Below, one piece after another: positions 1 to 51,968 of a DNA stretch of 51,968 nt (positions within the stretch are counted from its first letter, which is position 1; the number at the start of each line of letters is the position of its first letter). The position numbers were made by a program, and so were the translations under genes. The stretch comes from an uncultured Bacteroidales bacterium (lineage in GTDB: Bacteria; Bacteroidota; Bacteroidia; Bacteroidales; F082). Under the pieces are notes generated by a model. That model did no database searches and was not told the DNA's origin. It was given only the letters and a program-made list of their open reading frames with translations. The DNA lies in the NCBI GenBank assembly GCA_900317155.1, contig ONFO01000023.1, forward strand, positions 1 to 51,968, written 5' to 3'.

Positions 1-1
1 G

Positions 2-2449
2 ATAAAGACCTTCAAGACGGAGGAGTACAACCTGCCGGAGGTGAAGTCGAAGGAAGTGGTTTCAGTGGGCGTGAACCGTGCCGAAGTGAGTGGAGAAGTA
101 CTAAGCGATGGTGGCGGTGATGCGGTGACGCTACGCGGCATCTGCTGGAGCATGAGCCATAACCCAAGCGTGGGCGACGAATACGCCAACGCTGGAGAGG
201 GTATAGGCACTTTCACCTGCGAGCTGACGAGCCTGCAACCTGAGAAGACCTACTATGCTCGCGCCTTTGCAGGCAACAGCAAGGGCGTGTCGTACGGCGA
301 GGAACTGACCCTTTTGACCATGGCCGCAGGGAGTCTGGCCGAGGTTAAGACAATAGGCATCATGGGCAACGCCAATCTTCAGGCTACGGTGAGCGGCGAG
401 GTGACGAACGAAGGCACAAGCTCTGTAATAGAACGGGGTGTGTGTTATGGCAAGGAGCATTATCCGACAACAAGCGGCCTGCATGTGAGTGCCGGCTCAG
501 GCACGGGAGAATTCAGCTGTCAGCTGACCAACCTTGAGGCGGGCGCGACCTACTATGTCCGTGCATACGCCATCAATGGCCAGGGGATTTCCTACGGCGA
601 TGAGATGAGCTTTGGGGCCCAGACAGAGGTGACAGTCCCTGTTGTGTTTACGGGTATGGTAAGCGACATCACAGTGTCGTCCGCCACAGGACATGGGACG
701 GTGGTGAGTGACGGTGGCGCAACGGTAACCCGTCGCGGCTTATGCTGGAGTATGGAGCATGAGCCAACGACAGGCGACATCTATGCGGACTGCGGCAATG
801 GTGTGGGTGAGTTCAGCGGCCTGATGCCCCATCTTGAAAATATGACAACCTACTATGTGCGCGCCTACGCTGAGAATGTCGTCGGAATGGCATACGGTGA
901 AGAGGTGAGCTTCACGGTGGGACAGCATGAACATGTCGATTTGCCATTTGTGGAGACGATGCAGATCATGGATGTCACGTCGACAACGGCATGGGGCACT
1001 GGTGAAGTCCTTAACGACGGAGGCGGAACGATAACAGATCGCGGTCTTTGCTGGAGCACGAGCCAAGAGCCCACTGTTGGCGATAGCCATGCCAGTGGCG
1101 GGACAGGGATGGGCTTTTTTGAGGTGCAAATGACCGATTTGGAACCCTCCACCACCTATTATGTCCGCGCTTACGCCAGAAACAGCGCAGGTGTCGCTTA
1201 CGGAAATGAAATGGAATTTACCACTTTGCAGGAAGCAGGCCTTCCTACGGTGATGACACTGGATGTAATCGACATTACTGCAACTACGGCCATATGCGGT
1301 GGCGAGGTGATGGATGACGGAGGTGATGAAGTGTACGAGAAAGGTGTTTGCTGGAGCACGAGCCAAGGACCCACTATTGGCGATAGCCATGCCATTGGCG
1401 GGACCGGAATAGGCTTTTTTGAGGTGCAAATGACCGATTTGGAACCTTCCACCACCTATTATGTTCGCGCTTATGCCAGAAATAACGTTGGTGTCGCTTA
1501 TGGTGATGAAATGGAATTTACCACTATGTCGGAAGCAGGTCTTCCTACGGTGATGACAGTGGAAGTGTTCAACATTACTGCGACTTCGGCTATATGCGCT
1601 GGAGAGGTGATGGATGACGGAGGTCAAGAAGTGTTTGAGAAGGGCGTTTGCTGGAGCACGAGCCACAATCCGACGCTGAATGACAATCACGTTATCGGAG
1701 GAGAGGGAGGAGGTTTCTTTGAAGTTGAAATGAACGATTTAACTCCAGGCACCACCTATTATGTCCGTGCATACGCTACCAATAGTGTTGGAACGGGTTA
1801 TGGTGAAGAGATTCTGTTTGTAACAGAGGCCAATTTGTCTATTTGGCACACCTATGCCGAGGGCGAATTCAACAACGCTGTTGGATCTAATGTCGGTACC
1901 CCACGCTGGGCTTACGAATATCCTGTGAGCCTGTTGGGCACTTACGCTGGCTTCAACATAACAAAGGTTTCCTTGTTCTCTGATAATGAGTACAACGCTG
2001 TTGGTGGCAACTATACCTGCACCATCTACCAAGGTGGTAATCTGCCTATGGAAGGTATAGCTGTGAGCACCATTACTGTTGACGTTCCTCAGAGCATGAA
2101 CGCATGGGTAGACTTCGATCTGACGACTCCTGTCAGCGTGACCGGTAACGACAAACTGTGGGTGGTATGGACTGCCAACACTACCTTGAGCAATTTTCCT
2201 GCTGGTTGCACCGATGTCAACCTTGTTGAAGAAGGCACATGGTGGAATGCTGGCTATGAAGCTGGTTATGAATGGGAACACGTGACGTATGGCACTTGGA
2301 CGATGCGTCAGTACTTCACCAACCGCGAAGGCCGTACTGTGATTTTAGGTAATGTGGAAGTGAAAACAGATATTATTCCGAAGACTAGAACTAAACGTGT
2401 GATGAATTCAGAAGCGGTTACAAGTACCGTTTCTAAAATGAAAAAGTAA
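2..2449 (+). CDS. Fibronectin-III-like repeat surface protein, 5' end outside the window
   Basis: The frame is open to the left edge, so the start and any signal peptide are missing; the first in-window start-like codon (GTG at 41) lies inside a repeat and is not the real start. About six repeats of 95-100 residues are visible, each with a (E/D)RG(V/I/L)CWS core, a G-x-G turn and a TYYVRAYA-x-N strand followed by YG. This repeat is widespread in Bacteroidetes cell-surface proteins and resembles fibronectin type III modules. From about 1840 the repeats end and a region of about 200 residues rich in aromatic residues and Gly follows, possibly a jelly-roll binding domain; I cannot name it. No type IX sorting domain is seen at the C terminus. 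Surface adhesion or binding is inferred. It is probably a relative of the three lipoproteins at 4.5-14.6 kb, but those end in a different domain. Confidence 0.8.
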   Translation: MKTFKTEEYNLPEVKSKEVVSVGVNRAEVSGEVLSDGGGDAVTLRGICWSMSHNPSVGDEYANAGEGIGTFTCELTSLQPEKTYYARAFAGNSKGVSYGEELTLLTMAAGSLAEVKTIGIMGNANLQATVSGEVTNEGTSSVIERGVCYGKEHYPTTSGLHVSAGSGTGEFSCQLTNLEAGATYYVRAYAINGQGISYGDEMSFGAQTEVTVPVVFTGMVSDITVSSATGHGTVVSDGGATVTRRGLCWSMEHEPTTGDIYADCGNGVGEFSGLMPHLENMTTYYVRAYAENVVGMAYGEEVSFTVGQHEHVDLPFVETMQIMDVTSTTAWGTGEVLNDGGGTITDRGLCWSTSQEPTVGDSHASGGTGMGFFEVQMTDLEPSTTYYVRAYARNSAGVAYGNEMEFTTLQEAGLPTVMTLDVIDITATTAICGGEVMDDGGDEVYEKGVCWSTSQGPTIGDSHAIGGTGIGFFEVQMTDLEPSTTYYVRAYARNNVGVAYGDEMEFTTMSEAGLPTVMTVEVFNITATSAICAGEVMDDGGQEVFEKGVCWSTSHNPTLNDNHVIGGEGGGFFEVEMNDLTPGTTYYVRAYATNSVGTGYGEEILFVTEANLSIWHTYAEGEFNNAVGSNVGTPRWAYEYPVSLLGTYAGFNITKVSLFSDNEYNAVGGNYTCTIYQGGNLPMEGIAVSTITVDVPQSMNAWVDFDLTTPVSVTGNDKLWVVWTANTTLSNFPAGCTDVNLVEEGTWWNAGYEAGYEWEHVTYGTWTMRQYFTNREGRTVILGNVEVKTDIIPKTRTKRVMNSEAVTSTVSKMKK
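951..1850 (+). repeat. Three tandem 300-bp coding repeats
   Basis: Successive repeat units of the first protein are spaced exactly 300 bp apart: the string ctggagcacgagcca recurs at 1051, 1351 and 1651. Units around 1051-1200 and 1351-1500 are nearly identical at DNA level, not just in protein. This points to recent duplication or homogenisation and to a potential for repeat-number change. Confidence 0.8.
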
Positions 2450-2497
2450 ACATTATTACGACAGGTTCGTCTATACGAATAAGTGTTTTAATAGTAA

Positions 2498-2531
2498 GTC
2501 ACCCGAACCATAGTTTTCGGGTGGCTTTTTT
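2498..2531 (+). terminator. Rho-independent terminator of the first gene
   Basis: A 10-bp stem (gtcacccgaa pairing with ttcgggtggc, one G-T pair) with an 8-nt loop is followed by a run of T. It lies 49 bp after the stop codon at 2449. Confidence 0.8.
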
Positions 2532-2574
2532 CGTAAATCCAGGGTTACTTTTCCAAATCAGACCAATTCTTTGC

Positions 2575-2582
2575 TATCTTTG
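2575..2582 (+). promoter_or_regulatory. Putative -7 element for the caspase operon
   Basis: TATCTTTG fits the Bacteroidetes -7 consensus TAnnTTTG. No convincing -33 TTTG is visible at the right distance. It would give a leader of about 155 nt before the start at 2743. Confidence 0.45.
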
Positions 2583-2593
2583 CACGCAAATAC

Positions 2594-2694
2594 ATGGATG
2601 TCATTGAAAATTGGGTCTCCAATGAGGAGTTATTACATTGAAATACAATGATTTTAAGGATAATAGATTGTTTTTGTCTTGTCGTAGACCCAAT
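2594..2694 (+). other. Structured leader with mutually exclusive pairings
   Basis: In the 5' leader of the caspase gene, ATTGGGTCT (2610-2618) is perfectly complementary to AGACCCAAT (2686-2694). The first arm can alternatively form a local hairpin ATTGG-gtct-CCAAT. A third hairpin, CATTG-aaata-CAATG, lies at 2636-2650. A 15-codon ORF (ATG at 2594) spans the first arm. The pairings are seen in the sequence; any attenuation role is inference. Confidence 0.3.
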
Positions 2695-2742
2695 ATGCTG
2701 TTCGGATAATTGAAAAATCAGTAATAATAAATATCAAATCAG

Positions 2743-3645
2743 ATGAAAAAAGCGTTTTTACTTTTAGGATTGGCTCTCATGGGAGCCGTGGGCATGGCCC
2801 AGAGTGTTGTCGAGGTGGAATCGGGAACGTATAGTTTCAGCGTCGGCAATATCAAGGACAAAGTCAGACTGTCGGATGTCGATATGAACATCCCGCAAAC
2901 CAGGACGGTGAACGACATGACCTTCTGCATCATCTTCGCCAACGAGAAGTATCAGATGGAACAGTCGGTTCCTTTTGCCGCCCATGATGGGGAAGTGTTC
3001 AGGGACTATTGCGTGAAGACCTTGGGTATTCCCGAAAAGAACATTCACTATCGGGCCAATGCTACCAAGAACAACATGGAATTCGAAGTGGATTGGCTTG
3101 CAAATGTGCTTGCCACCCATAAAGGCGAGGCAAAAGGCATCGTCTATTATTCCGGTCACGGTATGCCTAACGAGTCGAATCTCAATTCCTACCTGCTTCC
3201 CGTCGATGGCTATGCCTCCCGTCCAGAGTCGGGCTATAGCTTGGACAAGATGTATGCGGAACTTGGCAGCACCGATGCGGCTTCCGTAACCTATTTCATC
3301 GATGCTTGCTTCAGCGGCGCCAACCGCAGTGGTGACATGATGGAGCAAAACCGTGGTGTCGCCATCAAGTCGAAAGGCGGTCGTCTGCAAGGCAACTCCG
3401 TGGTCTTCTCGGCTGCCCAAGGCGATGAGACGGCCTACGTCTATCAGGACAAGTCACACGGCATGTTCACCTACTTCCTGCTGAAAAAACTGCAGGAGAC
3501 CAAGGGCAATGTCAGCTACGGCGAACTTTCCGATTTCATCAACGAGAAGGTGTCGCGCATGTCGCTGGTTGAAAACTCGAAGAGCCAGACCCCTCTGACG
3601 ACCTCTTCGATGGGTGATTGGAAAAAAATGAAATTCAATAAATAA
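2743..3645 (+). CDS. Secreted caspase-like cysteine peptidase (C14 family)
   Basis: A 300-residue protein with a signal peptide (about residues 1-20, ending GMAQ). The caspase fold is recognised by the histidine motif YYSGHG (His139) and the cysteine motif FIDACFSG (Cys189), plus upstream motifs of bacterial metacaspase-like proteins (IIFANEKYQ near 63; a DGEVFRDYC helix; TLGIPEKNI). Both catalytic residues are present, so it should be active. Family members cleave after Lys or Arg or after Asp; the substrate here is unknown. There is no PEGA or TPR fusion. The next gene starts 8 bp downstream and encodes a barrel protein, so the two are probably co-transcribed and act in the periplasm or at the outer membrane. 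A putative promoter and structured leader precede it. Confidence 0.88.
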   Translation: MKKAFLLLGLALMGAVGMAQSVVEVESGTYSFSVGNIKDKVRLSDVDMNIPQTRTVNDMTFCIIFANEKYQMEQSVPFAAHDGEVFRDYCVKTLGIPEKNIHYRANATKNNMEFEVDWLANVLATHKGEAKGIVYYSGHGMPNESNLNSYLLPVDGYASRPESGYSLDKMYAELGSTDAASVTYFIDACFSGANRSGDMMEQNRGVAIKSKGGRLQGNSVVFSAAQGDETAYVYQDKSHGMFTYFLLKKLQETKGNVSYGELSDFINEKVSRMSLVENSKSQTPLTTSSMGDWKKMKFNK

Positions 3646-3653
3646 GTGAAGCC

Positions 3654-4463
3654 ATGAGAAAGACTATTATACTGACCGCAATTCTTGTAGCATTTTCTAC
3701 TATTGCAGCTAAGGCACAGCAAATCGTCAATGTGTCGCAAAAAAACAATGATATCGTCGTGGAATACGACTTAACCAATCCCGCTGATTTCGTGCGTCTC
3801 TATGTCTCTTTGGACGGCGGCGAAACCTATCGCGGCCCTTTGAAGGAAGTCAGTGGCGACCTTGCCAACGTGCCTGCAGGCTACAACCACAGCATCACTT
3901 GGCATGTTTTGAGGGAGTTTGGCACCGATGCTTTTGAAAGCGACCAGGTGCGTTTCAAACTGAGCGTAAAATTGAAAGAGAAATGGTATAAGGAGACGTT
4001 CATCACCTTCAACGGTGCCTATTCGTTTTTGCCGCAGGCTTCGTTTGGTTTCAGTGTAGGCCAGGTGAAGCACTTCGGCTGGTTTGTCAGCGTGATGAGC
4101 AACGGCAACTTCTCGGGTTTCAGCCATGCCGTTGATTGCGATGGCAATGGTTATACTTCGGAGGGCTATTTGCCGAGCTATACAGGCGAAAAGTCGAAGA
4201 TGCGCCTGTCGGTGATGGGCGGTGGCGTGATGCGCCTCTCGGGACCGCTTTGCGCCCGTGTCGGCGTGGGCTATGGCAACCGCACTATGCGTTGGCAAGT
4301 GAACGACGGCTCCTGGAACCGCATCAAGGACTCCAGCTTCGAGGGCGTCGACCTTTCTGCTGGACTTCAATTGAATTTAGGCGGTTTTGTGGCCTCTTTG
4401 GAAGCGGTCACCACACAGTTCCAGACCATTGAAGGAAAATTGGGGCTGGGGTTCTCGTTTTAA
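3654..4463 (+). CDS. Outer-membrane beta-barrel-like protein, caspase partner
   Basis: A 269-residue protein with a signal peptide (about 1-21, ending AKAQ). Residues about 22-110 form a beta-rich module with LYVSLDGGETY, common at the N terminus of Bacteroidetes periplasmic proteins. Residues about 118-269 alternate polar and aromatic strands (FVSVMSNGNF, ARVGVGYGNRTM) and end in GLGFSF with a terminal Phe, as expected for a small outer-membrane barrel. This half resembles the C terminus of the minus-strand PEGA protein at 16674-18815: similar GPLCARVGVGYG/GPVYLRVGGGYG, SFEG and GLGF landmarks in the same order. Position 8 bp behind the caspase gene suggests joint function. The exact role is unknown. 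Confidence 0.75.
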   Translation: MRKTIILTAILVAFSTIAAKAQQIVNVSQKNNDIVVEYDLTNPADFVRLYVSLDGGETYRGPLKEVSGDLANVPAGYNHSITWHVLREFGTDAFESDQVRFKLSVKLKEKWYKETFITFNGAYSFLPQASFGFSVGQVKHFGWFVSVMSNGNFSGFSHAVDCDGNGYTSEGYLPSYTGEKSKMRLSVMGGGVMRLSGPLCARVGVGYGNRTMRWQVNDGSWNRIKDSSFEGVDLSAGLQLNLGGFVASLEAVTTQFQTIEGKLGLGFSF

Positions 4464-4529
4464 TGAAGACCATAACAACATTGAATTGAAAAGAATTGTA
4501 TACAATAATTAATTAAATACTAAGTAATT

Positions 4530-7199
4530 ATGAAAAATAGTTGTTTGTTGGGCTTGTTCTTTGTCCTTTCTGTTTTCGGATTGTTTTCATGCAAAAAAGA
4601 TACCGATGTAAACACTGACAAGTTTAGTATTAATAAAGAAAAAGAGAAGGTGGTTGTTGAAGCTACATCAGCTACCATTTCCGGTACTTATTCCTATTCA
4701 GGCAAAATCAACAGCATCGAATTGGAATATGCTGAGAACGAAGCTTTACTTTCTTCTTCCACGACCGAAGCTTCAGTTGAAGGCAAGAATTATATGGTAA
4801 AGCTTGTAGATTTACATCCTGGCACTCAGTATTATTATCGGTATGTTGTAGATTTTGGTACGGACAATAACTATCAAACGGAAACATACACTTTTTCTAC
4901 TTTGAGTGAGGCTCCTACGGTACAAACAATTGAATTGGTAGTTTTGGATAGTACATCTGTAGTGGTTAAATGTAATGTGTTGTCAGACGGTGGTTCTGAT
5001 GTAACGGAACGGGGTGTGTTATGGAATACCTATGGTAACCCGACTATTGATGATGAGCATAAGGTGTGTTCTACCTCGGGTTTAGGAGAATTTCAATGTC
5101 TTTTTCAAGAACTTACCGTTGGAACAAAGTATTTTTTTAGAGCTTATGCCAAAAATGCAATAGATGTTGGCTATGGCGAAGTGATGGAATTTGGTGTTGA
5201 CTTGCCAGTAGGTCTTCCAGACGTGATTACTTTGGGCGTTTCAGATGTAACTACAAATTCGGCGGTTTGCCATGTAGAGCTGACGTCTGATGGAGGTGCT
5301 GCATTAACTGAATTGGGTGTTTGTTGGAGTAAAAACCATAATCCGACAACTATGGATGGCCATGCTACAATTTCGGGTATTGAATTAGGTGAGCACACGG
5401 TTAGTATGACAGGATTAGATGCTAATGAAACCTATTATGTCCGTGCATACGCCACCAATGAGAAAGGAACTGCGTATGGCAGCGAATTGTCATTTGATAC
5501 TCAAGAAGGCCTTCCGGTTGTGGAAACCAGTGATGTGTATAATATAACAAGTACGACTGCATCTTGCACTGGCCAAGTACTTGAAGAAGGTGCCAGTGAG
5601 GTCGTAAGCCGTGGTTTGTGTTGGAGTACAAATTCTAATCCTACATTAGAAGATAGCAATGCTTCAAGTGGTTCAGGAATGGGATCTTTTTCTGTTGAAA
5701 TGACGGGACTCTCACGGGCAACACGTTATTATGTGAAGGCGTATGCCACAAACGGACAGGGTACAGCTTATGGGAGGACAGCCATATACTTTGACACAGC
5801 AGGTGAACCGTCAATAGTGACAATAGATCCAGTTGGAGAGGTCACAGCAAACTCTGCCTTGTGTGGCGGTACGGTCACTGATGATGGTGGACTAACGATT
5901 TCTGATCGTGGCTTCTGTTGGAGCACACAGCCAATGCCGACGATGAACGACAGCCATGCAAGTTGCGGATCAGGAACGGGTCATTTTACCTATCATTTGA
6001 CAGGATTGATTCCAGGAATTACTTATTATGTTAGAGCTTATTCTGTCAATCCACTTGGAACCAGCTATTCAGGTGTCGTCAGTTTTGTTACAACGGTGTT
6101 GTTACCGATTGTAACTACTTCTGAAGTGACCGATATAACTATGAACAGTGCCGTTTCAGGAGGCAATGTCACTGATGATGGTGGCGCTCCAGTCACAGAG
6201 CGGGGCATTTGTTGGGGTAATAATCCCTATCCTACGGTGAGTGACGACTGGCATATTGTATGTGGCAATGGTCTGGGCTCGTTTGTTGGAAACATCAATG
6301 GTTTGATGCCAACCATGACTTATTATGTGCGTGCTTATGCTATAAATAGTGTTGGTATTGCATACGGTCAAAATCTGTCGTTTACTACTAGTCAAGTCTT
6401 ATGGAATGATGGCATATTGCCTGGCTTGTTCTCTGTGAGTCAAAGTGATAAAGTGCATTTTTCACAAGGTAACCTTCAGTATCAAGCTTCAACTCATACA
6501 TGGCGTTTTGCAGATTCCCAATATGAATACATTGGGGAGGACAATATGAATATTTCATCATCTTACAGCGGTTGGATTGATCTGTTTGGATGGGGAACTA
6601 GTGGTTATAATCATGGTGCCGTGTGTTATCAACCTTGGTCTATCTCTGATAATTCTCAAGACTATTATGCCTATGGTTTTTGGAACGCCTCACTTTATCA
6701 ATACTCTGGCAAGGCAGATTGGGGGTACAATGCGATTAGCAATGGAGGCAATCAGGAAAACTACTGGCGCACTTTGCATGGTCCTGAAGCTGATTATTTG
6801 TTTAATCGCCGTCAAACTCCATCAGGGATACGTTTTGTGAAGGCAAAGGTGAATGGCATAAAAGGCGTGATACTGCTGCCTGATGATTGGGGTGTTAACA
6901 CGTATGCGTTGAATAATGCAAATAATGGGAGCTCTCCGTATGATGCTAACGCCATAAGTCTTCAAGATTGGACGAATATCTTGGAACTTGCTGGTGCCGT
7001 GTTTTTACCGAATGCAGGAGACCGTAGTGGTACTTATGCCGCAGATTTCAGCGACTATGGCTTTTATTGGCTTGCGGACATTGGGGGCCAACAAATAGCC
7101 TCTAATGTTATGATTTCCGAATCTGAAATTGTTTCTGAGGCATCTTATAATTTCCGTTACGGTGGTATGTCAGTGCGTCTAGTGCGAGATGCCAACTAA
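4530..7199 (+). CDS. Fibronectin-III-like repeat lipoprotein with FISUMP-like C-terminal domain (paralogue 1)
   Basis: An 889-residue lipoprotein. Its lipobox is GLFSC with Cys21 followed by KKD, as in surface-exposed Bacteroidetes lipoproteins. Residues about 30-130 form an N-terminal module shared with the next two genes (EKEKV, SATISGTYSYSG, TQYYYRYVVDFG). Five repeats follow (about 130-625), each with the RG(V/L/I/F)CWS and YYVRAYA core. Residues about 630-889 are a domain that begins FSQGNLQYQAS and ends YGGMSVRLV; the ending resembles the Fibrobacter-type paralogous (FISUMP) or C-type-lectin-like domains, which I regard as likely but not proven. It is the first of three tandem paralogues, and is visibly more AT-rich than the third. 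Probably displayed on the cell surface for binding; the ligand is unknown. Confidence 0.85.
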   Translation: MKNSCLLGLFFVLSVFGLFSCKKDTDVNTDKFSINKEKEKVVVEATSATISGTYSYSGKINSIELEYAENEALLSSSTTEASVEGKNYMVKLVDLHPGTQYYYRYVVDFGTDNNYQTETYTFSTLSEAPTVQTIELVVLDSTSVVVKCNVLSDGGSDVTERGVLWNTYGNPTIDDEHKVCSTSGLGEFQCLFQELTVGTKYFFRAYAKNAIDVGYGEVMEFGVDLPVGLPDVITLGVSDVTTNSAVCHVELTSDGGAALTELGVCWSKNHNPTTMDGHATISGIELGEHTVSMTGLDANETYYVRAYATNEKGTAYGSELSFDTQEGLPVVETSDVYNITSTTASCTGQVLEEGASEVVSRGLCWSTNSNPTLEDSNASSGSGMGSFSVEMTGLSRATRYYVKAYATNGQGTAYGRTAIYFDTAGEPSIVTIDPVGEVTANSALCGGTVTDDGGLTISDRGFCWSTQPMPTMNDSHASCGSGTGHFTYHLTGLIPGITYYVRAYSVNPLGTSYSGVVSFVTTVLLPIVTTSEVTDITMNSAVSGGNVTDDGGAPVTERGICWGNNPYPTVSDDWHIVCGNGLGSFVGNINGLMPTMTYYVRAYAINSVGIAYGQNLSFTTSQVLWNDGILPGLFSVSQSDKVHFSQGNLQYQASTHTWRFADSQYEYIGEDNMNISSSYSGWIDLFGWGTSGYNHGAVCYQPWSISDNSQDYYAYGFWNASLYQYSGKADWGYNAISNGGNQENYWRTLHGPEADYLFNRRQTPSGIRFVKAKVNGIKGVILLPDDWGVNTYALNNANNGSSPYDANAISLQDWTNILELAGAVFLPNAGDRSGTYAADFSDYGFYWLADIGGQQIASNVMISESEIVSEASYNFRYGGMSVRLVRDAN

Positions 7200-7239
7200 A
7201 TGATTGAAAACAAAACAAATGATTAAATAAATAGGTGTG

Positions 7240-9909
7240 ATGAGAAACAATCGTGTCATTGTGGCTTTCAGCTTAATGTTCTTGTCTTTTTTGACGTTTT
7301 CGTGCAAAAAAGACGGAGAAGTAAACATAGAGTCTTTCCAGATCCTAAAAGAAAAAGAAAAAGTGGAAGCAGGCTCTACCACTGCAATGATTACAGGCGC
7401 TTATTCCTACTCGGGAACTATCAACAGCATTAAAGTCCAAGTGGGAACTAACGAGAACTTTCACAGTTCTGATGAATTCACTTCAGTGATTAATAACAAG
7501 GCATACGCTGTTGAAATAACTGGTTTGGAGCCTCATCACACCTATTATTACCGTTATTTGGTCGACTATGGTGGAAAAAAGGATTTGGTTACTGATTATG
7601 ATCAATTTACCACTACTGCCGAGTTTCCAGTGGTGCAAACCGTAGAGGTGCTTCCCCTAGATTCAATTTCGGTGAGAGTGACAGGTAATGTAATCTCTGA
7701 TGGAGGACTGGAAATCACGGAAAGAGGCATCTGTTGGAACACTTACGGCAACCCCGACTTGGAGAATGATTATGTGGCCTATGACTCGCCTGGTTTGGGC
7801 GAATACACCTGCCGCATCAACAATTTAGCTGCCTCTACTAATTACCATGCGAGAGCATACGCAAAGAATGCCTTGGGAATTCCTGTGTTTGGAGATGATA
7901 TTCCGTTTCAAACGGGATCCTCGTCATCATTGCCCATTGTAACAACACTGGAAATCAAAAATATAACTGTTTCTTCTGCTGTGTGTGTTTCAAAAGTGAT
8001 GAGTAGTGGAGGTTCAGAAGTTACGGAAAGAGGCGTGTGCTGGAGTAGTATTAATTCGTTCCCCAATTTGGAGGACAACCATGATTCTTCAGGCTCTGGA
8101 GTAGGGGAATACCATATTGCAATGACGGGATTGGAACTTGATACGAAGTACTATGTCAGAAGCTATGCGATCAATGTCCAAGGGATTCCGTCATATAGTG
8201 AACCCTGTGATTTTTATACTAGTGATGGACAACCGACGGTGATTACAACTACGGTAACTGAAATTACGGCCAACTCTGCAGTATGTAGCGGCAACGTTGT
8301 AGATGAAGGCGAAAGTCCTGTTTTTGAGCGCGGCGTTTGCTGGAGTACCCATCCTGAACCTACTATCAATGACCTTCATGGGAATAGCGGTACAGGCCCT
8401 GGATCTTATTCGGTGTTTATGGATGGTTTAGTTTCGGGAATGTCCTATAATGTCTGTGCTTTTGCCAAGAATTCGTATGGCATTGCGTACGGTGACATCG
8501 TGAGTTTTGTTCCGACTGATGGTTTGCCCGTTGTGGAAACAACGGATGTCACGAATGTTACTTCAAATTCGGCTGTATGTGGGGGGAATGTCAGGGAAGA
8601 AGGTGTTGGTGACGTAATTAGACGTGGTGTGTGTTGGAGTAGTAATCATAATCCGACGACGCAAGACCATGACATTCCTAACGGTACAGGGTTGGGTGAG
8701 TTTTCCTGCAATATTACTGGTCTGAGTTCCAACACGGTTTATTTTGTCAGAGCGTATGCCACTAATACTGTTGGTACCGCTTATGGTGCCGAGAAAACTA
8801 TACCCACCCTTCAAGGCAAACCTTCCGTAACTACAGCTGAGGTGTTAGAATTTACCTATAATACAGCAATTGTTGCAGGTGAGGTAATCAATAATGGAGG
8901 ATCAACTGTTACCGAACGCGGTTTTTGCTGGAGTACATCACCAAATCCAACCATAAATGACAGTTACATTGAAGCGGGTCAGGGTATGGGGACTTTTTCT
9001 GCGCAACTCTCTGGCTTGCATGCCAATACAAAATACTATGTTAGAGCTTGTGCCAAAAATGCATTTGATGTTGGGTATGGCAATCAGGTGGACTTCACTA
9101 CTCCAATGGGGCCACAGCCCCCTACTGGAGCAGCAAAAGGATTGTTTAAAGTAGGTCCAAACAAGCAAGTATGGTTTGCCCAAGGCAATCTGCAATATCA
9201 GGCATCTACAAACCTTTGGCGTTTTGCTGACGAGCAAACTGAATACATAGGAACGCCTAATTCTCAAATATCTGCAGCAAATCCAGAATGGATTGATCTT
9301 TTCGGTTGGGCTACAAGTAATTATAATCATAATTATGCTTGCTATCAGCCATGGTCGACCTCTGATGTTGATTCAGATTATTATGCATACGGCAGATATC
9401 AAGCCCATTTGTTTAATGATTCGGGACAGGCCGACTGGGGCTATAATTCAGTCTCTAATGGTGGTAACACGGAGCATGTTTGGCGTGCATTAACCTCGGC
9501 AGAATGGGTATATGTGTTTAAAAATCGTGGCACCCGTTCTGGTATTCTTTACGCTAAGGCTTCGATAGGAAACGTAAATGGTGTGATTCTTCTGCCTGAC
9601 GATTGGGATGCTTCGTTTTTCGATTTGGATAGTCCAAATTCACCAGAAGCAAGGTACAATAGCAATGTGATGACTATGGAAGTGTGGAAGAATGTTTTGG
9701 AGCCTTTGGGAGCTGTTTTTTTGCCGGCAGCAGGTTATCGAAACAAAACAAATATCTTTGGAGTGAATAGTTTTGGATACTATTGGGCTTCAACGGGTGG
9801 CGGTGAAATAAAAGCGTATTTTGTTAGTATCAAAAATACTAGCTTTTATCCTGACACTTTTGAAGCTCGCCATTATGGTTATTCGGTTCGTTTAGTACAA
9901 GATTTCTAA
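7240..9909 (+). CDS. Fibronectin-III-like repeat lipoprotein with FISUMP-like C-terminal domain (paralogue 2)
   Basis: An 889-residue paralogue of the preceding gene, 40 bp downstream of it. ATG at 7240 is preferred over the adjacent in-frame GTG at 7237. The signal peptide ends in LTFSC with the lipid-modified Cys at residue 22, followed by KKDGEVN. Layout: N-terminal module (about 30-130), five fibronectin-III-like repeats (about 130-625), and a C-terminal domain (about 633-889) with FAQGNLQYQAS, WIDLFGWATSNYNHN, GVILLPDDWD and a terminal YSVRLV. Probably in one operon with its neighbours. Function is inferred to be surface binding; paralogues with the same ends and differing repeats suggest diversification of surface ligands. 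Confidence 0.85.
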   Translation: MRNNRVIVAFSLMFLSFLTFSCKKDGEVNIESFQILKEKEKVEAGSTTAMITGAYSYSGTINSIKVQVGTNENFHSSDEFTSVINNKAYAVEITGLEPHHTYYYRYLVDYGGKKDLVTDYDQFTTTAEFPVVQTVEVLPLDSISVRVTGNVISDGGLEITERGICWNTYGNPDLENDYVAYDSPGLGEYTCRINNLAASTNYHARAYAKNALGIPVFGDDIPFQTGSSSSLPIVTTLEIKNITVSSAVCVSKVMSSGGSEVTERGVCWSSINSFPNLEDNHDSSGSGVGEYHIAMTGLELDTKYYVRSYAINVQGIPSYSEPCDFYTSDGQPTVITTTVTEITANSAVCSGNVVDEGESPVFERGVCWSTHPEPTINDLHGNSGTGPGSYSVFMDGLVSGMSYNVCAFAKNSYGIAYGDIVSFVPTDGLPVVETTDVTNVTSNSAVCGGNVREEGVGDVIRRGVCWSSNHNPTTQDHDIPNGTGLGEFSCNITGLSSNTVYFVRAYATNTVGTAYGAEKTIPTLQGKPSVTTAEVLEFTYNTAIVAGEVINNGGSTVTERGFCWSTSPNPTINDSYIEAGQGMGTFSAQLSGLHANTKYYVRACAKNAFDVGYGNQVDFTTPMGPQPPTGAAKGLFKVGPNKQVWFAQGNLQYQASTNLWRFADEQTEYIGTPNSQISAANPEWIDLFGWATSNYNHNYACYQPWSTSDVDSDYYAYGRYQAHLFNDSGQADWGYNSVSNGGNTEHVWRALTSAEWVYVFKNRGTRSGILYAKASIGNVNGVILLPDDWDASFFDLDSPNSPEARYNSNVMTMEVWKNVLEPLGAVFLPAAGYRNKTNIFGVNSFGYYWASTGGGEIKAYFVSIKNTSFYPDTFEARHYGYSVRLVQDF

Positions 9910-9919
9910 CAAAGTTATT

Positions 9920-12900
9920 ATGAAACTAAGAAAAACAACATTTTTTGCCATTCTATCTTTGGTTGCTTTTTATTCCTGCAAGAAAGACACCGACGTCAAT
10001 ATGGAATCCTTCAAGATAGTGAAGGAAGTGGAAAAGGTGACCGCAGGCACCACCAGTGCCACCATTACGGGAATGTACGAATATTCCGGCCGAATAGACG
10101 GCATCAAAGTGAGGGTGGGGACGAGCGAGCAGCTGTTTGGATCCGACGTGTATGTGGCCGAAATGAGCGGAAAAGCCTATTCGGTGAACATCACAGGCTT
10201 GCGTTCGGGTACCAAGTACCATTACCGTTACGAGATAGATTATGGCGCGAAGGAGGATTATCTGACTGAGATTTACGATTTCACTACGCTTTCGGAAGCA
10301 CCTACTGTGAAAATCTTGGCAATTGATCCATTGAATAACGACAGCACTTCCTTCGCAATCACTTGTATGGTGGTTGATGCCAACGGCGGCCCAAATTTGC
10401 CTGAGTATGTGACCGAGTGCGGCATCTGCTGGAACAACTACCCCAATGGCAATCCGACGTTGGATGATGAGAAGCATCCTTATACGGACGTGAACAACCC
10501 ATACACCATAAGGATGGAGAACCTGCCTACAAGAACAGTCTACCATGTGAAGGCTTACGCGAAAAGTTCAGCAGGCACTGGGTTTAGCGAGAAAGAGAGT
10601 TTCCGCACGGGCGGTGAAACCACAAAGCCTCAAGTGTCGACGGTTGAAGTGAGTAATGTGACCTATAACGCAGCTACCTGCCTATGCAACGTGAGCAGCG
10701 ACGGTGGCCTCGAACTCACGGAGCGCGGTGTGTGTTGGGGCCTCGAACCCGACCCGACCGTCAACGTGCATAAAGTCACAGCCGAGGGCACGGAGACAGG
10801 CAATTACACCGTGACCATCGAGGGGTTGAACCCCAACGCGGACTATCATGTGCGTGCCTACGCCATCAATGAGAAAGGTATCGCCTACGGAGAGGATTTG
10901 CCTTTCACCACTACCGATGGAAAGCCAACGGTGACCACCTCTGGCATAACAGAGATTACCTCAACGAGTGCTAAAGGTGGTGGTGAGGTGACCGACCAAG
11001 GCGCAGACCCGGTGACCGAACGTGGCATTTGCTGGAGCACAAGCCATGAGCCGATGGCTACGGGCAATCATGCGACTAGCGGCACGGGAACCGGCAGCTT
11101 CATTTGCGATATGACCAACCTTACACCTAACCAAACCTACTATGTGCGTGCCTACGCCACCAACAGTAAAGGAACGGCGTATGGCGATGAAGTGGATTTC
11201 ATGGCCATGGAAGGCCTGCCCTCAGTGGAGACCGTCGATGTGACCAATGTTACCACATCGAGCGCAAAAGTTAACTATAAGGTAACCATTGAAGGCGGTC
11301 TTGAAGTGGATGAGCACGGCATCTGCTGGAGCGAATCCAATACCATACCGACCATTAATGACCACTATGTGAGCGGCGGCAATGGCACAGGAACGTTCTC
11401 CGTAGACCTGACCGGACTCAACCCGGGCACCAAGTACTATGTACGTGCTTACGCCAAGAACGAGCAAGGTGGTGAGGCCTACGGCACTGCGAAGGATTTC
11501 ACCACGGAAGCCACATTGCCTACGGTGACCACCGATGGCATAGAAGGCACAACAGCCCACGGCACCGTGAGTGCTGACGGTGGTAAACCGGTGACCGAAC
11601 GCGGCATCTGCTGGGGACTGAACCACAACCCGACTACTGCCGACCTACATGATAGCAATGGCACTGGTTTAGGCAGTTACGCCGTACCGTTGACCGACCT
11701 CCAACCTGGCAAGACCTACTATTACCGCGCCTATGCCACCAATGAAATGGGTACGGCATACGGCCTTGAAGGACCGCCTTTGGTAGTGGAAGCCAACCCG
11801 CCCACGGTGAACACTGGCGAGGTGAGCAACATACAGCAGACCACGGCACAAGGCAGCGGCAACGTGACCGACGGCGGTGGTGCCGAAGTGACGGAGCGTG
11901 GCGTGTGCTGGAGCACGAGCCCTAATCCGACCATAGCCAACAGCCATGCCGATGATGGAGTAGGGGGCTTGGGCAACTTTACCGTACCCATGACCGGTCT
12001 GACAGCCAACACGCATTATTACGTTAGAGCATACGCCAAGAACAGGGAAGGAAAAATAGGCTATGGCAGCCAAACTGACTTCACCACCGCACAGAGCATT
12101 AGTGCCCCGACGGTGACGACAACAAGCCCCATAACGAACATTACCCAGACCACGGCCACAGGTGGCGGCAACGTAACGAATGACGGCGGCTCTCCTGTTA
12201 CCGAACGCGGCATCTGCTGGAGCACAAGCCATAACCCGACCATTAGCGGAAGCCACTCCAGTAATGGCACAGGCACAGGTGCATACCAGGTGAACATGAC
12301 GGGTCTAACTCCGGGTACGACTTATTATGTGAGAGCTTATGCCAAAAATAATGCTAATCTTATAGGCTATGGTACAGAAGTGCAGTTTACCACGCAGCAA
12401 CAGACGACCTATACAATAACCGTTTTGGCCAGCCCGAGCAACGGCGGCTCTGCGCACGTGGGCAGCCCCACAGGCCCGACCACAGGAACGTATACCAGCG
12501 GCCAGCAGTGTACGGTATATGCCGTGGCCAACACTAACTACACCTTCACCAATTGGACAGAGAACGGCCAAGTTGTACAAGGTGCAGGTGCCACCTATTC
12601 CTTCCCAGTGACAGCAAGCCGCACTTTGGTGGCGAACTTCATTACCAAGCCGACGGTGATAACGACCGACCCCGTGACGAACATACAGCAGACCACTGCC
12701 ACAGGCGGTGGCAACGTGACTAGCAGCGGAGGAGCGACGGTGACCGCGCGAGGCGTGTGCTGGAGCACGAGCTCTAACCCGACCATAAACAATAGCCACA
12801 CTACCGATGGCACGGGCACGGGCAATTTCACGAGCAGCATAACCGGCTTGACGGCAGGAACCCTCTATCATGTGCGTGCCTATGCCACCAACAGCGCTGG

Positions 12901-14581
12901 CACTGCATACGGTGCGGATGTGACCTTCACCACACAGCAAGTGCCGACCTACACCATAACCGTTTCCGCCAACCCAAGCAACGGCGGCTCTGCGCACGTG
13001 GGCAGCACCACGGGCCCGACCACAGGCACCTATACCAACGGCCAGCAGTGTACGGTATATGCCGTAGCCAACAGCAATTATACTTTCACCAACTGGACGG
13101 AAAACGGCCAAGTTGTACAAGGTGCAGGTGCTACCTATACCTTCCCAGTGACAGCAAACCGCACCTTGGTGGCGAACTTTATTACCGTTCCTACGGTGAT
13201 AACGACCGACCCCGTGACGAACATACAACAGACCACAGCCACAGGCGGAGGCAACGTGACCAACAGCGGAGGAGCCACCGTGACAGCGCGAGGCGTGTGC
13301 TGGAGCACGAGCTCTAATCCGACCATAAACAACAGCCACACTACCAACGGCACGGGAACGGGTATCTTCACGAGCAGCATAACCGGTTTGACGGCAGGAA
13401 CCCTCTATCATGTGCGTGCCTATGCCACCAACAGCGCTGGCACTGCATACGGTGCGGATGTGACTTTCACCACGCAGCAAGTGCCGACCTACACTATAAC
13501 CGTATATGCCAACCCGAGCAATGGTGGCTATGTGACTGGCGGCGGCACATACAATTATGGAACAACTGTAAACCTCACAGCCAATGCCTATAGCGGCTTC
13601 ACCTTCGGCCATTGGCAGGACGGAAATACCAATAACCCACGCACCATTACAGTGACTGGATATGCCACTTATACCGCCTATTTTGAAGCACAACCCCAAG
13701 CCCCCGAAGGCGCGATAAACGGCAAGTTCACCATAAATGCCAATGGCGACAAGGTGTACTTCTCGAAGGGCAACCTTCAATACAACAAGACAACACAAGT
13801 TTGGTCGTTTATGGAACACCAATATGATATTGTAGAAACTAATGAACAAAATGTTGGAGAGAACTATGCAAACCAAAATATCGTAAGTCTCTTCGGCTGG
13901 GGTACAAGCGGCTATCACGATTCAAATGACCCGTATAACGTGAACTATCAGCCTTGGTCGACTTCGAAATCCTCTGTAAATTTGTCATATAATTGGAATG
14001 GATATGGTCCATCGACGAATATGCCATCACCGAATTTGACGGGCAGTTCGGCAAACTATGACTGGGGCGTATACAACACGGTCTATAGTGGTAGTGTTGC
14101 TACCACAGGATGGAGGACATTGACTGGCGGGGACAATTTTAATAATAACGAAGAATGGTATTATGTATTCAATGGCCGAACGACTCCGAGTGGCATCCGC
14201 TACGCGAAGGCGGAAGTGAATGGGGTGAACGGCGTGATTCTGCTGCCAGACAATTGGAGCATTTCCTACTTCACGTTGAACAGTCCGAACACGCCTGATG
14301 CCAGCTTTAGTACCAACGTTATCACAGCCCAACAATGGAACATATTGGAGCAGTATGGAGTAGTCTTCCTTCCTGCAGCAGGCGATCGCAATGGGATTAC
14401 TGTCGAAGATGTGGGCAGCGATGGCTATTACTGGTCGGCCTCATCGGGTGGTAGCTTTAGCGAAAAAGCCTGCGGCGTGTGTTTCTTTAGGGGGATTGAT
14501 GCAATAGATCACTTCTTTGCGAGTGGCATCTACGACCGTTGCTATGGTCGGAGTGTACGTCTTGTTTGTCCTGCAAATTGA
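9920..14581 (+). CDS. Giant repeat lipoprotein with fibronectin-III-like and InlB B-like repeats (paralogue 3)
   Basis: A 1553-residue lipoprotein, 10 bp after paralogue 2; lipobox AFYSC with Cys20, then KKD. It has the shared N-terminal module (to about 130), then seven fibronectin-III-like repeats to about residue 830. Next come three modules starting YTITV (about 830, 1010 and 1190), with SNGG and FTNWTENG, typical of divergent InlB B-repeat domains. Two more fibronectin-like repeats alternate with these. The C-terminal domain (about 1265-1553) has FSKGNLQYNK, LFGWGTSGYH, GVILLPDNW and SVRLV, matching its two paralogues. The repeat part is clearly more GC-rich than paralogues 1 and 2, which suggests different histories for the repeat blocks. 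Inferred to be a long stalk-like surface protein. Confidence 0.85.
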   Translation: MKLRKTTFFAILSLVAFYSCKKDTDVNMESFKIVKEVEKVTAGTTSATITGMYEYSGRIDGIKVRVGTSEQLFGSDVYVAEMSGKAYSVNITGLRSGTKYHYRYEIDYGAKEDYLTEIYDFTTLSEAPTVKILAIDPLNNDSTSFAITCMVVDANGGPNLPEYVTECGICWNNYPNGNPTLDDEKHPYTDVNNPYTIRMENLPTRTVYHVKAYAKSSAGTGFSEKESFRTGGETTKPQVSTVEVSNVTYNAATCLCNVSSDGGLELTERGVCWGLEPDPTVNVHKVTAEGTETGNYTVTIEGLNPNADYHVRAYAINEKGIAYGEDLPFTTTDGKPTVTTSGITEITSTSAKGGGEVTDQGADPVTERGICWSTSHEPMATGNHATSGTGTGSFICDMTNLTPNQTYYVRAYATNSKGTAYGDEVDFMAMEGLPSVETVDVTNVTTSSAKVNYKVTIEGGLEVDEHGICWSESNTIPTINDHYVSGGNGTGTFSVDLTGLNPGTKYYVRAYAKNEQGGEAYGTAKDFTTEATLPTVTTDGIEGTTAHGTVSADGGKPVTERGICWGLNHNPTTADLHDSNGTGLGSYAVPLTDLQPGKTYYYRAYATNEMGTAYGLEGPPLVVEANPPTVNTGEVSNIQQTTAQGSGNVTDGGGAEVTERGVCWSTSPNPTIANSHADDGVGGLGNFTVPMTGLTANTHYYVRAYAKNREGKIGYGSQTDFTTAQSISAPTVTTTSPITNITQTTATGGGNVTNDGGSPVTERGICWSTSHNPTISGSHSSNGTGTGAYQVNMTGLTPGTTYYVRAYAKNNANLIGYGTEVQFTTQQQTTYTITVLASPSNGGSAHVGSPTGPTTGTYTSGQQCTVYAVANTNYTFTNWTENGQVVQGAGATYSFPVTASRTLVANFITKPTVITTDPVTNIQQTTATGGGNVTSSGGATVTARGVCWSTSSNPTINNSHTTDGTGTGNFTSSITGLTAGTLYHVRAYATNSAGTAYGADVTFTTQQVPTYTITVSANPSNGGSAHVGSTTGPTTGTYTNGQQCTVYAVANSNYTFTNWTENGQVVQGAGATYTFPVTANRTLVANFITVPTVITTDPVTNIQQTTATGGGNVTNSGGATVTARGVCWSTSSNPTINNSHTTNGTGTGIFTSSITGLTAGTLYHVRAYATNSAGTAYGADVTFTTQQVPTYTITVYANPSNGGYVTGGGTYNYGTTVNLTANAYSGFTFGHWQDGNTNNPRTITVTGYATYTAYFEAQPQAPEGAINGKFTINANGDKVYFSKGNLQYNKTTQVWSFMEHQYDIVETNEQNVGENYANQNIVSLFGWGTSGYHDSNDPYNVNYQPWSTSKSSVNLSYNWNGYGPSTNMPSPNLTGSSANYDWGVYNTVYSGSVATTGWRTLTGGDNFNNNEEWYYVFNGRTTPSGIRYAKAEVNGVNGVILLPDNWSISYFTLNSPNTPDASFSTNVITAQQWNILEQYGVVFLPAAGDRNGITVEDVGSDGYYWSASSGGSFSEKACGVCFFRGIDAIDHFFASGIYDRCYGRSVRLVCPAN
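12408..13487 (+). repeat. Two tandem 540-bp coding repeats
   Basis: Copies at 12408-12947 and 12948-13487 are almost identical. Each encodes one InlB B-like module plus one fibronectin-III-like repeat (180 residues). A third partial copy begins at 13488 and diverges after about 40 bp. The high identity suggests a recent in-frame duplication; copy number may vary between strains or be misassembled from short reads. Confidence 0.88.
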
Positions 14582-14601
14582 TTGATTCTTTGCCTCCGTT
14601 C

Positions 14602-14885
14602 CCCGTTCTCCCGAATTTGCAATTCGGGAGGCGAGAATATCAGCATTTGTAATGCGGAAAAACAACGATATGCGGCTGCCGTGGTACGACAGCCCTACAG
14701 CCCAACGGTGGGGTTGTAGGGCTGTCACAAGGTTGCTGAGCTTGTCGAAGCACCGTGGCAGCCGCAGGATTAATGGGAAATTGACTGCGTCGAATCTTCG
14801 ATTTCGTGGGGGATGGTTTGTGTTTGTTATGTTTGATGTTGGGCGGCTGGATAAACAGAATTGAATATAAGCATTTGCAATGCGG
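14602..14885. repeat. Hairpin-rich interspersed repeat, copy A
   Basis: First of three copies. It starts with a perfect 10-bp hairpin (ctcccgaatt-tgc-aattcgggag, 14608-14630), then a small hairpin gcatt-tgt-aatgc. A nested structure follows: outer arms GCGGCTGCC (14672-14680) and GGCAGCCGC (14757-14765) enclose arms at 14689-14703 and 14711-14725 that pair over 15 bp with one G-T. The copy shares its sequence with copy B up to about 14814. A further gcatt-tgc-aatgc hairpin lies at 14871-14883. It fills the gap between the lipoprotein cluster and the Abi gene. The structure suggests a REP or MITE-like element, or a structured RNA. Confidence 0.8.
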
Positions 14886-14946
14886 AACAAAAAAACAGAG
14901 TATTGTAGAGAAATTGTTGTAATTTTTAGGCGAAAAAAGAAATGAA

Positions 14947-15639
14947 ATGAAGTATTCGGATTTTGAGGAAGCCATGTCGCCCGAAAGGATGCGGAAATAT
15001 GTGCAAGCATGTTCTGGCGATACGAAACGTGCTATGACGCTCTATCGTTACAATTTAAAGCTTTCGCAGGAAATGTTCACATTTGTCAGTTGCTTTGAAG
15101 TGGCGCTGCGTAATCGTATTGACAAGCAGATGACCGCACAATTTGGTGGTGACTGGTTGCGTGATGCCATTTTGCCGAAGGGTGCTCTTTATTACGACCA
15201 CCGAGTGGACAAAACGCGTAAAATCATAGAGAAAGCATATAATGAATTGATGCGTAGCAACGCTTACTCCCATTCAAAACTACTTTCCGAAATGGAGTTT
15301 GGTGTTTGGAAATACATGTTTTCAAATGTGGTATATGCATTGATGGGTCAGATACTTTTGCGTATTTTCCCAAACAAACCCATATCGTCTCGACAACAAC
15401 AGTATGATAATTCCTATATTTTTCAGGAGCTGGACTATATCAATAAATTACGAAACAGAATAGCACACCATGATCCGATTTGCTTCAGTCGTCCAACTGC
15501 CACCATCGACACTTCCTATGCACTCAATCAATATAATCGGATGATGAAATTGTTCCAATGGATGGGTTTGGACGGAGCATCACTGATGTTTGGGCTTGAC
15601 CATGTGAATGATGCCTGTTCAAAAATTATGTGTTTGTAA
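14947..15639 (+). CDS. Abi-family (AbiD/AbiF-like) HEPN protein
   Basis: A 230-residue protein resembling the Abi_2 abortive-infection family. Landmarks are an N-terminal FEVALRNRID segment (about 50-59) and a C-terminal HEPN RNase-like motif, RNRIAH (Arg169 to His174, Rx4H), followed by HDPI. HEPN proteins of this type are often RNA-cleaving toxins activated during phage infection; activity here is inferred. ATG at 14947 follows an A-rich stretch. There is no protein antitoxin beside it: it stands alone between two copies of a hairpin-rich repeat. It is shorter than typical AbiD/F proteins (about 300 residues), lacking some N-terminal sequence. Confidence 0.75.
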   Translation: MKYSDFEEAMSPERMRKYVQACSGDTKRAMTLYRYNLKLSQEMFTFVSCFEVALRNRIDKQMTAQFGGDWLRDAILPKGALYYDHRVDKTRKIIEKAYNELMRSNAYSHSKLLSEMEFGVWKYMFSNVVYALMGQILLRIFPNKPISSRQQQYDNSYIFQELDYINKLRNRIAHHDPICFSRPTATIDTSYALNQYNRMMKLFQWMGLDGASLMFGLDHVNDACSKIMCL

Positions 15640-15668
15640 ACTGTTTTGAAAAAATCTGTCTTGAAAAA

Positions 15669-15699
15669 TTGCGAGATTCAAAAATAACATCTATTTTTG
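15669..15699 (+). promoter_or_regulatory. Putative promoter downstream of the Abi gene
   Basis: TTG (15669-15671), a 20-nt spacer and TATTTTTG (15692-15699) fit the Bacteroidetes consensus. It could serve the DUF4160-DUF2442 pair, but a terminator-like hairpin follows within 15 bp, so it may instead drive a very short RNA. Confidence 0.45.
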
Positions 15700-15710
15700 C
15701 ATCGTTGATT

Positions 15711-15750
15711 CCCGGCAGCCTCTGATTCGTCAAGCTGTCGGGTCTGTTTT
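15711..15750 (+). terminator. Terminator-like hairpin
   Basis: cccggcagc (15711-15719) pairs with gctgtcggg (15734-15742), nine pairs including one G-T, followed by tctgtttt. It lies 72 bp past the Abi stop codon and may terminate that gene. Confidence 0.55.
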
Positions 15751-15777
15751 ATATAGTAATTGCGAGTTTAGGAAAAT

Positions 15778-15962
15778 CCCATTCTCCCAAATTTGCAATT
15801 TCGAGAGGCGAGAATATCAGCATTTGCAATGCGGAAAAACAACAATAAGCGGCTGCCGTGGTACGACAGTCCTTGAGGGTAGGGCGTAGGGTTGTCACAA
15901 GGTTGTTGGGCTTGTCGAAGCATTGTGGCAGCCGCAGGATTAATGGGAAATTCGTGGGGGAT
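15778..15962. repeat. Hairpin-rich interspersed repeat, copy B
   Basis: Same order of elements as copy A: the aatttgcaattt palindrome, gcatt-tgc-aatgc, the GCGGCTGCC/GGCAGCCGC outer arms, then gcaggattaatgggaaatt and cgtgggggat. The inner hairpin has diverged and pairs less well than in copy A. A stretch of 15 bp near the 3' end of copy A is absent here. Confidence 0.8.
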
Positions 15963-16023
15963 TTATGGCAAGTTTGGTTATTTTGTTTATTTTTGCAAAC
16001 GTATTCAAAATGAGTTGTAAGCC

Positions 16024-16326
16024 ATGCCGAAAATATATGAGTATTTGTGAATCATTTTCTTCCTGTATCCTAATGACCATGAGCCCATCCATGCCCATGC
16101 CATAAGCGGAGAATATGAAACCATTTTTGAGTTCCATTTTGAGAATGGCCAACTGAAAGAGATAAAAACCAGGAAGAAGAGAGGTAAGGAACACCTTCCA
16201 AAGGCAAAAATGGAACAAGCAAAGGAATTTGTGGAGCAGTTTGCCATTCAGATTGCCGAAAAATGGTATCGCTTCTACATCTTGAAAGAACCTCTTATTT
16301 GTGAGAAAATCAATAAAAAGATATGA
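16024..16326 (+). pseudogene. DUF4160 protein, interrupted by an in-frame TGA
   Basis: Reading from ATG 16024 gives MPKIYEYL, then TGA at 16048-16050, then in the same frame IIFFLYPNDHEPIHAHA and about 75 more residues to TGA at 16324. This matches DUF4160 proteins, which start MP-x-IY and carry a PIHVHV-like motif; at the stop position the family has Gly, so a single change GGA to TGA explains it. The rest of the frame is open over 300 bp and overlaps the next gene by ATGA, so the gene was recently intact. DUF4160 and DUF2442 genes are often paired and are suspected toxin-antitoxin-like modules. A sequencing error is an alternative explanation. Confidence 0.75.
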
Positions 16327-16595
16327 AAACCATAAACCGTTACAATGTCGTTGAAATAGAGCCTTGTGGCGAATACAAGCTTCGAGTCACTTTTGCCGAT
16401 GGGAAGTGTAACGTCGTTGATTTTGAACCGTATTTCATCAAACGGCCTCATCCGCAATACAACCAATATCACGATCCAGTCCGTTTCCTTGACTATAGAA
16501 TAGAGTATGGAAACCTTGTATGGGGCGATAATTGGGATTTGATGTTTGATCCGCTCAATCTTTATTATAACAATCTGTTCAAGAATTACAATTGA
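16323..16595 (+). CDS. DUF2442 family protein
   Basis: A 90-residue protein with the DUF2442 pattern: V-x-I-x-P beginning, then LRVTFADGKCNVVDFEPYF, and a closing NLVWGDNWDLMFDPLNLYYNN that matches the family's W-x-D-x-DL-x-P-x-LY end. It overlaps the upstream DUF4160 reading frame by 4 bp (ATGA), so translation is likely coupled; the TGA early in that gene may lower its expression. The family function is not established; pairing with DUF4160 suggests a two-component module of toxin-antitoxin type, and here the DUF4160 partner is broken. Confidence 0.75.
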   Translation: MKTINRYNVVEIEPCGEYKLRVTFADGKCNVVDFEPYFIKRPHPQYNQYHDPVRFLDYRIEYGNLVWGDNWDLMFDPLNLYYNNLFKNYN

Positions 16596-16622
16596 TTTAG
16601 CGAGAAACGGCCTTTGGGTCAC

Positions 16623-16673
16623 CCGTTCCCCCGTTCTCCAGAATTTGCAATTCGGCAGGCGAGAATATCAGCA
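16623..16673. repeat. Hairpin-rich interspersed repeat, copy C (truncated)
   Basis: Contains only the first 50 bp of the element: cgttctccagaatttgcaattcg, then aggcgagaatatcagcatt. It stops exactly at the stop codon of the minus-strand PEGA gene (16674-16676). Confidence 0.7.
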
Positions 16674-18815
16674 TTACCTCTTATGCTTCAAACAGAATCC
16701 CAAGCCAACCCTGAACTCTACCAGCTTCTTGTTGCTCGAAAATACTTCCACAACCGGAATCAGCACGTCGGTATTGAACACGATGTTGTAGATGCAACAT
16801 TGCACCCCAAGCGCGCCTTCAAAAGAGTTCCAACTGACGGGGTCGTTGATGACCCACGAGTCGTAATTGTTTTTCCATGCCTCGCGTCTGATGCCATAGC
16901 CTCCACCAACCCTTAGGTAAACAGGTCCCGCCACTTTCACGGCGACACCGAATAGAGCCGAGGCTCGAATGAGGGAACGCTCGTCTTGATAGGAGTCCTG
17001 CTGACTGTCGGTCGCTGTGTTGTTTTCGTTTGCCACAAGATAGGCGTTGAGCACCGAGTAGTCTTTTCTGAATAATTGGCTGATGAATTCACTGTTGGTC
17101 ATGATGTTGAAATACCATCCTGCCCGGCCACCCTTGGCGATATCTCCAATATTGAAACCGTAAGCGATTTTACCACCTTTGTTTACAAACCCTAAATTGC
17201 CCGTGAAGAAGAAGGCTCCGTTTTTCAAGAAAGAGCTTGGGCTTTGCATTTGGGGCACGATGCGAAGGTCGGAGATCTGGCAGTCTCTTGATACGTCGAT
17301 GTCTTGTTCCCCAACGGTCCATCCATATTCAGCTCTGAGTGTATGCGCTCCGTTGTAGATATACAGTTGTTGTGGGGCACGGCCCATGTATTCGCCGTCA
17401 AGGTAAAGCTTGGCATTCCTTTCCCCTGTTTCAACGTTTACGGTTTGGCCAAACGGAAATTCGAAGACGGGTTCCAAATTGTCGGGACTTAAAGTGATTT
17501 CTTCTTCCTTGCCGAAATGTCCAGGCCTTACAATGTAGATGGGATAGGTGCCGAAAGGCTTTTCCAGGGTCACTGGGGTCTTGCCAATGAAATTCATGTC
17601 CATATAGACTTGGTCGCCTGGCATGTCGGTGAGGATTGTAGCCACACACGAGCGTTTGAGCCTTAGGAAATAGGTCGTTTCAAACTCTTCTTCGACGTTG
17701 ATTTCGCATTTGAGCGTGGTGTGTAATTCCGCTGATAGCTCGAGCTGGTGGGCGCCAATCGACAAGCTGTCTACGGTGATGGGGGTGCGGCCGTATGCGA
17801 TGCCGTCGATGGTGACTGAGGCTTCAGGCGTTGCACTGATGGCGACCTTGCCTCTGATGGGATAGTGTCGTGTACGTTTGACCTGAAACGAAGTGTCTAT
17901 CACGTCTTGGCTGACGTTGCTGTTGTGCAGCCTTGCATAGGTCGAGCACATCTCGCTGGCATTATTGACGCTGACAAAGTGTTCCTTGATTTCTATTTGC
18001 GTCGAAGCCACAAGGGAATCGCCAGCTTTCAGTGCAACGTCGTATGTGCCTGGGACCATTTTCTCGCTTGTGTAGGGCACCTTGCCTTTGGGTTGACCGT
18101 CAACGTAGACCTCATAATCTGGACTTTCCTCCATGTCGTAGGCCTTCACAATCTTCATGTAACCATAGGCAGGATTTAGGTTCACGTGAATCGTGTCGAT
18201 TTGTCCTGAGGTGAGCGAAACGGTGCCTTCGGCAGCGTGGTAAAGCGGGTGCTTCATGGTCCATTGGTAATTTCCTGACAGGCTGGTGATGCTGTGGGTG
18301 CCGGTTCCGATGGAATCACCGTTGATGAAGAGGGTGGCGTCTTTGGGGTAAGGCAGGAAAACCATCTGGCATTTTCCGTAGGTCACAACCTCTTGGGGCA
18401 GTTCTTTCAACCCTACAATGCTGATTCGGTATGTGTTGAGGCTCTGTATGTTGCCTTTCAGCATTTCGGGGATGTTGAGGATGTAGTTGCCTAAAGTGTT
18501 ATGCTTGATTTTCAGGATTTTGATGCCAGGCGAAACCCAAAGGCAAATCTCGCCACCGTCTTTTCGGCGTTCGCGGATGACCGATCCCATGTCGCATTCG
18601 AACTGGAAGATGTCACGCTGCGGGTCGAGTATGTTTTGGGTCGAAATCCGGAGCACGGCACACTGCTGCCCTCCATTTATTTTTTCCGTAAGGATGGTCT
18701 TCCGTGCCGTCATGTCGTTTTGGAGAAGCTCCACACTGGTGACTTTGTAATCTTGCGAGAACAGTGTGAAACGGAATGCCAGTATCAGCATTGATAATAT
18801 GGACAGCCTTTTCAT
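16674..18815 (-). CDS. PEGA-domain protein with C-terminal outer-membrane barrel
   Basis: A 713-residue exported protein; signal peptide about residues 1-20 (ends TLFSQ). After an N-terminal beta-rich region (to about 150) come several PEGA modules between about 155 and 520, recognised by repeated short motifs such as ATLFINGDSIGTG, VYVDGQPKGKVPY, VTIDGIAYGRTPITV, VYMDMNFIGKTPVTL and LYLDGEYMGRAPQ. PEGA modules bind or contact surface polymers in the envelope. Residues about 525-713 form a barrel-like domain (GNLGFVNKGGKIAYGFNIG, YLRVGGGYG, GLGF) that resembles the caspase-partner protein at 3654-4463. It is the last gene of a four-gene minus-strand operon and starts 21 bp after the preceding stop. 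Probably anchored in the outer membrane with periplasmic or surface PEGA modules. Confidence 0.82.
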   Translation of the reverse strand: MKRLSILSMLILAFRFTLFSQDYKVTSVELLQNDMTARKTILTEKINGGQQCAVLRISTQNILDPQRDIFQFECDMGSVIRERRKDGGEICLWVSPGIKILKIKHNTLGNYILNIPEMLKGNIQSLNTYRISIVGLKELPQEVVTYGKCQMVFLPYPKDATLFINGDSIGTGTHSITSLSGNYQWTMKHPLYHAAEGTVSLTSGQIDTIHVNLNPAYGYMKIVKAYDMEESPDYEVYVDGQPKGKVPYTSEKMVPGTYDVALKAGDSLVASTQIEIKEHFVSVNNASEMCSTYARLHNSNVSQDVIDTSFQVKRTRHYPIRGKVAISATPEASVTIDGIAYGRTPITVDSLSIGAHQLELSAELHTTLKCEINVEEEFETTYFLRLKRSCVATILTDMPGDQVYMDMNFIGKTPVTLEKPFGTYPIYIVRPGHFGKEEEITLSPDNLEPVFEFPFGQTVNVETGERNAKLYLDGEYMGRAPQQLYIYNGAHTLRAEYGWTVGEQDIDVSRDCQISDLRIVPQMQSPSSFLKNGAFFFTGNLGFVNKGGKIAYGFNIGDIAKGGRAGWYFNIMTNSEFISQLFRKDYSVLNAYLVANENNTATDSQQDSYQDERSLIRASALFGVAVKVAGPVYLRVGGGYGIRREAWKNNYDSWVINDPVSWNSFEGALGVQCCIYNIVFNTDVLIPVVEVFSSNKKLVEFRVGLGFCLKHKR

Positions 18816-18836
18816 AATGATGAGGTTTTTGAGGAA

Positions 18837-20807
18837 TCAATAAACGTCTTTTAAACTGAACAGTTGGTCGATGGGCAGCTTGTCGTCTTGCCAGGCTCTG
18901 ATGTGAATCACGGGGTCTTCCTCTCGTAGGTCTACCAAAAGGAACAGATACCCCACATCACCGTAGTTGTTGGAGAAATACTCTTGTCGCACCCTGATGC
19001 CAAAGAAGTCCTCGGTGCTCCAAGCTTGGGTGAAATCGGTTTCCGTGAAGTTCAGGTTGATGTATTCTTTGGTTTTGAAATGCCTGCGCAGTTTGGCCAT
19101 GTATTGCGATTTGGATAAGGTGTCGTAATGGGTGTATCCACGTAGTTTTATGCCATCAGACGATACTTTTTTCAGCACCTTGTAGCCGGAGATGATGAGG
19201 GCGTTCTCTGAAAAGATGCGTTCCAGGTAGTCGATGCGTCCGAGGGCGTATGCGGTTTGGTAGTCCTCCATGAACGAAAGCAGGGTAAGCTTTGAGTCCA
19301 TTTTCCAGTCTTCGTTGTCCATGATGTCATGTTGGGCGACATCGGTCAGGGCAAAAGCCAGCGATTCTATTTTGTCGGCCTCGTCGAAGCGGAAAACGAC
19401 ATTCTCCACAAACTTCTTGTTGTTCCTGAACCGGAATTGCATGGTGATGCTGCGACAGATGACCAGATGCCCGAAAGAGACAAACTCATAGTGAGGCTCG
19501 CCGATGATGGAGGCATTGCCATAGCGTATGAGCTTGTTGAAGCAGTCGTAACCATCTGTAGTGAAATGGTCTGCCACTGATTCGTATCGTTTGTTTCGTA
19601 TGGCTTCTTCGATGTCAAACATGATGCTTCTCAGCCTGTCGACCCGTGTGGTGTCGCTGTTTGGCGAAGGTGTCTCGGTGATGCATGAATTGACCGTTGG
19701 AGGCTCAACGATGCTGGCGATTTCTTCTTTCTGGGTTGTGTCGAATTTGATGTACTTGTCGGCGACGGTGAAGGTTTTGTTCTTTTTGTCTTTGACCATT
19801 TCTTGCAGTTGAAGTGGGGTCTCGCTTGAGTCATAGTTGTAGATGCAGTGCAGGTTGGTGTGGTCCAAGTCGTAATTCAATTCGGCCACGCTGACGCCAT
19901 CGCGCACCCTGGGACCTTCAACGTAGGTGTTGCCGTTGTGGTATTTGAAATCCAAGCATGTGATTCTTTTGTAGCTGTTGTCGTCAGTTTTATAATAAAA
20001 ACCCAATTGCTTGACATAGAGGGTTTGGTATTCGTTGATTTTTTCGTCTTTTTGTCCTTCGCAGATGATGGTGATGTTGCTTAGGGTCTGGTCGAGCAAC
20101 AATGAGAATACCGCATCGGCGGGTTGCTTTTTCCCATTCCGTTCCAACTCCATCTTTGTGTCGGAAGCTATGAGATAACCCCAATAGAAGTATTTCAAGG
20201 CATCTCCAATTCTGACGTCGTTGATGGCCCGAAGCCCTTCGTCGTAGTAGAAGCTGATGTCGTTCTTTAGCTGTTTTTCCCTTTCGATGGCGGCTTCGAT
20301 TTCTGCCTGTTTCAGCTCTTCGATGATTTCTGCGACTCTGTCGGAGCTGATGTAGACAAAGGCGGTATAGGTTTTGGTCTTTTTCGTAGGCTTGCCCACC
20401 ATCAAGACATGGTAATCGGTCAGACGCACATCGGTGAATGTCTTGACGACATTTGAAAAATAGGAACTGCTGGTGATCTCACCGTTCAAGTTGTGCTCCT
20501 TGATGACAGAACTGGCTTCGCTTCTCACATTCGTCATAATCTGACTGGCCAACATGGCAACAGCATCGTTGATAGCCAAGTCAAACGAATCGGCAACCGC
20601 GGTGGCGTGATGATAGTGCTCGGCATCCATGATGATTTTGTTCATGGTTTTCCGGTTGGCGTCAATGTTTTGTGCTTGCAGGATAAAACTTGACAATATG
20701 AGCACCAGCGTTGCTGCCGACTTTGCCGTTTTCTTTGTGCGTGATAACAACTTATGTAGAATTACGTGGTTCATAGGGACAATCTTGGAAAGGTTAATCG
20801 ATAACAT
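18837..20807 (-). CDS. LPP20-like exported protein with NTF2-like regions
   Basis: A 656-residue protein. ATG at 20807 is 2 bp past the stop of the upstream gene; an internal ATG at 20774 is an alternative start. A signal segment lies at about residues 27-46 (VLILSSFILQAQ). Residues about 50-200 look like the LPP20 family: repeated Ala-rich helices, DLAINDAVAMLASQI, then a beta segment YTAFVYIS. A helical, Glu/Lys-rich linker and TPR-like stretch follow. The last 280 residues contain two segments resembling NTF2/SnoaL folds (RYESVADHFTTDGYDCF and GRIDYLERIFSENALIISG). Function is unknown. Its place between a small membrane protein and a PEGA-barrel protein suggests an envelope complex. Confidence 0.7.
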   Translation of the reverse strand: MLSINLSKIVPMNHVILHKLLSRTKKTAKSAATLVLILSSFILQAQNIDANRKTMNKIIMDAEHYHHATAVADSFDLAINDAVAMLASQIMTNVRSEASSVIKEHNLNGEITSSSYFSNVVKTFTDVRLTDYHVLMVGKPTKKTKTYTAFVYISSDRVAEIIEELKQAEIEAAIEREKQLKNDISFYYDEGLRAINDVRIGDALKYFYWGYLIASDTKMELERNGKKQPADAVFSLLLDQTLSNITIICEGQKDEKINEYQTLYVKQLGFYYKTDDNSYKRITCLDFKYHNGNTYVEGPRVRDGVSVAELNYDLDHTNLHCIYNYDSSETPLQLQEMVKDKKNKTFTVADKYIKFDTTQKEEIASIVEPPTVNSCITETPSPNSDTTRVDRLRSIMFDIEEAIRNKRYESVADHFTTDGYDCFNKLIRYGNASIIGEPHYEFVSFGHLVICRSITMQFRFRNNKKFVENVVFRFDEADKIESLAFALTDVAQHDIMDNEDWKMDSKLTLLSFMEDYQTAYALGRIDYLERIFSENALIISGYKVLKKVSSDGIKLRGYTHYDTLSKSQYMAKLRRHFKTKEYINLNFTETDFTQAWSTEDFFGIRVRQEYFSNNYGDVGYLFLLVDLREEDPVIHIRAWQDDKLPIDQLFSLKDVY

Positions 20808-20809
20808 TT

Positions 20810-21268
20810 TTAGTCGGGGCTTTGTTCGTCCTCCATCGCCATCTGTTCCTCAACACGCTCAAGGGCATAGTTGGAATAGGTGTCGTGGAAGCGCAGGTCG
20901 AAGGGACTTAGTTGGTCCAGCTCGTAATAGCGTGGCACAATGCCTCTGATTCTCAGCTTGTAGGTCATCATGATGGCTTCTTCGTATGCTTCCCAACTAA
21001 AAGGAGAGGCTTCGTCCTCGGTGATGTCGTCGTCAACATCCCAAGTGTGACCCTTTCCGTCGGGTTCGAAGCGGTAGAAGACGTGTCCGTCTTTTTGCCA
21101 AAGCCCAACGAGCATTTCTTTGTTGGCAGGGCTGGCGTGCAGTGTGCGTGGGTCGATGGATTCGGGGTAATATGCCGTCGGACGAAGCAGGAAATACAAG
21201 GTCAAGCCTATGGCAATGGCCACTGCCACGATGACGAGGATAATCCAATGTTTCTTTTTTATGGTCAT
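20810..21268 (-). CDS. Small single-pass membrane protein of unknown function
   Basis: A 152-residue protein with a lysine-rich N terminus (MTIKKKHW) and one strong transmembrane segment (about 8-28: IILVIVAVAIAIGLTLYFLL), so the rest should face the periplasm. The soluble part has WQKDGHVFYRFEPDGKGHTWD, a pattern seen in small Bacteroidetes beta-rich proteins of lipocalin-like type, and an acidic tail (MEDEQSPD). It starts 1 bp after the stop of the transglutaminase-like gene and ends 2 bp before the next start, so it is part of the same transcript. I cannot assign a family with confidence. Confidence 0.65.
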   Translation of the reverse strand: MTIKKKHWIILVIVAVAIAIGLTLYFLLRPTAYYPESIDPRTLHASPANKEMLVGLWQKDGHVFYRFEPDGKGHTWDVDDDITEDEASPFSWEAYEEAIMMTYKLRIRGIVPRYYELDQLSPFDLRFHDTYSNYALERVEEQMAMEDEQSPD

Positions 21269-21269
21269 A

Positions 21270-22742
21270 TCAGTTGATTTTCACGATTTCATATTTAGCG
21301 TTGACGAATTTAGGCAAGACAGTGCCGATAGCAGCATTGCTGTAGGTGGGGTCGCACACGAAGTAGCGCTTTCCGTTGAAATCGACGCTCTTTCCCTGCA
21401 GTTGTGCATCGTTGCCGAAACACACTGCTGTGGCCAAGTGGTCGTCATAGAGCACGCCGATGACGTCATATCCGACAAAACGGCGCACCAACCAGGCAAA
21501 CAATGCTGAACGGTCCTCACAATCGCTGAACGGGTAGCCAATGACCTCTTCAGGGAAGAAGTATTTCTCCCGCCCGAATTGTTGCTCGTCAATCTTGTAG
21601 GCGAAGGCGGTCTGGACAAAGTTGAGCATGATGTCGACCATCTGCACTTTGTTGTATCGTTTGCCTAATGTGCTGAAGGTCTGTGCCAGTGCTTGTTCGG
21701 CTTCGCTGGATACCGGGGTTTTGAAATAGATGGGGAAGACCGTCGTGGGTATCTCGTCATAATAGCGAAGATGTGAGGTGGAGTAGGGAAGCTCAACGTC
21801 CTGGTCCACCTTGCCGAAATGTAAGGTACGCGACTTGTCGCAGCTGGCAATGTTGAGCGTCTTGGTGAAGTCGAGACCGATTTCCTTTAGGCCACTGTCG
21901 TCGGCGTTTTCATCGTAGGAATATATACTTTCACCTTTTTTGCCGTTGCCGTACACCACATAGAACTTTGTGCCTTTGATGCGGAAGAAGGTTTTGGAGT
22001 AAACCTCTTTACTGTTGTCTAAGGCAAGCAGTAGCAGCAGCTGCTCGCTATTCTTGCCACGGCCAACGCGGGCTTTGAAACCGTGACTGTGCAACATAAA
22101 GAAGGAGAACAGCACACGGTCGTTGGCATTGTTGAAGAGCTTTTCTGAGATGGCGCGGAGCAGGGAGAAATAGCCCCATTCGTTCAGTCCCATCTGGCTG
22201 ACAGCATCGTCGAGTTGCTTGTTGAGGATTGAGGAAGTGTTGCTTTCACGCATGGCCTCGTGGTATTTCGCAATATGCCTTTCTTTGGTACCAGAGGCTT
22301 TGATTCTTAATCCCATAGGTACGGTGAATTTCAAAGAACGGCCATAGAAGTTGATGGAAACAATCTCATTCTGGTTCGTCCCGTCAATGATGGCGTCTTT
22401 TTTGTCGGGAGCGTCTTCAAACATGGGTATCGCGTTCTCCAAGGAAGGCGCTTCCACATCAATGACCCCAGATGAAGCGGGAAGTGCGGGAAGGACATCA
22501 GGCTTTTTCGTCGAATAGACTCCTGAAAGCTCTGAAAAGTTTTGGTAAAGAGTCCAGGCTTCCGACAAGAACTGTTCGAATTCGTTGAATGCATTGGTCT
22601 TGAAATCATTGAACTCTTCGAAGGCTTGCTCTTTGAATTGTTGATAGGTTTGTTGAAAGCTCACACTGTCAGTCTGTGCATGGCCCGCAAAGGGTAGGGC
22701 AGAAAGACAAATAATTAGGGTGAAATATAGAATCTTTCTCAT
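21270..22742 (-). CDS. Exported transglutaminase-like cysteine protein
   Basis: A 490-residue protein, first gene of the minus-strand operon; signal peptide about 1-22 (ends GHAQ). Residues about 23-70 are helical and rich in Phe, Glu and Gln. The last 130 residues hold a transglutaminase-like catalytic core: FSDCEDRS (Cys408), YDDHLATAV (His435) and FVCDPTY (Asp464), the usual Cys-His-Asp order. Proteins with this fold may act as peptidases, cross-linkers or inactive binding modules; here all three residues are present. Together with the PEGA-barrel protein it makes a second locus in this window that links a cysteine hydrolase with the same barrel type as the caspase locus. Substrate unknown. 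Confidence 0.8.
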   Translation of the reverse strand: MRKILYFTLIICLSALPFAGHAQTDSVSFQQTYQQFKEQAFEEFNDFKTNAFNEFEQFLSEAWTLYQNFSELSGVYSTKKPDVLPALPASSGVIDVEAPSLENAIPMFEDAPDKKDAIIDGTNQNEIVSINFYGRSLKFTVPMGLRIKASGTKERHIAKYHEAMRESNTSSILNKQLDDAVSQMGLNEWGYFSLLRAISEKLFNNANDRVLFSFFMLHSHGFKARVGRGKNSEQLLLLLALDNSKEVYSKTFFRIKGTKFYVVYGNGKKGESIYSYDENADDSGLKEIGLDFTKTLNIASCDKSRTLHFGKVDQDVELPYSTSHLRYYDEIPTTVFPIYFKTPVSSEAEQALAQTFSTLGKRYNKVQMVDIMLNFVQTAFAYKIDEQQFGREKYFFPEEVIGYPFSDCEDRSALFAWLVRRFVGYDVIGVLYDDHLATAVCFGNDAQLQGKSVDFNGKRYFVCDPTYSNAAIGTVLPKFVNAKYEIVKIN

Positions 22743-22850
22743 GGCAACTTTTCCTTTTTTGTCTTAATTGAGGAAACAGGTCTTCAAAATTAGTCCGCAA
22801 AAATGAAAAAAAATCAATCTGCGGGTTTTCTTTAACTTAGAAATCAGGGG

Positions 22851-22882
22851 CAAAAATAAGGAATTATGGAATTGGAGTCAAA
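22851..22882 (-). promoter_or_regulatory. Promoter of the transglutaminase-PEGA operon
   Basis: On the minus strand, TTTG (22882-22879), a 20-nt spacer and TATTTTTG (22858-22851) fit the Bacteroidetes promoter. It lies about 110 bp before the start at 22742, inside the short gap to the transporter gene, which ends at 22898. Confidence 0.6.
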
Positions 22883-22897
22883 GAAATTTTGATTTTC

Positions 22898-23842
22898 TTA
22901 CAACAAGAAAAACAAAGCCACACCCACCATCGTAATCAAGGTGCCAAGCACTTCCTTGACGGATATCTTCTGCTTGTGGATGAGGGCGTAAGGCACGATG
23001 ATCAGCACAGGAGTGAGTGCCATCAGGGTGGAGGCGATGCCTGCCTTGGCATATTGCACGGCCATGAGCGAGAGCGACACACCGAGGAAAGGCCCGAAGA
23101 AGGTGGTGAGTACAGCGAATGTCATGCCTTTGCGGTCGTGAAGACCCTTACCGACCAAGTGCAGCTGCTTCGTTAGAGCCAAGATAAGGAAGAAACCCAC
23201 AAAACCTGCCACGGCACGGATGTAGGTGCCCGCAAAAGGCATCATCTTGGCGATGGCTTGCGGGGCTTCCGCTGGGATGGACAAGGCATAATGCTCCAGG
23301 CCTATCTTGCTGAGTACCAAACCGACACCTTGTCCTACACCTGCTCCGATGCCGAAGAGCACACCTTTCAAGGGTAGCTTGAGGGTGAGTTTGTGGCTCT
23401 CGCCACCACGCGCCAAAATGGAGATGGCAATACCTGTCAAGGTGACGAGCATGGCGAGCCACGAGCGCCACGACATCGACTCGCCCAGCATCAGCCAGCC
23501 TGCGATGCCAGCCATGGGAGGAGCCAGGGTCATGAAGAGCTGACCGTAGCGTGAGCCGAAGACGATATAGGAGTTGAACAGGCACCAGTCACCGAAGACA
23601 TAACCCACCAGCCCCGACAAGGCCAGCCAGAACCAAGCCTTGCCACTGGCATGCATGGGGTATGGTACTCCCGTGACGATCCACAACATGACTGAGAGGA
23701 AAGCCCAAGAAAGCACCATCCTGATAAGGTTGAGTGGCAATGACCCCAGACGCTTGCTGGCGGTCTCGGCAAACAAGGCTGTAGCCGTCCAAGAGATGGC
23801 AACGATGAGGGCGATGATTTCGCCAAAATAGGGAGTGCTCAT
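22898..23842 (-). CDS. EamA/DMT-superfamily permease
   Basis: A 314-residue polytopic inner-membrane protein with about ten hydrophobic segments in two halves, as in the drug/metabolite transporter superfamily. The first half starts GEIIALIVAISWTATALFAE with a conserved Trp-Thr pair; the second half contains FLGVSLSLMAVQYAKAGIASTLMALTP-type sequence, the usual EamA ending, and closes with VGVALFFLL. The substrate cannot be told from sequence; relatives export amino acids, metabolites or drugs. The gene appears monocistronic. On the minus strand a TACTTTTG element at 23873-23866 may be its -7 box. Confidence 0.88.
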   Translation of the reverse strand: MSTPYFGEIIALIVAISWTATALFAETASKRLGSLPLNLIRMVLSWAFLSVMLWIVTGVPYPMHASGKAWFWLALSGLVGYVFGDWCLFNSYIVFGSRYGQLFMTLAPPMAGIAGWLMLGESMSWRSWLAMLVTLTGIAISILARGGESHKLTLKLPLKGVLFGIGAGVGQGVGLVLSKIGLEHYALSIPAEAPQAIAKMMPFAGTYIRAVAGFVGFFLILALTKQLHLVGKGLHDRKGMTFAVLTTFFGPFLGVSLSLMAVQYAKAGIASTLMALTPVLIIVPYALIHKQKISVKEVLGTLITMVGVALFFLL

Positions 23843-23865
23843 TACTGAGGTCGATTATTGACGCG

Positions 23866-23873
23866 CAAAAGTA
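23866..23873 (-). promoter_or_regulatory. Putative -7 element for the EamA permease
   Basis: TACTTTTG on the minus strand, 24 bp before the start codon at 23842. No -33 element at the expected distance. Confidence 0.4.
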
Positions 23874-23923
23874 GGAATTTCCCGAATAGAAATGCCGGAT
23901 TATCCAAATTGTACGAACTGGTG

Positions 23924-24955
23924 TTACTTGGAGGCCACGCCACAGAGGTGGAACAGCACCCGAGCGCCGACATTGCCATCCCAGTCGCCACCGTCGGGCG
24001 AAGGCGAGACCTCGCAGAGGTCGAAGCCGATGATGTCCTTGCCCGCCTCGCGGATGCGGTTGAGCAGGTACATCAGCTCCTCGTATTCCAAGCCGCCCGG
24101 CACCGGAGTGCCCGTGTTGGGACAGAGCTTCGGGTCGAGGGCGTCGATGTCGATGGAGAGATAGACTTTTTTGGGCAGTGCCACAATCATCTCGTCAACG
24201 ATGTCTTTCCATTTGGCGCCTTCAAACATCCTACGGCGGCAGTCGCGGTCGAAGAACACTTTGATTCTATTGGGTTGACTCTCTGCCAAGGCTTTCTCCT
24301 GATGGCAGTAGTCGCGGATGCCGACTTGCACAAGTTTCTTCACATTGCTGAACTTCAGTGTGTTGTAGAAGATAGAAGCGTGCGAGTATTTGAAGCCTTC
24401 GAAAGCCTCGCGCAGGTCGCAGTGGGCGTCAGCGTGAAGGATGCCATATTCCACGCCTATTTCATTAAGGTATTGGTGATAGGCGAGGGGACAGCTGTGG
24501 TCACCGCCCAAGAGGCCGACCATCTTGCCTTGTGCCCTCCAATAGGCGATGCGCTCGCGCAGCCAGGCGTTTTTCTTTTCGGTGGCCTCTTCGATCATGG
24601 CATATTGCAGTTCGTAGGTCTTCGGGTCATCGTCGAGGGTGCCTTCATACAGCGCGTTGATGATGTCCTCGCTGATGGGTGCCATCTTGTCGTGGAGCTC
24701 GCGGAGCTCGGTCGGGAACTCGTCCATCCAGATGCCTTTCTGCCAGAGGTCGGGGTAGTCGTGGTGGCAGAGGTCGACTTGCAGGGAGGCCTCCATGACG
24801 GTGGCGGGACCATCGACGGTGCCGCGGTTATAGCTCGTGGTGAGTTCCCATTCGACGGGTATGATGATGATTTGTGCCTCTTCGGCGGAGCAGGGCAGGC
24901 CGTAAATACCGGAATCGGCCACGGCAGCTGCATTGGGGTCAAAGGTGTTATCCAT
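23924..24955 (-). CDS. Ureohydrolase (agmatinase/arginase/formimidoylglutamase family)
   Basis: A 343-residue enzyme with all metal ligands of the binuclear manganese ureohydrolases: GGDHS (His153), HADAHCD (Asp176, His178, Asp180; His174 also conserved) and SIDIDALDP (Asp269, Asp271). Members release urea or formamide from guanidino substrates such as agmatine, arginine or formimidoylglutamate. In Bacteroidales this group is usually annotated as agmatinase family, but substrate residues do not let me decide. It is cytosolic, with no signal peptide. It may contribute to polyamine or arginine metabolism, yet no other polyamine gene lies nearby. A long open frame on the opposite strand is only its shadow. 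Confidence 0.85.
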   Translation of the reverse strand: MDNTFDPNAAAVADSGIYGLPCSAEEAQIIIIPVEWELTTSYNRGTVDGPATVMEASLQVDLCHHDYPDLWQKGIWMDEFPTELRELHDKMAPISEDIINALYEGTLDDDPKTYELQYAMIEEATEKKNAWLRERIAYWRAQGKMVGLLGGDHSCPLAYHQYLNEIGVEYGILHADAHCDLREAFEGFKYSHASIFYNTLKFSNVKKLVQVGIRDYCHQEKALAESQPNRIKVFFDRDCRRRMFEGAKWKDIVDEMIVALPKKVYLSIDIDALDPKLCPNTGTPVPGGLEYEELMYLLNRIREAGKDIIGFDLCEVSPSPDGGDWDGNVGARVLFHLCGVASK

Positions 24956-25016
24956 GGTATGTTGATATGTAATGGTTCAATTTTTTACTACTGTGTCTTT
25001 TTCTTCTGGTTTTTTC

Positions 25017-25175
25017 TGACTATGACCATTGACTATGACCATGACCGCTTTGGATAGGCTGTTAGCTTTTAGCCGTTAGCTCTTAGTTAGGCAGCTTCTG
25101 AGCTAAAGGCTAATTGCTAATAGCTAACAGCTCTTCATGGTCATTGTCATTGTCACAAGTCATTGTCCCAAAGTC
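25017..25175. repeat. Long imperfect hairpin made of TTAGC-type repeats
   Basis: The gap between the divergent ureohydrolase and MBL genes holds two arms (25058-25087 and 25101-25131) built from repeated gttagc/ttagcc words that pair over about 30 bp with few mismatches. They are flanked by outer arms of tgactatgaccattgac type (25017-25046) and catggtcattgtcattgtcac (25136-25156), which also pair. Such self-similar hairpins are scattered in many bacterial genomes. No gene is visible in it. Confidence 0.7.
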
Positions 25176-25253
25176 TCACGTCAGTTAGTAAACTAAATCT
25201 GTTCATTTGTTTAAATTTGGGGCCAAAAATAGAGAAAAAACCAATTTAATTTC

Positions 25254-25261
25254 TACTTTTG
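25254..25261 (+). promoter_or_regulatory. Putative -7 element for the MBL hydrolase
   Basis: TACTTTTG fits TAnnTTTG and lies 18 bp before ATG 25280, which argues against starting at the upstream TTG (25259) inside it. Confidence 0.5.
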
Positions 25262-25279
25262 CGGCCAAAATCGTTTCGG

Positions 25280-26101
25280 ATGGACCTCTTTTCATGTCTT
25301 TCGCCCTTTGTGTTTTGCAGCTTTGCCTCAGGTAGTAGCGGCAACTGTTATTATGTGGGCAAGCAGGACGAAGGCATGCTCGTGGACGTGGGCATCAGTG
25401 CGAAGCAAATCATGAAGGTGCTGACCAAAAACGATATTCCGCTGAGTCACATTAAAGCTATCTTGGTCACCCACGATCATATCGACCATGTGCTCGGCCT
25501 TGAGTCGTTGACCAAAAATAGTCCTATTCCAATTTACGCCCATCCCGATTGCCTGCAAGGTATCCTTGAGGGCAAAGCCACAAAACTGGTCAATGCCCGG
25601 TTGCTGAACGAAATTGAACCCATGCAGCCGTTCGAGATTTGTGGAATCACTGTAGAAGCGTTTCCTGTGTTGCACGATGGCCGTGGCGCAGTGGGGTATC
25701 ACTTTAATTTTGAAGGCCATACGCTGACCATTGCCACCGACATTGGGATGCTCGACAATGTGGTGAAGGAACAAATCAAAAGAGCGGAAAACATCGTCAT
25801 CGAGTCGAACTACGACAAGGATATGCTGGAAAATGGCTCCTATCCTTACATCCTCAAACAACGCATCTCAGGACCTTTTGGACATCTGAGCAATGCTGAG
25901 GCATCGCGTTTCATCGCTGAAATCTATCATCCTAATATTAAAAACATCATGCTTTGCCATCTCAGCGAGAACAACAACACCCCCGAACGCGCCCTGCAAT
26001 GTGTGTATCAGCACTTCCGTATTAAGCACGTCCACCCCGATGTCAACACGTCGGTTTTCCCTTTGCCGCGCCACAAAGACACAGGTTTTGTCTACCTGTA
26101 A
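25280..26101 (+). CDS. MBL-fold metallo-hydrolase (YycJ/WalJ-like)
   Basis: A 273-residue protein from ATG 25280. It opens with FCSFASGSSGNCYYVG, the classic start of the YycJ/WalJ group, and carries the metal motif THDHIDH (His65, His67, Asp69, His70). Further ligands are a His in FPVLHDGRG and Asp in IATDIG; the final HLS (CHLSENNN) is also typical. Related proteins are 5'-3' DNA exonucleases linked to mismatch repair in Firmicutes; this role in Bacteroidetes is inferred. It is cytosolic and about the usual family length. The upstream extension from TTG 25259 is rejected because it overlaps the -7 element. Confidence 0.87.
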   Translation: MDLFSCLSPFVFCSFASGSSGNCYYVGKQDEGMLVDVGISAKQIMKVLTKNDIPLSHIKAILVTHDHIDHVLGLESLTKNSPIPIYAHPDCLQGILEGKATKLVNARLLNEIEPMQPFEICGITVEAFPVLHDGRGAVGYHFNFEGHTLTIATDIGMLDNVVKEQIKRAENIVIESNYDKDMLENGSYPYILKQRISGPFGHLSNAEASRFIAEIYHPNIKNIMLCHLSENNNTPERALQCVYQHFRIKHVHPDVNTSVFPLPRHKDTGFVYL

Positions 26102-26217
26102 TTCCACATCTTTCCACATATTTTTGTTTTCCTCACTTATTTCCACAGAATTCCACAGTTTGTTTTAGTTGTGGAATGAATACTAACTTATTGAATGACA
26201 ATGATTTTTGTTCCACA
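26102..26217. promoter_or_regulatory. Cluster of six TTCCACA motifs
   Basis: TTCCACA occurs at 26102, 26112, 26141, 26151 and 26211 on the plus strand, and as TGTGGAA at 26170-26176. This fills the gap between the MBL gene and the coiled-coil lipoprotein. A further TGTGGAA lies at 27244-27250 in the promoter of the next regulator gene. It looks like an operator array; a resemblance to DnaA boxes (TTATCCACA) is only partial. Confidence 0.5.
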
Positions 26218-26265
26218 AATAAAATAGGTATGAATTATGCTATGAAAACGTCCAAATTTCAAACT

Positions 26266-27153
26266 ATGAAGACCAGAATTTCATTTGTTGCTATGTTTTT
26301 TGTGGCTTTTTTAGCTACATCATGCAATGTGGAACGCTCCGAGAAGTATCAAGCACTCTTGGCCGAGCGTGATTCTTTGTACACCGAGGCTGTTGCAGCC
26401 AAAGGTGGTTTCGACAATGCCTTGAACACCATCAATGAGATCGAGAACGCCCTTGAGTCGATTCGCGCCCAAGAGAACATCATCATGATGGAGAACCAGG
26501 AAGGCAACACCAACAAAGCCGTTTCCGAAATCAATGCCATCCAGCAGACCTTGCAAGAGAACCGTACCAAAATCGCCAATCTGGAAAAACAATTGGTGGA
26601 ACAAGGTTCAAAGTCGAAGGCCTTGACCCAGACTGTTGACCGACTCAAGAAGCAACTTGAAGAAAAAGAGACCTTCATCATCTCCCTGAGAGACGAACTG
26701 CAACAAAGCCGCGAGCAAATCGCCACTTTGAATGAACAAGTCTCCGACCTCACTGAGAATATCGACAACTTGAACACAAGTCTTGATGTGATGACGGTAC
26801 AAAACGCCGCACAACAAGCCACCATTGAGAACCAGGACGCCATGCTGAACGCGGTGTGGATTTGCATCGCCACACAACAGGTGCTGGTGGAGAAAGGTGT
26901 GGTCAGCAAAGGCGGTTTGTTCCAAGCCAGTGAGATTTCCAAGCAAGGCTTCGACAATAGCCAGTTCATGCAAGGCAACAAACGCGACCTGGACGTCATC
27001 CCGTTGCATACCAAGAAGGCCAAAATCATGACCAATCACCCGGAAAGCAGCTATCAACTCAACGAAGGCGAGGAAGGCATGCTGAGCATCCAAATCCTCG
27101 ATAAGGACGCTTTCTGGAGCATCTCGAATTATTTGGTAGTATCCATCAAATAA
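26266..27153 (+). CDS. Coiled-coil lipoprotein
   Basis: A 295-residue protein from ATG 26266, chosen because it gives a standard lipoprotein signal (MKTRISFVAMFFVAFLATSC, Cys20); the open frame extends upstream to 26176 with ATGs at 26176 and 26242. Residues about 25-190 form a long heptad-rich coiled coil (Leu, Glu, Gln, Lys; LEKQLVEQ, LKKQLEEKE, LNEQVSDLTENIDNLN). The last 95 residues are globular, with VWICIATQQVLVEKGVVSKGG and a closing beta-rich part. Similar proteins occur throughout Bacteroidales, of unknown function; a periplasmic spacer role is inferred. It is preceded by an unusual TTCCACA array and followed by a strong terminator, so it is probably a single-gene unit. Confidence 0.75.
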   Translation: MKTRISFVAMFFVAFLATSCNVERSEKYQALLAERDSLYTEAVAAKGGFDNALNTINEIENALESIRAQENIIMMENQEGNTNKAVSEINAIQQTLQENRTKIANLEKQLVEQGSKSKALTQTVDRLKKQLEEKETFIISLRDELQQSREQIATLNEQVSDLTENIDNLNTSLDVMTVQNAAQQATIENQDAMLNAVWICIATQQVLVEKGVVSKGGLFQASEISKQGFDNSQFMQGNKRDLDVIPLHTKKAKIMTNHPESSYQLNEGEEGMLSIQILDKDAFWSISNYLVVSIK

Positions 27154-27198
27154 AATCCGTTTTTACGGAATCTGCTCGTTTTCAATTTTTTTAAAATT

Positions 27199-27232
27199 GC
27201 CTCACATTTCCCCAATGTGGGGCATTTTTTTT
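27199..27232 (+). terminator. Strong rho-independent terminator
   Basis: A 10-bp stem (gcctcacatt with aatgtggggc, one G-T) and a 5-nt loop, followed by eight T. It separates the coiled-coil lipoprotein from the NtrC-type regulator. Confidence 0.9.
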
Positions 27233-27241
27233 GTGTGTAAT

Positions 27242-27273
27242 TTTGTGGAATCTACAGAATTTTGCTACCTTTG
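27242..27273 (+). promoter_or_regulatory. Promoter of the NtrC-type regulator
   Basis: TTTG (27242-27245), a 20-nt spacer and TACCTTTG (27266-27273). The -7 element ends only 4 bp before ATG 27278, so the transcript may be almost leaderless. A TGTGGAA motif (27244-27250) overlaps the -33 box, which would allow repression or autoregulation. Confidence 0.6.
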
Positions 27274-27277
27274 CGCC

Positions 27278-28615
27278 ATGAAATGTAGAATTCTTGTTGT
27301 GGAAGACGATGCCTCCTTCGGCATGATGATTCAGACTTGGCTGAAGAAAAACGGTTATGAGGCTGTGCTTGCATCGCGTTATGAACAGGCTAAAATCGAG
27401 ATTTCGAACGGTGATTTTGGTTTGATTCTCACTGACTTGCGTCTGCCTGATGGCGACGGTATCATCCTCATGACCTGGGTCAGAGAGAAACTGAAAAGCA
27501 AGGTGCCCATCATCGTGATGACAGGTTATGCCGAAGTGCAGACCGCCGTCTCGGCCATGAAACTGGGAGCCTTCGACTACCTCAAGAAACCCATCAACCC
27601 GAGCGTGCTGGAGGAAAAGATAGCCGCGGCCTTGGCTTCCACCGGTGACGAAGTGGATGCGACCATCATTCCGGGCAACAAGCAATGGGTGAAGGGCAAC
27701 AGCCCGTCCATGCAGAGGCTCTACAAACATGTGGAATTGGTCGCACCGACCAAGTTTTCCGTCTTGATTCTTGGCGAAAGCGGGACAGGCAAGGAATACA
27801 TCGCCCGAATGATTCATGACTTGAGCCCCTACAAGGAAGGTCCTTTCATCCCTGTGGACTGCGGAAGCCTCTCCAAGGAGTTGGCACCCAGTGAGCTGTT
27901 TGGACACTTGAAGGGCTCGTTCACCTCGGCCATCGCCGACAAGAAAGGCGTGTTCGAGCAGGCCAAGGGTGGCACGGTGTTTCTCGACGAGGTGGGCAAC
28001 CTGCCCTATGAGGTGCAGATGCAGCTGCTCCGTGCCTTGCAGGAGCAGAAGGTGAGGCCTGTAGGCTCGGCCACCGACATCCATGTGGACGTGCGCATTA
28101 TTGCCGCCACCAACGAGAACCTGGAACAAGCCATTGAGGAAGGCCGGTTCCGTCAGGATTTGTTCCATCGTATCAATGAGTTTGCCATTGAGGTGCCGCC
28201 TTTGCGCGACCGTTTGGAGGACTTCGATGAGTTGACGGCCTTCTTCATCAGCCAGGCCAACGAGGAGTTGGGCAAGAATGTGAAAGGCATCATGCCCGAT
28301 GCCTTGCAGCGGATGAAGGAGCAACGCTGGAACGGCAACCTGCGCGAGCTGCGCAATGTGGTGCGTCGCTGCGTGCTGTTCGCCGAAAGCGAGAACATCG
28401 AGCTGGACGACCTGCCGGTGTTCAGTGCGCCCAACAAGAAGACCGTCATCGCCACGGATGAGGATGACTGGGCCTTGCGTCCCGAGCATGAGAAGGAACA
28501 GATCGAAGCCGCCTTGCAGAAGGCGAGGGGCAACAAGACCGTCGCGGCCAAGCTGCTGCAAATCGACCGCAAGACCTTGTATAACAAGATGCATTTGTAT
28601 GGGATAGAGCTGTGA
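27278..28615 (+). CDS. NtrC-type sigma-54-dependent response regulator
   Basis: A 445-residue regulator. ATG 27278 is preferred to the longer open frame from 27197, which would begin in the upstream terminator. Receiver domain at about 1-120 with VVEDD (Asp10, Asp11), phospho-acceptor Asp53 in LTDLRLPDGDG, and Lys in YLKKP. An AAA+ domain at about 145-380 has Walker A GESGTGKE (about 166) and Walker B-like GGTVFLDEVG. The loop that contacts sigma-54, usually GAFTGA, reads GSFTSA (213-218) here: Thr216 is kept. The C terminus has a Fis-type helix-turn-helix (KTVAAKLLQIDRKTLYNKM). It activates sigma-54 promoters on phosphorylation. No cognate kinase gene is adjacent. Confidence 0.9.
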   Translation: MKCRILVVEDDASFGMMIQTWLKKNGYEAVLASRYEQAKIEISNGDFGLILTDLRLPDGDGIILMTWVREKLKSKVPIIVMTGYAEVQTAVSAMKLGAFDYLKKPINPSVLEEKIAAALASTGDEVDATIIPGNKQWVKGNSPSMQRLYKHVELVAPTKFSVLILGESGTGKEYIARMIHDLSPYKEGPFIPVDCGSLSKELAPSELFGHLKGSFTSAIADKKGVFEQAKGGTVFLDEVGNLPYEVQMQLLRALQEQKVRPVGSATDIHVDVRIIAATNENLEQAIEEGRFRQDLFHRINEFAIEVPPLRDRLEDFDELTAFFISQANEELGKNVKGIMPDALQRMKEQRWNGNLRELRNVVRRCVLFAESENIELDDLPVFSAPNKKTVIATDEDDWALRPEHEKEQIEAALQKARGNKTVAAKLLQIDRKTLYNKMHLYGIEL

Positions 28616-28627
28616 TGTATTTTTCAT

Positions 28628-28850
28628 CGTTTATAACAACGTATACCCTAATGCAATGGGGTTTGAGATAGTTATTAACGATTCAAAAGGGCATGGAATC
28701 AGCCTTTTTGTCGTTTATAACGATAGTTTACCTGATTCGATAGGGTAGAGAAGAGTTATAAACGACCTGAAAGGGCAAAGAATCGGACAATTTGTCATTG
28801 ATAACCTCGCGACTCCCTATTTGATACGGTTTTTGATGGTTGTTCATCAA
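28628..28850. repeat. 84-bp tandem repeats containing an inverted repeat
   Basis: Unit 1 (28628-28711), unit 2 (28712-28795) and a degenerate unit 3 (from 28796) repeat at exactly 84 bp. Units start CGTTTATAAC (28628, 28712; cattgataac at 28796). In unit 2, GTTATAAACG (28755-28764) is the perfect inverse; in unit 1 it is GTTATTAACG (28671-28680). The units fill the gap between the regulator gene and the following gene. They could be operators of a dimeric regulator or remnants of a mobile element. Confidence 0.75.
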
Positions 28851-28863
28851 TAAAATGCTCTTT

Positions 28864-29619
28864 ATGACGCCATCAAGATTCAACCAGGGACTGGATTCCT
28901 TATCATTCAATAACGGAATTGATGAGATATGTCTTTATCTAAAAGACGTGCAGGCTGACGATTATATGACGGGTCTTGTCCAAGAAGTGAAAGATGCCAA
29001 CCAAAGGCTTTTAGATGCCCTACGTGTTGGCACGGCAAAGCATAATGTTCAGCAGGAAGTCAAACAGCTCAACGACAGCATTGTGGCGGCGTATCGTTTC
29101 ATCGACTCTTGCTGCTATTTGCCCGATACTGAGGTAAAGGCCAGCGCCAAGGAACTCAGAAAGCTCTTCGGTTCCTATGGCAAGCCACTCACCCGAATGG
29201 ATTTGTACACCCAGATGACGGAGGTAAAAGTCTTGCTTCACGACCTAGCCCAACCCAAGATGCAAGTTCATGTGGAAAAGCTCCCCATGTTGCCGGAGCG
29301 TATCAACGGCATTCGGGAGGCTTTGGATAAGTTATTGCATAAACACATGGATGTTATTTTGGACAAGAGCATGATGAAGAAGCACAAGCCTCTTCCCATC
29401 CTGAAGCGGGAAGCTAATGAGAAGCTCGAAGTCCTGGTAACCTATCTACAGGCGATGGCATCGAAAGATCCTGAAGCCTACGGCGGGCATTATGCCATGG
29501 TGACAAGGGTCATCAAGCGTCTGAATGCCACCTATACGGGCGGAGCGCCCAAAGCCTCGAAAAAGCGGGGTGAGGCTGGTGAGGATTCGGAGGCCCAGCG
29601 GGTTGCTATTGGGGCGTGA
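28864..29619 (+). CDS. DUF6261-like protein
   Basis: A 251-residue soluble, mostly helical protein. The open frame extends up to a TTG at 28840; ATGs at 28855 and 28864 are the likely starts. It shows the pattern of the DUF6261 family of Bacteroidetes: LDDSL-like NDSIVAAYRFIDS near the middle, KELRKLFGSYGKPLTRMDLYTQMTEVKVLL, and a Lys/Ala-rich tail (here with GGAPKASKKRGEAGED, probably disordered). I recall this family from its layout and am only moderately sure. No function is known. It is preceded by the 84-bp tandem repeats, a placement that suggests they regulate it. Confidence 0.6.
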   Translation: MTPSRFNQGLDSLSFNNGIDEICLYLKDVQADDYMTGLVQEVKDANQRLLDALRVGTAKHNVQQEVKQLNDSIVAAYRFIDSCCYLPDTEVKASAKELRKLFGSYGKPLTRMDLYTQMTEVKVLLHDLAQPKMQVHVEKLPMLPERINGIREALDKLLHKHMDVILDKSMMKKHKPLPILKREANEKLEVLVTYLQAMASKDPEAYGGHYAMVTRVIKRLNATYTGGAPKASKKRGEAGEDSEAQRVAIGA

Positions 29620-29635
29620 GTACTGAAAGGAATTG

Positions 29636-29749
29636 TCCTAAACTTGCGTTTTATTCTATTGATACTGTGCTAAAGCTTTCCGTAAACTCTCCTTGTGTGA
29701 ATCGACCAGCGACTGGGGCGAAAGTGTGATAATGCTGATTAGTTTAGGA
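29636..29749. other. Spaced 9-bp inverted repeat ahead of the restriction cassette
   Basis: TCCTAAACT (29636-29644) and AGTTTAGGA (29741-29749) are perfect inverses 96 bp apart, in a 230-bp gap with no gene. It could mark an insertion boundary or an RNA structure. The rest of the gap (to 29849) is AT-rich promoter-like sequence. Confidence 0.35.
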
Positions 29750-29821
29750 GAAAGAGGTATGCTTCAATAATATAATATTTACAGTATTAAGATAATACAT
29801 TCACATTTCATTATTTATTTG

Positions 29822-29829
29822 TAAATTTG
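29822..29829 (+). promoter_or_regulatory. Putative -7 element for the restriction cassette
   Basis: TAAATTTG fits TAnnTTTG, 20 bp before ATG 29850. No -33 box is visible at the expected distance. Confidence 0.45.
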
Positions 29830-29849
29830 CATCCAAATAATACTATTTT

Positions 29850-32111
29850 ATGGACATTCAAATCAAGGACAACAAAATATTTGCGCCTCTGAAAGGCAAA
29901 TGGCTTGTACATAAGCCTGAAGAAGAAGTCCGTCAGAAATATATTTGCCGATTAGTGGATCATTATGGTTATTCTTTAGACCAAATGGATCAAGAACGGA
30001 GTGTAACAAATTCCAAGAGAGGTACAGGCAGGGCTCGCGCTGACATTGTAATATGGAAAAGCGAAGAAGACAAACAGGACAATTTGTATCCATTTATTAT
30101 TGTTGAATGCAAAGCTGAGAACGTCTCGATTCGTAAAGAAGATTATTATCAAGGGATGAATTATGCTTCTTGGTTACATGCAAAGTTTTTTGTTACAACA
30201 AACTATAAAGAAACAAGGATATTTAAGGTTGTTGAAGGACACGTCCCCGACACACTTGAGGAAATCGTTGACATTCCTGATGCGGCAAAAGCCAATAATC
30301 AAAAGGAAATTGAAAAATTGCTGAAACAAACAAAGGCATTTACCCGAGATGAGTTTTCTAGATTGCTTTTCAAATGTCACAACATTATTAGAAACAACGA
30401 CAAGCTCTCTCCTGAAGCTGCATTTGACGAAATTAGCAAAATTCTATTTATTAAAATTCGCTACGAACGCGAGAACGACGAAGGTCAGATTTTCTCAAAA
30501 GACCGCTTTACAGAGAATCGCAAAGCATACGAGAAGCTTAACAAAGAGATGGGAGTAAAAGACTATAATCCTTTCTACCAAAATCTTTTTGAAAAAACCA
30601 AACAACAATTTGCCAGCGACCATTTGTTTGACGAAAATGCCAAAATTGAAATCAGGGAAAACAGTTTTGAACAAATTGTTAAAGAGTTGGAGATTTACAA
30701 CCTCTCAACTACTTCCGATGATGTGAAAGGCATTGCTTTTGAACAATTTTTAGGGAAAACATTCCGTGGAGAGTTAGGCCAATTCTTTACCCCGAGAACC
30801 ATTGTGGATTTCATGGTTTCTATCCTCGACCCACAAGAAGGCGAATATGTTTGCGACCCGTGTTGTGGAAGTGGAGGCTTTTTGATCAAGACATTTGAAT
30901 ATGTTCGTGAGCATATCGAAAAAGACATTGAGAGTCAAAAAGAAGCCGTCAAACAACAATGTTATGGTGAAGATTATGATAGCCTTTCGGAGAAGGAGAA
31001 ACAGAAGATTGAAACCAAAGTATCTGAAGCTTTTGCCCGTCTCAACGAAGAACTGAACATCAACAATGCCAAAGGACGACTTCGCACCTTGTCATTCGAT
31101 TGCATTTATGGAACAGACGCTAACCCACGAATGGCCCGCACAGCCAAAATGAATATGATTATGCATGGTGATGGACACGGTGGCGTTCACCATCATGATG
31201 GACTTTTGAATGTGAACGGCATTTTCCAAAACCGTTTTGATGTCATATTAACTAATCCACCTTTTGGCGCCCGTGTCGATAAGAGTCTAAAAATAACAGA
31301 AGCTGATAGATTTACTGACGAAGCCCAGATTGCAGCTTATATAAAAAGGTTCGGGGATGCCTATGTTGAAGGATTAAGACAAGTTAATGACCACATTGGC
31401 GAATCTCTTTTAGACCAGTATAAAATTGATAATGGGCTTACAGAGGTGCTTTTCATAGAACGCTGCTTGAACTTGTTGAAGCCTGGAGGAAGGATGGGAA
31501 TCGTTCTTCCTGAAGGTGTTTTAAATAATTCAAACCTCCAGAAAGTTCGCGATTTTGTGGAAAGTAGGGCAATAATATTACTCATCGTTTCCATACCCCA
31601 AGATGTGTTTATGGCTTCGGGCGCAACTGTAAAACCTAGTTTGTTATTCTTCAAGAAGTTCACAGAACAAGAAAGGCAAGAATATGATACTATCTTAAAC
31701 AATGCCACGCGCCAGATTGATGCAAAGTATTCTGATGAACTATCTTCTATTGAAGTTAAGCTTTCAAAACGAGGAAAAGATGCGGCGTCTAAAGAGGAAA
31801 AGAAAGAGCTGAAGATAAAAAAGAAAAAGATTGAAGAGCAGAAAGCCATCGAAATCAAAGCAATTGTCAAAGATAAGTTCGATTATGAGATACCTATTGC
31901 CGAAGTGCAAAAAGCAGGCATAAGCACAACTGGAGCCGCAATTGAGAATGAACTTGTTCCTTTGGCCGAAGAATACACCCCATATCGCATCGAAAATACG
32001 ATGTGGGAAGTGCCTGACAAGTCAACAAAATACAATTTGGCCGAAGACGGCAATATCTACAGGATTAGAATGACTGGAAGTATTGCCTCAGAACCTGAAA
32101 TATTCTATTGA
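29850..32111 (+). CDS. Nuclease-methyltransferase fusion (type IIB/IIG-like RM subunit)
   Basis: A 753-residue protein. Residues about 1-130 match the N-terminal domain of type I HsdR proteins (HSDR_N) and carry a PD-(D/E)xK nuclease core: Asp65 (ADIVIW), then Glu86 and Lys88 in VECKAE. Residues about 150-620 are an HsdM-like N6-adenine methyltransferase: GQFFTPR, SAM motif DPCCGSGGFL (336-345), catalytic NPPF (469-472). A Lys/Glu-rich coiled coil follows (about 625-680). There is no helicase domain and no HsdR gene nearby. A fusion like this with a separate specificity subunit is the BcgI-type (type IIB) arrangement, which cuts on both sides of a bipartite site. The next gene starts 18 bp downstream. 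Low GC relative to flanking genes suggests transfer. Confidence 0.85.
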   Translation: MDIQIKDNKIFAPLKGKWLVHKPEEEVRQKYICRLVDHYGYSLDQMDQERSVTNSKRGTGRARADIVIWKSEEDKQDNLYPFIIVECKAENVSIRKEDYYQGMNYASWLHAKFFVTTNYKETRIFKVVEGHVPDTLEEIVDIPDAAKANNQKEIEKLLKQTKAFTRDEFSRLLFKCHNIIRNNDKLSPEAAFDEISKILFIKIRYERENDEGQIFSKDRFTENRKAYEKLNKEMGVKDYNPFYQNLFEKTKQQFASDHLFDENAKIEIRENSFEQIVKELEIYNLSTTSDDVKGIAFEQFLGKTFRGELGQFFTPRTIVDFMVSILDPQEGEYVCDPCCGSGGFLIKTFEYVREHIEKDIESQKEAVKQQCYGEDYDSLSEKEKQKIETKVSEAFARLNEELNINNAKGRLRTLSFDCIYGTDANPRMARTAKMNMIMHGDGHGGVHHHDGLLNVNGIFQNRFDVILTNPPFGARVDKSLKITEADRFTDEAQIAAYIKRFGDAYVEGLRQVNDHIGESLLDQYKIDNGLTEVLFIERCLNLLKPGGRMGIVLPEGVLNNSNLQKVRDFVESRAIILLIVSIPQDVFMASGATVKPSLLFFKKFTEQERQEYDTILNNATRQIDAKYSDELSSIEVKLSKRGKDAASKEEKKELKIKKKKIEEQKAIEIKAIVKDKFDYEIPIAEVQKAGISTTGAAIENELVPLAEEYTPYRIENTMWEVPDKSTKYNLAEDGNIYRIRMTGSIASEPEIFY

Positions 32112-32129
32112 ACTCAAAACTAAATTATT

Positions 32130-33488
32130 GTGAGAAATACCAGTTTTAACATATTAAGTTTTGTTGGGTTTAAGCAAATTGGCAATTGGAGCGTCAACCA
32201 TATATTGGGGCAAAGAATTGGTTATAACAGAAAGTATTCTAGCCAACCTATTGGAAGCTTTGTGAAAAGAAGTTACACGACAATTAATGTCCAAAACGAC
32301 AAACAATACAAACAAGTCACCCTTAAGACAAAAGGAGGTGGAGCAGTATTGCGAGACATAAAAAATGGGAAGGACATCGGCACCAAGAAACAGTTTGTTG
32401 TTTCTGAAGGACAGTTTATTATGTCAAAAATTGATGCTCGTAATGGAGCTTTTGGTGTCGTCCCAAAAGAATTGGACGGGGCGATTGTTACAGCCGACTT
32501 TCCTGTTTTTGATGTTGAAGCAGATATTATCAACCCAGAGTATTTTGCTTTGATTTCTTCGACTAATGCTTTTGCCCGTTTTGCTCAGAGCTGTAGCCGA
32601 GGGACAACAAATAGGCAAAGAATAGACGTCAATTTGTTTTTATCCCAGCAAATCCCAACGCCAACTCTAAATGAACAACAAGCTTTGGTAAATGCTTATA
32701 AAGAGAAGATACAACTATCTCAAGAATTGGAAAGACAAGCCTCCCAGAAAGAAAGAGAGATTGAGGAATACTTATTGGGTGAACTTAATGTTTCCATAAC
32801 AAAAGCGAAACTGCATAAAGGATTGAATTTGATAAGGTTTAAAGATGTTGAGCGATGGGATATTCCATTCTTTGTTTCAAACACAAAAGCTTCTTCAAAA
32901 TATGATACTGTAAATTTGGCAACTTGTTTAGACAAGTTTATGCTTGATAATAAGGGCCAATCATTACGAACAGAAACATATAAATATCCAACCAATACAT
33001 ACCACTATATTGGTATGGATAGCATCGAGAAAAGTTCGGGAACACTACTTGAGTTACCGATTGTAAAGGGTTCAGACATAAAAAGTCAAACGATATCTGT
33101 CCCAATTAGATATTTTATCTATGGCAAACTACGACCATATTTAAACAAGTATTGGATTAATGACACAAATGAAACAGACATCGTTTGTTCATCGGAGTTT
33201 TTTGTCTTCAGCATCAAAGACCCAATTAACAAATTGTTTTTCAAGTATCTATTATCATCATCATTGGTGCAAAGCCAGCTATCGGATGCTGTGAGCGGTG
33301 CGCGAATGCCAAGAATCAACGAAAGCATATTCAAAAATCTTTTACTACCTATCCCACCCCGTTCAATTCAAGATAGAATTGCTGAACATATCAACGAGCA
33401 AAAAGAGCAAATCAAGCAAATGAAGCAACAAGCAGAAGAGTTGAGGAAGAAGGCTTTGGAAGAATTTGAGAAGGAGATATTTATATGA
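32130..33488 (+). CDS. hsdS: Restriction-modification specificity subunit (HsdS-like)
   Basis: A 452-residue S subunit with two target-recognition domains and two helical spacers. Domain 1 (about 15-180) contains FVVSEGQFIMSKIDARNGAFGVV and the closing SQQIPTPTLNEQQALV; spacer 1 follows (about 180-215, IQLSQELERQASQKEREIEE). Domain 2 (about 225-410) ends PRINESIFKNLLLPIPP, followed by spacer 2 (QIKQMKQQAEELRKKALEEFEKE). It should guide the nuclease-methyltransferase to a two-part site. GTG at 32130 is the only good start after an in-frame stop at 32121. It overlaps the next gene by 4 bp (ATGA), so the downstream genes are translated with it. Confidence 0.87.
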   Translation: MRNTSFNILSFVGFKQIGNWSVNHILGQRIGYNRKYSSQPIGSFVKRSYTTINVQNDKQYKQVTLKTKGGGAVLRDIKNGKDIGTKKQFVVSEGQFIMSKIDARNGAFGVVPKELDGAIVTADFPVFDVEADIINPEYFALISSTNAFARFAQSCSRGTTNRQRIDVNLFLSQQIPTPTLNEQQALVNAYKEKIQLSQELERQASQKEREIEEYLLGELNVSITKAKLHKGLNLIRFKDVERWDIPFFVSNTKASSKYDTVNLATCLDKFMLDNKGQSLRTETYKYPTNTYHYIGMDSIEKSSGTLLELPIVKGSDIKSQTISVPIRYFIYGKLRPYLNKYWINDTNETDIVCSSEFFVFSIKDPINKLFFKYLLSSSLVQSQLSDAVSGARMPRINESIFKNLLLPIPPRSIQDRIAEHINEQKEQIKQMKQQAEELRKKALEEFEKEIFI

Positions 33489-34348
33489 TAGATGAAATTG
33501 TAGATTATTGTCACCAAAAATACCAAAGCAGGGAGAACGTTTGTGCCAACTGTAACAATGCTCTTTGTTTAAATGATACTTGTGAGCAATGCCTGAAAGA
33601 CATACACTTTGACCCGTATTGTCATAGGAGTTACGATTGCCCCAATATGTGTAACTATTATGTTTGTCAAAACATATATAGGTATGCTACCGAAATGGCT
33701 TGGATTTGGTTTGATTTCATCACTCAAAATACTGGTGAAGGCAAACCATTCCAGCAGCTCGAGATTTGTTCTATTGGGTGCGGACCTTGTTCTGAATTAG
33801 TAGCACTGGAAGAATATTGTTCACACAACAATTTAATATTGCCATATAGTTATGTTGGATTTGACATAGAAAACACCTGGAATGAAATACAAGGTGTTTT
33901 AAAAAACAATTCTAATCATCCAAATGCTATTTCATTCGAGCATACCGATGTTTTTGATTATTATAATACGCATAACAAGCCAAATGTGATAGTTTTGAAC
34001 TATGTTTTATCAAGCATGGTAAAAAATGCTCCTAACAGCATAAATGCGTTTGTTGACAACTTGTGCAATCTTGTTTTCACACTGAATCCTTGTGCATTAT
34101 TAATAAATGATATAAACCATTATTCAACGCGCAGCTACTTTGATAGAATATTGTTGAGTATCATTTCTCAGAACAATGGTATTAGTGTTCATAGATTTCA
34201 TTTTGAAAACACTCAAAAGAACTATTATCAATACGGCATCCAAAGGAAACATGGTAGACTTTTGATAAATCCCAATATCCAAATTCAACAATTATACTCT
34301 CCAAATTCAGAATGTCATAGTGCTCAAATAATGATAATAAAGAAATGA
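33485..34348 (+). CDS. Cys-rich protein with SAM-methyltransferase-like domain
   Basis: A 287-residue protein, start overlapping the stop of the S subunit. The first 65 residues carry ten Cys in metal-binding spacing (CANC, CEQC, CPNMC and others), like a zinc-binding or iron-sulphur module. Residues about 85-230 resemble a class I methyltransferase: ICSIGCGPCSEL (SAM motif I), YVGFDIE (acidic end of the second strand) and VIVLNYVLSSMV. There is no NPPY/F motif, so it is not an ordinary N6-adenine DNA methylase. I do not recognise the full-length family. Tight coupling to hsdS suggests that it belongs to the cassette, perhaps adding or maturing a modification. Confidence 0.65.
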   Translation: MIDEIVDYCHQKYQSRENVCANCNNALCLNDTCEQCLKDIHFDPYCHRSYDCPNMCNYYVCQNIYRYATEMAWIWFDFITQNTGEGKPFQQLEICSIGCGPCSELVALEEYCSHNNLILPYSYVGFDIENTWNEIQGVLKNNSNHPNAISFEHTDVFDYYNTHNKPNVIVLNYVLSSMVKNAPNSINAFVDNLCNLVFTLNPCALLINDINHYSTRSYFDRILLSIISQNNGISVHRFHFENTQKNYYQYGIQRKHGRLLINPNIQIQQLYSPNSECHSAQIMIIKK

Positions 34349-34351
34349 ATT

Positions 34352-35707
34352 ATGATTCTCAGCGTTAGTCGAAGGACAGACATACCAGCGTTTTACTCGG
34401 AATGGTTCTTTAATAGAATCAAAGAAGGATTCGTATATGTAAGAAATCCTTTGAACATCCATCTGGTAAGTCGGATTTCATTGGACCCTAAACTCATCGA
34501 TTGCATTGTTTTCTGGAGTAAGAATCCCAAACCCATGCTCAAAAGACTGGATGAATTGAAAGATTACATGTATTATTTTCAATTCACCATAAATCCATAT
34601 AACGAATATCTTGAAAACCGCGTACCGAAAAAGCAACAGATCATAGACACTTTCCATAAACTATCTGACGCTATCGGGCCTCAAAGAACTATCTGGAGAT
34701 ATGATCCCATATTGTTGACAAACGACATTGACATAAACTATCATGTTACCTATTTTGAAGAAATAGCCAAGCGATTATATGGATATACGAACACTTGTGT
34801 AATAAGTTTCGTTGATCTTTACAGTAAAACACAGCGGAATTTAAAAGACACCTCTGCACGAGAACTTACTATGCCAGAGATTTTTGAACTTGCCTCAAAA
34901 CTCATCATCATAGCGCAAAAATATGGAATGAAGATACAATCTTGCGCCGAAGATATTGCATTAGAGAAATATGGTATTGTTCATGGAAAATGTATTGACA
35001 ATGTCTTGATCGAAGATTTGTTGGATTTGAAATTAGTGGTTTCAAAAGACAAAAACCAGCGAAAAGAATGTGGGTGCGTTCAAAGTATTGACATTGGCGA
35101 ATATAACACTTGCCTTCATGGCTGTAAGTATTGTTATGCAAACTTCGATAGCAAAACCGTTGAAAAGAAACAAGGCTTCCATAATCCGAATTCTCCATTG
35201 CTTATTGGAAAAATTGAAGATAACGATAGGATTGTTGAACGAAAACTATTTTCCTTTGTCAAACTTCCTGAACCGTATGAAATCGGTGATTTTGTAAAAC
35301 TGATTCATCCTGAAAAGTATTGTAAAGAGTTCTCAATAGCAAATAATCCAGTTAATATTTTCAAAATCAATACAATAAACAGTAATGAATGCTTTTTGAA
35401 CGGTGTAGAACATTGTGTTCCAATTGATGAAATAAAACCGATTAAGGTCAATGGAATAGAAGATCGATGGATATATTACAATCCTTCCGCTTCTTCTTCA
35501 ATAGTATTTCCTGGAAAGGAACTAACACCGCAGCAGATGAATTATTCGTATTACCTAGATACATTTAAAAAGTACTTCTATAAAGGGAAAAACTATTGTG
35601 AAATTGCCGAAAAGAAAAATCTATGCTATGTCCATGAAATTCAACATTTATTAAAAGAAATCGGAGACAATAAGGGGTTGAAAATCAATATAAACAAGAT
35701 TTGTTAA
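34352..35707 (+). CDS. DUF1848 protein with CxxxCxxC motif and extra C-terminal domain
   Basis: A 451-residue protein, 3 bp after the previous stop. Residues 1-270 match DUF1848: MILSVSRRTDIPAFYSEWF, FWSKNPKPML, YYFQFTINPY, RTIWRYDPI, ISFVDLY, and a Cys cluster SCAED (Cys198), C214, C240, C242, then C254-x3-C258-x2-C261 with CYAN. The last motif has the spacing of radical-SAM iron-sulphur sites but lies at the C-terminal end of the domain, not at the N terminus. DUF1848 proteins are usually about 300 residues; here another 180 follow (FVKLPEPYEIGDFVKLIHP; WIYYNPSASSS; PQQMNYSYYLDTFKKYFYKG), with a beta-rich part and a helical tail I cannot place. Activity is unknown; redox or radical chemistry is an inference. 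Confidence 0.78.
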   Translation: MILSVSRRTDIPAFYSEWFFNRIKEGFVYVRNPLNIHLVSRISLDPKLIDCIVFWSKNPKPMLKRLDELKDYMYYFQFTINPYNEYLENRVPKKQQIIDTFHKLSDAIGPQRTIWRYDPILLTNDIDINYHVTYFEEIAKRLYGYTNTCVISFVDLYSKTQRNLKDTSARELTMPEIFELASKLIIIAQKYGMKIQSCAEDIALEKYGIVHGKCIDNVLIEDLLDLKLVVSKDKNQRKECGCVQSIDIGEYNTCLHGCKYCYANFDSKTVEKKQGFHNPNSPLLIGKIEDNDRIVERKLFSFVKLPEPYEIGDFVKLIHPEKYCKEFSIANNPVNIFKINTINSNECFLNGVEHCVPIDEIKPIKVNGIEDRWIYYNPSASSSIVFPGKELTPQQMNYSYYLDTFKKYFYKGKNYCEIAEKKNLCYVHEIQHLLKEIGDNKGLKININKIC

Positions 35708-35791
35708 TGTCCGCTATTGTTCAATTTTGATAGACTATGTGGATTTCTATTTCTTAATTTTGCCTCCTCCTCTCGCCAATTTTCCCCGATT

Positions 35792-35818
35792 TTTGCAAAC
35801 TACACTTTGCAAATTTTT
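35792..35818 (+). terminator. Putative terminator of the restriction cassette
   Basis: TTTGCAAA (35792-35799) and TTTGCAAA (35806-35813) pair around a 6-nt loop and are followed by five T. A second hairpin, TTGTCGA-ttgcat-TCGACAA (35826-35845), follows. Confidence 0.5.
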
Positions 35819-35879
35819 CAATTTTTTGTCGATTGCATTCGACAATTCCTAAACATCACAACAACTCTAACGGATTGAT

Positions 35880-35990
35880 TTACAGGAAATCTTCTGCTTT
35901 GAGGCCTCCTTCGCCGACAATGAGGGCTTTCGCGTTCTTGAACTGTTTGCGGAATTCGCCCAAACCCTTTACAACAGGCTTTCTGATGAA
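35880..35990 (-). pseudogene. C-terminal fragment, possibly of an AAA ATPase with DUF4143
   Basis: On the minus strand the last 35 codons before TAA (35882-35880) read KPVVKGLGEFRKQF, then KNAKALIVGEGG, then KAEDFL. This resembles the tail of ATPase-DUF4143 proteins, which end in a short strand, a GGxP-like turn and a (E/D)(E/D)FL end. Upstream of about 35990 the frame no longer looks coding, and the rest of the roughly 400-residue protein is missing. The same DNA also reads open on the plus strand, so the call is tentative. Confidence 0.35.
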
Positions 35991-36235
35991 GAATTGGCTG
36001 AAAGATTGAAAGGCTATCCACTGATTGAAGAAAGTAGTTTCCCAAGTTTGGCAGCCGAAGACTATGGCGCTTATCTCAAATCTCGCAGTGGCCAACTTCC
36101 CAAAGGATTAGAGAAATGGCTGTGAGTAGTGTCTATCAACGAGAAAAAGTGGAAGCTAATTGTTTCTTGCGCCAAATACTTGATCAGGTGGAAGATTTCC
36201 TTCAAATCTACTGCACTTTTGAAAAAATGCAGTAA
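35966..36235 (+). other. Two small overlapping open frames, possible gene remnants
   Basis: A frame without a visible start runs to TGA at 36122-36124 and ends NRLSDEELAERLKGYP, then SLAAEDYGAYLKSRSGQ, then LPKGLEKWL; it looks protein-like. A second 39-codon frame (ATG 36116 to TAA 36235, starting MAVSSVYQREKVEANCF) overlaps it in the manner of an operon. I recognise neither. They fill most of the 530-bp gap between the restriction cassette and the AbiE pair; I see no other gene there. Confidence 0.3.
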
Positions 36236-36237
36236 TA

Positions 36238-37113
36238 TTATTTCTCTTCCCAATACCTATCATACAGACTTTTCAATCGCTCAGTAATCACAGCCATCAC
36301 ATTGGCAAACGAAAGTGACTCCTTCCATTGGATCTTTTTCAGGAACACTTCCCATCGCTTCAAGCGCACTTCATCGGTGCAAAAGTCATCATTGAACAAT
36401 TGTAGATTGGCGTTATATGCCAGCTCACGATTGTCGAATGTGGCTTTTATTGTCTCATACAGCATTTCGTCGTCAAGTTCCTTTGTGGTGAGAATCTGGT
36501 AGCAATCGAAGAAGTCCTTCATGCGGCTGTTGTTGACATCGCGCTCCACCATGGCATGGAACTTTTCAGCTACAATAGTCTCCAGCGAATAGGCTTGGAT
36601 GTTGATGCTGGGGACATCCTGAAGCAATAAGGGGAAATCAACAGGAACGGGACCAGGAATCACCACATCGCCGAATCCAACATCCATAGACATGGGATAG
36701 ACGATGGTGTCCATCTTGGCAGTGACGAAAAAACGAGACCCTGGATATTCCTTTTCGACAGTAATTGGCTCTGAACGAAGTCCATTAACATCGAAAGTGA
36801 CACCATCTTCCAAGCATTCGATACTCAATATTTCACGAAAGACCTTTTCCAAATACTCACGGTCTCGACTGATGCGCTGAGCCATGAAGTCAATGTCGAT
36901 GGTGGGCCGGGTTTCCAAACCGTTGAACGCATAGAGAAGAGAACCACCCTTCAAAAGGAAGTTCTCGCGATAAGGACTCACCGACACGCGATATAACAGA
37001 CGCTCGTTGAAATAACGAGCCAACAGATACATATATTTGTAGCCTGATGAGTTCATCAGATTGAGCAACTTAGTCTTGACCGACTTGCCATAGTTCTTGA
37101 TAGGTTTCGTCAT
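36238..37113 (-). CDS. abiEii: AbiEii nucleotidyltransferase toxin
   Basis: A 291-residue protein of the AbiEii/AbiGii family, the toxin of type IV toxin-antitoxin systems. The nucleotidyltransferase core is intact: LLKGGS (Lys55-Ser58) and the metal-binding pair in TIDIDF (Asp73, Asp75). The later family motif is present as VAEKFHAMVERDVNNSRMKDFFD (about 184-206), in which Lys and Asp are conserved. Such toxins transfer nucleotides, some onto tRNA acceptor ends, halting translation during phage attack. It overlaps the antitoxin gene by 4 bp (ATGA at 37113-37110), the usual order antitoxin then toxin. No lesion is visible. Confidence 0.9.
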   Translation of the reverse strand: MTKPIKNYGKSVKTKLLNLMNSSGYKYMYLLARYFNERLLYRVSVSPYRENFLLKGGSLLYAFNGLETRPTIDIDFMAQRISRDREYLEKVFREILSIECLEDGVTFDVNGLRSEPITVEKEYPGSRFFVTAKMDTIVYPMSMDVGFGDVVIPGPVPVDFPLLLQDVPSINIQAYSLETIVAEKFHAMVERDVNNSRMKDFFDCYQILTTKELDDEMLYETIKATFDNRELAYNANLQLFNDDFCTDEVRLKRWEVFLKKIQWKESLSFANVMAVITERLKSLYDRYWEEK

Positions 37114-37691
37114 TCTATTGCAATTTCAAGGTAGTTATTCATCACTTTTGTTAGTCGCAGCTTTTGTGCATATTCGGAAAGACGGGTGAGGTTGCGTCCC
37201 TTCAGGCGGGCATAGCTTCGGATTACTTCGGCACAAACATCCAATCCAACTTTATTGCGGTATTTCACGGCATCGCATACACTCCGCTCCAAATCGGTCA
37301 TGCGCACCTGAAAGCCAGAAATCTCTTTCTGCTCGATGCCAAATTCCAGGTTTTCTTTCTTCCAATAATAGAGGTTGATAGGCAATTCTTCGGGAAGCAC
37401 CACCTTTCGCTTGGCTTCGATGGCGACACAAAAGGCAGGCGGAACAGTGGTACATAGCTGATGGTGCATCCATGCGGTGTAGAGACACACAATGCCACCA
37501 GGCACGATGCGCTCTACATCGATCATGGTATTAAGCATGGCCGACGGCTCGGCATACACGCCATGACGCAGTCGCACTATGTCACCTTTACTGACCGCTC
37601 TGCGCAGCCGCTCATATTCTGCTCTCCCATCCAAATCTTTTGTGGAGATGACCCCACCTTTAGATGCTATTCGTTCAGAGACTGTTTCCAT
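37110..37691 (-). CDS. abiEi: AbiEi family antitoxin/repressor
   Basis: A 193-residue protein with the N-terminal winged-helix of AbiEi antitoxins (VISTKDLDG, YERLRRAVSKGDIVRLRHGVYA, about 14-48) followed by the antitoxin domain (VERIVPGGIVCLYTAWMHHQL; FQVRMTDLERSVCDAVKYRNKVG). AbiEi both neutralises the toxin and represses its own operon. It is first in the minus-strand pair. A TACCTTTG element at 37719-37712 lies 21 bp upstream of the start, and there is room beyond it for operator repeats, though none is obvious. Confidence 0.88.
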   Translation of the reverse strand: METVSERIASKGGVISTKDLDGRAEYERLRRAVSKGDIVRLRHGVYAEPSAMLNTMIDVERIVPGGIVCLYTAWMHHQLCTTVPPAFCVAIEAKRKVVLPEELPINLYYWKKENLEFGIEQKEISGFQVRMTDLERSVCDAVKYRNKVGLDVCAEVIRSYARLKGRNLTRLSEYAQKLRLTKVMNNYLEIAIE

Positions 37692-37711
37692 TTACAAACA
37701 TTTTTCAGCTG

Positions 37712-37719
37712 CAAAGGTA
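37712..37719 (-). promoter_or_regulatory. Putative -7 element of the abiE operon
   Basis: TACCTTTG on the minus strand, 21 bp before ATG 37691. No good -33 box is seen. Confidence 0.45.
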
Positions 37720-37780
37720 GTGTATTTTCCTTTATTTCGTTACTTTTGAACGGAGAATTTTAATAATCTCCGTAGAAAAA

Positions 37781-38461
37781 TCATCTCAGATAAGCCCGGA
37801 TGATTCGGACATCCTCAACAGGTCGGTCGTTGGTGTCGGTAGCCACTTGCTGAATGGCATCTACCACATCGAGACCGGAAACGACTTCGCCAAAGACTGT
37901 ATATTGACCGTCTAAGTGTGGCGTTCCTCCGATGGTCTTATACACTTCACGCATCTCAGGAGTGAGTTTTACCCGACCGTTTGTATAGTCGTCAATTCGT
38001 TTCTGAACACGGTCCAAGCTCTCATCGTCAAAGGTTTTCCCCCATACAATATAGAATTGCATTGCTGAACTACGTTGCTCTGGATTCACATCGTCACCTT
38101 CGCGAGCGGCTGCCAACACGCCACGACGATGGAATATCCCTTCATCGAGCCTGAATTCGGCTGGTATGGTGTAAAGCCTGTCACCGTCACCGAGCAGAAT
38201 GCCGGGTTCAGCATGTTTCGAATCCGGGTCGCCACCCTGAATCATAAAGTCGCGAATCACACGATGGAAGAGCAGTGAATCATAGGCTCCTTCCTCCACC
38301 AGCATCTTGAAGTTGTCGCGATGCAATGGCGTGGCATCGTAAAGTTTCAGCTCTATGTTGCCTTTTGTGGTTTCCATGACCACATGGACTTCCTTTTTCT
38401 TGCAGGAGGTCAACAGCGCTATCGTGGCTGCAAACGCAATAATCGTTATAATCCTTTTCAT
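37781..38461 (-). CDS. Cyclophilin-type peptidyl-prolyl isomerase lipoprotein
   Basis: A 226-residue protein from ATG 38461, which gives a lipoprotein signal (MKRIITIIAFAATIALLTSC, Cys20, then KKK); the open frame from 38512 is rejected because it overlaps a good promoter. The cyclophilin domain (about 25-225) shows GNIELKLYDATPLHRDNFKMLV, FHRVIRDFMIQGGDP (catalytic Arg region), QFYIVWGKTF and the closing YTVFGEVVSGLDVVDAIQ. An insertion of about 25 residues (DESLDRVQKRIDDYTNGRVKL) precedes the ending, as in several Bacteroidetes homologues. It helps proline-limited folding in the periplasm or at the outer membrane. Confidence 0.92.
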   Translation of the reverse strand: MKRIITIIAFAATIALLTSCKKKEVHVVMETTKGNIELKLYDATPLHRDNFKMLVEEGAYDSLLFHRVIRDFMIQGGDPDSKHAEPGILLGDGDRLYTIPAEFRLDEGIFHRRGVLAAAREGDDVNPEQRSSAMQFYIVWGKTFDDESLDRVQKRIDDYTNGRVKLTPEMREVYKTIGGTPHLDGQYTVFGEVVSGLDVVDAIQQVATDTNDRPVEDVRIIRAYLR

Positions 38462-38482
38462 TTTTTTGTTTAATAATTGCCA

Positions 38483-38513
38483 CAAAAGTACAAAAAACTC
38501 ATGTATTTGCAAA
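38483..38513 (-). promoter_or_regulatory. Promoter of the isomerase gene
   Basis: On the minus strand TTTG (38513-38510), a 19-nt spacer and TACTTTTG (38490-38483): a textbook Bacteroidetes promoter, 22 bp before ATG 38461. Confidence 0.72.
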
Positions 38514-38634
38514 TTATACTCTGTTTTGTGTTAGGTCGAAGTCCCGTGTCCCGAAGTCAAAAGATATTGTAGTTTAATTTTGAACAGTTATTTTCAATAA
38601 AAACGACGAGTTGGAAAAAAGTTATCATCACCCC

Positions 38635-38665
38635 TTGCGAAAACATGGTTTTGTCATTAACTTTG
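38635..38665 (+). promoter_or_regulatory. Promoter of the small unknown gene at 38724
   Basis: TTG (38635-38637), a 20-nt spacer and TAACTTTG (38658-38665), about 58 bp before ATG 38724. Confidence 0.6.
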
Positions 38666-38723
38666 CAAAGTCGAAAGACAAACGATACGAGATTTAATTA
38701 TCAACATCATAAGAAAAAAAGCC

Positions 38724-39134
38724 ATGACAGATTGTATAGAAATCACCGAATCCAATTACAAGGATTATTGTTCGCTCGACATTGTCGCCTTTTTATTTGC
38801 GCAACCTGGTGCGATGGGGGATCCCGGAGGGGTTGAGATTATCGATGCGCAGGGACAGTATTACCACACAAACTATTGCTACAATGGTGTGAGCTATGAT
38901 CAGCTCATGGAAATTGTGCCTGTACTGAAAGTCTGTAAAATCGGTATCGTCAATCATCAAGCACCTGAAGGCTGGAAGGCCATCTATTTGGGATTTGGCA
39001 ACCATCTTACCATCAAAGCAGATTATTACGACAAGTTTGAAGAAGAGACCCGTAACAGACACATTGAGGAAGCGGTAGAATTGTATCAACAATGGTCCGG
39101 AATAGTGTTGAAATGCATTAATAATCACGCTTAA
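38724..39134 (+). CDS. Small protein of unknown function
   Basis: A 136-residue protein, soluble, with no signal peptide or membrane segment. It has a plausible own promoter and an A-rich leader, and its sequence looks like a real protein: a beta-rich N-terminal half with EIIDAQGQYYHTNYCYNG, then APEGWKAIYLGFGNHLTIK, and a helical end rich in Glu. Several Cys and Tyr are present but no known motif. It is convergent with the histidine kinase gene, 65 bp away. I do not recognise the family. Confidence 0.65.
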   Translation: MTDCIEITESNYKDYCSLDIVAFLFAQPGAMGDPGGVEIIDAQGQYYHTNYCYNGVSYDQLMEIVPVLKVCKIGIVNHQAPEGWKAIYLGFGNHLTIKADYYDKFEEETRNRHIEEAVELYQQWSGIVLKCINNHA

Positions 39135-39199
39135 GGTCTTGCGCTGGTCGTTTCATGGTTTACTCGTGCTGGCCAAATAAACGGCAGAGCAGTGCATCC

Positions 39200-41647
39200 T
39201 CACTCAATCCCATACTTTTCCGACAGCAAATCCATCAATTCATCGGTTTGGGCCATGAATTGGGTGGCGTCTTCTTTCCAGTTCGGATAATCTTCTTCCG
39301 TCTCGTTCTTGCCGCGCATGGCGTTCATCCGGGCGAGGAAGGTGGTGTCGCGCTCAAGCTGCTTGAACATGGGTAGCATCTTGTGGCAAAGACTCTGCAT
39401 CTCAACGAAATCCGATTTTTCAATCAACGCATTCATTGCGACCAAGTCATCAGAGGTGGACTGCACGAAGACCCGAAGGATGTCGGTCATGGCTTCCTTG
39501 TCGTTGCCCATCATCTCGCTGAAGGCAGGGAAGTCGGGGAAGGCGGTCTCGCCCTCGCTTTCGGTGGCGGCGACACTTCCAAACAGGTTCTCCAACTGCC
39601 TTAGGTTGAAGGGCTTCTGGAGGAATCCGTCGAAGCCTTCCTCGTGGGCTTTCTCGGTGTTGTACTCGATGCGGCCGGTCATCAGGATGACGGGCTTCTT
39701 GTTGTCGACTTCCTTGACCAGGAAAAGGATGTCGTTGCCGCTCACAGCACCCATCTCGCGGTCGGTGAGGATGTAGTCGTATTCTTGGATTTGCTGCAGG
39801 GCGTTGTCCAAGTCGTTCATCGAACGGCAGGGGATGGCCTGGTGACCGAGACGGTGCAGCATATTGTCGATGACGGACAGCAGGGTGTTGTCGTCGTCGA
39901 TGACTAAGATGTTGAGGCTCTTTCTGCTGTCAGTGTCTTCGCCCTTGTCTTCAACTTGTTGCTCCAAGACTTCCACTGGGATCCTGACCTCGAAATGCGA
40001 GCCTTTGCCCACCTCCGATTCGGTGTGGATCTCACCGCCAAGGAGGTCGACGAGACCTTTGACGACCGACATGCCGTAGCCGCTGCCCTCGGCAAACTGG
40101 TTGTAGGTCTCGATGCGTACAAAAGGTTTGAACACCTCTTCCAGCTTGTCCTCGGGGATGCCCACGCCGGTGTCGATGATGTCGAAGACGACCAGACTGC
40201 GCCCCAATCTCGCCTTGAAGCTGACGCTGCCTTCCAAGGTGTATTTGATGCCGTTTGAGATGAGGTTAGTGAGTATTTGCCTGATCTTCAGTTTGTCGGA
40301 GTTGAGTAGGGTGTTGGGCTCGATGTTGTTCTCGAATTGGAATTCCAGGTTCTTGTGTCGTGCGATGGGGGCAAACATCTCGGAGATTTCGGCACAGAGT
40401 TGTCCGATGTCGAAGTTCTCGTTGCTGACTTGCAGCTTGCCTTGTTCGAGGCTGGAGTATTCCAGGAGGTTGTTGAGCAGGTTGAGGATGTGGTCGGCCG
40501 ACTGCTGTATCGAAACGATTTCCTTTTCGTTGTTGTTCTTGTCCATGAGTTCCACATGACCCATGATGGAGGTCAGCGGCGCCTTGATGTCGTGTGAGAC
40601 GGAGAGCAGCAGCTTGTGGCGGCTTTCCATGATTTCCTCGGTCTTCCTCTTGGCTTCCTCGGCGGCGCGGCGGGCACGGTAGCCTTTGTTGACGTCGCTG
40701 ATAATCAGGATGATGAAGATGATGATGAGGATGAAGGTCGCGGCTCCTATGAGGATAGAGGTACGGGTGTTTTCTTGGATGATGAGCTCGCTTTTCTCGA
40801 TTTCAGCGACGGTGGAGTCAAGGATTTCCTGGTTGAGGCGTATCAGCAGGGAGGAGATTTGCTCGGAGAGTTGGTTATCAGCCTTGACCAGTTCCTGGGT
40901 CTTTTTCTCGTAATCCTTGATTTTTTTCCAGTATTCGGTCTTAGCTCTGTCGGAGAGCACGCGTAGGTTGGCCAGGATGTTGACTGAGTCTTGGCCTTGG
41001 TGTTGGATGCGGAGTGTGTCGGTGCGTTCGATGGAGATGTGGACGACGCTGTCTTCCTCTTTGTCGGGGCTGAAGACGTTGCCCACGCGGCTCCAAAAGC
41101 CTTTCTTCTCGGTTTTCGGAACGTGGATGACCGTGTCTTTCGAAACGGTGGTGACCACGAGTTCCTCTTCGGGTTGGGGTGGGATGTAGTCGTCGATGGT
41201 GCGGTCAAACTCGGCAAGGGGGTTGAAGTCGTGGAACTGGCGCGACAGCTCGTTGCTGAGTCGGCCCTTGCTGTTGATTAGTTTCTCGATTTCGCTGACC
41301 ATCATCTTGTTGTCTTCGCTGATTTCGTATTTCATGAGCGAGTCGGTCTGGGTCTTGATGTCGTCGCGGTAGGCGTTGAACTCGCGTTTGTATTTCACTT
41401 GTTCGGTGAAGGCGTAGAGGTTGGCCGCGTTTTGTGCGCCGTGTACGTTTTTGGTGAACTGATTGACCCAGTTGAGCGCATCGTGTTGCGTGTTGATGTT
41501 GGAGCGTTGGCTTTCGATGGTCTTTCGCAGGTTGAAGATATAGTAGAACAAAGCCGCACAAAGGGCCAGGACGAATAGATAGGTGATGACCACCTTCCAA
41601 CTCGTGCGGCTCCCGCTTGGGTAATCGGTTTTGTTTTTCTTCGACAT
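39200..41647 (-). CDS. Hybrid histidine kinase with receiver and HPt domains
   Basis: An 815-residue protein from ATG 41647; the longer frame to 41767 crosses the promoter region and is rejected. Membrane helix about 17-38, a periplasmic sensor about 40-290 with coiled-coil stretches, second helix about 300-322. Then HisKA with VSHDIKAPLTS (phospho-His352), a HATPase domain with DTGVGIPEDKLEEVF and GSGYGMSVVKGL, a receiver with VIDDD and phospho-acceptor Asp629 in LTDREMG, and a C-terminal HPt domain with LCHKMLPMF (His755). The order HK-REC-HPt lets one protein pass phosphate over His-Asp-His to a separate regulator. It is divergent from a TPR regulator gene, with start codons 51 bp apart, so they may act together. 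Confidence 0.9.
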   Translation of the reverse strand: MSKKNKTDYPSGSRTSWKVVITYLFVLALCAALFYYIFNLRKTIESQRSNINTQHDALNWVNQFTKNVHGAQNAANLYAFTEQVKYKREFNAYRDDIKTQTDSLMKYEISEDNKMMVSEIEKLINSKGRLSNELSRQFHDFNPLAEFDRTIDDYIPPQPEEELVVTTVSKDTVIHVPKTEKKGFWSRVGNVFSPDKEEDSVVHISIERTDTLRIQHQGQDSVNILANLRVLSDRAKTEYWKKIKDYEKKTQELVKADNQLSEQISSLLIRLNQEILDSTVAEIEKSELIIQENTRTSILIGAATFILIIIFIILIISDVNKGYRARRAAEEAKRKTEEIMESRHKLLLSVSHDIKAPLTSIMGHVELMDKNNNEKEIVSIQQSADHILNLLNNLLEYSSLEQGKLQVSNENFDIGQLCAEISEMFAPIARHKNLEFQFENNIEPNTLLNSDKLKIRQILTNLISNGIKYTLEGSVSFKARLGRSLVVFDIIDTGVGIPEDKLEEVFKPFVRIETYNQFAEGSGYGMSVVKGLVDLLGGEIHTESEVGKGSHFEVRIPVEVLEQQVEDKGEDTDSRKSLNILVIDDDNTLLSVIDNMLHRLGHQAIPCRSMNDLDNALQQIQEYDYILTDREMGAVSGNDILFLVKEVDNKKPVILMTGRIEYNTEKAHEEGFDGFLQKPFNLRQLENLFGSVAATESEGETAFPDFPAFSEMMGNDKEAMTDILRVFVQSTSDDLVAMNALIEKSDFVEMQSLCHKMLPMFKQLERDTTFLARMNAMRGKNETEEDYPNWKEDATQFMAQTDELMDLLSEKYGIE

Positions 41648-41654
41648 GACGGCG

Positions 41655-41682
41655 CAAAGGTAATACTTTTTTCTTAAATTTG
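41655..41682. promoter_or_regulatory. Overlapping divergent promoter region
   Basis: TACCTTTG on the minus strand (41662-41655), 8 bp before the kinase start, and TAAATTTG on the plus strand (41675-41682), 15 bp before the TPR gene start. Their upstream halves overlap, so the two genes probably compete for or share regulation. Confidence 0.45.
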
Positions 41683-41697
41683 CGGGTTGAAACAAGG

Positions 41698-43485
41698 ATG
41701 GGAAAGCATAGGATACATATTGTGTTTCTGTTGTTGCTGTTCTGTGCCGCCTGCCACACGCCCACACGTGAGGCGCGGCGCATGGTGGACCGTGCGGAGC
41801 ATCTGGCCGACACCTTGCCTGACAGCACCGCCCACTTGATCGACAGTGTGTTGCGCATGCCTGTCTATTTCAGCGAGCGGGAGCGCATGGACATGGCGCT
41901 GTTGCAGGCCGAGGCCTTGTTTGGCGACCAAGGAAACGCCATATCGCCCGTGATGGACGACGATTTCTTTGACGAGCACACCACTCTCTCCACCAGTCCC
42001 GACCTTGAGCGCGCCGCAGAGTATTTCGCAAAAAAGAAACAATATGCCAAGGCCGCCCATGCCGCGCTCTACAGCGGCTTCGTGCAGCAGCACTATAACG
42101 AGAAGGAGGAGGCCATGAGGTCGTTTAAGGAGGCGGAAAAAACTGGCATCTATGCCTCCGACAGTCTTACTATCGCTTTGGCCCAATATAGGATGGGTAA
42201 ATTGCTTTATGATGATTATTTGGAAGACGAGGCTTTGTCCATTTTAAATACAGCGGACATTTATTTCGGAACACGTTGGGGAGAGCGTGCATTTGTACAG
42301 AATTTGAAAGCAGCTGCATATATTGTGTTGAAACAATTTGATAGTGCCAATATAAGTCTAACAAAAAGCCTTGCTTATGCCGACCTAAGTCATTCTTCCA
42401 AGGCGAAGAGAAAAGCTTTGAACAACTTCGCTGTGTTTCACCGTTTGCAGGGAAACTATGTCCAATCCATTGAATGCCTTAAGGAAAATGCCAAAGAGCC
42501 CGATTTGGGAGATTCTGAAAAAACGTTACTTAATCTGAATTTAGGCAAGTCATTTGCTTCTTTAGGATTGACAGATTCTGCTGCCGTGTATTATCAGCAT
42601 ATTAAAGAATCCCTGACTTCCCCCAATTTGAATGAAAACACTAAGGTATCTATTTATGGAGCTTTGGCTCAATTTGCCGAAAGTCAAGGAGATATAGCTT
42701 TGGCTCTTCAATACCGTAAAACACATGAAGACATATTGTTCGACATACAGACTTGCCATGAAAAGAAATCTGTTTTTCGCATCCGACAACAATATGATTA
42801 CGAGAGCCTACGTAATACGATGAACCAGAAACTCATCCGAAAGCAACACTTCATCACCTTTATCAGCATATTTGCTATCATAGGTTTGACAGCATTGGCT
42901 ATTTCGCAAATCCAGTTGGCAAAAACACGGAAACAAGAAGCTGAGACAAAGGCAAACTTGTTCCACTTTATGCAACAGAATAAGGAACTGACCCAAAAAA
43001 GTGAGAAGCAAGAGCAAGTCCAAAATTATCTGAGGCAAAAACATAAGGAAAGAGAGCAGGCATACGAAGACTTGCTTAAAGAAAAAGAGAGGCAGGAACA
43101 AACTACTAACGAATATGGCGAAAAACTCTCCCTCTCACTCAAGAAAGAGCAGTCCGTTAAGTTGCTCTTGCATCTGTTTTTGGAAAATCAAGGGGATGAA
43201 GAATTGTTGAAAAAGCTGGAAAAGTCGGTTTTCGGCAAACAAAAGCACATTGATGCAATGATGGAAACCGTTGACGTTCTCTATCCAAAGTTGCGCGAAA
43301 TCGTCAAACAAGACAACTTAGGGCTTGATGAAATCGAACAGATGGACGTCATCATGTCGTATTTCAACATTTCACGTCAAGACGAAGCCTTGCTGCTCCA
43401 CAAGACCACCGACATGGTGGACAAGATCAGGAACCGTAGTAGAAAAAAGATACAATCGGCTTTTTCAGGGAACAAACTGGCTTGA
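41698..43485 (+). CDS. TPR-repeat membrane regulator
   Basis: A 595-residue protein from ATG 41698. The signal has a lipobox-like FCAAC (Cys19), so it may be a lipoprotein or simply exported at its N terminus. Residues about 30-370 are helical TPR-like repeats (LADTLPDSTAHLIDSVL; FVQNLKAAAYIVLKQFDSA; KALNNFAVFHRLQGNYVQS). A membrane helix lies at about 386-405 (FISIFAIIGLTALAIS), then a long coiled coil (KEREQAYEDLLKEKERQ), then a C-terminal region DEIEQMDVIMSYFNISRQDEALLL with a basic end (KIRNRSRKKIQ), resembling the DNA-binding tails of Bacteroidales TPR regulators. It likely senses in the periplasm and controls nearby cargo genes; direct repeats occur just downstream. Confidence 0.75.
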   Translation: MGKHRIHIVFLLLLFCAACHTPTREARRMVDRAEHLADTLPDSTAHLIDSVLRMPVYFSERERMDMALLQAEALFGDQGNAISPVMDDDFFDEHTTLSTSPDLERAAEYFAKKKQYAKAAHAALYSGFVQQHYNEKEEAMRSFKEAEKTGIYASDSLTIALAQYRMGKLLYDDYLEDEALSILNTADIYFGTRWGERAFVQNLKAAAYIVLKQFDSANISLTKSLAYADLSHSSKAKRKALNNFAVFHRLQGNYVQSIECLKENAKEPDLGDSEKTLLNLNLGKSFASLGLTDSAAVYYQHIKESLTSPNLNENTKVSIYGALAQFAESQGDIALALQYRKTHEDILFDIQTCHEKKSVFRIRQQYDYESLRNTMNQKLIRKQHFITFISIFAIIGLTALAISQIQLAKTRKQEAETKANLFHFMQQNKELTQKSEKQEQVQNYLRQKHKEREQAYEDLLKEKERQEQTTNEYGEKLSLSLKKEQSVKLLLHLFLENQGDEELLKKLEKSVFGKQKHIDAMMETVDVLYPKLREIVKQDNLGLDEIEQMDVIMSYFNISRQDEALLLHKTTDMVDKIRNRSRKKIQSAFSGNKLA

Positions 43486-43542
43486 TTAGTGTGATTTTAA
43501 GCATATTTTCCTTGGTCTTACCTTCAAAATAAACTTAAAAAG

Positions 43543-43640
43543 TTCGGAATGATGTTTGGAACGATGAGTTTTTATTTTGTTTATTTTCAATATTTTAATT
43601 TTTAATTTTAAGTTTTTATTCGGAACGAGGTTCGGAATCC
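43543..43640. promoter_or_regulatory. Two pairs of 12-bp TTCGGAAYGAKG direct repeats
   Basis: TTCGGAATGATG-TTTGGAACGATG (43543-43566) and TTCGGAACGAGG-TTCGGAATCC (43619-43640) flank a very AT-rich stretch. They lie between the TPR regulator gene and the exported-protein genes, where an activator site is expected. Confidence 0.55.
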
Positions 43641-43718
43641 ATGCCAAATACTATATTTTAGAGCCGTGAATTCACATAAGCAAAAAACAAAAGTCTATCA
43701 ATGGTAAATCTACACAAA

Positions 43719-44126
43719 ATGAAAAGAAAAACACTTATTTTTGTTGCACTGTGCATCCTTGGCTTTTCGTCAAGAGAGATTCAGGCAATACCTTACAAAA
43801 CAATACCTATCCATAATATGGGAAGAAGTATGCCTCATGAGTATAATAAAATTGAATTACATGGAGAATTAGCGACATTAGTTGGTCCCAATGCCATAGA
43901 AGCAGGAGCCAGCGACGATGCTATCTACATCGGATTCAACCAAAGCTTCGGCAACGTGAGTATTTCGATTTTCAATAGCATGGGTGGCATTGTCTACAAC
44001 ACGGTGGTAAATACTGATGTGCAGCATGTGGTTATCATCCCCTTCGCCAATGTGGCTAGTGGTAGCTACATCGTGGAACTCAGTAATGCCAATGGCTATG
44101 CCGATGGCGATTTCGATCACGATTAA
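43719..44126 (+). CDS. DUF3244-family small exported protein
   Basis: A 135-residue protein from ATG 43719 (ATG 43701 is an alternative), with a signal peptide ending near GFSSREIQA. The mature part matches the DUF3244 pattern: IELHGELA, a short variable stretch, then IYIGFNQSFGNVSISIFNSMGGIVYNTVV and a closing ANVASGSYIVELSNANGY with G-x-F at the end. The family forms small beta-sandwiches, common in Bacteroidales and often near TPR regulators and secreted peptidases. Function is unknown. It is probably controlled from the direct repeats just upstream. Confidence 0.78.
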   Translation: MKRKTLIFVALCILGFSSREIQAIPYKTIPIHNMGRSMPHEYNKIELHGELATLVGPNAIEAGASDDAIYIGFNQSFGNVSISIFNSMGGIVYNTVVNTDVQHVVIIPFANVASGSYIVELSNANGYADGDFDHD

Positions 44127-44182
44127 TAGTAAAATTTGCATTTATCAACTTAATTATCAAAACAATTCAAACACAAATCATC

Positions 44183-45235
44183 ATGAAAAATAACTATTTA
44201 TTCATCGCCACATTATTAGTGGTTGCAACCGTTTCGGTTGCCGTGGTTTCCTGCAAAAAAGAAACTGCAAGTGCCTTGACGGACAACAAAAATGAATCAG
44301 TGCAAACCTTCAATCCACGAGAGATTGAAGACATGAATGCCTACCTAAAGGACTTTAAGCAGAAAATGAATTCCACCGCCAAAGGCGAAGACGAGTCTCT
44401 TTCGCTCGAAGATGCTGCATGGCACCTCTCCAGTGTAGCCAACTATGACTTCGGCAATATTAACGTCGAATTTGACGATATCCGTTTCGATACGCTGTAC
44501 GCTCATGTGGATGTTACTAACGGTACAGTCCTCTTAAGTGACCTTGGAATAGCTTATGAAAACATTAGAAACGAAATTGAGAGTCATTTCCAAAAAATCA
44601 ATCTGGATGAGAAACACATACGTTTCATAGATGCCTACATCTCCGAGGACGGGTATACGAGTATTCCCGTAATAATCTCTTTCAAAAGAAATTCAAAAGG
44701 TTGGGATGACTATCATTGGTATTATGAGCCACATATTGTCGATCCTTTTCATGACGATATTGCTATGGATTCCTGCAACGCTCATTTCAGCGATTATTTG
44801 GTTTATAAGTGGGATGGCTTGGGAATGTCAGAACTTGTGAGGCTTCTCAATGTTTATGAGCATCATAGCTTGTTCTCAATCGGCGGGTCTGTATCATATT
44901 ATACCAAGACAAGAGAACACATCTTTGATTACATGAGCAATATAGACCCGTATGGTTCACCAAGCAACCATAATTCCCGACTTTTTGGTGTCATGGGAGA
45001 TTGGGATTATGAGATACCTAAAATGGACATGTGCTATTACCTCGACTCCTATTTGGGATTGGGCTACCAATACTTACTAGATAACCCTCTAAATCAATAT
45101 GCCGACGAATGCCCTGCTGCTTGGTTTGTTAATAGCGGCCAAGATGTGTTTAATCATGATTATTCATCTACCTATTATCACATACTTAAAGTGATTTATT
45201 GCTATTCACACGCTCATGGTTTTGGTACTGATTGA
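44183..45235 (+). CDS. Lipoprotein of unknown function
   Basis: A 350-residue lipoprotein, lipobox VVSC with Cys24, then KKET. Residues about 40-180 have the helix-strand pattern common to a group of Bacteroidales lipoproteins next to secreted peptidases: IEDMNAYLKDFKQKM, LSLEDAAWHLSSVANYDFG, then beta strands VDVTNGTVLLSDLGIAYENI. The C-terminal half is rich in aromatic residues, His and Asp (DDYHWYYEPHIVDPFHDD; NQYADECPAAWFVN), with several Cys. I do not recognise a family. It starts 56 bp after the DUF3244 gene and ends just before a terminator, so these two probably form one transcript. Confidence 0.7.
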   Translation: MKNNYLFIATLLVVATVSVAVVSCKKETASALTDNKNESVQTFNPREIEDMNAYLKDFKQKMNSTAKGEDESLSLEDAAWHLSSVANYDFGNINVEFDDIRFDTLYAHVDVTNGTVLLSDLGIAYENIRNEIESHFQKINLDEKHIRFIDAYISEDGYTSIPVIISFKRNSKGWDDYHWYYEPHIVDPFHDDIAMDSCNAHFSDYLVYKWDGLGMSELVRLLNVYEHHSLFSIGGSVSYYTKTREHIFDYMSNIDPYGSPSNHNSRLFGVMGDWDYEIPKMDMCYYLDSYLGLGYQYLLDNPLNQYADECPAAWFVNSGQDVFNHDYSSTYYHILKVIYCYSHAHGFGTD

Positions 45236-45245
45236 TGGTATTATC

Positions 45246-45276
45246 AAGAGCCATGTGAAAAAACTTGGCTCTTTGG
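45246..45276 (+). terminator. Rho-independent terminator after the lipoprotein gene
   Basis: AAGAGCCA (45246-45253) and TGGCTCTT (45266-45273) pair perfectly over 8 bp, followed by a T-rich stretch. Confidence 0.7.
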
Positions 45277-45299
45277 TTTTCTCGTTTTATGACAATTCT

Positions 45300-45307
45300 T
45301 ATCTTTG
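45300..45307 (+). promoter_or_regulatory. Putative -7 element for the first cargo gene
   Basis: TATCTTTG, 17 bp before ATG 45325; a TTTG at 45272-45275 is 24 nt upstream, longer than the usual spacer. Confidence 0.45.
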
Positions 45308-45324
45308 CAAAAAATCAAAATATC

Positions 45325-46887
45325 ATGAAGAAAATACTTTTATCCTTGGCTTTTGCCCTTGTGGCATCCTTCGCCCATGCGCAGGGAAACACCCTCGAAA
45401 TCATGGGGCATAATTTCAGTACGGTTTTCGTGTACAACAACACCCCACACAATATAGGAATAGATAAAACCTTCACCATGGTGGAGAAACCGGATGGCGA
45501 CCTCCTGCTCTGTAATTTGTTCAGAAGAAAACTCACCCCTACTTCGTCCACCTATGTGAATATCGGAGACGGTTTCTACACCATATCGCGGCAGGACCTC
45601 GTCGTGACGGACTCCACTTTCCTTGAGTCCAATCTTGAATATATCGATGACAACAATGGCGTTTTGCTGGTTCACAACCCGGTCGGCGAAGGCTACATTT
45701 GGGCGAGATTCCTCACGAACCGATATTTCCATCCCGGGTTTGACGGATTCACGTGGCTTGAAATCTTCCATTCCGATGAAGACCTGAATTTCGATAACGA
45801 GCCCGTCATGGTTCATCTTGAGGATACACGTATTGAGTCATCCAATGGCATCATGCTCGAGAACGAGGAGAACTTGGTCGTGCGCTATGTTTCGGACGGC
45901 GTTCCCGTCTTTGCCCGTATCGGTCTCGACGGGACGCTGAAAGACAAGCAGCCGATGCCCGGCCTCTTCCAAGGTGGCTTATGGAATATCAACGGAATGG
46001 TCGCATACTCGGACAGCCCTCGCGAATACGCCGTCTACGGATGGGACACAACCCCGGAAGGTGACACCACCTTCTTGTTCCACGTCATTGACTCCATGTT
46101 CAACCTGCAAGAGACCGTTGTAATGGAAAACCAGTCAGGGCACTACCACTTCTTCAACAACATGGTTTCCATGCTGCCTTATGACGGACAGACCTATTAC
46201 GTGATTTCACAATACACTAAGGACAATGAGCCGAGGAATGGCATGCGCGTCACGAAGTATGACAAGTCCAGTCACGAAGAACTGAAAGAAATCATGATAT
46301 CGTCACAACCGGTATTTACAAACCTGAATTACTGCGCCCTCCCATTTGGCTTTAAAAAATCGGAAGACGGTGCTCTTTATTTGGCCTACAGGACCAGCAA
46401 CAATCCTTCAAAAGGATACATCACGGTTTTGAAGCTGGATACGGACATGAACACAATCTGGGAGAGGCGGTGTTATACCTTGAATAATTACGAAAGCATC
46501 CACTTCTGCCGCATGGAGACGATTGAAAAGGGTATAGCGGTTTGTGCACAACACCATAAGGTAGCTTATTATGAAGGTGACTATCCATTCAACACGATTC
46601 TTTTCTTCATCCATGACGATGGCGTCGTAGGCACTCCCGAAGCGGAAGCCTTCGTTCGTCCCTACCTGTTCTATCCCAACCCCGCCCAAGACCTGCTCCA
46701 CTTGCAGTACTCGCCCGACGTGAAGCCCACCCGAGTCGAGCTCTACGACATGCAAGGGCGCTTGGTGCACACGCAAAGTGAGGGCATAGAAAGCATCAAC
46801 CTGCAAGGCCTCGCACCAGGGCAATACCTGATGAAGGTCACCTTGGAGGACGGGAAGACTTATTCGGACAAGGTGGTGAAAGAGTAG
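45325..46887 (+). CDS. Type IX secretion cargo protein 1
   Basis: A 520-residue protein from ATG 45325 (the frame from 45265 runs through the promoter). Signal peptide about 1-20 (ends FAHAQ). The body (about 21-440) is a beta-rich, propeller-like sequence: repeated strands with LVVRYVSDGVPVFARIGLDG and FLFHVIDSMFNLQ, also seen in the cargo protein at 50081. The last 75 residues are a type A sorting domain: YPNPAQDLLHLQYSPD, then VELYDMQGRLV, then GLAPGQYLMKVTLEDGKTYS and a basic end KVVKE. It should cross the outer membrane through the type IX system and be attached to the surface or released. Its 3' end is almost identical in DNA to two other genes here. Confidence 0.87.
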   Translation: MKKILLSLAFALVASFAHAQGNTLEIMGHNFSTVFVYNNTPHNIGIDKTFTMVEKPDGDLLLCNLFRRKLTPTSSTYVNIGDGFYTISRQDLVVTDSTFLESNLEYIDDNNGVLLVHNPVGEGYIWARFLTNRYFHPGFDGFTWLEIFHSDEDLNFDNEPVMVHLEDTRIESSNGIMLENEENLVVRYVSDGVPVFARIGLDGTLKDKQPMPGLFQGGLWNINGMVAYSDSPREYAVYGWDTTPEGDTTFLFHVIDSMFNLQETVVMENQSGHYHFFNNMVSMLPYDGQTYYVISQYTKDNEPRNGMRVTKYDKSSHEELKEIMISSQPVFTNLNYCALPFGFKKSEDGALYLAYRTSNNPSKGYITVLKLDTDMNTIWERRCYTLNNYESIHFCRMETIEKGIAVCAQHHKVAYYEGDYPFNTILFFIHDDGVVGTPEAEAFVRPYLFYPNPAQDLLHLQYSPDVKPTRVELYDMQGRLVHTQSEGIESINLQGLAPGQYLMKVTLEDGKTYSDKVVKE

Positions 46888-46940
46888 GCACTTGCGTGGA
46901 AAAATGCATCTATGCGTTATGATAACTGGATGAATTTCTA

Positions 46941-46948
46941 TATCTTTG
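46941..46948 (+). promoter_or_regulatory. Putative -7 element for the second cargo operon
   Basis: TATCTTTG, 34 bp before ATG 46982. No -33 box found. Confidence 0.42.
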
Positions 46949-46981
46949 CAAGCACCATTATCAAATAAAACCTCTAATAGA

Positions 46982-47881
46982 ATGAACAGATTACATAACT
47001 TGAACGACAAATTCTTTTTGCTCCTGCTGCTACTTGTGGCAGGAGTGGCAGGGGCACAAACGCATGAATTCGCTCCTGTGGGAGCGGAATGGTATTATGA
47101 ACGCCTATATAGGGAAGGATGGAATTATTCTGGTATCGCATATGATAGATTCCGCTCGTTAGAAACCGTTGAAATCAACGGATGGGAATGTAAGGAAATC
47201 GAATTTTTCCAGAATCTCGACTGTGACGGTCTAATCAGTCCTTATACCGAAATACGTTATATTACCCAAGAGGGGAACCAAATCTATGAAGTGGAGAACG
47301 GACAACGTCTTCTACTATACGACTTTGACAAGAATCCTGGGGAAAGTTGGTTTGCTCCAAAATACGATGTTGAAGTTTATGTCATCGACACTACAACCAT
47401 GATACTGGAAGATGGAAGCATTAGGAAAGTGCTGCACACCTTCACGATTGACGATTACTTCTATATTAACAATATCATCGAAGGCATAGGCTTAGACAGA
47501 TCCGTATTCCCGTTTTATGATTTGGAAGGGCCTCCTCCTTGTAAGCACAGCCAGATTCGTTGTTATTCAGAAGATGGCTCGTCACTAATCGTATCTGATA
47601 CGGAGTGTGATTATGAAATTTTGTCTGTTGATGAATACGAAAAAGAAAAAACGGTTCATATAAACACATTGGTAGTTAACGCCCTCCAAATTGACTTTCG
47701 GCAACCATTGGAAGGAACAAAAACGGCAAAGGTTATTGATATGGCAGGAAGAGTTATTTGCACATTTGAAACCAAAGATAACTCCTTAAACATAAGTTTT
47801 GCCGATAAACCCAAAGGCATGTATGTAGTTCAGATAGTGATGGGGGCTCAGGTGATGAATTATAAAATAGTGAAAAGATGA
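46982..47881 (+). CDS. Type IX secretion cargo protein 2
   Basis: A 299-residue protein from ATG 46982; hydrophobic signal KFFLLLLLLVAGVAGAQ. The mature part starts THEFAPVGAEWYYE, a beta-rich module seen in many exported Bacteroidales proteins. It ends in a divergent sorting domain (about 230-299: LQIDFRQPLEGTKTAKVIDMAGRVI, then PKGMYVVQIVMG and YKIVKR), distinct from that of cargo 1 and 3. It overlaps the next gene by ATGA at 47878-47881, so it is co-translated with the papain-like peptidase; it may be a partner or an inhibitor of it (inference). Confidence 0.78.
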   Translation: MNRLHNLNDKFFLLLLLLVAGVAGAQTHEFAPVGAEWYYERLYREGWNYSGIAYDRFRSLETVEINGWECKEIEFFQNLDCDGLISPYTEIRYITQEGNQIYEVENGQRLLLYDFDKNPGESWFAPKYDVEVYVIDTTTMILEDGSIRKVLHTFTIDDYFYINNIIEGIGLDRSVFPFYDLEGPPPCKHSQIRCYSEDGSSLIVSDTECDYEILSVDEYEKEKTVHINTLVVNALQIDFRQPLEGTKTAKVIDMAGRVICTFETKDNSLNISFADKPKGMYVVQIVMGAQVMNYKIVKR

Positions 47882-49416
47882 AAAAGATAACAATATTGCT
47901 ATTAAGTTTGATGTGCTTGAAAATGAGCGCACAAATTACTACCTACAATATCAACAAAAACTTTAATTGTAGTGATACTCTTCAGCCATTTGGTATCCAA
48001 ACCCATAGTTATGGTCTTAGCATAGATGGTGAAGGACAACTTCTTTCAGACACCGCTTTTATCAGAGTAGTGTTAGTTGATGATAACGAAAACGAATGGT
48101 TGGTTTATGAACGTAACAGCCTATATTCGACAGAAAAAAACAGTCAATTTCAAGGAGCTGCTTTTGAGACTGCTGCATTGTATAAAATTGTGCCGTGTTC
48201 CCTCATTGTTACTCTATGTGATGCTGCATTTTATCTTGCAAACATCAAAAACAATTGCACGTATACAAATAAAAACGAGGTGACTTCTGTTTCTGATTCT
48301 GTTTTTCTTTCAAAAAACCTTCAAATTGTGGAAAGAATTAATGCAAAGCTATCTGATCATAAAAAGGCTTGGCGTGCTGACACCACTTATCTTTCCAATT
48401 TAAGGTATCGTGACAAGAAAGCAATGTTTGGAAATGATTTGCCTAATCTCCAGGGATGGGATTACTATGCTTATGGATACTATTCCCCCTTGAACGACAC
48501 CACGCCTCCTGCAAGCAATAATATAGTAAAGGAGTTTGATTGGCGCACACGACATGGCTCTCAAAATTCAGATTCTTATTATTACAATTCTGATGGTTCG
48601 GGGTGGATACCTCGAAGAAGATACGGGCAAAGAGCAGCTGAATGTTGGGCTTTTACAGCACAATTCACAACAGAGGCATTGGTAAACCTCTACTTCAATA
48701 GACAAATTAATGATGAATTATCAGTACAAGACATTATATCGTGTAGTGATGCTGGAACATGGGATAGTGGTGGCTCAGTAAAAAAAGCATTAAAGTATAT
48801 TGCAGAGGAAGGAATTGTTGGTGAAAACTGTTTCCATTTTTATCCAAGACAAACAATCCCATGTGAAAGTCCATATAAATGTGAAAACCCTAATGAAATT
48901 GTTAGTATTTCGGATAGATCAGAATATTTTGGAGGAGAGGATACAATTAAAACAAATCTGATAACAAAGGGGGCTCTTGCATGCAGAATGAAAAAATGGG
49001 GACATGCTATGAGTATGGTTGGGTTTGGCGTTGTCAAAGCAGGAGACCCGATATTATATGGGAATTTTGAAGAGGGAAATGAGCACGAACTGGTTGTTGA
49101 TGCCAATTCTCCTGATATTGGTAAACCTTATTATATATTTAAACAAAGTTATGCCGATTATGGGTATGATAGAAGTCCTTTTTGCAAGGTTATTATTGAT
49201 GCAAACAGCCATAATACAATAATGATAGGAAATGAAACATATACATTGTTTACATATGAATTCCGCTTATGTCCTCCCCGACGGAGACGATTTGTTGGTT
49301 GTGGCACCATATACAAGGGATTCCATATATACCAATGTCTACACGGAGACAGGATTGGCAATTGTACGCTACGAACTTCGCACCATGCAAAAGAAGGCTG
49401 TGGCTCATTTCAATGA
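47878..49416 (+). CDS. Papain-like (C1) cysteine peptidase with a foreign, out-of-frame tail
   Basis: A 512-codon frame; signal peptide about 1-18 (ends MSAQ). After an N-terminal region of about 210 residues, the peptidase domain starts VKEFDWRTRHG and has the nucleophile in QRAAECWAFTA (Cys256, with Gln251 as oxyanion residue) and the histidine in WGHAMSMVGFG (His376). The third position, Asn in papain (KNSWG), reads KQSYADYGY here, so Gln423 may replace it. From about residue 460 the frame enters DNA that encodes, in another frame, the middle of a type IX cargo protein (see 49256-50002); the last 53 residues (Cys-, Arg- and His-rich) are probably not native. The gene seems to have lost its own 3' end, perhaps including a sorting domain. 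AT-rich, unlike what follows. Confidence 0.75.
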   Translation: MKKITILLLSLMCLKMSAQITTYNINKNFNCSDTLQPFGIQTHSYGLSIDGEGQLLSDTAFIRVVLVDDNENEWLVYERNSLYSTEKNSQFQGAAFETAALYKIVPCSLIVTLCDAAFYLANIKNNCTYTNKNEVTSVSDSVFLSKNLQIVERINAKLSDHKKAWRADTTYLSNLRYRDKKAMFGNDLPNLQGWDYYAYGYYSPLNDTTPPASNNIVKEFDWRTRHGSQNSDSYYYNSDGSGWIPRRRYGQRAAECWAFTAQFTTEALVNLYFNRQINDELSVQDIISCSDAGTWDSGGSVKKALKYIAEEGIVGENCFHFYPRQTIPCESPYKCENPNEIVSISDRSEYFGGEDTIKTNLITKGALACRMKKWGHAMSMVGFGVVKAGDPILYGNFEEGNEHELVVDANSPDIGKPYYIFKQSYADYGYDRSPFCKVIIDANSHNTIMIGNETYTLFTYEFRLCPPRRRRFVGCGTIYKGFHIYQCLHGDRIGNCTLRTSHHAKEGCGSFQ

Positions 49417-50002
49417 CTGGCCAGGATCGACAACTTATGCGGATTGCATGTGCTTTCAGAAGACACCCGACGGTAACCTATACATTGTGTACAGGGAATC
49501 CACTCCCCAAGATACGCCAACCATGACTGTCGCCAAGTTGGACTCGGATTTGAATCTGATATGGAAACGGTATTGTTATGAGCCTTTATCGTTTAAGTAT
49601 GATCCGCGCTCGAGTGTGTATTCTGACATATTGAATGACAATAATGGAAACATGAAGGGGATATACATCGTGGGCTATGCATCGCACCTTATGCAGGCCG
49701 GTGCTGGAATCTTCCATTTCTTCCTTACCGACGAGGGGCTGGCAACCGTTAAAGACGGAAGTATTGCCATCCGTCCCTATACCTATTACCCCAACCCCGC
49801 CCAAGACCGGCTCCACCTGCAATACTCGCCCGACGTGAAGCCCGCCCAAGTCGAGCTCTACGACATGCAGGGCCGTTTGGTGCGCACGCAGAGCAAAGAA
49901 TTGGAAAACGTGGACCTGCAAGGCCTCGCGCCGGGGCAATACCTGATGAAGGTCACCTTGGAGGATGGGAAGACTTATTCGGACAAGGTGGTGAAGGAAT
50001 AA
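49256..50002 (+). pseudogene. Decapitated type IX cargo gene (C-terminal half only)
   Basis: The frame encodes about 248 residues closely similar to the second half of the cargo protein at 50081-51634: LPDGDDLLVV, RYELRTMQKKAVAHFND, CMCFQKTPDGNLYIVYRE, GIYIVGYASHLMQAGAGIF, and a full type A sorting domain. The first 270 residues, with signal peptide and promoter, are missing. Similarity begins at ATG 49256, exactly where the AT-rich peptidase gene stops looking native. The ATG at 49232 only extends the frame into peptidase DNA. Without a signal peptide the product could not be exported; it is a remnant of a deletion or recombination, or an assembly join. Confidence 0.75.
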
Positions 50003-50026
50003 AAAACAAAAATAAAGCGGAAAATA

Positions 50027-50057
50027 TTTGTTTAAAACGTTTTTATTCATATATTTG
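50027..50057 (+). promoter_or_regulatory. Promoter of cargo gene 3
   Basis: TTTG (50027-50030), a 19-nt spacer and TATATTTG (50050-50057): a perfect match to the Bacteroidetes consensus, 24 bp before ATG 50081. Confidence 0.75.
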
Positions 50058-50080
50058 CAGCGGATTAAATACATAATAAC

Positions 50081-51634
50081 ATGAAAAAAATAGCATTACT
50101 CATCATCGGGCTCTTAACTTCTTTTCTTGTCCAAGCCCAAGAAGTCCAGATGGGTTTCATCCCGTTCCATCATCCTGGCTATCGCATCTTTAACATCCGG
50201 AACTGCATGCAACAAAGCGACGGCGACGTTGTTTCAGACGTTTTGGTGGCCTCTCTCGACGGCAACAACCCCGTCGTCGTAGGCAACGTTTTCTATAAGG
50301 CGTCACCCACTGAGCTTCAGTATGTCGACTCGTTGTTTGTGGCCGACAGCCTTCCACCTAGTTACCTGTTAGTCAAAGACCCTCTTGGCGGAGGCAACCT
50401 GCGGGTCAACATCGAGCCCGACGGCAACGGCGGCACAGCATTGCGTATCTCGCACTTCACAGACAACGACCTCAACATCAACGCTGCCGAGGACATCGTG
50501 GTTCAGTTGTGCGACACGGTGTCTTTCGATCATCGCCATAGTTATATGATGGATAGTCGGAACGATTTGATCATTAAATACTACACAGAAAGCCTCGATG
50601 GGAGTTATGTGTGCCACATAGCACGTGTTGGCCTTGACGGCACATTGAAACATACCGCCGTGCTGCCCCAGAACCAGAATTTCCTCATAACGATGGGAGA
50701 GTTTGACTCTCCGTCAGGACAATACTTCCAATGGACCATCAATTCAGACCGGAATCTTCTGTTCTATGTCATTGATTCCACATTTCATGTGAAAAACTAT
50801 CATGTCGTCAACAAACAGTTGGAAAACGTAGTCTATTTTGATTCGGTCTACATCCAAGTTATGGAAAGTTTTTGGTTTAACGATTCCAACATGAATGGCA
50901 CTTTTGTCATCCCAGATGAAGGAGATTTGCTGGTCGCGGCGCGTTATACCAGGGATTCGACCTGGGTATATGACGAAACAGAAAGAGGATTGGCTGTGGC
51001 GCGTTATGACCTTCGCACCATGCAGCGGAAGGCTTTGGTACATTTCAATGACCAACCTGGCCCCGAAACCGAAGCGCGTTGCATGTGTTTCCAGAAGGCA
51101 TCCGACGGCAATCTTTATCTGGTCTATAGAGAACCTACACCGAACAATAAGCCGACCATGACTGTAGCCAAAATGGATCGTGACTTGAACCTGATATGGA
51201 AACGCTATTGCTATGACCAAGCTATGGCTTACGACCCATATAGTAGCATGCACTCCAGCATGCTGAACGACAACGAGGGGAATGAAGCAGGGATATACAT
51301 CGTGGGCTATGCCTCCCCTCTCATGCAGGCCGGTGCCGGAATCTTCCATTTCTTCCTTACCGACGAAGGGCTGACAACTGTTAAAGACGGAAGTATTGCC
51401 ATCCGTCCCTACAGCTATTACCCCAACCCCGCCCAAGACCAGCTCCGCATGCAATACTCTCCCGACGTGAAGCCCGCGCAAGTCGAGCTCTACGACATGC
51501 AAGGACGCTTGGTGCGCACGCAAAGTGAGGGCATAGAAAGCATCAACCTGCAAGGCCTCGCGCCGGGGCAATACCTGATGAAGGTCACCTTGGAGGATGG
51601 GAAGACTTATTCGGACAAGGTGGTGAAGGAATAG
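50081..51634 (+). CDS. Type IX secretion cargo protein 3
   Basis: A 517-residue protein with signal peptide about 1-20 (LTSFLVQAQ). The body (about 21-440) shares layout and motifs with cargo 1: a repeated IARVGLDGTLKHT strand, LLFYVIDSTFHVKN, and MCFQKASDGNLYLVYRE, GIYIVGYASPLMQAGAGIFHFF. The C-terminal 75 residues are a type A sorting domain (YPNPAQDQLRMQYSPD; YDMQGRLVRTQS; GLAPGQYLMKV; KVVKE). The fold is probably a beta-propeller; ligand or enzyme activity is unknown, no catalytic motif is seen. It is the intact relative of the truncated copy at 49256-50002. A strong promoter lies directly upstream. Confidence 0.88.
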   Translation: MKKIALLIIGLLTSFLVQAQEVQMGFIPFHHPGYRIFNIRNCMQQSDGDVVSDVLVASLDGNNPVVVGNVFYKASPTELQYVDSLFVADSLPPSYLLVKDPLGGGNLRVNIEPDGNGGTALRISHFTDNDLNINAAEDIVVQLCDTVSFDHRHSYMMDSRNDLIIKYYTESLDGSYVCHIARVGLDGTLKHTAVLPQNQNFLITMGEFDSPSGQYFQWTINSDRNLLFYVIDSTFHVKNYHVVNKQLENVVYFDSVYIQVMESFWFNDSNMNGTFVIPDEGDLLVAARYTRDSTWVYDETERGLAVARYDLRTMQRKALVHFNDQPGPETEARCMCFQKASDGNLYLVYREPTPNNKPTMTVAKMDRDLNLIWKRYCYDQAMAYDPYSSMHSSMLNDNEGNEAGIYIVGYASPLMQAGAGIFHFFLTDEGLTTVKDGSIAIRPYSYYPNPAQDQLRMQYSPDVKPAQVELYDMQGRLVRTQSEGIESINLQGLAPGQYLMKVTLEDGKTYSDKVVKE

Positions 51635-51636
51635 AT

Positions 51637-51732
51637 ACCCATATCATTTCCCCACGACACCCATATCTCATACATACGACACCCATATCTCCCAGCTGTA
51701 AGATATACCCTATCCTGCGGGGAGATATGGGG
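51637..51732. repeat. CCCATATC direct repeats ending in a long hairpin
   Basis: The 16-bp string acgacacccatatctc occurs at 51654-51669 and 51676-51691 (22-bp period); a third partial CCCATATC is at 51638. CCCATATCTCCC (51682-51693) is perfectly inverted at 51720-51731, giving a 12-bp stem with a 26-nt loop. It begins 3 bp after the stop of cargo 3 and may end its transcript or bind a protein. From 51733 to the window end (51968) I see no gene. Confidence 0.6.
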
Positions 51733-51968
51733 TTTACGGTTGGTTTAATCCTTTTGTAGCGTAATAATCAGAAAAAGCACGAAACCGCTGGGATGAGTTT
51801 TTTCCGACAGATAACCTTCATTAAGCACTCGTGTAGTCATTGAATATTCGCGCTTGCATGCAAAAAATCCCTATCTATTCTTATGAATTAGCAATGGCTT
51901 TTTGAAAGTTTTTTTATGTAGGAGTAAATATCATGTAGTTTCGTTGATAGGCTTCGTCCCTTTTGACG

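Follow-up and report, generated by a model that had tools for sequence, protein, structure and literature searches.

The two genes at the 3' end of a four-gene restriction cassette in the window (the whole 51,968-nucleotide stretch that was analysed) appear, from sequence comparison, to be a separate two-gene module that moves horizontally. A gene for a Cys-rich methyltransferase-like protein (gene 3) and a DUF1848 gene (gene 4) were found side by side at at least seventeen non-redundant loci, the window included. The pairing is taken to be beyond chance because it recurs in other phyla, namely Bacillota (L014 and L015) and Spirochaetota (L017), and in this respect the initial annotation, which had treated the two genes as a linked unit, is borne out. 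The explanation we prefer, and to which we give an even chance, is that the pair is a portable module for modifying or repairing nucleic acid (a SAM methyltransferase together with a radical-SAM-like or AlkB enzyme) which is appended to some restriction-modification (RM) operons as an accessory.

Restriction enzyme and genomic setting of the cassette

The cassette (29850-35707) consists of four open reading frames on the plus strand, in which the S gene overlaps gene 3 by 4 bp and gene 4 follows gene 3 after 3 bp (Table 1). Gene 1 was found to match HSDR_N_2 (6e-28, residues 23-143) and N6_Mtase (3.8e-38) in Pfam, the RM.BsaXI chain (4.6e-23) and, over its full length, the PADLOC model MTase_I (1249 bits), with the motifs DPCCGSGG and NPPF starting at residues 336 and 469 respectively. 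Gene 2 matches Methylase_S in two stretches (4.1e-13) as well as S.BsaXI (1.7e-7). The coordinates, spacings and motifs initially annotated (D65, E86-x-K88, DPCCGSGG and NPPF) were all recovered, and the BcgI-type layout then assigned is upheld by the Pfam, RM.BsaXI and S.BsaXI matches and by the available part of PMC11997821, where RM plus S in a BcgI/BsaXI-type layout is described as the enzyme.

Judged by these matches, genes 1 and 2 resemble a conventional BcgI/BsaXI-like type IIB RM enzyme, which should be complete without further genes and, as one of that type, would cut on both sides of a bipartite site. They share with that kind of enzyme a nuclease and an N6-methyltransferase in one chain and, on a chain of its own, an S subunit that has two recognition domains, whereas the cassette differs by its two additional 3' genes. 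A scan of eight proteins in the region 28840 to 39134 revealed no HsdR-type translocase.

Table 1. Features annotated in and around the cassette
Feature	Position	Strand	Remarks
DUF6261 gene, left border of variable site, outside module	28840..29619	+	Pfam DUF6261 1.3e-8
Gene 1, nuclease-N6-adenine-methyltransferase fusion (RM subunit, BcgI/BsaXI-like type IIB)	29850..32111	+	753 aa; Pfam, RM.BsaXI, PADLOC
Nuclease active-site stretch D65 ... E86-x-K88	30042..30113	+	From translation
Gene 2, S (specificity) subunit, two target-recognition stretches	32130..33488	+	452 aa, GTG start
Gene 3, Cys-rich class I methyltransferase-like protein	33485..34348	+	287 aa
N-terminal Cys/His cluster of gene 3 (C20, C23, C28, C33, H41, C52)	33542..33640	+	Invariant in 8/8 Cys-rich members
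Gene 4, DUF1848 protein, possible Fe-S / radical-SAM-like enzyme	34352..35707	+	451 aa
CX3CX2C motif (C254, C258, C261), C-terminal end of DUF1848 core	35111..35134	+	Invariant in 48/48 aligned
C-terminal extension of gene 4, about residues 305-451	35264..35704	+	Window copy alone among 48 aligned
AbiEii/AbiEi toxin-antitoxin pair, neighbour outside cassette	36238..37691	-	AbiEii 9.2e-45, AbiEi_4 3.1e-9

The site of the cassette is variable within the genus and holds other cargo in relatives, and the cassette is AT-rich, its GC content being 34-40% against 43-58% in the flanks. In L264 and L268, too, a DUF6261 homologue was observed at the border, and L268 shows S and R genes by eye.

Properties of the methyltransferase-like and DUF1848 proteins

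The sole Pfam match of gene 3 is to Methyltransf_34 (0.0028), below the family cut-off. Its AlphaFold model (pLDDT 87.7) matched class I methyltransferases in Foldseek, with a best E of 1.6e-7 and 420 matches at E <= 0.001, and a motif I-like S96-x-G-C-G is kept. From this model gene 3 is predicted to fold as a class I SAM methyltransferase. Its N-terminal Cys/His cluster is a possible metal site; C99 and C277 are, like the six residues of the cluster, invariant in all eight Cys-rich members.

Gene 4 matches PF08902 (DUF1848) at 2.3e-110, its 369 bits comparing with a Pfam gathering score of 30.5, and seven cysteines are invariant across the 48 DUF1848 proteins aligned, those of CX3CX2C, a motif of the radical-SAM superfamily, included. 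None of the other 47 exceeds 356 aa, and the C-terminal extension of the window copy is a low-confidence region of the predicted model. We regard gene 4 as a possible Fe-S / radical-SAM-like enzyme, the assignment being weak: native DUF1848 proteins gave no match to PF04055 (radical SAM), similarity to radical-SAM models in NCBIfam is at the motif level, and Foldseek returned weak TIM-barrel matches that include the radical-SAM enzymes 5why, 8asw and 3rf9. A circular permutation was considered as proof of a radical-SAM fold and rejected, as two of three rearranged copies gave E values of 0.025 and 0.064 against PF04055, below the cut-off, and rearrangement brought no gain in hhalign profile comparison. 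No described function for DUF1848 was found in the literature searched, 5.39 million papers in none of which the word occurs.

The two proteins differ in their rates of change. Compared with the Bacillota (L014, L015) and Spirochaetota (L017) copies, identity is 18-32% for gene 3 and 48-52% for gene 4, and over 78 pairs from thirteen loci the medians are 24% and 50% respectively, with gene 4 higher in 75 of the 78. The faster evolution of gene 3 is what one would expect of a recognition partner to a conserved catalytic protein.

DUF1848 was matched in 36 of the 198 genomes of the window's order. Leaving the window aside, 28 of the 29 DUF1848 loci from the same order have no gene 3 beside them, a count based on 30 of the 38 listed DUF1848 places with flanks of 1.5 kb. 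Since most DUF1848 genes occur without gene 3, the chemistry of DUF1848 is not necessarily defensive. Other methyltransferase-like neighbours were seen by eye at some of these 28 loci.

Recurrence of the pair and its linkage to restriction operons

The initial annotation had proposed a count of how often these genes are adjacent, and the outcome is divided. An RM operon lies directly upstream in four of the seventeen pairs. On the one hand, the four-gene order of the window was found again in Ruminococcus bicirculans (L015), thus in two phyla and with a IIB-like enzyme in both, and the pair also ends two type I operons (L046 and L121, IMG/VR contigs with host unknown). These pairs are co-directional with the RM operon, from whose last gene they are separated by 37 (L015), 36 (L046) and 73 bases (L121). 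On the other, no RM operon was seen directly upstream in thirteen of the seventeen, of which L017 shows no upstream genes and L014 a part of them, as their contigs begin there. The settings of these thirteen are varied and include prophages and mobile elements; in prophages the pair was observed between a repressor and an integrase (L124) and adjoining a tape-measure gene (L041).

As a rough comparison, the four in seventeen pairs with RM upstream stand against none of the 28 same-order DUF1848 loci that lack gene 3 (one-sided Fisher p 0.016), the seventeen being drawn from several collections with differing flanks. The 28 all belong to a single order and were taken with flanks of 1.5 kb, in which RM genes were sought using twelve query proteins. 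The four RM-linked pairs are non-monophyletic in both gene trees (AU p 1.6e-5 and 2.0e-5). Each tree has three changes of RM linkage, which could also be one gain and two losses, and the trees suggest that the pair became attached to restriction operons on more than one occasion. None of the five BcgI-like fusion genes in other genomes of the window's genus carries the pair within the stretch examined; other genes lie at their 3' side.

These counts bear on the initial proposal of an obligate four-gene RM system, in which genes 3 and 4 would place an unusual mark on DNA for the RM enzyme to depend on or read. Although the four-gene order in two phyla and the tight coupling in the window favour such a system, we judge it quite improbable: fusions of the same layout in the genus do without the pair, most pairs have no RM operon directly upstream, others terminate type I operons, the RM-linked pairs form no clade, and RM plus S is itself described as the enzyme in the part of PMC11997821 at hand. 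Of the undescribed defence system initially suggested, a defence-linked activity is partly supported and the obligate unit of four genes is not. Much of the same evidence (the thirteen pairs without RM, the other cargo at the site in relatives, the five fusions with different 3' genes) would suit genes 3 and 4 being a free-standing module, for defence or otherwise, that merely shares the variable site and does no joint work with the RM enzyme. We consider this unlikely, though a real contender, as the pair is co-directional with and close to RM in the four linked cases, tighter than clustering within an island requires.

The attachment of the pair to different types of restriction operon suggests a nucleic-acid editing helper in some RM systems, and hints at a helper activity so far undescribed in bacterial immunity. 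Should this hold, RM operons would possess, beyond cutters and methylators, accessory modules at their 3' end that can be exchanged. Nothing on the pair was found in the literature, as judged from titles and abstract openings.

Two known groups of systems invite comparison. The methylation-associated defence system (MADS) likewise combines an RM-like methyltransferase and an S subunit with additional genes, but the NCBIfam models MAD2 (310 bits, cut-off 720) and MAD5 (48, cut-off 400) were both matched below their cut-offs, and the scan of eight proteins revealed no further mad genes. In PADLOC, gene 3 matches the model C3a159 (3.9e-12) and gene 4 the model RTasDUF1848 (7.4e-54), labels which we take to denote candidate partners of DRT reverse transcriptases. 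In the window the partner is an RM enzyme instead, and the eight proteins covered by the scan include no reverse transcriptase. Positions 49-136 of PADLOC RT_UG35 resemble the methyltransferase-like domain of a relative, L095 (2e-5).

Within the locus set, the methyltransferase gene of L040 is in two pieces and was kept so, and the membership of L063 is weak (E 0.005). An HsdR-like match in L066/L067 (identical to L135/L136) was excluded from the RM count, being a weak resemblance to helicases at a distance of about 5 kb.

AlkB partners and possible roles of the module

Searches led by gene 3 found DUF1848 adjoining at nine non-redundant loci (the window, L004, L010, L011, L012, L014, L015, L017 and L039) and AlkB adjoining at seven (L037, L038 and L093-L097). 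All sixteen family members have one partner or the other, the family boundary having been set after the partners were seen, where E-values jump by roughly three orders of magnitude (4.8e-13 to 4.5e-10), and one family profile having included rows first found through DUF1848. In L084 a methyltransferase-like gene is flanked by both DUF1848 and AlkB, and in L097 the AlkB gene is split over two overlapping frames. The AlkB of L093 is nearest to ALKBH8 (1.4e-29; runner-up 1.4e-9) and that of L096 to ALKBH3 and ALKBH2. Whereas the initial annotation suggested a system that makes or senses an unusual DNA modification, these AlkB partners are suggestive of nucleic acids more broadly, with one of the two lineages tested leaning to ALKBH8.

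A nucleic-acid substrate is inferred mainly because AlkB replaces DUF1848 in the sister lineages. In the mechanism we propose, the products of genes 3 and 4 would act on one such substrate, which gene 3 would recognise and methylate and on which gene 4, as a radical-SAM-like Fe-S enzyme and functional counterpart of AlkB, would further modify the mark or reverse it. Within RM operons the accessory may protect or repair host nucleic acid under attack, or may provide a second layer of defence. Eukaryotic ALKBH8 joins an AlkB to a methyltransferase and acts at the tRNA wobble position. The sister lineages likewise set AlkB beside a methyltransferase-like gene, whereas the window carries DUF1848 in place of AlkB; the likeness concerns the working, in that the module would operate as an AlkB-methyltransferase pair in the ALKBH8 arrangement, and the module is not counted in that family. 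The chemistry of DUF1848 becomes testable through its partner, a methyltransferase-like gene found with AlkB elsewhere.

A bolder version, which we hold tentatively and think somewhat unlikely, is that of an immunity plug-in, where a fast-evolving recognition methyltransferase would edit nucleic acid together with an enzyme that is either radical (DUF1848) or oxidative (AlkB). It would be bolted onto various effectors that include restriction enzymes of types I and IIB, helicases and possibly reverse transcriptases, and would guard the cell or mark invaders.

Viperins make a modified nucleotide. The pair might similarly produce a small molecule (e.g. a modified nucleotide) or a product connected with metals instead of acting on nucleic acid, as a CX3CX2C protein adjoins a SAM-fold protein and the NCBIfam similarity is to radical-SAM models at the motif level only. 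We find this very improbable, since AlkB occupies the same place in sister lineages, the methyltransferase-like domain is fused to a helicase in L037, and the viperin match is limited to the motif region and was equalled in a control rearrangement.

Profile searches were more productive for gene 3 than single-sequence searches. Used singly, window gene 3 gave the window and one spurious hit (2 of 395 genomes), no plasmid, no viral contig and one phage-like record; L015 gene 3 matched the same record and no plasmids or viral contigs. Alignment A2 gave no match in viral contigs. In two profile searches, 15 of 19 and 23 of 30 matched genomes had methyltransferases of other kinds, neither partner being present within 1.5 kb, and were dropped, as were G409 (L009) and G321 (L003), which a later profile did not match and which lack a partner. 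Second matches in G1066, G021, G088 and G878 were left out of the locus set.

The gene upstream of the pair in L012 seemed SIR2-like by eye and was rejected as such, having matched no Pfam family. Other neighbours seen by eye were McrBC and a macro domain in L044, a helicase/nuclease in L011, a 1287-aa RM-like protein in L010 and a recombinase in L121.

The restriction-modification enzyme and its site

Four open reading frames were found where the initial annotation had placed them, with genes 2 and 3 overlapping by 4 bp and genes 3 and 4 separated by 3 bp, and all the motifs it had named are present in the translations. Gene 1 is a fusion of an HSDR_N_2 nuclease domain and an N6 methyltransferase and has RM.BsaXI (4.6e-23), alongside type I M subunits, among its PDB relatives. 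The S subunit encoded by gene 2 contains two stretches for target recognition. This layout is shared with BcgI and BsaXI, as described in PMC11997821. Fusions of like length (682-725 aa) were found in at least five of the 39 other searched genomes of the genus (G1140, G494, G1125, G1130 and G1122), four of them adjoined by an S-subunit match. Within the fetched stretches both gene 3 and gene 4 are absent from all five and different genes follow, so this kind of restriction-modification (RM) enzyme does not require the pair formed by genes 3 and 4. The RM part is a further member of a known RM kind.

In two same-genus genomes (loci L275 and L276), the genes downstream of a BcgI-like RM gene and an S gene encode a protein of 674 aa that looks ATPase-like by eye and another of about 340 aa; cassettes of the IIB kind may bear interchangeable accessory genes at the 3' end.

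The GC content of the cassette is 34-40% compared to 43-58% in the flanks, and a toxin-antitoxin pair lies directly beside it downstream. Between the borders shared with genus relatives, G1132 (L268) carries a type I-like M gene, plus S and R genes by eye, and the different cargo of G1127 (L264) includes a gene that looks integrase-like by eye. A lone DUF1848 gene of 37% identity is found one gene from the regulator in G1129 (L267), where the right border lies outside the view. Judged from these sequences, the cassette site behaves as a variable site across the genus and is probably a defence hotspot.

Coordinates of annotated features
Locus	Feature	Coordinates	Strand
Window	Gene 1, nuclease-N6-methyltransferase fusion	29850-32111	+
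Window	Gene 2, S subunit	32130-33488	+
Window	Gene 3, Cys-rich methyltransferase-like	33485-34348	+
Window	Gene 4, DUF1848	34352-35707	+
Window	AbiEi/AbiEii toxin-antitoxin pair	36238-37691	opposite
Window	Variable site	28840-39200	
Window	Left border, regulator gene (alongside DUF6261 at 28840-29619, +)	27197-28615	
Window	Right border genes	37781-41767	
L275	BcgI-like RM, S and two 3' genes	5951-9064	
L276	BcgI-like RM, S and two 3' genes	5897-9013	
L044	Extended gene-3 homologue	8569-9999	
L121	RM operon with facing S fragments	5619-7823	
L082	ADP-ribose hydrolase, Sir2, DUF1848 row	6322-8942	

Gene 3 and its DUF1848 or AlkB partner

For gene 3 a class I methyltransferase fold is predicted, with good confidence, and C20, C23, C28, C33, H41, C52, C99 and C277 are invariant in eight Cys-rich members. 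The protein is highly divergent; single-sequence searches yielded little and profile searches more. Seven cysteines are invariant in 48 aligned DUF1848 proteins, including a CX3CX2C motif close to the end of the core and a C-x-C slightly upstream of it. In the gene 4 model the core has pLDDT 90-99 by blocks and the extension found in the window is poor. Motif and barrel-like model fit, short of proof, a radical-SAM protein. PF04055 matched only rearranged DUF1848 copies, below cut-off, rearrangement brought no gain in hhalign, and Foldseek similarities of the model were weak.

All sixteen family members found via gene 3 have either DUF1848 (nine non-redundant loci) or an AlkB-type dioxygenase (seven) as direct neighbour, a count that leaves out further paired loci whose query rows came first through DUF1848, that used one profile also holding such rows, and for which the family boundary was set after the partners had been seen. 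Weaker hits of the family profile A6, from E 4.5e-10 upwards, have no DUF1848 or AlkB gene within 1.5 kb and were set aside as other methyltransferases. AlkB was identified by Pfam in L093, L095 and L096 and by similarity in the remaining AlkB loci, being spread over two overlapping frames in L097. A Planktothrix plasmid record (L084) has both partners, DUF1848 and AlkB, with a methyltransferase-like gene in the middle. Methyltransferase-like and AlkB pairs were observed in Bacteroidota (L093-L097, L037 and L038), several as overlapping genes, and L038 has Wadjet-like genes nearby by eye.

Gene 3 and DUF1848 lie side by side in seventeen non-redundant loci (the window, L004, L010, L011, L012, L014, L015, L017, L039, L040, L041, L044, L046, L063, L087, L121 and L124); the near-copies L042 and L043 are counted with L041, and L045 with L121. 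The order is reversed in L039, and in L011 the methyltransferase-like domain forms the C-terminus of a 1645-aa protein. The homologue in L044 has an additional N-terminal part with a weak RnlA_toxin match (1.1e-5, just below cut-off).

Both proteins have PADLOC models (C3a159, labelled 'methyl transferase', for gene 3 and RTasDUF1848 for gene 4), so their occurrence near defence genes has already been noticed by the PADLOC authors, apparently, from the model labels, in the context of reverse transcriptases. PADLOC's RT_UG35 resembles the methyltransferase-like domain of the relative L095 (2e-5). The RM-plus-pair arrangement is undescribed as far as our literature searches reach.

RM linkage and exchange of partners

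An extended restriction system had been proposed from the adjacency of the RM genes and the pair; this adjacency recurs outside the window, and four of the seventeen pairs have an RM operon immediately upstream in the same orientation. Besides the window, these are L015 (Methylase_S preceded by an N6_Mtase protein whose VRR_NUC nuclease match is sub-threshold), L046 (HsdM, HsdS, HsdR) and L121 (HsdR, HsdM and S genes); L045 begins with the tail of an S gene also present in L121. The type I operon in L121 includes S fragments that face each other as well as a gene that looks recombinase-like by eye, which suggests phase-variable specificity upstream of the pair. In L010 a protein of 1287 aa that looks RM-like by eye is encoded two genes downstream of the pair, and in L017 an HsdR-like gene follows after about 2 kb. 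The prophage L124 carries the pair flanked by repressor and integrase genes, and in L041 the pair adjoins a tape-measure gene.

As a control, 29 same-order DUF1848 loci besides the window were used (30 of 38 listed places fetched, window included). Gene 3 occurs in one (L201, a place identical to L012), and RM genes occur within 1.5 kb of none of the 29. RM linkage in 4/17 pairs against 0/28 control loci without gene 3 gives p 0.016, a rough value as pairs and controls were not drawn from like sources or with like flanks.

RM-linked copies are scattered in the trees of 14 gene-3 and 27 DUF1848 proteins, and a single clade is rejected in both (p-AU 1.6e-5 and 2.0e-5). Long branches, those of L039 and L124 in both trees, leave some of the topology unsure. 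Each tree needs three changes of RM linkage, either gains at separate points or a single gain with two later losses. The two trees conflict over partners. L041 shares 62-70% identity in DUF1848 with L004, L014, L015, L046 and L121 but just 16-18% in gene 3; partners thus seem, from these sequences, to have been exchanged. Sequence change is much faster in gene 3 than in gene 4 (median identity 24% versus 50%, 78 comparisons).

Possible role of the pair and other settings of DUF1848

The favoured reading is that genes 3 and 4 form a module modifying or repairing nucleic acid, the strongest hint being that AlkB replaces DUF1848 in sister loci. AlkB-class enzymes hydroxylate or remove methyl groups on nucleic acids, and eukaryotic ALKBH8, which is joined to a methyltransferase, acts on the tRNA wobble uridine. 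One AlkB lineage found here is closest to ALKBH8, another to ALKBH3 and ALKBH2. By analogy, gene 3 would pick and methylate a substrate and gene 4 would act at the same place by radical chemistry, and in RM operons the pair might protect or repair the host's nucleic acid or form a second defence layer; chemistry, substrate and any effect on phage are inferred here.

DUF1848 adjoins proteins with methyltransferase-like motifs by eye, without a gene-3 profile match, in L208, L214, L226, L066 and L090; its partnership with methyltransferases may be wider than counted. In a second recurring setting, DUF1848 clusters with a gene that by eye encodes a UvrD-like helicase (L205, L207, L209, L059, L065 and L089). 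The phage contigs L049-L052 and L054-L057 share a conserved setting without gene 3, where DUF1848 follows a small CCAKCFIG protein near ParB-like genes by eye. Finally, a Roseburia plasmid (L082) carries DUF1848 in a row with ADP-ribose hydrolase and Sir2 genes according to the record annotation.
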